IMG/VR virus record: IMGVR_UViG_3300015371_003138 | Location: 1-24,921 of that record | Source: a virus | Reading direction: 5' to 3' (one strand) | DNA length: 24,921 nt | Shown here: piece by piece, positions 1 to 24,921 of the stretch | Layout of the letters: each line of letters begins with the position of its first letter | Position numbering within the stretch: position 1 is the first letter of the stretch | Notes under the pieces: generated by a model | Databases searched by the model: none | What the model was told of the DNA's origin: nothing | The model's input: the letters and a program-made list of their open reading frames with translations, nothing else | Program-made: the position numbers and the translations under genes

Positions 1-16
1 CCAACACGGCCCACCA
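1..16 (+). tRNA. 3' end of tRNA-Lys (partial)
   Basis: The window opens with the 3' strand of a T-stem (CCAAC), an acceptor strand ACGGCCC, discriminator A and CCA. The same acceptor strand occurs in the tRNA-Lys-like sequence ending at 503, and it fits a GGGCCGT...ACGGCCC acceptor stem. The anticodon lies outside the window, so Lys identity is inferred from the acceptor match and the neighbour. Confidence 0.6.
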
Positions 17-26
17 GACAGTCATC

Positions 27-53
27 TGCTTTTCTCTGCTTCAGAGAAAAGCA
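27..53 (+). terminator. Hairpin after tRNA-Lys, possible terminator
   Basis: A perfect 12-bp inverted repeat, TGCTTTTCTCTG (27-38) and CAGAGAAAAGCA (42-53), is separated by a 3-nt loop and starts 11 bases after the tRNA CCA. No good T-run follows (CCCTTCAGGG), so intrinsic termination is uncertain. It could instead be a processing or stability stem for the tRNA transcript. Confidence 0.5.
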
Positions 54-134
54 CCCTTCAGGGCGCAATTCCCGGGGGATTTCGTACTGCCCGCGTCTCT
101 GATATTGCACGCGCGGGACAGAAATGGCCGGGAT

Positions 135-182
135 TTCTCAGTTGTCGAAATGGTCGGCCAAAGTCGCAGGCCGACTTTGGCC
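135..182. repeat. Intergenic repeat copy 1, with internal dyad
   Basis: The segment starts TTCTCAGTTG (135-144), followed 21 bases from its start by GGCCAAAGTCG (156-166). A 5-nt loop and the exact complement CGACTTTGGCC (172-182) come next, so the RNA or single strand would fold into an 11-bp hairpin. A diverged copy with identical internal spacing starts at 318. It resembles a dispersed intergenic palindromic repeat; I cannot name the family. Confidence 0.7.
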
Positions 183-317
183 ATGGGTTCGATTCGTACA
201 ATGCCGACCATGCAGTCTTTCCCATTTCTAAGGCCGCCCTTCAGGCCGCCGTTTCGCGGGAACTGGCAATCCAAGTTTTTCTCCTGACACCTCGAAGTAG
301 GCAGGACTCGCCGCCAG

Positions 318-357
318 TTCTCAGTTGCCGTATCAGTTGGCCAAAGTCGTAGGCCGA
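318..357. repeat. Intergenic repeat copy 2
   Basis: TTCTCAGTTG (318-327) and GGCCAAAGTCG (339-349) recur with the same 21-base offset as in copy 1 (135). The downstream arm has decayed to CCGATTT, so the hairpin of copy 1 is not preserved. Both copies lie between the two tRNA-Lys-like sequences. Confidence 0.65.
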
Positions 358-429
358 TTTGAGCGGTATCGTGATTCCCACATTGCCTACGTGCAGTCGC
401 TCAGTCCTAGCCCTCATGGCCGAGCTCTG

Positions 430-503
430 GGGCGATGTCTGGTTAGTGGGGCAATTGACTTTTAATCAATAGGTCCAAGGTTCGAATCCTTGACGGCCCG
501 CCA
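430..503 (+). tRNA. tRNA-Lys(UUU)-like sequence, degenerate 5' half, probable pseudo-tRNA
   Basis: The 3' half is a good tRNA-Lys. The anticodon stem ATTGA/TCAAT (454-458/466-470) holds the loop CTTTTAA with anticodon TTT (461-463). The T-stem CAAGG/CCTTG flanks TTCGAAT, followed by acceptor ACGGCCC, discriminator G and encoded CCA (501-503). The 5' half fits badly: GGGCGAT (430-436) mismatches ACGGCCC at two positions and the D-arm is weak. Fragments of a proper 5' end (TGGCCG at 417-422, then AGCTC) sit slightly upstream, as if bases had been inserted. A decayed tRNA gene or a 3'-tRNA remnant of an integration event explains this best. A divergent functional tRNA is less likely. Confidence 0.6.
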
Positions 504-511
504 AATAAAAC

Positions 512-543
512 AGGCACTTAGAGCAATCTAAGTGCCTTTCTTA
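512..543 (+). terminator. Rho-independent terminator after the tRNA-Lys-like gene
   Basis: A perfect 11-bp stem, AGGCACTTAGA (512-522) and TCTAAGTGCCT (527-537), closes a GCAA tetraloop and is followed by TTCTTATT. It lies 8 bases after the CCA end of the tRNA-like sequence. It would end tRNA transcription and insulate the operon starting at 697. Confidence 0.85.
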
Positions 544-552
544 TTGCCCGTA

Positions 553-572
553 ATTTTCCATGGATTTTCCAT
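553..572. repeat. Tandem 11-bp repeat ATTTTCCATgg/ag
   Basis: ATTTTCCAT occurs at 553-561 and 564-572, spaced 11 bp and thus about one helical turn apart. It lies just downstream of the tRNA-Lys-like 3' end and terminator. The spacing suits cooperative protein binding, for example arm-type sites of a lost tyrosine integrase or an operator for the 697 operon. Function is unproven. Confidence 0.45.
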
Positions 573-696
573 AGCTACCCCGTAACACCTTGATCCCGTT
601 GCGTTGAGCAATTGATTTTGGCGGGGCCGTTATGTGCGAAAGTCAGGGGAGGGGGCGCCGGATGGCGTCGTCATGCGCTGCAACAGGGAGAGAGGC

Positions 697-1536
697 ATGA
701 GCGCAGTATTGGGTGGGGCGGTACCCGTGGTCGGCGTGCTTGGGGCCGACGAAATCAAGGTCGAGATGTCGATGGGGCGCCTTATTCAAGGCGGAGATCC
801 GAAGCAGCTGCGCGGCTGCAGCTACGACCTTCGGATTGGGACCATCCTTTTTGATGATCAGATGCACTCCGGCGCGGATCGTCCAGTCGTGGTTCCCCCT
901 GGGGGACTCGTGTCGATCATGACCAAGGAAATCGTGGCGCTTCCCGACGACGTGTGTGCCACCGCATTCGCGATCAATCAGCTCAGTTCCAAGGGGTTCT
1001 TGGTCCTCAACCCCGGCCACGTTGATCCTGGGTTCGTGGGAGCCCTGACGATCAAGGCCCTGAATGTTCGCAAGGTGCCGATGACGCTAACGCTGGGCGC
1101 GAACATCTTCACCCTGATTTTCGAGCGTCTTCCTAAGCCCACGTTCGGCTACAAGCACAACAATCCGGATCATGACGAGCGCCTTCGCGCGTTTTACGCA
1201 ACGACGGTTGAGACGTCCCCCAAGACCCTTTTCGAAGTAATGAAGGGCGAAAAGGACGGGCCGTTCCCGAGTCGCGACGAAGTCGAGCGCATGATTAGAA
1301 ATCACTGGATGGGATGGCTGACCCTGTTTTTGGCGGGCGTCGCTGCCTACAAGGCGATCTTTCCTTCGGCCCCGGTCGAAATCAGCAAGCCTAGACCGAC
1401 TGCGCCTGCGGTCGCCCAATCGGTTGCCGCATCAGCGACACTCCACCTGCCGGCGGCACCATCGACAGCGGCCCCGGCTCCAACCCCTCCAGCTGCCAAA
1501 GACCCGACTGCGGGGAAAGCGAAAGATGGCAAGTAA
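697..1536 (+). CDS. Membrane-anchored dCTP deaminase/dUTPase-fold protein
   Basis: This 279-residue protein starts at ATG 697 behind GGGAGAGAGG. Residues about 15-145 resemble the trimeric dCTP deaminase/dUTPase fold, with RGCSYDLRIG at 39-48 (the SxDxRLG-type motif) and HVDPGFVGALTIKALN at 108-123. In Dcd enzymes the second motif carries the catalytic Glu (GxITLE). Here that position reads TIK, with Lys at 120, and the RSSxAR motif is not recognisable around 94-99, so ordinary deamination looks unlikely. A single membrane segment (about 205-222) is followed by an Ala/Pro-rich tail of about 55 residues. The gene overlaps the next by 11 bases. Dcd-fold enzymes alter dNTP pools, and deaminases of this kind act in anti-phage nucleotide depletion. 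A catalytically dead, membrane-tethered member could be a nucleotide sensor or an inhibitor or partner of the next gene product. Fold assignment is moderately sure; function is inference. Confidence 0.75.
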   Translation: MSAVLGGAVPVVGVLGADEIKVEMSMGRLIQGGDPKQLRGCSYDLRIGTILFDDQMHSGADRPVVVPPGGLVSIMTKEIVALPDDVCATAFAINQLSSKGFLVLNPGHVDPGFVGALTIKALNVRKVPMTLTLGANIFTLIFERLPKPTFGYKHNNPDHDERLRAFYATTVETSPKTLFEVMKGEKDGPFPSRDEVERMIRNHWMGWLTLFLAGVAAYKAIFPSAPVEISKPRPTAPAVAQSVAASATLHLPAAPSTAAPAPTPPAAKDPTAGKAKDGK

Positions 1537-2017
1537 CCGAGATCTGCGCCTTTTTGAGCTTGCCCGCTACGTGGGTGAGTGGAGCAAGGATCGGTCGCGA
1601 AAAGTTGGCGCGGTAATAGTCGACACGAAAGGTGGCGTGCGTGCGATCGGCTACAACGGATTTCCGCGTGGCGCAAATGACGCAATTGAGAGCCGGCACT
1701 CGCGTCCAACGAAGTACCTATGGACGGAACACGCTGAGCGAAATGCGATCTACGAGGCGGCAAGAGTCGGGGTGTCGACCGAAGGATGCACGATGTACGT
1801 GCCGTGGTTCCCATGCATGGATTGCGCCCGTGCGATCGTGCAGTCCGGCATTGCTCGTCTCGTCGCCCTTCCTCCAGACCTGAGTGACTCCCGATGGGGT
1901 GGGCACTTTGAGGCGGCGATGGAACTGTTATCCGAAGCTGGCATCGAAATCACTTGGATGACAGGCAGCGAATCGCCGCTGCCTGCAGATCTACAGACCG
2001 ATTTGTCTAGGAAGTAG
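1526..2017 (+). CDS. dCMP/cytidine deaminase-family zinc enzyme
   Basis: This 163-residue protein starts at ATG 1526, inside the end of the upstream gene (11-base overlap), which implies translational coupling. It carries the complete deoxycytidylate-deaminase signature: zinc ligands and catalytic Glu in TEHAERN (His69, Glu71), and PWFPCMDCA with Cys97 and Cys100. Upstream YNGFPRGAND (43-52) is the usual substrate-loop motif of dCMP deaminases. The expected reaction is dCMP to dUMP, or deamination of a related cytosine nucleotide, in the cytosol. It is close to the size of housekeeping dCMP deaminases. Its place between two membrane-protein genes in an island is unusual and suggests phage-responsive nucleotide depletion, as known for AvcD-type and dCTP-deaminase defence proteins. 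No ATPase domain like that of AvcD is present. Family assignment is very sure; the defence role is inferred. Confidence 0.92.
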   Translation: MASNRDLRLFELARYVGEWSKDRSRKVGAVIVDTKGGVRAIGYNGFPRGANDAIESRHSRPTKYLWTEHAERNAIYEAARVGVSTEGCTMYVPWFPCMDCARAIVQSGIARLVALPPDLSDSRWGGHFEAAMELLSEAGIEITWMTGSESPLPADLQTDLSRK

Positions 2018-2040
2018 GCGGAACGACGAGAGAGGCGCAA

Positions 2041-2568
2041 ATGTCGGAGACAAGTTGGCTGGCGTATACCGGTGCAGTTGCCGGAATCATCGGCGCCATC
2101 ACCGGAATCGCAGGTGCGGTCACCGGCTATTACGCTCTTCGTCGGACTAGTGAGCTCAAGGCGCTCGACCTTCGCGTAGACCTGAGGCGAACTGAGAGCA
2201 CGTTGCGTGTAGACATTCAAGATCTCGTTCCGCTTCTGGAGCGCGCGAAGCGCTCTCGGACCAGACTCGCAGCCGCCCAAGGCAGGTACCGCTCCGGGGC
2301 GATTAGCCAGTGGCTGGTGGAATGGGATGCCGACTTGGCGGAAGCGAATTCACTGGTGTCTGGATCATCCGTCTTAGACGTCGACTGCACTGATTTCGCG
2401 GAGGCCAATCTTGAACTTCGACTGCTGGCCGTTCACAGGCTCCGAGATCAAGTGACACGCCTTTCCAAGAAGTACATCGACGCCATTGCGGAGGATGACC
2501 GCGGGCGAGATCACCTTCGTGAAGATCAGCGCGCCTTTACCCAAGCTCGCCTCGAGGGCAAAAAGTAG
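2041..2568 (+). CDS. Small membrane-anchored coiled-coil protein of the deaminase operon
   Basis: This 175-residue protein starts at ATG 2041 with GAGAGAGG just upstream, 23 bases after the deaminase stop. Residues about 8-33 are a Gly/Ala/Ile-rich hydrophobic segment (AGIIGAITGIAGAVTGYY), giving an N-terminal anchor. The rest is charged and largely helical, with heptad-like stretches around 38-75 and 120-170, so a cytoplasmic coiled coil is likely. I recognise no enzymatic motif. Its position as third gene of a tight operon with the Dcd-like membrane protein and the dCMP deaminase suggests a shared membrane-associated complex. It could be an effector, a scaffold or an immunity factor. The gene converges with the serine recombinase gene, leaving 35 bases between stops. 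Confidence 0.7.
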   Translation: MSETSWLAYTGAVAGIIGAITGIAGAVTGYYALRRTSELKALDLRVDLRRTESTLRVDIQDLVPLLERAKRSRTRLAAAQGRYRSGAISQWLVEWDADLAEANSLVSGSSVLDVDCTDFAEANLELRLLAVHRLRDQVTRLSKKYIDAIAEDDRGRDHLREDQRAFTQARLEGKK

Positions 2569-2603
2569 GCCGCTGAGGCGATTGCGCATAACGGCCATTC
2601 CGA

Positions 2604-4298
2604 TCAGGGCCACAGTCTTACGAGGGTTGCCTGTTCCTCCCAGGAGATCGGGAACGACTCCTTGAAGGTGTCCATGACTGGGTACTGCAGCGTCCGGCCA
2701 GCCATGACGGCGTCAACGATCGCTGGCGCCAAACAGCCCGCCCGCAGCACGTCGTACAGATAGCTCTCGGCGCGCTTTTCTCGTGTCGCAAGCTCCTTCA
2801 GGGATCCCACGCTGCCGTTAATTAATTCCGCCGTCCATTTGCGGCCCAGGGCCACGCGCCGCAACAGCTCATTGCGCGCATCAGCGGTTGCGTTTGTCGC
2901 GTCTGTGCAATCGTCCCCCAAGATTCGCACCTCCCCGCGCAAGCGATACACCGAGGTGTTGATGGTTCGGGTGATGCGCGCTGCGGTGTCGTGGCCGGGC
3001 GGGGCGCCATCGGTGCCAAGAAGCAACTTCCTAAGGGCAGCGATCTCAACGTGAAATTTGATGTGACTGGCGGAAACCTCGACATTCGATCCGCATGTCT
3101 GGAAAGACTGCCGCTTCTCGCCTGTCGTGCGGGTCTCCCATTCCAGCGCAAGATCATGGCCCGCTCGCCTTAAGGCTTTCCCGCGGTTCGGTTCGCTCAC
3201 TCCAAGCAGGCTGTCCAAATCCTTTGCAGTGAGCAGCGCCCGCCACTCGTTTTCGACCAGGCGCTCCAAGTCGTGGGCAGGAATGCTTGCCAACGACGCC
3301 TTGGACTTTTCTCCCTCAGGTGTGGGGCGCAGCATGTAATAGCGATACCGCCTTCCGTGACGCTTTGTGTGTGTCGCCGTGAGTGGGTGGCCGGTGTCAG
3401 TACTCACCAGTCCGGCTAGGAGGCTTGAGGCCTTTGCACGGGTCTTAGTCTTGTGTGCTTGATGGTTGGCGTCGAGCTGATCTTGGACGGACTTCCAAAG
3501 CGCTTGCGGAATGATCGACTTGTGCTGGCCTGGGTAATGCTTGCCGGCGTGGTGGACCTCGCCGCAGTACAAGCGATTGCGCAAGAGATGATAGAGCGCC
3601 CCCCGTGTGAAGCGCTGCCCGCCGCTTCGATTACCTGCGCGGCTCACGCGAACCTTCGACTTGGTGCCGCTTGCTTCGAGATCGAGCATGAGCTTCTGCA
3701 CGCAGCCAAGCACCAGATATCTCTTGAAGATCTTTCGAACGGTCTCCGCCTCGTTCGTGTTGACGACAAGGGCGCGATCTTTGAGGTCGTACCCCAAGGG
3801 AATGGGGCCGCCCATCCACATGCCTTTGGCTTTGGATGCCGCGACCTTGTCCCGAATGCGCTCTCCGGTCACCTCACGCTCGAACTGCGCGAAGGACAGC
3901 AGGACGTTGAGCGTGAGCCGTCCCATGGACGTGGTGGTGTTGAAGCGCTGGGTCACGGAGACGAACGACGTGCTGTGCTTGTCGAAAACGTCGACCATCT
4001 TTGCGAAGTCAGTCAGGGATCGGGTCAGTCGATCGATCTTGTAGACCACGACCAGGTCGACGTGCCCGGCATTGATGTCCTCCAAGAGCTTCTGCAGGGC
4101 AGGGCGCTGGAGATTGCCCCCGGAGTACCCGCCATCGTCGTAGCGCTTGCTGAGGGCCTTCCAACCCTCGTGGCGCTGGCTGGCGATATAAGCCTCACAG
4201 GCTTCGCGTTGGGCATCGAGTGAGTTGAAGTTCTGGTCGAGGCCTTCCTCGGTGGATTTGCGCGTGTAGATGGCGCACCGCAGGACCTTCTGGCTCAT
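2604..4298 (-). CDS. Large serine recombinase
   Basis: This 564-residue protein has the order of a large serine integrase. The N-terminal resolvase domain contains IYTRKSTEEG with nucleophile Ser15, then SLDAQREACEAYI and the YKIDRLTRSLTDF segment. The long E-helix region (FAQFEREVTGERIRDK) leads into a recombinase domain around 160-290 (GPIPLGYDL, TRGALYHLLRNRLYCGEV) and a C-terminal extension. The C-terminal region lacks the obvious CxxC zinc ribbon seen in many relatives. It should cut and rejoin short attachment sites to integrate or excise this element. Its ATG overlaps the stop of the DUF2924 gene in an ATGA, so the two are co-translated. The pairing of such recombinases with DUF2924 proteins is recurrent in prophage-like elements. 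I could not identify its att sites. Confidence 0.95.
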   Translation of the reverse strand: MSQKVLRCAIYTRKSTEEGLDQNFNSLDAQREACEAYIASQRHEGWKALSKRYDDGGYSGGNLQRPALQKLLEDINAGHVDLVVVYKIDRLTRSLTDFAKMVDVFDKHSTSFVSVTQRFNTTTSMGRLTLNVLLSFAQFEREVTGERIRDKVAASKAKGMWMGGPIPLGYDLKDRALVVNTNEAETVRKIFKRYLVLGCVQKLMLDLEASGTKSKVRVSRAGNRSGGQRFTRGALYHLLRNRLYCGEVHHAGKHYPGQHKSIIPQALWKSVQDQLDANHQAHKTKTRAKASSLLAGLVSTDTGHPLTATHTKRHGRRYRYYMLRPTPEGEKSKASLASIPAHDLERLVENEWRALLTAKDLDSLLGVSEPNRGKALRRAGHDLALEWETRTTGEKRQSFQTCGSNVEVSASHIKFHVEIAALRKLLLGTDGAPPGHDTAARITRTINTSVYRLRGEVRILGDDCTDATNATADARNELLRRVALGRKWTAELINGSVGSLKELATREKRAESYLYDVLRAGCLAPAIVDAVMAGRTLQYPVMDTFKESFPISWEEQATLVRLWP

Positions 4299-4765
4299 GC
4301 CTTGGCCCTCCCGCCGTCAGGGCGGTCCTTGAGGCCAAAGAAGGCCGGGCCGGACCAGGCGGTTCCTGTGATCTTCCGGGCGATCACCGACAGGCTTCGG
4401 TAGGTGTGCCCGTCCCAAATGAACCCGTTGTCGGCGACGGTGACCGCGTAGGTGCGGCCCTGCCATGTCCGCAGCAGCCGCGTGCCTGGCTTCACGCGCC
4501 GGACCTGCGGCCGGGCAGACGTGCCGTCGGACCGTGGCAGGAGGGCGGCGAGGTGGCGTTCGGCGGCGGGAGACAGGCCGCCCGATTGCAGTTCCTGCAG
4601 GCGGTAGGCCAGCAGTGGAATTGCGGTGTTGCGAAACAGCTTGGGCGGGATCGGCTTGTCGAAGGCGCGTTGCCAGGCCTCCGCCAAGCCCCTCCGATCC
4701 AGGTCTTTCAGGGTGGTCCAGTCAACGGGTGGGGCGGCGGGCTTACGGGCTGCAGCTTTGGGCAT
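4295..4765 (-). CDS. DUF2924 family protein, recombinase partner
   Basis: This 156-residue basic protein is assigned a start at the ATG at 4763-4765, which has a strong AAGGAGG 6 bases upstream on the minus strand; an in-frame start 48 bases further upstream has no such site. The sequence matches the DUF2924 pattern. A helical N-terminal half contains LAEAWQRAF, PPKLFRN and LLAYRLQELQ. A small C-terminal domain contains PGTRLLRTWQGRTYAV and WDGHTYRSLSVIARKITGTAWSGPAFFGL. The second half resembles a DNA-binding or nuclease-like module in other proteins, but no activity is established that I know of. The stop overlaps the recombinase start by 4 bases, so it is probably an accessory such as a directionality or DNA-binding factor. 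Confidence 0.88.
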   Translation of the reverse strand: MPKAAARKPAAPPVDWTTLKDLDRRGLAEAWQRAFDKPIPPKLFRNTAIPLLAYRLQELQSGGLSPAAERHLAALLPRSDGTSARPQVRRVKPGTRLLRTWQGRTYAVTVADNGFIWDGHTYRSLSVIARKITGTAWSGPAFFGLKDRPDGGRAKA

Positions 4766-4863
4766 AGGGGCCTCCTTGCCCCTATGCACGCTCTGGTAGG
4801 GCCATGCAGTCAACTCGACGCCAGGGGCGCTGCGGCGCCGTCACCCGGGTGCCTGTACGCAGG

Positions 4864-5100
4864 CTAGTGGCTGAATTCCTGTTGCAGCTTCTTGCCTCGC
4901 GGCGAGTCCAGCGGAAGCAGTTGGGTTGAGCCGCACTGCGGACAAGCCATGTGCTTCGAAGAGAGGCGCCACATGGAATACAGCAGGCCCGGAATGATGA
5001 AACACAGCCAGAGGACAAGCTCCATCAGCGTGCTGCCTTTAGTGACCTTCTTCGCCGTTCCGGTGTAGCCACAGTGCGAGCAGATTTCTGTCTTTGCCAC
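4864..5100 (-). CDS. Small zinc-ribbon membrane protein
   Basis: This is a protein of about 78 residues with two zinc-knuckle pairs flanking a membrane segment. ICSHCGYTG lies near the N-terminus, LVLWLCFIIPGLLYSMW in the middle, and MACPQCGSTQLLPLDSPRG near the C-terminus. I chose the GTG at 5098-5100 because GGAG lies 9 bases upstream and the family begins just before the first CxxC; longer in-frame starts reach 5169. The hydrophobic stretch could be one segment or a short hairpin that places both Cys pairs on the same side. It is divergent from the XRE regulator gene across a palindrome-rich region. Similar small proteins are common in bacteria and have no firm function. Confidence 0.75.
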   Translation of the reverse strand: MAKTEICSHCGYTGTAKKVTKGSTLMELVLWLCFIIPGLLYSMWRLSSKHMACPQCGSTQLLPLDSPRGKKLQQEFSH

Positions 5101-5181
5101 GACATCGTTCTCCAGGTTGGTTGTGCTTGCGTGCGGGCCGAGACAGGGGGCCCGGAGGGGGTAGGCCACACATTAGCTCGA

Positions 5182-5200
5182 ATACCCGGAAACCGGGTAT
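5182..5200. promoter_or_regulatory. Palindromic operator candidate between divergent genes
   Basis: ATACCCGG (5182-5189) and CCGGGTAT (5193-5200) form a perfect 8-bp dyad with a 3-base centre. A second partial copy, CGTATTCGGG (5204-5213), follows about one helical turn later. The site lies between the divergent zinc-ribbon gene (start 5100) and XRE gene (start 5256), the normal place for XRE autoregulation. Confidence 0.6.
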
Positions 5201-5255
5201 CCGCGTATTCGGGTCGGCCTTATAGGGTCGGAAGCCTCAGTTGCCGGGGGCGCCC

Positions 5256-5537
5256 GTGGCCAAGAGCCTGTATCGAACCGAGAACATCGAGTTGGCCGCG
5301 CTTCTGCGGGAGCTGCGCGAGGCAACGGGACTCGTCCAAACCGAGTTTGGGGAACGCATGGGGCGTAACCAGACCTACGTCAGCAACGTGGAGTTGGGGA
5401 TTCGGCGCCTGGATCTGGTCGAGTTGCGTGATTACTGTGCAGCGCTGGACGTCGATCTTCGAGACCTGATCGATCGCTGGGAGGCGCGTATTGCGCCTGT
5501 GTCTAAGCGCAAGCGTCGACCTGCAGGCAAGCGGTAA
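5256..5537 (+). CDS. XRE-family transcriptional regulator
   Basis: This 93-residue protein has a classic Cro/C1-type helix-turn-helix. ALLRELREATGLVQTEFGERMGRNQTYVSNVELGIRRLDLVEL contains the Gln-rich helix 2 and recognition helix (residues about 12-58 from this start). I place the start at GTG 5256, with GGGGG 5 bases upstream; a TTG at 5241 is an alternative. A basic tail (KRKRRPAGKR) ends the protein. The ATACCCGG dyad at 5182 lies in its upstream region and is the likely operator. It probably controls its own gene and the divergent zinc-ribbon gene, and perhaps the downstream phage-like genes. Confidence 0.88.
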   Translation: MAKSLYRTENIELAALLRELREATGLVQTEFGERMGRNQTYVSNVELGIRRLDLVELRDYCAALDVDLRDLIDRWEARIAPVSKRKRRPAGKR

Positions 5538-5591
5538 GTCTGGCCGGTGCGAAGACGCGCCGAGTTGTTGCGTTCCTTTCATCGCGGGGCA

Positions 5592-5619
5592 TTGACAGGG
5601 CAAGTAGGCGGCGTAGGAT
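5592..5619 (+). promoter_or_regulatory. Sigma70-type promoter for the 5647 gene
   Basis: A consensus -35 box TTGACA (5592-5597) is followed after 16 bases by TAGGAT (5614-5619). The predicted transcript would start near 5626, about 20 bases before the ATG at 5647, so the leader is short and has no clear ribosome binding site at normal spacing. The -10 box overlaps the GATGTA dyad at 5617-5636. Confidence 0.6.
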
Positions 5620-5636
5620 GTAGGAGAAATTACATC
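5617..5636. promoter_or_regulatory. GATGTA-N8-TACATC dyad, operator candidate
   Basis: GATGTA (5617-5622) and TACATC (5631-5636) form a dyad with an 8-base spacer placed exactly over the -10 box and start point, ideal for repression. The right arm is part of TTACATCTAAT (5630-5640), whose reverse complement ATTAGATGTAA recurs at 6248-6258 before the ParB-methyltransferase gene. A shared regulator is likely. Confidence 0.6.
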
Positions 5637-5646
5637 TAATACCTTC

Positions 5647-6228
5647 ATGGCCGAATCCGTTCCCCGTCTCGCGCTTTCGCATGGTCAGGTGCTGTGGTGC
5701 CTGGCGGGTGGCAAGGAACCGACACCCCCGCTGCCCGATCAAGTGCGCTACCTGCGCCAGCTGGACATCCCATTCGCCCCCCACGAACTCGGGAAGGGGA
5801 GGGGGGTTCGCCTGTCGTACGGCTTCTACCAGCTCATTGAGCTGGGGATCGCGTACGAAGGACTTCGGCGCCGCATCGAACCGCGCTTCCTGAAGCGTTT
5901 GGCGGAGCAACGGACGCAGTTTCGAGAGGTCTACCGCGCCGCTTATCTGGAGCTCGCCGCACACCCCCAGATCTTCGATGGCAACCCTCGCGAGCGAGTG
6001 TTGGTGAACGACGAGCGCGTGGTTCGCCTTCATGACAAGTACTCGGAGAACCCGGGGGAGATCGCGTTCGCGATGGCATTTGATCCGAAACCCGGCCGCA
6101 AGCCCTGGGATCTCGTCGAAGAGATTGGCGGCGAAGAGCACGACGTAATTGGTCTGAAGCTGCTGATGGTCTATCTGTTGCGCCTCGTCAAGCATGCCCC
6201 GGTCACCCGCCCGGGTCCGAAGGGCTAA
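5647..6228 (+). CDS. Uncharacterised protein of the phage-like module
   Basis: This 193-residue soluble protein has no signal peptide or membrane segment. The N-terminal 80 residues (LPDQVRYLRQLDIPFAPHE, then GRGVRLSYGFYQLIELGIAYE) look like a small helical domain that could be a MerR-like or winged-helix DNA-binding unit; I am not sure of this. The rest is mixed helix and strand with many acidic and basic residues. Its promoter carries the GATGTA dyad and it lies between the XRE gene and the ParB-methyltransferase gene, so a regulatory role in the element is plausible. I recognise no catalytic motif. Confidence 0.8.
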   Translation: MAESVPRLALSHGQVLWCLAGGKEPTPPLPDQVRYLRQLDIPFAPHELGKGRGVRLSYGFYQLIELGIAYEGLRRRIEPRFLKRLAEQRTQFREVYRAAYLELAAHPQIFDGNPRERVLVNDERVVRLHDKYSENPGEIAFAMAFDPKPGRKPWDLVEEIGGEEHDVIGLKLLMVYLLRLVKHAPVTRPGPKG

Positions 6229-6247
6229 CGCTCTTCTCATTTGCCAT

Positions 6248-6258
6248 ATTAGATGTAA
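6248..6258. promoter_or_regulatory. ATTAGATGTAA motif upstream of ParB-methyltransferase
   Basis: This 11-base motif is the exact reverse complement of TTACATCTAAT at 5630-5640. It sits 24 bases before the ATG at 6283 and is followed by AAAGGAG as ribosome binding site. Two identical 11-mers in two consecutive upstream regions suggest a common DNA-binding regulator for both genes. Confidence 0.55.
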
Positions 6259-6282
6259 AAACGCATATAAAGGAGACAACCA

Positions 6283-7659
6283 ATGCGAGAGAAGAGTCCT
6301 TCTGCGCCGACTCTGGTCATCGAAATGAGGCCGGTCGGCGCATTGCAACCCGATTCCAGGAACGCGCGCCTGCATCCGGAGCGTCACATCAAGCAGCTCG
6401 CCACGAGCATTGAAGCGTTCGGCTTCAACTGTCCGCTGCTGATTGATCGCGACGATCGTGTGATCGCCGGTCACGGGCGCCTGCTGGCGGTCAAGCACTT
6501 GGGTTGGCAGGAGGTGCCGATCATCCGGCTGGAGCACCTGACGCCGGAGCAAGTCCGCGCCTACGCTATTGCCGATAACCGACTCTGCGACGTGTCGACC
6601 TGGGACGAGCGCCTGCTCGGAGAGAATCTGAAAGAGCTCGCCGACGCGGATCTGAACTTCGACCTCGACGCCATCGGCTTCGATCTCCCGGAGATCGATC
6701 TGTTGATCCAGAGCCTGGGTGATGTCTCCGACGAACCTGACGACTCATCGAACATCGCTCCGGAAGGCCCGCCGGTCTCGGTCCTCGGCGATGTCTGGCG
6801 ACTCGGGCGACACCGGATCATTTGCGGCAACGCGTTGGAGCCAGAGACTTACAGGGACTTACTGGGCACTGCACGCGCGGCGATGACGTTTACGGATCCG
6901 CCGTACAACGTCCAGATCGACGGGCATGTCAGCGGCAAGGGGACGATCCAGCATCGCGAGTTCGCCATGGCCAGTGGCGAGATGTCGTCGCACGAATTTA
7001 CCGTGTTTCTGACGCAGTTCCTCGGCATGGCCAAGATGCACTGCGTCGATGGGGCACTCATCTATGCATGTATGGACTGGCGCCATGCGCGGGAGCTGAT
7101 CGCCGCCGGAGATGCGCAACAGCTCGACCTGAAGAATACCTGCGTGTGGGACAAGGGGTGCGGCGGCATGGGGTCGCTCTACCGCAGCCAACACGAACTT
7201 GTCTTCGTCTACAAGTCCGGCAATGGACCCCATACCAATAACGTGCAACTCGGCAAGTTCGGGCGCAACCGAACGAACGTGTGGTCGTATCCTGGCGTGA
7301 ACTCGTTTGCGCGCGAAACAGGCGAGGGCAACCTCTTGGCAATGCATCCCACGGTCAAGCCCGTGGCGTTGGTCGCGGACGCCATCCTGGATGCCTCGAA
7401 TCGCGGCGATATCGTGTTGGATCCATTCCTTGGGAGCGGCACCACCGTCATCGCGGCCGAGAAGACGGGCCGCGCCTGCATGGGCATCGAACTGGACCCG
7501 CGTTACGTCGACACGTCGATTCGGCGTTGGCAACGCTTGACCGGTCAGCGCGCGCTGCATGAAGCCACTAGCAAGTCATTCGATGCGCTCGCTCAGCAAC
7601 GAGCAGACGTTGGTCCGTTGGAAGCGCCAGAGGTTGCATGCATCGAGGAGGGGACATGA
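6283..7659 (+). CDS. ParB/Srx domain fused to beta-class DNA methyltransferase
   Basis: This 458-residue fusion begins with a ParB-like nuclease/NTPase domain (about 10-105; PDSRNARLHPERHIKQLA, then RVIAGHGRLLAVKHLGW). It continues into an N4-cytosine or N6-adenine methyltransferase. Motif order is beta class: TDPPYN with Asp205 first (motif IV), and LDPFLGSGTT at 379-388 later (motif I, SAM binding). HPTVKPV precedes motif I as usual. The target-recognition region lies between. It should methylate a specific DNA site using SAM. Such fusions are common in prophages and mobile elements, usually without a cognate nuclease, and may protect phage DNA or influence replication. AAAGGAG precedes the ATG at a good distance. 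The stop overlaps the DUF5681 start (ATGA), so the packaging-like genes are translated with it. Confidence 0.95.
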   Translation: MREKSPSAPTLVIEMRPVGALQPDSRNARLHPERHIKQLATSIEAFGFNCPLLIDRDDRVIAGHGRLLAVKHLGWQEVPIIRLEHLTPEQVRAYAIADNRLCDVSTWDERLLGENLKELADADLNFDLDAIGFDLPEIDLLIQSLGDVSDEPDDSSNIAPEGPPVSVLGDVWRLGRHRIICGNALEPETYRDLLGTARAAMTFTDPPYNVQIDGHVSGKGTIQHREFAMASGEMSSHEFTVFLTQFLGMAKMHCVDGALIYACMDWRHARELIAAGDAQQLDLKNTCVWDKGCGGMGSLYRSQHELVFVYKSGNGPHTNNVQLGKFGRNRTNVWSYPGVNSFARETGEGNLLAMHPTVKPVALVADAILDASNRGDIVLDPFLGSGTTVIAAEKTGRACMGIELDPRYVDTSIRRWQRLTGQRALHEATSKSFDALAQQRADVGPLEAPEVACIEEGT

Positions 7660-8060
7660 GTAAGAAGAAGTCGGACTACGTGGTGGGCTATGCGAAGCCG
7701 CCTCAACATTCTCGCTTTCAGCCTGGACAGTCGGGGAATCCAAAAGGGCGGCCGAAGGGCTCGTTGAACTTGGCTACCTCCGTCAACCGCGCGCTCAGGG
7801 AGAAGGTCGTCGTCATCGAGAACGGCAAGCGTAAAGCGATCACCAAGCTCGATGCAGCGCTTACGCAGATGACAAATCGTGCGGTCAAGGGCGATGCCAA
7901 GGCGATGCAGCAAATGCTGAGCATCGCTCATCTAGTCGGTGTGGAAACTCCCGTTGGAACTCCGGCCTTGGATGCGAATGACGCAGCGGTCATGGCGAGT
8001 TTGGCGCGGCGCCTCGGCATTCCGACACAAAAGAAGGATTCGATGAATGACCCGCACTGA
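7656..8060 (+). CDS. DUF5681 family protein
   Basis: This 134-residue basic protein starts at ATG 7656 behind GAGGAGGGG and overlaps the methyltransferase stop by 4 bases. It has the DUF5681 hallmark near its start: HSRFQPGQSGNPKGRPKGS, residues about 18-36. A helical region with KVVVIENGKRKAITKLDAAL and a run of small residues follow. The GRPKGS segment resembles an AT-hook-like DNA contact. The family often sits directly before terminase large-subunit genes, where it may act as a small-terminase-like or packaging accessory protein. That role is inferred from position, not demonstrated as far as I know. Confidence 0.88.
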   Translation: MSKKKSDYVVGYAKPPQHSRFQPGQSGNPKGRPKGSLNLATSVNRALREKVVVIENGKRKAITKLDAALTQMTNRAVKGDAKAMQQMLSIAHLVGVETPVGTPALDANDAAVMASLARRLGIPTQKKDSMNDPH

Positions 8061-8090
8061 ACCACGCCTTCCCCCTTCCAGGAGCAAGCC

Positions 8091-9545
8091 ATGAACCTGA
8101 CCCAAGACGAATTCGACGTGCTGCTGCGCAATGACCTGACGACTTTCATTGCCCGCACGTTCACGCACCTCGATCCCCAAACAACGTATTCCCACAATTG
8201 GCACATTGATCTGCTGGCCGATAGGCTGACGCAGGTCTACCAAGGTAATCTGCGGCGTCTAATCATCACCGTACCCCCGCGCAGCCTGAAATCCATCTGC
8301 GCCTCGGTCAGCTTTCCGGCGTGGGTGTTGGGCAAGGAGCCGTCCAGGCGGATCATCTGCGCCAGTTACGGCCAAGAACTGTCCAATAAGCTGGCCCGCG
8401 ACACCGCGGCGGTCATGTCGTCAGATTGGTACCAGCGGGCTTTTGCGACTCGGCTCGCCGCGCAGCGCTCGGCGGCGGCGGACTTCGAGACCACCCAGCG
8501 GGGTGGTCGAATGGCGACCTCGGTCGGCGGCGTGCTGACGGGTCGCGGCGGCGACATCATCATCATCGACGATCCGGTCAAGCCTGATGAGGCCTTGTCC
8601 GAGGCGCAGCGCCAAGCCGCCAACGACTGGTTTGACAACACGCTCTACACCCGCCTCAACGACAAGCGCACCGGTGCGATCGTAATCATCATGCAGCGGC
8701 TGCATCTGGACGATCTGGTCGGCCACGTCCTGGAGAAGGAGGCGTGGGAAGTCGTCAATCTCCCGGCGATTGCGCAGGAGGACGAGACCTGGAACTACGG
8801 CACGCTCGTTGGTAGGAACCGCTACCTGCGTCCCGCAGGTGAGTTGCTGCATCCGGATCGTGAGCCGCGAGAGGTGCTAGATGGACTTCGCAGCGCGCTC
8901 GGGGAATACAGCTTCTCGGCGCAGTACCTGCAGGCGCCGGTCCCGCTGGGGGGCGGCATCGTCAAGGCGGAATGGCTGTCGTATTACGCGCCAGCCGAGA
9001 AACCGGAGAAGTTCGACACGATCGTCCAGAGCTGGGATACCGCGAACAAAGAGAGTGAGCTTGCGGACTACAGCGTCTGCACCACGTGGGGCGTGAAGAA
9101 CAAGAACATGTATCTGCTGCATGTCCTGCGGAAGCGCATGAGCTATCCGGACCTGAAGCGCGCGGTGGTGGCCCAAGCAGAAGCATGGAATGCGCGCGCA
9201 GTCCTGATCGAGGACAAGGCCTCAGGCATCCAGTTGGTCCAGGAGCTGCGGGAGACCTTGTCGCGCGTGAAAGGCATCAAGTGCGAAGGCGACAAGTTGA
9301 TGCGCATGCTGGCGCAAACGCCGGAAATCGAGAATGGCCATTTGCTGCTGCCGAAGGATGCACATTGGCTGCCCGACTATGTGCAGGAGCTGACGACGTT
9401 CCCGAAGGGCAAGTACGACGACCAGGTTGATTCCACAGCGCAGGCGTTGAAGTGGATCACTGGCGAGGGCAGGGAGCCGGGCCTGCTGGTGTACTACCGA
9501 CAGGAATGCGAACGACTCGGAATTCAACTGCCACCGCGCACATAA
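8091..9545 (+). CDS. terL: Phage terminase large subunit
   Basis: This 484-residue protein has both halves of a terminase. The ATPase half has a deviant Walker A TVPPRSLKS (60-68), a Walker B run DIIIIDDP (155-162) and a coupling segment IIMQRLHLDDLVGHV. The RNase H-like nuclease half includes QSWDTA, VLIEDKASG and the final GKYDDQVDSTAQAL acidic cluster. The protein should package or cut concatemeric DNA for a phage-like particle. AGGAG lies 6 bases before the ATG. No portal, protease, capsid or tail gene follows; the next genes are a restriction-modification island on the other strand. The gene looks intact, so it may serve a satellite-like element that borrows a helper's particle, or it may be a recent remnant. 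Confidence 0.95.
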   Translation: MNLTQDEFDVLLRNDLTTFIARTFTHLDPQTTYSHNWHIDLLADRLTQVYQGNLRRLIITVPPRSLKSICASVSFPAWVLGKEPSRRIICASYGQELSNKLARDTAAVMSSDWYQRAFATRLAAQRSAAADFETTQRGGRMATSVGGVLTGRGGDIIIIDDPVKPDEALSEAQRQAANDWFDNTLYTRLNDKRTGAIVIIMQRLHLDDLVGHVLEKEAWEVVNLPAIAQEDETWNYGTLVGRNRYLRPAGELLHPDREPREVLDGLRSALGEYSFSAQYLQAPVPLGGGIVKAEWLSYYAPAEKPEKFDTIVQSWDTANKESELADYSVCTTWGVKNKNMYLLHVLRKRMSYPDLKRAVVAQAEAWNARAVLIEDKASGIQLVQELRETLSRVKGIKCEGDKLMRMLAQTPEIENGHLLLPKDAHWLPDYVQELTTFPKGKYDDQVDSTAQALKWITGEGREPGLLVYYRQECERLGIQLPPRT

Positions 9546-9556
9546 AGTGAAACCGG

Positions 9557-9588
9557 AAGGCCGGGGCCGCCAGTCGCGGCCCGGCCTT
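9557..9588 (+). terminator. Terminator-like hairpin after terL
   Basis: AAGGCCGGGGCCGC (9557-9570) and GCGGCCCGGCCTT (9576-9588) pair with one bulged G around a 5-base loop, 12 bases after the terminase stop. No long T-run follows, so its strength is uncertain. Confidence 0.6.
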
Positions 9589-9674
9589 GCCGGCGATCAA
9601 AACTCGGGCAAGTTTTCTAGGTTGTCGCGTGCTTGGCCGTGAAGCACCAAAAACGGGCGCGCAATGTGCATTAC

Positions 9675-9689
9675 AGTCGACGGTCGACT
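9675..9689. repeat. Palindrome AGTCGAC-g-GTCGACT
   Basis: A perfect 7-bp dyad with a single central base overlaps the stop codon of the vsr gene (9688-9690, minus strand). It lies at the border between the phage-like module and the restriction-modification island. Function unknown; a protein-binding site or recombination scar are possibilities. Confidence 0.5.
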
Positions 9690-10179
9690 AGGCATCAACA
9701 TTATCGCTCTCCACCTTGGCGTGTTTGCCTCCACCGCCTCTGATTTCGATCGTTGGTGAGCTTTCGCCTAGCCACTGAGCCACATCGAGCGCGACCTCGT
9801 TCGCGTTAGCCAACTTGCCGCGTAAAGCGCACTCCCACACCACGGCGATTCGCCAACCCAAGGCAGATAGGGCCTGCTCGTTTCGGTTATCGATTGCGCG
9901 ATTACGTTCGATCTTCGCCAGCCAGAACTCGGGGCGAGTGGCAGGCACCTTAAACAACGGACAATCATGGCCATGCCAGAAGCATCCGTGGACAAAGACT
10001 ACTGCCTTGTAGCGGGGCAAGTAGATATCCGGTTTGCCTGGAAGATTTCGCTCATGGAGGCGGTAACGGAAGCCGAGGGCGTGCAGTGCCCGGCGTAACA
10101 CCATCTCCGGCTTGGTGTTCGCGGAGCGGATGCCAGACATCATCCGGCTCCGTACCTCGGCTGACACGACATCTGCCAT
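9688..10179 (-). CDS. vsr: Very short patch repair endonuclease Vsr
   Basis: This 163-residue protein is a near-canonical Vsr. The catalytic KPD has Asp51, matching the residue number in E. coli Vsr, and FVHGCFWHGH places His64, Phe67, Trp68 and His69 in the known metal-binding and mismatch-intercalating positions. SRMMSGIRSANTKPE and a Cys/His zinc site (Cys66, His71, Cys73) also fit. It nicks beside T:G mismatches that arise when 5-methylcytosine deaminates. It begins 6 bases after the methyltransferase stop and has no good ribosome binding site of its own, which implies translational coupling. The C-terminus is slightly extended with a Gly-rich tail. Some Vsr-fold proteins serve as the restriction nuclease itself, so that remains a second option. 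Confidence 0.95.
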   Translation of the reverse strand: MADVVSAEVRSRMMSGIRSANTKPEMVLRRALHALGFRYRLHERNLPGKPDIYLPRYKAVVFVHGCFWHGHDCPLFKVPATRPEFWLAKIERNRAIDNRNEQALSALGWRIAVVWECALRGKLANANEVALDVAQWLGESSPTIEIRGGGGKHAKVESDNVDA

Positions 10180-10185
10180 GACGAT

Positions 10186-11445
10186 CTACGCGGCCACGTT
10201 CAATCGGGGCTGCATGACTCCACCGGCCTCCCGGCCTTTCAGTTCGACGATTCGGGGCGCCATGATTTTGGCGACTGCTTCCATCACGTCCACCACAACG
10301 CTATTGCCAAACTGTTTGTAGGCCTGCGTGTCGCTCACGACGATCTCAAAGTCATCGGGAAAACCCATGAGGCGCGCGCATTCGCGCGGCGTGAGTCGCC
10401 GGGGCCGTTTCCCCTTGCCGCGATAAATCAGAATCTCACTGCCATCCTTGTAATAGCGGGCCGAGAGCGTACGGGTATAACGGTGCTCTCCAGGCTTAAC
10501 AAGTCCATATCCAAATCCATTTCCCGCCGCCTGGTGTTTGGCCGCATAGCTCTTGAGGTACGTCCATAAGTTCTCGGTGAGAACATATTTTGGATTCACC
10601 TTGGACAATGGCCCGGAAGTGAAGGGGCCCTCGGCCGGCTCGCTGCCATCTTCGGGGTGCAGGATCTGTGTGATGTCTGGCCCTTGTTCGGGAAGCCGCA
10701 AATCCTCCCAAGTGAAATCTGTGTTGTCTCGGAAACCGACGATAAGAATTCGCTCCCGGTGCTGCGGCACGAAGTGCTTTGCGTCAACAACTTTGTAGTG
10801 AATCCTGTAGCCCAGCTTGTTCTCCAGAACATCCCTGATTACGCGGAACGTGTTCCCTTTGTCGTGGCTGACCAGATTCTTGACATTTTCAAGCAAGAAC
10901 GCCTTGGGGCGCTTTGCGGCGATGATTCGCTCAATGTCGAAGAACAGAGTCCCTTGCGTCGTACAGTCAAATCCATGAGGACGACCTAGCGCATTCTTCT
11001 TGCTCACGCCGGCCAGTGAAAATGGCTGGCACGGGAAGCCCGCCAGCAACACGTCGTGATCCGGTACGTCGTTCGCGTCCACCTGGGTGATGTCACCGAC
11101 GATCGGATGATGCTCACCGAAATGGTTCCTATATGTCCGGCATGACCATTCATTCCATTCGCTGGTGAACACGCATCTGCCGCCCGCTCTCTCGAACCCC
11201 ATTCGAATGCCGCCGATCCCCGCGAAAAGATCAATGAACGAGAAGGCGGAATCTTCGGCCTGAGCCGACTTGCTGACCCCAAGGATTTCCTGGAGAGCAG
11301 GTACGACCATCGGCGGGCAGCGCGTTTCGCCGCGCTCCCACCTCGAGATGGTGCGGGAGGTGGTCTGCAGGCGCTCGGCGACCCTCTGCTGAGTCATCAG
11401 CTGGCGAACCTTAAGAAGGAGGTCGCGAGGACTCAATTGGCTCAT
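10186..11445 (-). CDS. DNA cytosine-5 methyltransferase with N-terminal HTH
   Basis: This 419-residue protein joins an XRE-like helix-turn-helix (about 8-58; TQQRVAERLQTTSRTISRWERGE) to a complete cytosine-5 methyltransferase. Visible motifs are I, DLFAGIGG (72-79); IV, GFPCQPFS with catalytic Cys139; VI, ENVK (186-189); VIII, QHRER (228-232); and X, QFGNSVV near the C-terminus. The recognition region lies between about 240 and 340. It would protect host DNA from the divergent restriction genes. Methyltransferases with an N-terminal HTH often repress their own promoter and sometimes the restriction genes. Here a GACAG-T-CTGTC dyad lies 25 bases upstream of the start. AGAGG precedes the ATG. 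The vsr gene follows directly. Confidence 0.96.
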   Translation of the reverse strand: MSQLSPRDLLLKVRQLMTQQRVAERLQTTSRTISRWERGETRCPPMVVPALQEILGVSKSAQAEDSAFSFIDLFAGIGGIRMGFERAGGRCVFTSEWNEWSCRTYRNHFGEHHPIVGDITQVDANDVPDHDVLLAGFPCQPFSLAGVSKKNALGRPHGFDCTTQGTLFFDIERIIAAKRPKAFLLENVKNLVSHDKGNTFRVIRDVLENKLGYRIHYKVVDAKHFVPQHRERILIVGFRDNTDFTWEDLRLPEQGPDITQILHPEDGSEPAEGPFTSGPLSKVNPKYVLTENLWTYLKSYAAKHQAAGNGFGYGLVKPGEHRYTRTLSARYYKDGSEILIYRGKGKRPRRLTPRECARLMGFPDDFEIVVSDTQAYKQFGNSVVVDVMEAVAKIMAPRIVELKGREAGGVMQPRLNVAA

Positions 11446-11469
11446 GCATTGCCTCTGGGTATTTTTCCG

Positions 11470-11480
11470 GACAGTCTGTC
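11470..11480. promoter_or_regulatory. GACAG-t-CTGTC dyad, candidate methyltransferase operator
   Basis: An 11-base perfect dyad sits 25 bases before the methyltransferase start and overlaps its putative -10 box. Its symmetry suits a dimer of the XRE-like N-terminal domain of that methyltransferase, giving autoregulation. The link to the protein is inferred. Confidence 0.5.
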
Positions 11481-11501
11481 TGACGAGATTCCCCCGGTCA
11501 A
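11473..11501 (-). promoter_or_regulatory. Candidate promoter for the methyltransferase-vsr operon
   Basis: On the minus strand TTGACC (11496-11501) is followed after 17 bases by CAGACT (11473-11478), a weak -10 that keeps the key A and T positions. The -10 lies inside the GACAG-t-CTGTC dyad, so bound repressor would block it. Confidence 0.4.
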
Positions 11502-11733
11502 CAGGCTAAGTGGGCGCCAAGGGGCTGGTGGAAGCGGGGAAGGCGCGGCATGCCTAAGGCATCATGGGCCGTCATCGTCATGAAGGCTGATCTCACCTGC
11601 CGAGATGCAGGACTCCGACCATGTGCCTGGTCGAGGGCGAGCACCTGGACGCGTGTTTAGTCCGAGTGCCAGAATGCTTTGGGGTTCTGGCTTCGTGTAC
11701 CGGTGGCAGGGGTGATTTTCGGTAGGGAGCGAC

Positions 11734-13638
11734 GTGACGGGGCGGGTGAATCAATTTCCACGATGGGAACGGCGCGACAGGGCGCTCTTTCTCGTAGATG
11801 CAGAAGGGACTGAGGTCCATTCGACGGCGGATGATATTTATCGCGCCCTGGTCGAACGACAGCCCATTGAGGGAATGGTCGAGGGTCGCGCTCCCCCAGG
11901 CCTCAAGTTCTCCCGGTACCCCCTGATTCCCGCGCTTGTGCTGGAATTGAATGAAGACGGACACCCCGAACTTACTCTGCGAGGGCAAAGTCGGGGGACG
12001 GTGGAAGCACTATCAGTTGTCGATCTTGCCCGTGGCCATGTAGCACTGGGAGACACCTGGTATCCGATTGACGCAGTTGTTTCGTCGGAAATCGCTGAAC
12101 TGTTGAAGGACGCCTCCGCCGCACTCGGCGCGTGCTCACTGCAAACCTTTCTCCGCATGCGCACGATGGCTGCGGCAGATGGTCCAGTGGAAGATCTGAT
12201 CGGCGACAGGTCAGTTTCCCCTCTCGCTTTTACCCCTTCCGGCGACGACCAGCCTCGCGTTGACGCCAGGCTCTATCCCTATCAGCTTGCTGGCTGGCGC
12301 TGGTTGCGTTTCATTCGCGCCGAAGGCTTGGGCGGTCTGCTTGCAGACGAGATGGGCTTGGGCAAGACCCTGCAGGTTATCGCCGCGATCCGTGATCCTG
12401 GCGCGGATGCCCGCGGGCCATGCCTGATAGTCGCTCCCGGGTCGCTTCTGGAGAACTGGCGGAGGGAGTTCGCGCGATTCGCGCCAACGCTGAGCACGCT
12501 AAAGCACCATGGGCACTCCCGCACTGGGCGCCCTGCCGAACTGCAAGAGTACGACGTGGTGATCACGTCCTATGAAAATGTAGTTCGGGACAACAGCCTG
12601 CTCAACATGATTGAGTGGGACATGGTCGTGCTCGACGAGGCGCAGTTCATCCGGAACCCAGACGCGCAGAGAACCAGGGCCGCCAAGCGCCTACGTCGCC
12701 GCGTGGGGATTGCCGTGACCGGCACTCCCGTTGAAAACCGCCTGCTGGACCTGTGGTCCATAATCGATTTCGTGCTTCCCAACCAGCTGGGAGACCGCCA
12801 GTCATTCGAGGCAAATGTCCACGATGATGTGGAAAGCGCAAGCCGCCTTGAGTCCGAAGTCTCACCTTTCATGTTGCGTCGCCGCCTGGCGGATGTGGCC
12901 CAGGATTTGCCGGAACGGATTGACATTCCCCAAGTCATCGATCTCTCCGAAGAAGAAGCAGTCCTCTATGACGAAACGCGAGATCGAATTGCGAACGAAT
13001 ACGGCGCAGCGGCCACGCTAGTAGCGCTGACCGAGTTGCGCCAGTTCTGCGCTCATCCGGAGCTGCTACTCAAGAATGCCGAGAGTGACCCACTGCGTTT
13101 CAGCAAGTTCCAGCGCCTTGACGAGATCCTGCGGGAAATCTTCCAAAGAAACGAAAAGGTCTTGGTCTTTACCTCGTTCACGGGTATGGCCGACATGATT
13201 GCCGAGCACGTGAAGTTCTCCCTGCACGCCTTCGTGGGAATTATCGACGGGCGTCTTCCGATCGATGAACGTCAGCCTCTCATCGACCATTTTTTTGCTG
13301 TGCAGGGGGCTGCCGCGCTCGTCCTCAACCCGCGTGCGGGTGGCGCCGGCCTAAATATCACCGCGGCCAACCATGTAATTCACTACAACCCGGAGTGGAA
13401 TCCCGCCCTCGAGGATCAGGCCTCGGCTCGCGCCCACCGACGAGGTCAGGAGTTGCCTGTGACGATCCATCGCCTCGTAGCAGCCGATACGGTCGAGGAT
13501 GTGATTGCCGAACGTCTTCAGCGAAAGCGCGCAATTGCAGACACTGCCGTCGTGGGCGTCGCCGGCAAGGACGACGACTACGCAGATATCATTTCGGCGC
13601 TAAGCCGTTCGCCGTCACGCAAGAAATTGGGGTCCTGA
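11734..13638 (+). CDS. SNF2/SWI2-type ATPase (DEAQ helicase-like)
   Basis: This 634-residue protein starts at GTG 11734, with AGGGAG 4 bases upstream. After an N-terminal region of about 170 residues unique to this subgroup, it has a full Snf2 motor. LYPYQLAGWRWL precedes Walker A DEMGLGKT (205-212). The second RecA-like motif is DEAQ (301-304), followed by VTGTPVENRLLDLWSI, then LVFTSFTGM, NPRAGGAGLNITAANHV and QASARAHRRGQ (562-572). Such motors translocate on duplex DNA and remodel bound proteins. In R-M operons they likely move the restriction complex to tell modified from unmodified DNA. The stop shares one base with the next start (TGATG), so the five-gene operon is tightly coupled from here. 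It is divergent from the methyltransferase. Confidence 0.95.
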   Translation: MTGRVNQFPRWERRDRALFLVDAEGTEVHSTADDIYRALVERQPIEGMVEGRAPPGLKFSRYPLIPALVLELNEDGHPELTLRGQSRGTVEALSVVDLARGHVALGDTWYPIDAVVSSEIAELLKDASAALGACSLQTFLRMRTMAAADGPVEDLIGDRSVSPLAFTPSGDDQPRVDARLYPYQLAGWRWLRFIRAEGLGGLLADEMGLGKTLQVIAAIRDPGADARGPCLIVAPGSLLENWRREFARFAPTLSTLKHHGHSRTGRPAELQEYDVVITSYENVVRDNSLLNMIEWDMVVLDEAQFIRNPDAQRTRAAKRLRRRVGIAVTGTPVENRLLDLWSIIDFVLPNQLGDRQSFEANVHDDVESASRLESEVSPFMLRRRLADVAQDLPERIDIPQVIDLSEEEAVLYDETRDRIANEYGAAATLVALTELRQFCAHPELLLKNAESDPLRFSKFQRLDEILREIFQRNEKVLVFTSFTGMADMIAEHVKFSLHAFVGIIDGRLPIDERQPLIDHFFAVQGAAALVLNPRAGGAGLNITAANHVIHYNPEWNPALEDQASARAHRRGQELPVTIHRLVAADTVEDVIAERLQRKRAIADTAVVGVAGKDDDYADIISALSRSPSRKKLGS

Positions 13639-14054
13639 TGGAGCGTCAGATCGCAAAGTTGCTCAGTGCCAATGACACCGGCGAAACAGGTGGGCATCAG
13701 GCGGGGATTCTGATTCCTCGAGACAATCAACTGCTGTCTTTTTTTCCCGCCCTTGATCCTGGCGTGCTGAACCCGCGATGCCACATCCGCTTCGTGGACG
13801 AAACAGGAACGTTCTGGGAATTCGCCTTTATCTATTACAACAACAAGTTTTTTGGGGGCACCAGAAACGAGTACCGGCTGACGCGAATGACAAAGTTCAT
13901 CAGGCAGGCGGGTCTGGTGCAGGGGGATGATCTCGTGCTAACGGAAAACAACGGCAGGTACCGCGTCAACGTTCGCCGGAAGAGAGACGCATCCGCGCAG
14001 CAGAGTGGTGTCCTCAAACTGGGAAGTGGTTGGCGTGTCGTCAAACTAGGTTGA
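13638..14054 (+). CDS. EcoRII-N/B3-like DNA-binding protein
   Basis: This 138-residue protein starts at ATG 13638, overlapping the SNF2 stop by one base. LLSANDTGETGGHQAGILIP (8-27) and NKFFGGTRNEYRLTRMTKF match what I know of the EcoRII N-terminal effector-binding domain, a DNA-binding pseudobarrel related to plant B3 and NgoFVII C-terminal domains. A GDDLVL strand and a basic C-terminus follow. There is no nuclease catalytic motif, so this is a stand-alone recognition subunit, possibly giving sequence specificity to the GHKL/HNH restriction machinery. In EcoRII the domain is fused to the nuclease, so separation into its own gene is notable. Fold assignment is by motif memory and moderately sure. 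Confidence 0.8.
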   Translation: MERQIAKLLSANDTGETGGHQAGILIPRDNQLLSFFPALDPGVLNPRCHIRFVDETGTFWEFAFIYYNNKFFGGTRNEYRLTRMTKFIRQAGLVQGDDLVLTENNGRYRVNVRRKRDASAQQSGVLKLGSGWRVVKLG

Positions 14055-14067
14055 TAAGGGGATTGCA

Positions 14068-15675
14068 ATGACTGTTGAGGAGTTTGAGCTTCCGCCTGAT
14101 CCGGAACGGGTCATCGTTGGTTTGCGCGATACCGGCTACGAGTTTGAAACGGCGGTGGCGGACATTGTTGATAACTCTATTGCTGCCAATGCCACCAAAG
14201 TGGATCTATGGCTCGGCGCTGACCACCGGGGCAACATCCGGCTGTCAATCGTGGATAACGGCGACGGGATGGATCGCCTTGGCCTGATCAACGCAATGCA
14301 GTACGGCTCAAGGGCGCGACCCAGTGCCGCGAGCTTGGGCAAGTATGGGTTGGGTCTGAAGACGGCCTCCACGGCATTCTGCAAAAGGCTTTCCGTGGTC
14401 TCCCGGCCTGACGGAAAGACTTCTCCGTTGATGGCGACGTGGGACCTCATGCACGTCGCTCATGCAAAGAAGTGGTCGCTCCTGCTTACGGCTGACTGTG
14501 ATCCGGAGGCCATTGAATACCTCGATGAACTGGCGCCCGGCCACTCGGGCACGGTTGTGCTGTGGGACGACGTGGACCGTCTGATAAAGGAATACCAGAA
14601 CAGAAATGGCACGCCCGCAAAGAAGGCCCTCCGCACAAAAGAGGCTAGCCTTCGCCGCCACCTTGCGATGGTGTACCAGCGCTTCCTTGATCCAAATGAC
14701 ATGCGCGCCCGCGATGTCACGATTCGCCTGAATGGCGCAGCCGTGGACGCATGGGACCCGTTCCAGCGAGGGCTCTCCGAGCTGGTGGCTCAGGAAGAAA
14801 TCGTTACGGAACTGCCGGACGGAAAAAAAGCTGCGTTCACGGTGCGCGCCTACATTCTTCCTCGCCGGGAAGAGTTTCCGGACGACAAATTGGCGCAGGC
14901 GGCCCAACTTTCGAACGACCGGCAGGGCATCTACATCTATCGCGAAAATCGATTGATTCACGACGCCGACTGGCTGGGCCTCTATCAGAAGGAGCCGCAC
15001 CTCACGTTGCTGCGAGTCGAATTCTCCTTCGACCATAAGCTCGACGATGCGTTTCACCTCGACATCAAGAAGTCGCAGATCATTCTCAACGATGATCTGG
15101 CCGAGTGGCTGCAGAAGCAGTTTCTTCCTGCTCCTCGCAGGGAGGCAAACAATCGTTCGCGAGAGGGCCAGCAGAAGCGAATTACCCAGCAGAGCGCCGG
15201 TGCGCACGACAACTCCAACAGCAACATTCGGAACCGGCAGGCCGCCGCGGGCGGCGCAAGGGTAACCGCAACCGATCCATCGAAGGGGGAGGCGGAAATC
15301 CAGAACAAGCATGGCGTCTTCCGGCTGAAGTTGCCGCTATCAACTGCCAAACGCCCCGGCGAGGTATTTGTCCAGCCCGTCGAAGGCATCAACAATGGCT
15401 TGCTGTTTCAACCTGCGCTGGTTGACCAAAACCGGGCGGTGCAGCTGAACACCAGTCACCCCTACTATCACAAGGTGTACGTCCCAAATCTCAACCGAAG
15501 CGTCACGCTGCAGGGACTCGATTCACTCATGTGGGCTTTGTGCGTTGCCGAACTGACCACTGTCCAGGACACAACCGCCAGCATGTTCCAGGACATGCGC
15601 TACGAGATTTCACGCATTCTGGAGAAGCTCGTGGAAACGTTGCCCGAGCCGGGAGCGGATGAGGATGACGCTTAA
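14068..15675 (+). CDS. GHKL ATPase, MutL/MORC/Hsp90-like
   Basis: This 535-residue protein begins with a GHKL ATP-binding domain. The N-box is VADIVDNSIAANA (30-42; Asp32 stands where many relatives have Glu, and Asn36 should bind Mg). G1 is VDNGDGM (62-68) and G2 is GKYGLGLKTAS (91-101). A transducer-like S5 region follows, with RQGIYIYRENRLI and DIKKSQI, its Lys probably contacting the ATP gamma phosphate. A low-complexity Gln/Asn/Ser-rich linker (about 352-395) leads to a C-terminal domain, perhaps for dimerisation. ATP binding would close a clamp on DNA. This is the type described in MutL/MORC-like R-M systems. AAGGGG precedes the ATG, and the gene overlaps the HNH gene by 17 bases. Confidence 0.93.
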   Translation: MTVEEFELPPDPERVIVGLRDTGYEFETAVADIVDNSIAANATKVDLWLGADHRGNIRLSIVDNGDGMDRLGLINAMQYGSRARPSAASLGKYGLGLKTASTAFCKRLSVVSRPDGKTSPLMATWDLMHVAHAKKWSLLLTADCDPEAIEYLDELAPGHSGTVVLWDDVDRLIKEYQNRNGTPAKKALRTKEASLRRHLAMVYQRFLDPNDMRARDVTIRLNGAAVDAWDPFQRGLSELVAQEEIVTELPDGKKAAFTVRAYILPRREEFPDDKLAQAAQLSNDRQGIYIYRENRLIHDADWLGLYQKEPHLTLLRVEFSFDHKLDDAFHLDIKKSQIILNDDLAEWLQKQFLPAPRREANNRSREGQQKRITQQSAGAHDNSNSNIRNRQAAAGGARVTATDPSKGEAEIQNKHGVFRLKLPLSTAKRPGEVFVQPVEGINNGLLFQPALVDQNRAVQLNTSHPYYHKVYVPNLNRSVTLQGLDSLMWALCVAELTTVQDTTASMFQDMRYEISRILEKLVETLPEPGADEDDA

Positions 15676-16540
15676 CGCGGGGTCTCTCGCGGCCCGGATC
15701 TCCGCAGAAACCGGGCTGGAATTTTCAGGGAGCGGCGGGAGGGCGGCGGACGGCACGCATTCGTATCAGCTGCGGCCCGCGCATCATCCCGCAGCGCATA
15801 CGTTCGTCCTGCACGTGCAGGTCGGCTGGCGAAACATTGACCTTTCCTTTCGCCCCGGAAGCTTTTCAGGTGAACTGATCCAGGCGATGGGAGAGGCTGA
15901 CCGAAGCGGCCAGGCTGCATTTGTTTCAGTCCTTCGCAGCAATCAGGAAAACGGCGCTCAGATCGACTTCGATTTGAATGGTCAGCGATGCCCTTATGAC
16001 GCCGCGGGTATTTGGGCCCTGTCCTGGCAGAACATGACGCTGTCGATGCGCAAGGGAATGCTGCCCATCAACGATGGGAACGCGGCAGCAGACGAAGAAA
16101 TTGTCGGTAGCTGGGTAGCTCGTTTGACCGCCGCAATCGTGGCATTGCTACCGTTGGAGGCAGATGAGGATCTAGATATCGTCAATCCTGCCGAAACCGC
16201 GACGGGGCTTCCTGAGGGGGCAAGAATTGCGGTGATCGTGAACCGTTATGAGCGTGACCGTCGAAACAGGGCCGCCGCATTGGCGATTCACGGCCATGTC
16301 TGCAAAGCATGCGACACCGACATGGGATATCGATATGGTTCAGCGGCTGCAGGCCTCATTGAAGTTCATCACGTCACGCCGGTCTCGCAGATTGGTCCAG
16401 ATCACCTCGTCGACCCGCGGACGGACCTTGTGCCGCTTTGCCCCAACTGCCACGCAGTAGCCCATCGGCGCGATCCCCCGTACACCGTTGCGGAGCTGCG
16501 CGCTTTGATAAATATCGCCACCGCGGAAATCATCGTATGA
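15659..16540 (+). CDS. HNH endonuclease of the restriction operon
   Basis: This 293-residue protein has an HNH nuclease domain at its C-terminus. CKAC (215-218) and CPNCH (261-265) hold structural zinc, IEVHHVTP (234-241) carries the catalytic His, and CHAVAHR ends the beta-beta-alpha-metal fold, as in McrA-type nucleases. The N-terminal 170 residues form an unrecognised domain that probably binds DNA or the partner ATPase. GGGAG lies just upstream; ATG 15659 or the in-frame ATG 15665 (better spacing) could be the start. The gene overlaps the GHKL gene by 17 bases and the HEPN gene by 4 bases, so the products should be made in fixed ratio. It is the best candidate for the DNA-cleaving subunit of the system. 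Confidence 0.93.
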   Translation: MRMTLNAGSLAARISAETGLEFSGSGGRAADGTHSYQLRPAHHPAAHTFVLHVQVGWRNIDLSFRPGSFSGELIQAMGEADRSGQAAFVSVLRSNQENGAQIDFDLNGQRCPYDAAGIWALSWQNMTLSMRKGMLPINDGNAAADEEIVGSWVARLTAAIVALLPLEADEDLDIVNPAETATGLPEGARIAVIVNRYERDRRNRAAALAIHGHVCKACDTDMGYRYGSAAAGLIEVHHVTPVSQIGPDHLVDPRTDLVPLCPNCHAVAHRRDPPYTVAELRALINIATAEIIV

Positions 16541-17126
16541 GCTCTAGGGCGCTTCAATCCTTCGAGCACGCGATCCAGGATGCAACCGACCTCCTGAACC
16601 ATTTTGATCGCATCAACCAGCTGCCGCCTCCACCCGAAGCGGAGGTTCTCAAACGCGCCAGCCTTGTCATGGCGCTTGCCGCCCTTGAAACCTATGTAGA
16701 GGACCGCATTGGCGAAGCCTCTGACGAAGTTGCCGGAGGAGTGCACGGCGCGCATCGGTTGGCCTGCTTTACAGGGAGTCGCTGCAAAACGACCTAAAAT
16801 ATTTCCATACACCAAGTGCCGACCGGATACGGGCGATTTTTCTTAAGTACCTTGCAATTGATGTTACCGAGGGCTGGTCCTGGAACAACTTTGATCCGCC
16901 TCGTGCAAGGGCGGAACTCAACAGAATTGCAAAGAAGCGAGGTGACATCGCTCACCGCTCTTGTCGACCGGTTTGGGGGCAGCCCTCCCCGCATGCTGTT
17001 ACGAAGGACGAGCTCAAGAAGTCGATCCGTTTCGTTAGGGACCTCGCAGCGGCAACGGACAGGTTTCTAGCGGAGAAGGCTGCCAACGCAGAAGTGCAAA
17101 CACCGATGCGCGGCTCCACGGCATAG
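16537..17126 (+). pseudogene. HEPN (MAE_28990-like) RNase gene with one-base frameshift
   Basis: The ATG at 16537 overlaps the HNH stop (ATGA). The first frame encodes FEHAIQDATDLLNHFDRI and LVMALAALETYVEDRIGEA, then runs into a TAA at 16795-16797. The -1 frame, open from about 16732, continues the same family. It reads LLYRESLQNDLKYFHTPSAD, then YLAIDVTEGWSWNNFDPPRA, then KKRGDIAHRS with the RX4H catalytic motif of HEPN RNases (16938-16955), and ends at TAG 17124-17126. Adding one base in about 16732-16790 restores a single 196-residue protein. It matches HEPN proteins of the MAE_28990/MAE_18760 type, likely toxin or abortive-infection nucleases. The cause is decay, selection against a toxin, or a sequencing error. 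Confidence 0.85.
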
Positions 17127-17534
17127 CCCGTCTTCTATGAGTTGGTCTCGGCTACCAGTTCGAGGGGCTTCACCGGTTCTGGCGCATCGAGAATGGCACC
17201 TGAAACCAACATAGTCGGATCTAGCCGGTCAGCCTTGCTGGAAGCCTAGGCAAGCCACTATGTGAGCTCTGCCTGCCGTTCGGGCTCCTGGAGGGCAGTG
17301 GTCTCTACAGAGCAGGGACGTCAACGAGCTGGCTTTGCTCCGTTGCGTCGCGTGGCCGGCGAAGATCGTGAAGCCGCGGGTCCGCGCAGCATCGTCGAAT
17401 CATAATGTGCACTAGCGTCCCCCGCTGCCCGGACGCGGACGCCCAGCCCGTTCGTCGGCAGTGCGCGTAATCGCCAGATATGTCGGGCCACTGGTTGCGG
17501 CGGCCGCCGGAGCCCCGCAAAGTCAATTCCCGTC
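17127..17534. other. Non-coding remnant region
   Basis: About 400 bases between the broken HEPN gene and the hydrolase fragment. I see no open frame with credible codon use or motif on either strand, and no RNA gene. It probably joins the end of the R-M island to decayed chromosome sequence. Confidence 0.5.
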
Positions 17535-17931
17535 TCACTCGCGTATGCCGAACTCCAGGCAACTGCTGCCGCGCCAGTGGATTTCCAAGGGTTGGCCCGC
17601 ATCGGTGATGACTTCATCGGACGGTTCGTTCCCACTGCCAAGGTTAAGCTGGCGGTCGGGCTGCATGACCACGCCGAGCGTGACCACGAGGTGGCTGCCG
17701 GCGGCCAGTTTGCGGCCAATCAGGCGCGTGTCCTCCACGATGAGTTGTTGCGGCACGTTGGCCTGCAGCAGGCGCCGGTGGCTGCGATCTGCGTTGTAAC
17801 TGGCACGTTGAAGCCACCACGCAAGGTCCAGGTATTCGCCCTTGGCGTTGCGCTCGGTAGCCGCCGAAGGCGGACTGACTGCTCCGAAGGAGCTGTCATC
17901 GTTGCGCCGCGCGATCCCGCGCTGGCTGTAG
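17535..17931 (-). pseudogene. C-terminal fragment of a CocE/NonD-type hydrolase
   Basis: About 132 residues on the minus strand match my recollection of the C-terminal jelly-roll domain of CocE/NonD (X-Pro dipeptidyl-peptidase C-terminal) hydrolases: NAKGEYLDLAWWLQRASY, VPQQLIVEDTRLIGRKL, AGSHLVVTLGVVMQPDRQLN, and SDEVITDAGQPLEIHWRG. Full proteins have an alpha/beta hydrolase domain of several hundred residues upstream, which is absent here. Homology stops at about 17931, where the IS110 fragment begins, so the gene was cut at that junction. The stop codon (17535-17537) is natural. The fragment cannot be an active enzyme. Confidence 0.7.
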
Positions 17932-18461
17932 GATGCCGACAACGGACTGAGCGATCGCTTCCGTCATCTGCTCGACGGGATGTGGCATGAAATCCGCGCG
18001 ATGGATGATCGCGTCGCGGAACTCGATCGAGACATCGCAGCCATCGCGCAGAGCGACGCCAATGCAGTGCGACTGCAACAACTACGCGGCGTCGGTCCGA
18101 TCATTGCCACCGCCTTGGTGGCCGCCGTCGGCGACGCCAGGCAGTTTGCCAATGGCCGACAACTTTCTGCGTCACTCGGCCTGACACCGCGACAACACAG
18201 TTCGGGCGGCAAGGAACGCCTGCTGGGCATCAGCAAACGCGGCGATGCCTACCTTCGCTCGCTACTGGTGCACGGCGCACGGGCGATGCTGCGCACGGCC
18301 AGGGGGAAGGACGACCGACTCGGTCGGTGGGTCTGTCGGCTGGCTGAAAGGGCACACCCAACGTGGCCTGCGTGGCCTTGGCCAACAAGACCGCACGCAT
18401 GGCCTGGGCCATGCTGCGCCACGGCACCGACTACCAACCGAACCTGGCGGCCGCCGCCTGA
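17932..18461 (+). mobile_element. IS110-family transposase fragment, 5'-truncated and frameshifted
   Basis: The C-terminal half of an IS110 transposase is clear: RLQQLRGVGPIIATALVAAV, ANGRQLSASLGLTPRQHSSG and GISKRGDAYLRSLLVHGAR, which includes the Ser-nucleophile region. The N-terminal DEDD RuvC-like domain is missing; the reading frame hits a stop at 17929-17931, exactly at the hydrolase junction. A one-base deletion near 18355-18365 shifts the frame. The proper ending (NVACVALANKTARMAWAMLR, then ...PNLAAAA and TGA at 18459-18461) continues in the -1 frame. It cannot encode active recombinase. Confidence 0.88.
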
Positions 18462-18650
18462 GAAGGAGACCTCCGCGCATTGCGAACAACCCGAAGATGG
18501 CAAACCGGTCGGACCGGCGTCGGCACACCCCTGAAATGTCCTCGTGCACAAGCACGCAGAAGCGATTGGGAGCCGACGCGCGAATAGCCCATCAAGGTCC
18601 GCATCGCGAAGCGATGCAATCACCGAGGCCGGATATACGTGCGCAGTCGA
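18462..18650 (+). mobile_element. Probable non-coding right end of the IS110 fragment
   Basis: This non-coding stretch follows the transposase end. It contains a perfect hairpin GCATCGC-gaa-GCGATGC (18601-18617) and a smaller one CGTGC-acaa-GCACG (18543-18556). IS110 elements carry structured non-coding ends, some of which encode a bridge RNA. I cannot place the exact end of the element or show that a bridge RNA remains. Confidence 0.4.
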
Positions 18651-18720
18651 TCAGGGCGCCGGATGCGGGATGTGTTGCAACCAGAGGAGGAGTCCATATA
18701 CGGACATCGAGTACGCCAGT

Positions 18721-18918
18721 CTAAGGCGCGTCCCGCTCGGCAATCTCCCTCTGCTTCTGCAAGCGGTCTCGAGCGTTTTCCCGCGGCCGCGGCTCACGCC
18801 AGGCAACTGTGTTCCATGCCTGCTTCGCATATGGCTCCACTTCGCTCCAGGTCTGCCCCGGGTAGGTTCGTCCGAGAATCTGAATGAACCTGGCATGCAA
18901 CTCGGTATCGTAAGGCAT
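18721..18918 (-). CDS. Small protein with W-x2-V-x6-AW motif
   Basis: This 65-residue hydrophilic protein contains YPGQTWSEVEPYAKQAW (about 19-35), followed by a charged coiled-coil-like tail (RPRENARDRLQKQREIAERD). The same W-x2-V-x6-AW pattern occurs twice in the protein at 21463. Its start lies 8 bases after the stop of the upstream gene at 18927 on the same strand, so the two form a small operon. I do not know a function. Related short motifs occur in small stress-type proteins of Xanthomonadales, which is a weak family hint. Confidence 0.65.
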   Translation of the reverse strand: MPYDTELHARFIQILGRTYPGQTWSEVEPYAKQAWNTVAWREPRPRENARDRLQKQREIAERDAP

Positions 18919-18926
18919 GGCGACTC

Positions 18927-19169
18927 TTACCAGACCAAGCCCAGTTCCAGAGCCGCCTCACGAACGGCGTATTCGGACATCCCGACGGGGGCATACAACT
19001 GGAGCATTACTGAATCTATATCATGCACCGCTCCGTCACGGCAGGAGTACAAAACTGCGGAGCCGTCCCCCAGTGAGTGCCAGTGTTGAGGCGCATCGCC
19101 AGGCACATGGCCCCTTTCCCCGTGAATGGGGCCACCTACAAAGGCTACCGGCGAGTCGGCGATGGTCAC
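18927..19169 (-). CDS. Small conserved protein with GGPIHGE motif
   Basis: This 80-residue protein is read from a GTG at 19167-19169. AFVGGPIHGERGHVPGD near the N-terminus is a motif I associate with small uncharacterised bacterial proteins that begin FxGGPxDGE. A Tyr/Cys-containing middle (GSAVLYSCRDGAVHDID) and an acidic helical end follow. No signal peptide or membrane segment is visible. It is the first gene of a two-gene unit with 18721-18918. An overlapping divergent frame starts at 19162; only one of the two is likely to be real, and I favour this one because of the family motif. Confidence 0.6.
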   Translation of the reverse strand: MTIADSPVAFVGGPIHGERGHVPGDAPQHWHSLGDGSAVLYSCRDGAVHDIDSVMLQLYAPVGMSEYAVREAALELGLVW

Positions 19170-19470
19170 CGACGCGCTCCAACTGAATTTTCATTGCCGA
19201 GCCGGCCCTTGGGCAGATCGCGCCGAAGCGTTTGCCCCAATTGCTCAGCACGGCGGTCGTGCGCGAGATCGCTCGCGTCGCGAACTGGTTGCGAAGACAT
19301 TTGGATGGTCTCCGTTGGAGCTGCACGGAGGCCCAAGGCGGCAGCGCTATTTATTCGCTGCGGTGCATGTCCCTTGTACCCCTTGGGACGTGAGCCTGAT
19401 GTGCGATCTTTGCGGTGGCCGCTATCGGCCAGAAGCGGATGCTCGCCCGAGCGAGATGGTGCAGTTGTAA
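19162..19470 (+). CDS. Possible small protein, uncertain
   Basis: An open frame of about 102 codons from ATG 19162 ends near a CDLCGGRYRP segment. No clear ribosome binding site precedes it, its start overlaps the divergent gene at 19169, and codon usage is only moderately like its neighbours. I recognise no family. It may be a decayed gene or chance frame; it is listed because nothing else explains 19170-19470. Confidence 0.25.
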   Translation: MVTDALQLNFHCRAGPWADRAEAFAPIAQHGGRARDRSRRELVAKTFGWSPLELHGGPRRQRYLFAAVHVPCTPWDVSLMCDLCGGRYRPEADARPSEMVQL

Positions 19471-19576
19471 GGCTCCAGCACCTTTCAGAATTGAACATGC
19501 AAACGTGAGCGTGCGGCCTAACGGCGCGCAATGGACGCACGGCCGGCAGCGCCAAACTTTCCGACCAGAAGCGGTT

Positions 19577-19762
19577 TCAACGCCACTCGTCCGTAAAGTT
19601 CGCGTACATCTCAGCCGCCATCAAGGCCAAGAGCTCAGTCGTACGTTCATAGCCGGGGACAATTCGCTCCGACCACGTCCCCGCGTACTCCGTAGCAACG
19701 ACTGCGCAATAGAGACCATCAGGTAAAGGTCGCGCTTTAGGTTCAACAAGTCGCCTATTCAT
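19577..19762 (-). CDS. Small uncharacterised protein
   Basis: This 61-residue protein starts at ATG 19760-19762 with AGGAGA 5 bases upstream on the minus strand, a convincing site. The sequence ARPLPDGLYCAVVATEYAGT is followed by a helical end with LLALMAAEMYANFTDEW. It has no membrane segment or known motif. Size, strong translation start and position among other small lineage-specific genes support a real gene. Function unknown. Confidence 0.65.
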   Translation of the reverse strand: MNRRLVEPKARPLPDGLYCAVVATEYAGTWSERIVPGYERTTELLALMAAEMYANFTDEWR

Positions 19763-19893
19763 GGCGATCTCCTGTCTATGGAAGAGACGACACATGACCA
19801 TACGCCTTTCTTCCCGGCTGCCTCGACCGGCGATCTGAATCGTGGCCAGCGAGTCGATATGCCCGAAATGCAATGGGTGGCGGTTTCAACCGG

Positions 19894-21045
19894 TCAACGC
19901 AACAGCCTGTCGATAACGCTCGGGGGTGTTTCGAAGTTCAAGGTCTTGCGGGGCCGTTCGTTGAGCTGCCTGGCGACTTCATCGAGCTTGTCCTGGGAGA
20001 ACACGGACAGGTCGATGCCTTTCGGGAAGTACTGCCGCAATAGGCCGTTGGTGTTCTCGTTCGACCCACGCTGCCAAGGACTCTGCGGATCGCAGAAGTA
20101 GACCTGGATGTCGGTCGCTAGCGTAAAGCGACGATAGTCGGCCAGCTCCTTGCCGCGATCCCAAGTCAGGGATTTGTAGAGCTCGTTGGGGAGCAGACGT
20201 GCAGTGCGGATCAGCGCAGCCACGACGGTCTGCGTGTCCTTGCGGTCAACCTTCACCAACATCACGTAGCTGCGTGCTGCGCTCGACCAACGTGGCGATC
20301 TGGCTGTTGCCGCTGCCGCACAACAGGTCGCCCTCCCAATGCCCGGAACGGCGCGATCCACGACGTCGGCTGGGCGCTCGCGGATCGACACGGTGTCGCT
20401 GATCCGGCCGTGGTCGCTGGTCTTCTGCGTGTGGTGGCGCGAACGACGCATCGCCCGCGTGCGCCGCAGGTGCTCCAGCAATTCCTTCCTCAGCGCGCCA
20501 CGCGACTGGATGAAGAGCTGTGCGGTAGACACCCGGCAGGTCGCATCGCCCGGATAGGTACGAATCAACCAACCTGCGATCTGCTGCGGCAACCAGCGCT
20601 GTTGCAGCTTGTCCGCCACCCGTTCCGCCAGCGTGGGATGCAGTGCCAGCTTACAAGTCTTCGGCCGATGCGCCCGGTCCCCCATGCCGCCTGGTCTGCA
20701 AGGCTTGCGCGATACCGCTCGGCGCCGCCGTTGCGTCGGATCTCCCGGCTGATCGTCGACGGCGCCCGGCCCAGCGTTGCCGCAAATCGCGCGAATGGAT
20801 TGCCCGACCGCCAGCGCCGCGAGACGTCTTCGCGCTCCGACAGGCTCAGCGCTCGAATAGAGCGACGTCGCGCTGGCGGTCGAATGCCGCCGGTCTCGAC
20901 GATGATCCCCCACGTCGGCGTCGCGGAAAACACGATGGTCGCCTACACGACCGAACGGCGCGGAAGGCATGAGCTGGCCCGCGGCGGCACCACGCCGTTC
21001 CGCAGCGAGAAAGCGACGAACTGGGAGCGTGGCTTCCGCGTGCCG
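19894..21045 (-). mobile_element. IS30-family transposase, broken by several frameshifts
   Basis: Read on the minus strand, segments in different frames build one IS30 transposase. The HTH region SLSEREDVSRRW and PSTISREIRRNGG comes first (about 20850-20720), then RAHRPKTCKLALHPTLAERV and LPQQIAGWLIRTYPGD. The DDE core follows: GHWEGDLLCGSGNSQIATLV, LTWDRGKELADYRRF, and SPWQRGSNENTNGLLRQYFP. The chain changes frame near AAW/DRAHRP, near VPG/HWEGD and again just before YVMLVKV, so at least three indels are needed. The stop is at 19894-19896. Terminal repeats were not resolved; the left end may include the bases just below 19894. The transposase cannot be functional. Confidence 0.85.
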
Positions 21046-21264
21046 TGCGCGATCCGCTGGCCCTCGCATTGGGGCTCACGAGACTTCATTCACTGCGCGC
21101 TTGCCAAGACCGCAACGCGCGCCTCGTTGCGTTGCCACCGTCGCCGTCACACTGGGCAAGGAGAAAGGGTCCATAGTGAAGTCCGCCTCGCATCAGCGAT
21201 GGCTCTCGGACGCTGCCTGACCGCTCCGCCCCTGAGGGTGCTAAGCGGTCCATTGGTGGCACGA

Positions 21265-21453
21265 ATGAAAATTAATAGACGCAACGTCGCGCGCAGAGTG
21301 AATAGCATTCTGCGGGCCCTTGAGCAAAAGCCTGGGCCGAGCCCCGCTCGCAACGGCTGGCCTGAGTTATCGCTCGACCCGCTTCTACGGCGACGCAAGA
21401 ACGATGCCGGGCCTTGGCATCCTCACGGGCCACCTGACGACTGGAAGCGATAG
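21265..21453 (+). CDS. Small WHPxGPP-motif protein, copy 1
   Basis: This 62-residue basic protein starts at ATG 21265. Its second half, NGWPELSLDPLLRRRKNDAG and then WHPHGPPDDWKR, is clearly paralogous to the protein at 24407 (SGWPPLPTTPDCRRRKTDAL, WHPEGPPNEWER). Two copies with the same motif spacing strongly support a real coding family. The motif (GW, RRRK.DA, WHP.GPP, W.R) is short and Trp/Pro-rich; I do not know its fold or role. It is 9 bases upstream of the 21463 gene, and the two probably form an operon. A decayed copper-protein gene lies opposite at 21976-22272. Confidence 0.7.
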   Translation: MKINRRNVARRVNSILRALEQKPGPSPARNGWPELSLDPLLRRRKNDAGPWHPHGPPDDWKR

Positions 21454-21462
21454 GGGGCGAAG

Positions 21463-21912
21463 ATGAAACATTACGTGCTCTCCGCTGCGGTGAACTTGGC
21501 AGTCGATAATTACCTAAGGAACTTGAGGGCTGCCTTTCCGTCCACGCCATGGGCTGGAGTACAGCATTACGCAGAAAGAGCATGGTTCGCCGCTGACAAG
21601 CCAGGGGTTTCGTGGGATCAGGTCGAACCACGCCTAAGGGATGCATGGAACGGACAAGGCACTGGCATCGCCCCTATCCAGGGGGCTGCGATCCCGGATC
21701 GAGAACCAGGACCACGGCAGAACTTGCATCGATCCGTGAATCTTCCTGGACCACGTACGGCCGGTGAAGCCAAGATTCCAAGCAACCATGACGCCGTAAC
21801 AGATGCGGAGTACGAAGAATGGTCGGTGGGGCGGCGTTTCCTTCAGGATCAAACAAAGTCTGGCCGAGCACCCTTCAGGGATCCACAATTGGACTATGGA
21901 TCGCACGGGTGA
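21463..21912 (+). CDS. Protein with two W-x2-V-x6-AW repeats
   Basis: This 149-residue protein starts at ATG 21463 behind GGGGGCGAAG. The N-terminal third has two repeats: FPSTPWAGVQHYAERAWF (about 25-42) and PGVSWDQVEPRLRDAWN (about 47-63). They match the single repeat in the protein at 18721. The rest is polar and probably disordered, with Pro- and Arg-rich stretches. No membrane segment is visible. Repeat conservation supports coding, but the C-terminal part beyond about residue 70 could be read-through of a decayed end, because the region downstream is disrupted. Confidence 0.65.
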   Translation: MKHYVLSAAVNLAVDNYLRNLRAAFPSTPWAGVQHYAERAWFAADKPGVSWDQVEPRLRDAWNGQGTGIAPIQGAAIPDREPGPRQNLHRSVNLPGPRTAGEAKIPSNHDAVTDAEYEEWSVGRRFLQDQTKSGRAPFRDPQLDYGSHG

Positions 21913-21975
21913 TTTGCCGTCTTACTCTAACGAGGCGACATATCCGCGCAGTTCTCTGCGCAAAGGCGGCGCGCT

Positions 21976-22272
21976 TCAACGCAATTGGCCAGGGTCGCCT
22001 AACCGGCTACATGAAGCCGTGCATTGCTCGCATGGATGCTCAGGCTGCACAGGTGTAGGAATGGACGTCGGCCCCTCGAAGCATGGGGTCTGCACTGGTC
22101 ATGCAATGTCTGAGCACGAAGCGAGCAACGTAATGTGGTGCGCTTCAGCATGTCTGCCCCCTTTTCTTAGGCAGTAGTTGATGGCCTCGACACAGGCCAT
22201 ATGGCAAGCCATGCAGCGGGCGACGCATCGATTCATTTCGATGCTGCGATGGTCGGCGAAGTCACGAGTCAC
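21976..22272 (-). pseudogene. Decayed four-helix-bundle copper-binding protein gene
   Basis: Read on the minus strand from a GTG at 22270-22272, EMNRCVARCMACHMACVEAI and HHITLLASCSDI align with the intact protein at 24616 (EMALCIANCTQCHAACIEAI, RHITLLASCADI). A stop then interrupts at 22099-22101. The homology resumes in another frame as TSADPMLRGADVHSYTCAA, and after another shift as CEQCTASCSRLGDPGQ, ending at 21976. At least two frameshifts are needed. The gene was a second copy of the copper protein, inverted relative to the intact one. The coding potential is lost. Confidence 0.8.
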
Positions 22273-22786
22273 GACGCACTCCGTCTGGAACCCAGGATCA
22301 AACTGACCAATCAGTTCCCTAGAAATCCGGCCGGCTGGCAGAATGACCAAACCTCCTGCGCAGTGGCGTCAGCAGCCAGCTTTCACTCTCGGCAGTAGGC
22401 AAACGGATCGCTTCTTCGTCGGGACCGTCAACCTTCGCAGGGTGAGCAAAGGACATAGAGATCGCGGGGCGGAGCCCAACGCCAGCACACCGCGGCGGGT
22501 TAGCGCAGAGACAGTTCGCAGCTCGGCGGGATGTCGAGAGACGCGAAATGGCGCGGTTAGATACATACGGTGGGCCGGCGACTGTGACTTTGCAGTGACC
22601 CGCGGGCGATCACGACCCGCCTTGGCGGCGAACTCGATATAGAAGCAGCCACGCGGACTATGCTCCCGCACATCTTCTTCAGACGGGCGGGAGGCTATTG
22701 CCGAGAATTAGGCGTAGTGTGAACTCGCACTTGGCCACCGACGCCATGCATCGAGCCTCCGTGCAGCTCTCCTCGGGTGCGCTCGC
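22273..22786. other. Region without a supported gene
   Basis: About 500 bases between the copper-protein pseudogene and the next plausible gene. Frames of about 100 codons exist on both strands but have no motif, no clear ribosome binding site and atypical composition. Given the decayed neighbours this is probably degraded sequence. Confidence 0.5.
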
Positions 22787-23149
22787 ATGACCATCGATAT
22801 CTACTCTCGCGCAGTTGGCCCATGGCTGCTGGTGCCGGCGTGTTTGCTTCCATCACATGCGGCATCCTTCGCGTTCGGCCCTTTGACTTACGCTGGGTCA
22901 ATTTCGGCGACCAAGCTTTCGCTTGGCAAGCAGCTCGCAGCGCTCGCGGCTTTCGACGCTTTCAGCTTTGCAGAAATATCGCCCGACGAGGCCATGGTTC
23001 TCCTGCGGTCAGGATCTATTGTCCCCAAGCGGGATCGCTACGTCAGTCGAATTGGTCCTCGTAGCGAAGTTCGACTCCTCTCGGCTGCATTGTCGGCAGC
23101 GGAGTACGAGGGTTGGCCATCGCAAGCGCAGGTCGAGCGTGCACGATAG
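22787..23149 (+). CDS. Uncharacterised protein, possible gene
   Basis: A 120-codon frame from ATG 22787 has codon use close to its neighbours. The N-terminus is hydrophobic (VGPWLLVPACLLPSHAASFA), a possible weak export signal or buried core. The middle is Ala/Leu-rich (GKQLAALAAFDAFSF), and the C-terminus contains SPDEAMVLLRSGSIVPKRD and SAAEYEGWPSQAQVERAR. No ribosome binding site is obvious. I recognise no family. It lies 45 bases before the next gene. Confidence 0.45.
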   Translation: MTIDIYSRAVGPWLLVPACLLPSHAASFAFGPLTYAGSISATKLSLGKQLAALAAFDAFSFAEISPDEAMVLLRSGSIVPKRDRYVSRIGPRSEVRLLSAALSAAEYEGWPSQAQVERAR

Positions 23150-23194
23150 GCGCTCTGCGCCGGTCATTTATGGGGCGCCCTAGGAGCAGGCAAG

Positions 23195-23569
23195 ATGGAT
23201 AACGAACGGTCCAGCAATATTGAAGGCAGCAACGACGCTGATAAACATGCCGCGGCTACGTTAGCGGCGGCATTGATCGCGCATGGCTTTACGCTTCCCG
23301 CTGCAACCAACGCGGCGATGGCAGCCGAGCAGGCCGTCGATTTGTACCGCGCGGTCCTGGGAAATCTGCGCAATTTGGAAACGGGCGCGGAGGGCGCGTC
23401 GATGCACACGCCAGTTGAAGCGATCTCGCCCAGGGAGCAGGAAGAGATGGACATCCTGGGCGTAAGTCGTGTGGACTCCGCCAAGTTCTGCTTCGGCGCC
23501 TACCGTTACGACAATCTGAGCGATGCACTTCGCTACGCGCGGGGCAAATCGCAAACATCGTCAACTTGA
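23195..23569 (+). CDS. Uncharacterised soluble protein
   Basis: This 124-residue protein starts at ATG 23195 with AGGAGCAGG upstream. It is largely helical: DADKHAAATLAAALIAHGFT and NAAMAAEQAVDLYRAVLGNL, then an acidic segment (SPREQEEMDILG) and an aromatic-rich end (FCFGAYRYDNLSDALRYARG). There is no signal peptide, membrane segment or catalytic motif that I can name. Codon usage and the start signal support a real gene. Confidence 0.65.
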   Translation: MDNERSSNIEGSNDADKHAAATLAAALIAHGFTLPAATNAAMAAEQAVDLYRAVLGNLRNLETGAEGASMHTPVEAISPREQEEMDILGVSRVDSAKFCFGAYRYDNLSDALRYARGKSQTSST

Positions 23570-23774
23570 TGTCGCCTCAGGAGCGCAACCGTCGCGCGCT
23601 CGTCACCACGCTGGTCCTATTGTCACTGAGCACCTGGTAGCAGGATGCCTACCACGGCGGCACTCACCGACTTGCGACCCCGCCTTTGAGCCTCCGAAGC
23701 CTGTCCACAGGCTGCCCATCATTGGCTACGGCCATCACGATCCAGCGACTTGGATCTCTCGCAAGGCAACTTCC

Positions 23775-23951
23775 ATGACGAACCCCAACACGAGCCAAGA
23801 CAACGCCCAGCCCGGCCAACCCGGCCAGACGGGCTCGAACCCGGATCAGGCGCGCACCGATGCGAAGCAATCTGCAGCGGCCGATGCCAAATCGGACGAT
23901 CAAAAGTCCGCTCCGACGCAGAGCGATGCGGCGGGGACTTCCCGACGTTAA
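23775..23951 (+). CDS. Short low-complexity hydrophilic protein
   Basis: A 58-residue frame from ATG 23775 encodes a protein rich in Gln, Asp, Ala, Ser and Pro (NTSQDNAQPGQPGQTG, AKQSAAADAKSDDQ), almost free of hydrophobic residues. It is probably intrinsically disordered and similar in style to small stress-related proteins. A good terminator follows 22 bases after the stop, supporting a transcription unit ending here. The start signal (AAGGCAACTTCC) is weak. Confidence 0.55.
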   Translation: MTNPNTSQDNAQPGQPGQTGSNPDQARTDAKQSAAADAKSDDQKSAPTQSDAAGTSRR

Positions 23952-23973
23952 TCGCGGCCAGGCACGCGGCACA

Positions 23974-24005
23974 ACGAAAAACGGGGCAAATGCCCCGTTC
24001 TTCGT
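23974..24005. terminator. Intrinsic terminator, nearly symmetric
   Basis: AACGGGGCA (23980-23988) and TGCCCCGTT (23991-23999) form a perfect 9-bp stem with a 2-base apex. After one mismatch the stem extends by ACGAA/TTCGT, with A-rich and T-rich flanks. It should end the transcript from 23775, and the symmetry would let it act in both directions. Confidence 0.75.
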
Positions 24006-24026
24006 CGGCGTCTAACACGGTGCGGA

Positions 24027-24410
24027 ATGCGCAGATTCAGTGCTCAGGTGTTCGTGCTCTCTTCTCTCGCGTGTGCGATGCCCTCGATCGGTATTGCCCA
24101 GCACGACCGACATCTAGAGCTGCTACGGATTGACTACCACGCGTGCGTTTCAGCTCGCGCCAGTCGCAATCTGGCTGCTGGCAAGCTACCCGATGAAATA
24201 GTCGAGCAAGCGATCGAGACCTGCTCGAACCAGTTCGAGAGACTGTCCGCGGGCATTCTGTTTGCATTTGAAGCAGAAGCTGGCGCGTCGGCGATTTCCC
24301 AAATATTCGCTACGGAGAAGGCTAACGCCGAGGTCGCGCGTAACGCGCAGCAGGCACGCAGAGAAGCCGCCTTGATCGCCTCCAAAGCGATGGAGGCAAC
24401 ACGACCATGA
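24027..24410 (+). CDS. Secreted/periplasmic protein of the copper-protein operon
   Basis: This 127-residue protein has a likely signal peptide. MRR is followed by a hydrophobic core (FSAQVFVLSSLACAMPSIG) with cleavage plausible after IGIAQ. The mature part is helical and Ala/Glu-rich, with two Cys (YHACVSARAS, IETCSNQFERL) that could form a disulfide. The C-terminal helix is EVARNAQQARREAALIASKA. I know no family. Its stop overlaps the next ATG by 4 bases and that gene overlaps the copper protein in the same way, so the three are translationally coupled. A role linked to metal handling in the periplasm is inferred from this context only. Confidence 0.7.
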   Translation: MRRFSAQVFVLSSLACAMPSIGIAQHDRHLELLRIDYHACVSARASRNLAAGKLPDEIVEQAIETCSNQFERLSAGILFAFEAEAGASAISQIFATEKANAEVARNAQQARREAALIASKAMEATRP

Positions 24411-24619
24411 ACATTCCGACCCTTACGCAAAGTCGTTCTCGTGCGCGGGCGATGCTTGAGAACCTTGGCCACGGCCATGCGACCACCAGGAGCGGTTGGC
24501 CGCCTCTTCCGACTACCCCGGATTGTCGGCGGCGCAAAACGGATGCACTTCATTGGCATCCCGAGGGACCGCCAAACGAGTGGGAGCGGCCGCCAGGTTT
24601 TTCGGGAGAGCACAGATGA
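24407..24619 (+). CDS. Small WHPxGPP-motif protein, copy 2
   Basis: This 70-residue protein starts at ATG 24407, overlapping the upstream stop, and overlaps the copper-protein start by 4 bases. RSGWPPLPTTPDCRRRKTDA and LHWHPEGPPNEWERPPG match the paralog at 21265 over about 35 residues. The N-terminal 30 residues differ but are likewise basic (SRSRARAMLENLGHGHA). The tight coupling to a copper-binding protein gene makes a partner or regulator of that protein worth considering. No known domain. Confidence 0.75.
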   Translation: MNIPTLTQSRSRARAMLENLGHGHATTRSGWPPLPTTPDCRRRKTDALHWHPEGPPNEWERPPGFSGEHR

Positions 24620-24921
24620 ATCGCCTCTCCGCTGACAATCGCAGTGCGGAAATGGCCCTATGCATCGCCAATTGCACCCAATGCCACGCCGCCTGCATCG
24701 AGGCAATCCGCTATTGCCTGCTGAAAGAGAAAGGGTACGCGCAGGAGCGCCACATAACGTTACTCGCTTCCTGCGCCGACATTTGCTCTACGAGTGCAGA
24801 CACCATGCTTCGTGGGGCAGACGTCCATTCGTACACATGCGCTGCGTGCGCTTCCATCTGCGAGCAATGCGCGGATTCGTGCAGCCGTTTGCGCGATCCC
24901 GAGATGACGAAGTGTGCCGAA
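24616..24921 (+). CDS. Four-helix-bundle copper-binding protein (partial, runs off window)
   Basis: From ATG 24616 (overlapping the previous stop) 102 codons are visible and the frame is open at the edge. The Cys spacing is that of Csp/DUF326-type copper-storage four-helix bundles: CIANCTQCHAACIEA, CLL, ASCADICSTSAD, CAACASICEQCADSC. Many Cys point into the bundle core and can bind several Cu(I) ions. There is no signal peptide, so this looks like a cytosolic Csp3-like form. A decayed paralog lies at 21976-22272. The visible part covers most of the usual length of about 110-135 residues. Confidence 0.9.
   Translation, partial: MNRLSADNRSAEMALCIANCTQCHAACIEAIRYCLLKEKGYAQERHITLLASCADICSTSADTMLRGADVHSYTCAACASICEQCADSCSRLRDPEMTKCAE

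What the first reader, a model, noticed from the sequence alone, without database searches (positions are those of the whole stretch)
1033..1065. Catalytic Glu of the dCTP deaminase fold replaced by Lys
The segment after DPGF reads GALTIKALN where Dcd enzymes have GxITLE; the Glu position is Lys120. The upstream RSSxAR motif is also not recognisable. The fold motifs are kept, so the protein may bind nucleotide without deaminating it, as a sensor or as a regulator of the neighbouring active deaminase.
Basis: partly seen in the sequence, partly recalled or inferred. Interest (0 to 1): 0.65.

Follow-up and report, generated by a model that had tools for sequence, protein, structure and literature searches.

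The report
Membrane-anchored dCTP-deaminase-like protein without catalytic glutamate
A prophage-like element carries a protein with the fold of a nucleotide enzyme whose catalytic residues are gone and which has gained a probable membrane anchor, next to an intact nucleotide deaminase; the same membrane-anchored, catalytically empty design recurs across several bacterial phyla beside changing nucleotide enzymes, which points to a nucleotide-sensing, possibly anti-phage, module.

Summary
Window 697-1536 (+) encodes a 279-aa dCTP-deaminase-fold (DCD) protein. Lys120 (1054-1056) aligns with the catalytic Glu138 of E. coli Dcd, and RSSxxR reads INQLSS. It is not a one-off. In 26 such proteins (window included) none keeps the Glu, while all 50 parsed non-TM DCDs fetched as controls do. 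The replacing residue differs by subfamily (Ser, Val, Leu, Thr, Ala, Gly, Arg, Lys), so Lys itself is not conserved. TM-DCD genes sit beside swappable nucleotide enzymes: dCMP deaminase (window and one alphaproteobacterium), ThyA, ThyX, 5-hmdU-kinase-like, MazG, methyltransferase/PurA, flavin oxidoreductase (21 of 26 loci within 1.2 kb; 0 of 50 controls). The window operon lies between tRNA-Lys and a serine recombinase, on an element that also carries an Mza-like/restriction cassette. Best reading: a cytosolic, non-deaminating nucleotide-binding domain on a membrane anchor, sensing a nucleotide made or removed by its partner; probably anti-phage. Fold, Glu loss, anchor and neighbourhood are computed here; ligand, trigger and output are inferred.

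The parts
697..1536 (+). TM-DCD gene: DCD-fold protein with C-terminal membrane helix, 279 aa (P0001)
   Evidence: Pfam DCD 1e-12; AF2 model and Foldseek
727..1146 (+). DCD-fold domain, residues 11-150
   Evidence: AF2 pLDDT mostly 79-94
973..990 (+). INQLSS (residues 93-98), in place of the RSSxxR motif
1024..1035 (+). retained DPGF; D110 corresponds to the conserved Asp of DCD and dUTPase
1054..1056 (+). Lys120 codon at the position of catalytic Glu138 of E. coli Dcd
1273..1359 (+). predicted long helix, residues 193-221, the likely membrane anchor (basic residues before it, Pro/Ala-rich tail after it)
   Evidence: AF2 helix 193-221; same place as the TM helices of relatives; hydropathy alone below the 1.6 cut
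1526..2017 (+). dCMP-deaminase family protein, 163 aa (P0002), HAE and PCxxC intact, start codon inside the TM-DCD gene
2041..2568 (+). 175-aa protein with N-terminal hydrophobic segment (P0003), probable third operon gene, family unknown
432..503 (+). tRNA-Lys(ttt), possible element end; no repeat of its sequence found in the window
2604..4298 (-). large serine recombinase next to the operon
   Evidence: Pfam Resolvase, Recombinase

Best explanation
P0001 is a non-deaminating DCD-fold protein anchored in the inner membrane, with the DCD domain in the cytosol. The partner enzyme, here a dCMP-type deaminase, makes or removes the nucleotide that the DCD pocket senses; on phage-induced change in the pool the trimeric DCD domain would change state and act through its membrane helices, or hold and release the deaminase at the membrane. 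Shown here: fold, loss of the Glu and RSSxxR, a predicted helix at the membrane-anchor position, operon structure, and family-wide linkage to nucleotide enzymes. Inferred: trimer (from the solved DCD family), ligand binding, which nucleotide, that the trigger is phage, and that the output is at the membrane.
For: Glu lost in 26 of 26 TM-bearing DCDs and kept in 50 of 50 parsed non-TM DCDs. TM-DCDs split from canonical DCDs on one branch, 97/96 support, or 94/89 with the active-site columns masked. 21 of 26 TM-DCD loci have a nucleotide-enzyme partner within 1.2 kb, often overlapping by 4 bp, against 0 of 50 canonical loci. Partners include two diverged dCMP-deaminase cases (window, L086), ThyA, ThyX, HMUDK, MazG/MazG_C, methyltransferase, PurA-kinase and OYE-like proteins. 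Genomes with a TM-DCD carry separate DCD-family genes as well. The setting is mobile and defence-like: between tRNA-Lys and a serine recombinase, with Vsr/C5-MTase/SNF2/MzaB-like/HNH genes on the same element; S. meliloti relatives lie beside a patatin/nucleotidyltransferase pair and one Rhizobium relative beside AAA-ATPase and UvrD-helicase genes. Precedents: dITP as an immune signal in Kongming (PMC12948488); thymidylate synthase and 5hmdU kinase validated, and dUTPase and MazG predicted, as defence domains (PMC13092281).
Against: No binding or phage assay exists. The phosphate-binding RSSxxR motif is also lost, so triphosphate binding may be weak or absent. The TM call for P0001 rests on an AF2 helix and on analogy; its hydropathy is below the cut used. 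The window's two-gene pairing is matched at only one other locus, where the genes are divergent. P0001 is a long branch and its exact place among TM-DCDs is unsure. The single split on the tree means the TM/Glu association is one evolutionary event, not many.
Confidence: 0.5

Rival explanations
1. P0001 is chiefly a membrane tether and regulator (activator or inhibitor) of the co-translated deaminase, binding dCTP, dTTP or dUTP and gating deamination; the deaminase is the effector that drains dCMP/dCTP.
For: Start of the deaminase gene inside the DCD gene; second pairing in L086; P0002's deaminase domain matches the anti-phage dCTP deaminase profiles NF041025 and PDLC02373.
Against: In most relatives the partner is not a deaminase although the TM-DCD is constant; P0002 lacks the remainder of the anti-phage dCTP deaminase and scores 74 against a cut-off of 400.
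Confidence: 0.25
2. P0001 is a live dUTPase or other dNTP pyrophosphatase that lost only deamination.
For: Thermococcus dUTPase 8y1w is among the best structural matches (TM-score 0.80 by target length) and has Met at the Glu position; the DPGF Asp is kept.
Against: That dUTPase keeps RSSLAR, P0001 does not; P0001 is below the Pfam dUTPase cut-off (18.9 against 22) and far below NCBIfam dut.
Confidence: 0.13
3. The operon is metabolic cargo (pyrimidine salvage or phage DNA hypermodification) with no immune role, and the TM-DCD only senses dNTP pools for it.
For: Partner families include ThyA, HMUDK and MazG, known from phage base hypermodification and pool cleaning (family knowledge).
Against: Each locus has only one to four of these enzymes, no complete pathway; a membrane anchor is not expected; neighbourhoods are mobile and defence-like.
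Confidence: 0.1
4. A decaying duplicate of a housekeeping DCD.
For: All catalytic motifs are lost in P0001.
Against: The frame is open for 279 codons and fused to an added C-terminal helix; the same loss is shared by 25 relatives of several phyla with intact frames.
Confidence: 0.02

Closest known systems
dCTP deaminase Dcd / bifunctional DCD-DUT (TIGR02274, Pfam PF22769; E. coli 1xs1, B. halodurans 4xjc, M. tuberculosis 2qlp)
   Same: Fold and DPGF, T-x-E and Asn landmarks; closest by sequence and structure.
   Different: Catalytic Glu is Lys, RSSxxR is INQLSS, and there is an added C-terminal helix; below the TIGR02274 cut-off (61 against 93).
DCD-like archaeal dUTPase (8y1w, 9ln0)
   Same: DCD fold with the Glu position changed (Met).
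   Different: Keeps RSSLAR; soluble, single-domain enzyme.
Anti-phage dCTP deaminase (NF041025; PADLOC dCTPase)
   Same: P0002 shares its zinc deaminase domain.
   Different: Different fold from DCD; P0002 is 163 aa against profiles of 437 and 630 positions and matches only the deaminase part.
Nucleotide-modification defence cassettes (DefensePredictor: thymidylate synthase and 5hmdU kinase validated; MazG, MazG-C, dUTPase predicted; PMC13092281)
   Same: The same partner families recur beside TM-DCDs.
   Different: The text held does not describe a membrane-anchored DCD without its Glu, nor pairing with a dCMP deaminase; its figures and the 2015 survey it cites (PMC4678834) could not be read.
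Kongming (KomABC)
   Same: A deaminase-type enzyme makes a non-canonical nucleotide that is read by another protein (PMC12948488).
   Different: Adenine-derived dITP and an NAD+-depleting effector; no DCD fold and no membrane anchor (own knowledge for the last point).

Membership tests
dCTP deaminase (Dcd, TIGR02274) | catalytic Glu (E. coli Glu138) | tested here: not met
   K120, ungapped alignment to 4xjc
dCTP deaminase (Dcd, TIGR02274) | RSSxxR motif | tested here: not met
   INQLSS
dCTP deaminase (Dcd, TIGR02274) | equivalog score cut-off 92.8 | tested here: not met
   61.3
DCD superfamily (fold, PF22769) | DCD fold and Pfam gathering score | tested here: met
   48.9 against 27; AF2 and Foldseek
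dUTPase | Pfam PF00692 cut-off | tested here: not met
   18.9 against 22
dUTPase | Ser/Arg of motif 2 | tested here: not met
   INQLSS
dUTPase | motif-3 Asp | tested here: met
   D110
dUTPase | dUTP hydrolysis | not testable with these tools
   needs an assay
TM-DCD family (defined in this report) | DCD fold without the catalytic Glu | tested here: met
TM-DCD family (defined in this report) | C-terminal membrane helix | tested here: inconclusive
   AF2 helix 193-221 at the expected place, but hydropathy below the 1.6 cut
TM-DCD family (defined in this report) | adjacent nucleotide enzyme | tested here: met
   dCMP deaminase, overlapping gene
TM-DCD family (defined in this report) | groups with TM-DCDs, not canonical DCDs | tested here: inconclusive
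   on the TM side of a 97/96 or 94/89 branch, but a long branch
Anti-phage dCTP deaminase (for P0002) | full-length NF041025 profile | tested here: not met
   74 against 400, deaminase part only

The most novel reading that the evidence does not exclude
TM-DCDs are a new class of nucleotide-gated membrane effectors: a catalytically emptied DCD trimer on membrane helices reads a non-canonical deoxynucleotide made by a swappable partner enzyme (deaminase, ThyA, ThyX, kinase, methyltransferase, flavin reductase), and the residue at the old catalytic Glu position sets which base is read.
Probability: 0.3. Interest if true: 0.85.

Novelty: new variant of a known kind. Interest (0 to 1): 0.6.

Why it matters
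A nucleotide enzyme fold stripped of catalysis, tied to the membrane and paired with interchangeable nucleotide enzymes would be a modular sensor for phage-altered nucleotide pools. It would link scattered candidate defence genes (thymidylate synthases, 5hmdU-kinase-like proteins, MazG, dCMP deaminases) to one shared reader, and makes a direct prediction: ligand specificity should follow the residue that replaced the catalytic Glu.

Tried and rejected
Single-protein scans with P0001 of viral and genome contigs found no relative, nor did tblastn on phages; alignment A1 was needed. P0003 gave no relative in viral contigs and no family. The viral-contig relatives of P0002 have no DCD-fold neighbour, so the deaminase alone is not a marker of the module. 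Plasmid hits from Priestia filamentosa and Nonomuraea, and the viral contig L010, are ordinary DCDs with Glu. Alignment A2 was too diverse for a scan. A pseudogene reading was rejected (shared loss, open frames). No direct repeat of the tRNA-Lys region was found in the window, so element ends stay open. A C-terminal tail motif check did not separate the groups. One DCD place per locus was parsed by motif; 22 DCD-like proteins that did not fit the motif pattern were left out of the table.

Full report
What is there. The frame from ATG 697 to the stop at 1536 encodes 279 residues. Pfam finds the DCD fold (E 1e-12); the dCTP deaminase equivalog model is well below its cut-off (61.3 against 92.8), and the dUTPase model is below its own (18.9 against 22). 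Lys120, codon 1054-1056, aligns without a gap from DPGF to the catalytic Glu of the DCD-DUT enzyme 4xjc, and RSSVGR aligns with INQLSS. AlphaFold2 on an 11-row alignment gives a confident DCD domain at residues ~11-150 and a long helix at 193-221. Foldseek ranks M. tuberculosis and B. halodurans DCD-DUT first, with a Thermococcus DCD-like dUTPase also high.

Why losing the Glu alone is not enough to say 'inactive'. The Thermococcus protein filed as 'dCTP deaminase' in one chain name is a dUTPase and has Met at the Glu position, but it keeps RSSLAR. P0001 has lost both, so deamination is very unlikely and dUTPase activity unlikely; neither was assayed.

The family. A plasmid search and an alignment-based genome scan found DCD-fold proteins of 205-356 residues with a C-terminal hydrophobic helix in rhizobia, Blastococcus, Priestia, Bacteroidota, Methylomonas, a Bacillota MAG and a Zixiibacteriota MAG. 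In the table, 23 proteins pass the TM cut. Three more belong by inspection: L032, whose TM segment starts just before the cut-off position; L070, with a hydrophobic C-terminus; and the window protein, whose helix comes from the AF2 model and fails the hydropathy cut. None of the 26 keeps Glu. The other 50 parsed DCDs, fetched as controls or by-catch, all keep it. The replacing residue goes with subfamily: Ser beside most HMUDK-type partners, Val beside MazG/flavin oxidoreductase, Leu beside the methyltransferase, Ala and Lys in the two dCMP-deaminase cases. Subfamilies are clades, so this is a hypothesis about specificity, not a statistical result.

Tree. TM-DCDs and canonical DCDs fall on two sides of one branch (97/96; 98% of bootstrap trees). 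With the Glu and RSSxxR columns masked and the longest rows left out the split stays at 94/89. The window protein lies on the TM side, weakly grouped with the deaminase-linked L075/L086 protein and the methyltransferase-linked clade, but on a long branch. Because the split is a single event, the TM/Glu association cannot be counted as many independent cases.

Neighbours. Within 1.2 kb, 21 of 26 TM-DCD loci have a gene of one of the partner families, and 0 of 50 canonical loci do. The partner list was drawn from the TM loci, so the contrast is descriptive; several links nevertheless hold across phyla, for instance DCD/methyltransferase in Blastococcus and rhizobia. The most complete case is L077: HMUDK, MazG-MazG_C, ThyA and TM-DCD in one direction. 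L150 pairs a TM-DCD with ThyX, 4 bp overlapping. L086 pairs one head-to-head with a dCMP-type deaminase 40% identical to the window's over 123 aligned residues. Genomes with a TM-DCD mostly carry other DCD-family genes besides.

Window setting. The deaminase start (1526) lies inside the TM-DCD gene; its HAE and PCxxC motifs are intact. A 175-aa protein with an N-terminal hydrophobic segment follows 24 bp later. The three genes lie between tRNA-Lys (432-503) and a large serine recombinase (2604-4298, -). At 9688-16540 the element also carries Vsr, C5-methyltransferase, SNF2 helicase, MzaB-like ATPase and HNH genes.

How it most likely works. Shown: fold, loss of catalytic residues, predicted helix, operon, family-wide linkage. 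Inferred from the DCD family: trimer and base pocket. Inferred from setting and precedent: nucleotide sensing in phage conflict. The precedents are Kongming, where a non-canonical nucleotide is the signal (PMC12948488), and DefensePredictor, where thymidylate synthase and 5hmdU kinase domains were validated and MazG, MazG-C and dUTPase domains predicted as defensive (PMC13092281). The constant element is the TM-DCD and the variable one is the enzyme, which favours the TM-DCD as reader or effector and the enzyme as maker or remover of the ligand. Basic residues before the helix suggest a cytosolic DCD domain. Whether the output is a membrane lesion or control of the partner enzyme is open.

Known or new. 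It is not a Dcd or a dUTPase by the tests made. It works like, and probably belongs among, nucleotide-centred conflict systems, in which a 'dUTPase' domain has already been predicted. A membrane-anchored DCD without its Glu was not described in the text I could search; the 2015 survey by Burroughs and colleagues was not held, and figures are not held. Hence 'new variant of a known kind'.

Noticed in passing
window 9688-16540: Second defence-like cassette: Vsr, C5-methyltransferase with HTH, SNF2 helicase (ZorD/DpdE-like), GHKL ATPase (MzaB-like), HNH protein, and an open frame at 13485-14054 with a type II restriction enzyme profile match.
   Followed up: partly
L086:5512-6876: TM-DCD and dCMP-type deaminase head-to-head in an alphaproteobacterium: the only other TM-DCD/deaminase pair found.
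   Followed up: yes
L150:4637-6321: TM-DCD overlapping a ThyX-type flavin-dependent thymidylate synthase gene by 4 bp.
   Followed up: partly
L077:5806-9567: Four-gene run HMUDK, MazG-MazG_C, ThyA, TM-DCD, all in one direction.
   Followed up: partly
L078:5489-6900: TM-DCD followed by a macro-domain protein.
   Followed up: no
L003:1817-5839: S. meliloti plasmid: TM-DCD, MazG-like and OYE-like genes directly after a patatin/nucleotidyltransferase pair that resembles CBASS.
   Followed up: no
L025:8076-9677 and L002:5945-7558: Fusion of a P-loop kinase-like domain to an adenylosuccinate synthetase, next to TM-DCD and methyltransferase genes.
   Followed up: no
L031:5348-5938, L076, L080, L008: A 137-196-aa family without a Pfam match directly upstream of TM-DCD genes; may be MazG-like by its helix pattern.
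   Followed up: no
PDB 8y1w: Chain named 'dCTP deaminase' in one list is a Thermococcus dUTPase with Met at the catalytic Glu position.
   Followed up: partly

Follow-up and report, generated by a model that had tools for sequence, protein, structure and literature searches.

Csp3-type copper-storage proteins include the solved RkCSP3 (6zif) and CSP3 (5fig), and two Xanthomonas plasmids carry Csp genes that follow copB, cytochrome c, NTF2-like and DUF411 genes. To our knowledge, within the part of the literature covered, no accessory protein for a Csp is known. Lineage-restricted orphan small proteins, for their part, are a general kind in bacteria; their common features are a length below 80 amino acids, a patchy distribution, the lack of a profile match and accessory gene neighborhoods. 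Here we analyzed a stretch of viral DNA of 24,921 nucleotides (IMG/VR record IMGVR_UViG_3300015371_003138, positions 1 to 24,921, hereafter the window) that encodes two such proteins, P0001 and P0002, together with a Csp gene. Their family differs from orphan small proteins in general by a well-conserved C-terminal motif of ~35 residues and a common upstream element. The features of the locus are as follows:

21172..21179, plus strand: CATAGTGA, the window copy of a CATAGTGG-like element, 5′ of P0001
21265..21453, plus strand: P0001, family member of 62 aa, identified as an ORF and by alignment; closest relative in G625 (59% over 63 aa)
21463..21912, plus strand: "AFP/YAERAW" protein, 149 aa, directly 3′ of P0001 after a 9-nt gap
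21991..22272, minus strand: broken Csp copy, interrupted by an internal stop codon and shifted into other frames in its second half
22787..23149, plus strand: "EGWP" small protein, 120 aa; likeness to G625 and G576 ORFs judged by eye
23195..23569, plus strand: p23195, 124 aa, with relatives in the G576 (in pieces), G625 and G639 islands
23775..23951, plus strand: small hydrophilic ORF (MTNPNTSQDNAQ...), with similar-looking ORFs (by eye) near members in G639, G220 and G675
24027..24410, plus strand: protein of 127 aa whose start resembles a signal peptide (by eye), overlapping P0002 by ATGA; no family match in Pfam, NCBIfam or PHROG
24407..24619, plus strand: P0002, family member of 70 aa, with a 4-nt overlap with the Csp gene; closest relative G576a (61% over 62 aa)
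24616..24921, plus strand: Csp-type four-helix copper-storage gene, 102 codons, cut at the window end, assigned from matches to solved Csps

The region around P0001 and P0002 also harbors IS30 and broken genes. The Rfam search returned tRNA only, and a promoter search of 20900-24921 gave none of the sigma-70 type. The "AFP/YAERAW" protein has no Pfam, NCBIfam or PHROG match, the ORF at 23775-23951 is likely disordered, and a G625 island match to the tail of the G576 EGWP ORF is weak (E = 8e-4).

P0001 and P0002 share 46% identity over 52 aligned residues (E = 9e-14, single comparison) with the same spacing, GW-x9-RRRK-x-DA-xx-WHPxGPPxxW, in agreement with an earlier note on this DNA that had described a shared region with fixed motif spacing. 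Judged by this likeness, the two are homologous and are paralogs within one family. Genome searches added 14 members in 12 of the 395 genomes searched, all from one Xanthomonadaceae-like family, giving 16 members of 60-78 aa with a patchy distribution and, in G576, three copies in one genome (G576a, G576b and G576c). These 12 genomes are what remained after matches were judged by eye: five of 17 genomes from the main search (G572, G612, G430, G651 and G659), three of six matches from another (G270, G277 and G423) and two of three from a further one (G1108 and G1113) were dropped, as the motif was absent on translation, and a gene found on two contigs in G681 was counted once. One search also gave five matches in G001, the best at E = 0.07. 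Single-protein and two-member queries against plasmids, phages, viral_contigs and genome_contigs returned no relatives, and neither viral scans with the G485 protein and with query A6 nor a plasmid search with the G485 protein gave a match. Pattern searches gave 19 stretches for WHPxGPPxxW in viral_contigs and 13 for DAxxWHPxGPP in genome_contigs, all of which were chance matches when their translations were inspected by eye.

Across the 16 members, a variable N-terminal part precedes the C-terminal core GWPxL-x6-RRRxTDAxPW-x8-WKR, and the invariant columns are M1, W31, P32, W50 and W59. The motifs that the earlier note had drawn from the two window proteins, GW, RRRK and WHPxGPPxxW, keep their spacing in both but overstate the constraint on the family, because WHP is kept in five of the 16 members (elsewhere WHL, WFP, WFR, WLP, WRP, WYP, WNA, WSP or WSS) and RRRK occurs in P0001 and P0002 only. 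None of the 16 matched a Pfam or NCBIfam family at E≤0.1, a profile built from them found no PDB sequence at E≤1, and the two window proteins, when tested, had no PHROG (E≤0.1) or PADLOC (E≤1e-5) match. Nine member pairs gave pN/pS values of 0.32-0.72; the family, including P0001 and P0002, is under purifying selection. That these ORFs arose by chance or are remnants left by mobile elements is hardly credible: IS30 and the broken genes surround P0001 and P0002, and a rough codon score picked only two of the 16 members (G609 and G606), but the pN/pS values and the alignment, whose 16 members are alike in length, largely refute this reading. The proposal of a new small-protein family was thus borne out, and the family is real, uncatalogued and, as far as the searches reached, limited to one Xanthomonadaceae-like family. 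The structure model of P0002 (mean pLDDT 59, from two sequences) contains only an N-terminal helix, with low confidence in the motif region, and is too weak to serve as proof of disorder. As none of the 13 inner branches of the member tree is well supported, we claim no subfamilies.

A CATAGTGG-like element lies 5′ of seven of the 16 members; none of the 183 control genes taken from these loci is preceded by one. It was first spotted by eye in the same data in which it was counted, and three of the seven copies (P0001, G576c and G625) lie in alignable leaders and are not independent. An unbiased 8-mer test gave 5/14, a value attained in one of 500 mononucleotide shuffles. A hairpin in four leader sequences (18 pairs, two with two-sided changes, covariation term -0.44) is not claimed. 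The conserved element, the net basic charge of all 16 members with their RR/RRR core, and a histidine kinase as the next same-strand downstream gene within 0.4 kb in G685 and G675 would suit a small nucleic-acid-binding or signaling protein that works with neighboring kinases. However, such a kinase is found for only these two of the 16 members and the element does not mark a wide regulon: in four genomes CGCATAGTGG had 10 occurrences and its reversed control 11, and in 12 genomes GCAC-N15-19-CATAGTGG had three (two of them preceding members) and its reversed control seven. We consider this explanation unlikely.

The gene overlapping P0002 matches the solved RkCSP3 (6zif, E = 1.3e-8) and CSP3 (5fig, E = 1.1e-3), its best match being 3lmf (E = 1.5e-11), which is titled only "uncharacterized protein". 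With 13 Cys in 102 residues, the product is, as predicted from these matches, a Cys-rich Csp3-type copper-storage protein. No Pfam or PHROG model matched it, and no NCBIfam model did so above cut-off; relatives were absent from viral_contigs, and phages gave two weak ones. The gene, which the earlier note had taken to be intact, is cut off by the window end after 102 codons, its G576 relative having 117. The two are sisters (100/99, rough bootstrap), and the Csps of the Xanthomonas plasmids are separate from them. As the earlier note had proposed, P0002 is coupled to this gene by a 4-nt ATGA overlap, and a decayed copy lies near P0001, but on the opposite strand, ~540 nt past it and with the gene at 21463-21912 between. 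P0002 is also ATGA-coupled on its 5′ side, to the gene at 24027-24410, which that note had not mentioned. The two copper associations of the window are not independent, as they lie in one island, which resembles those of G576 and G625.

Beyond the window, Csp adjoins one other member, G576a, in reversed gene order and again with a 4-nt coupling. In 95% of 200 bootstrap trees these two Csp-coupled members fall together, apart from the other labeled members, and Csp is found in five of the 12 family-bearing genomes compared with 58 of 395 overall (hypergeometric P = 0.02, relatedness ignored). Such couplings in opposite orders, sister Csps and enrichment would be expected if the family were an accessory of Csp, acting as an adaptor or in targeting or copper handover, with Csp-less members being leftovers or serving other copper proteins. 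Nevertheless, Csp is absent at E≤1e-4 from seven of the 12 genomes, only one of the 70 Csp places in the 395 genomes adjoins a member, and a motif scan of ~1.5-3 kb around 37 Csp loci found a member in G576 only. When the window and the G576 island with its two members are set aside, none of the remaining 12 members has a Csp in the flanking sequence examined; in G639, of the same genus as G576, a P0002-like member has none within 6 kb. Moreover, no Cys, His or internal Met is invariant in the 16-member alignment, so that neither conserved metal ligands nor a consistent Csp linkage marks the family. A general Csp accessory is therefore quite improbable. With no Csp near most of the relatives found elsewhere, the one beside P0002 seems to be a local arrangement. 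Judged on Csp genes, the proposed link to copper-binding proteins is supported only as a local and lineage-specific one; the outcome that the earlier note had named as refuting it, with relatives lying mostly away from copper-protein genes, was observed as far as Csp is concerned.

The genes near members include FAS1 (PF02469), HSP20 (PF00011, once), PAS/HATPase histidine kinases, a divergent Csp clade and a small helix-predicted protein. None of the types tested is an obligatory neighbor, and the surroundings of members change. The commonest direct neighbor is the small helix-predicted protein (in the window, the "AFP/YAERAW" protein), 1-26 nt downstream on the same strand in four of 16 members (window, G576b, G576c and G625); its homologs thus stand directly behind two members in G576 and one in G625. 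This tight spacing could reflect a two-gene unit, for example a partner and a chaperone or a toxin-antitoxin-like pair, in which Csp is a passenger. The small protein (model pLDDT 39.5) is, however, not directly downstream of the other 12 members, the window pair has no PADLOC match, and co-expression alone would suffice as an explanation, making such a unit decidedly unlikely. Next-gene labels cluster on the member tree with two changes, a number equally low in three of 200 shuffles.

We tentatively favor, as possible though far from assured, an orphan family of small, basic proteins that is restricted to one lineage and resides in accessory islands of a stress type, with a C-terminal docking peptide and with Csp captured in one lineage. 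The members would be small proteins induced by stress or in stationary phase, as their neighbors suggest; the C-terminal Trp/Pro/Arg peptide may dock on a common cellular partner, either protein or nucleic acid; and Csp, which would not be that partner, may have been captured into the members' transcription unit for co-expression. Against this reading, five of the 16 members (G485, G609, G638, G606 and G681) lack any recurrent neighbor in the flanking sequence examined, and it is from the neighbors that stress induction is deduced; Csp also co-occurs with the family above chance. An adaptor role, too, would explain this co-occurrence and the Csp coupling in both gene orders. It is very improbable that the peptide is a portable docking motif tying co-expressed stress proteins (the Csp clade, FAS1, the helix-predicted protein and the kinase) to one partner, with Csp recruited in one lineage; were it so, copper storage would be tied to a general stress structure.

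From a biological perspective, the evidence argues against "copper-linked" as a label for the family. What is added is a family of small proteins, uncatalogued and under constraint, whose motif and upstream element can be tested. Should Csp coupling turn out to be functional in G576-like strains, it would provide an accessory protein for Csp.

Two homologous small genes lie in the right part of the window, a virus record of 24,921 bases, with a broken copper-protein gene between them:

21265-21453: open frame of P0001, confirmed
21991-22272, minus strand: broken copy of the gene for Csp, a Csp3-type four-helix copper-storage protein
24407-24619: open frame of P0002, confirmed

The two proteins share 24 of 52 residues (E = 9e-14) and are thus related, as the earlier note had claimed, and its underlying observation (Csp beside P0002, a decayed Csp near P0001) stands. 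P0002 shows ATGA overlaps at both ends, with the preceding gene (24027-24410) and with the Csp gene, which starts at 24616 and matches solved copper-storage proteins in sequence. The proposed coupling to a Csp gene holds within the window; that gene runs past the window's end. A 149-aa gene begins 9 nt after P0001.

Alignment of all 16 members, the window's included, supports the proposal of a new small-protein family. Members are 60-78 aa long, and K+R exceeds D+E in every one. M1, W31, P32, W50, and W59 (P0002 numbering) are invariant and G30, R43, and R61 almost so; the consensus tail is RxGWPPLSxTPxxRRRxTDAxPWxPxGPxDxWKR, with WHP itself in five members. Because pN/pS is 0.32-0.72 in nine member pairs, the members resemble selected genes. 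At E<=0.1, Pfam and NCBIfam give no match for any of the 16, a profile built from them hits no chain of known structure at E<=1, and neither window protein matches a PHROG or PADLOC model. The searched libraries thus do not catalogue the family, nor did it appear among the papers listed by literature searches. A P0002 model built from two sequences (mean pLDDT 59) has a single helix of at least four residues, 6-21.

Relatives of P0001 and P0002 were first sought directly in plasmids, phages, viral contigs, and genomes of named species, with either no match or chance matches. The sampled group was reached with a Magnetococcales genome as centre and Csp as guide; its working label, "Xanthomonadaceae-like", rests on guide genome G095, which was placed in the same family as G576 and whose Csp does not differ, across the aligned part, from the Csp of a Xanthomonas plasmid. 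With a two-row profile, true members turned up in three of the order's 397 sampled genomes (G576, G485, and G220; three further rows left out as chance). A seven-row profile run on 395 genomes of the family gave 17 rows; five were left out as chance, which leaves 12 genomes with members. The sole match among 274 genomes of the class was G576 itself, besides two weak rows judged chance. Three of five genomes in its genus carry members, G576 having three copies.

The general link to copper proteins fails the earlier note's own test as regards Csp. Seven of the 12 member-bearing genomes lack Csp and five have it (E<=1e-4), an overlap larger than the 1.8 expected by chance (P = 0.02, kinship ignored). 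Csp occurs at 70 places in 58 of the 395 genomes (E<=1e-15), and the G576 place alone adjoins a member; likewise, when 37 Csp loci (35 from family-sample genomes, two from plasmids) were scanned for the motif, one member turned up, that of G576. No Csp lies within 6 kb of the P0002-like member of G639 (56% over 63 aa).

The window and G576 Csps are sisters (100/99, bootstrap not settled) and 80% identical. In G576 the overlapping genes run EGWP (an island ORF), Csp, member, with Csp ahead of the member and not behind it as in the window. The G576 island also carries a member with the helix-predicted protein (the 149-aa protein in the window), pieces like the ORF p23195, and EGWP. The G625 island runs member, helix-predicted protein, weakly EGWP-like ORF, p23195-like ORF, the order of window 21265-23569 but without Csp. 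As these islands share the window's gene set or order, we read the repeated association of members with Csp within the window as the history of one island. An IS30-family transposase at 19894-21069, with a relative in the G625 island (L085 1357-2526), is a possible means of island movement.

The window probably holds an integrative element with the small-protein island in that element's right part, because it contains a tRNA-Lys, a large serine-type integrase, a methyltransferase, and a phage-type terminase large subunit. Elsewhere it carries a defence-type cluster and, at its left end (634-2017), dCTP-deaminase-like and dCMP-deaminase-like genes scoring under curated cut-offs.

432-503, 2604-4298, 6283-9545: tRNA-Lys, integrase, methyltransferase, and terminase large subunit
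9688-16540: Vsr nickase, C5 methyltransferase, SNF2 helicase (ZorD/DpdE-like), 219-aa type II restriction-enzyme-like protein, MzaB-like ATPase, and type IV restriction-enzyme-like protein

Upstream of seven of the 16 members, 29-113 nt ahead of the start, lies [CG]ATAGTG[GA]; of 183 control genes predicted at these loci, none has it within 150 nt upstream.

Window 21172-21179 and loci L059, L085, L090, L091, L093, L094: CATAGTGG-like element

The 8-mer CATAGTGG is common to 5 of 14 upstreams (two operon-internal members set aside), equalled in 1 of 500 mononucleotide shuffles; the element was first spotted by eye, and three copies sit in alignable leaders. It may be specific to the family, since longer forms genome-wide do not exceed reversed controls in total (3 vs 7; 10 vs 11), and is possibly the family's promoter.

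Neighbours were surveyed with flanks under 6 kb on one or both sides for P0001, P0002, G220, G823, G685, and G681. In four of 16 members the helix-predicted protein follows directly on the same strand; in two, the first downstream gene on the member's strand encodes a histidine kinase; and Csp is directly downstream in one and directly upstream in another. FAS1 lies within 2.4 kb of four (G576a and G576b, sharing one gene, G220, and G823) and Hsp20, seen once, 2.1 kb from the G625 member; Pfam confirmed the FAS1, HSP20, and kinase identities. Five members have none of the tested neighbour types. Near four members there are also small hydrophilic ORFs, spotted by eye only. A W-x2-VEP-x4-AW pattern occurs in partly alike small proteins (window 18721-18918 and 21463-21912, 34% for this pair; L085 3280-3489; L086 10455-10649), with no family match for those tested.

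In B. subtilis, csp3 is described as up-regulated under stress-inducing and spore-forming conditions (PMC5171941, Sci Rep 2016). From the neighbour types, seen at a minority of loci, we infer that members lie in accessory stress islands. Our preferred reading, whose descriptive part is much firmer than the whole, is held tentatively, at a little under even chances: the members would be small proteins of stress islands that may act through a docking peptide.
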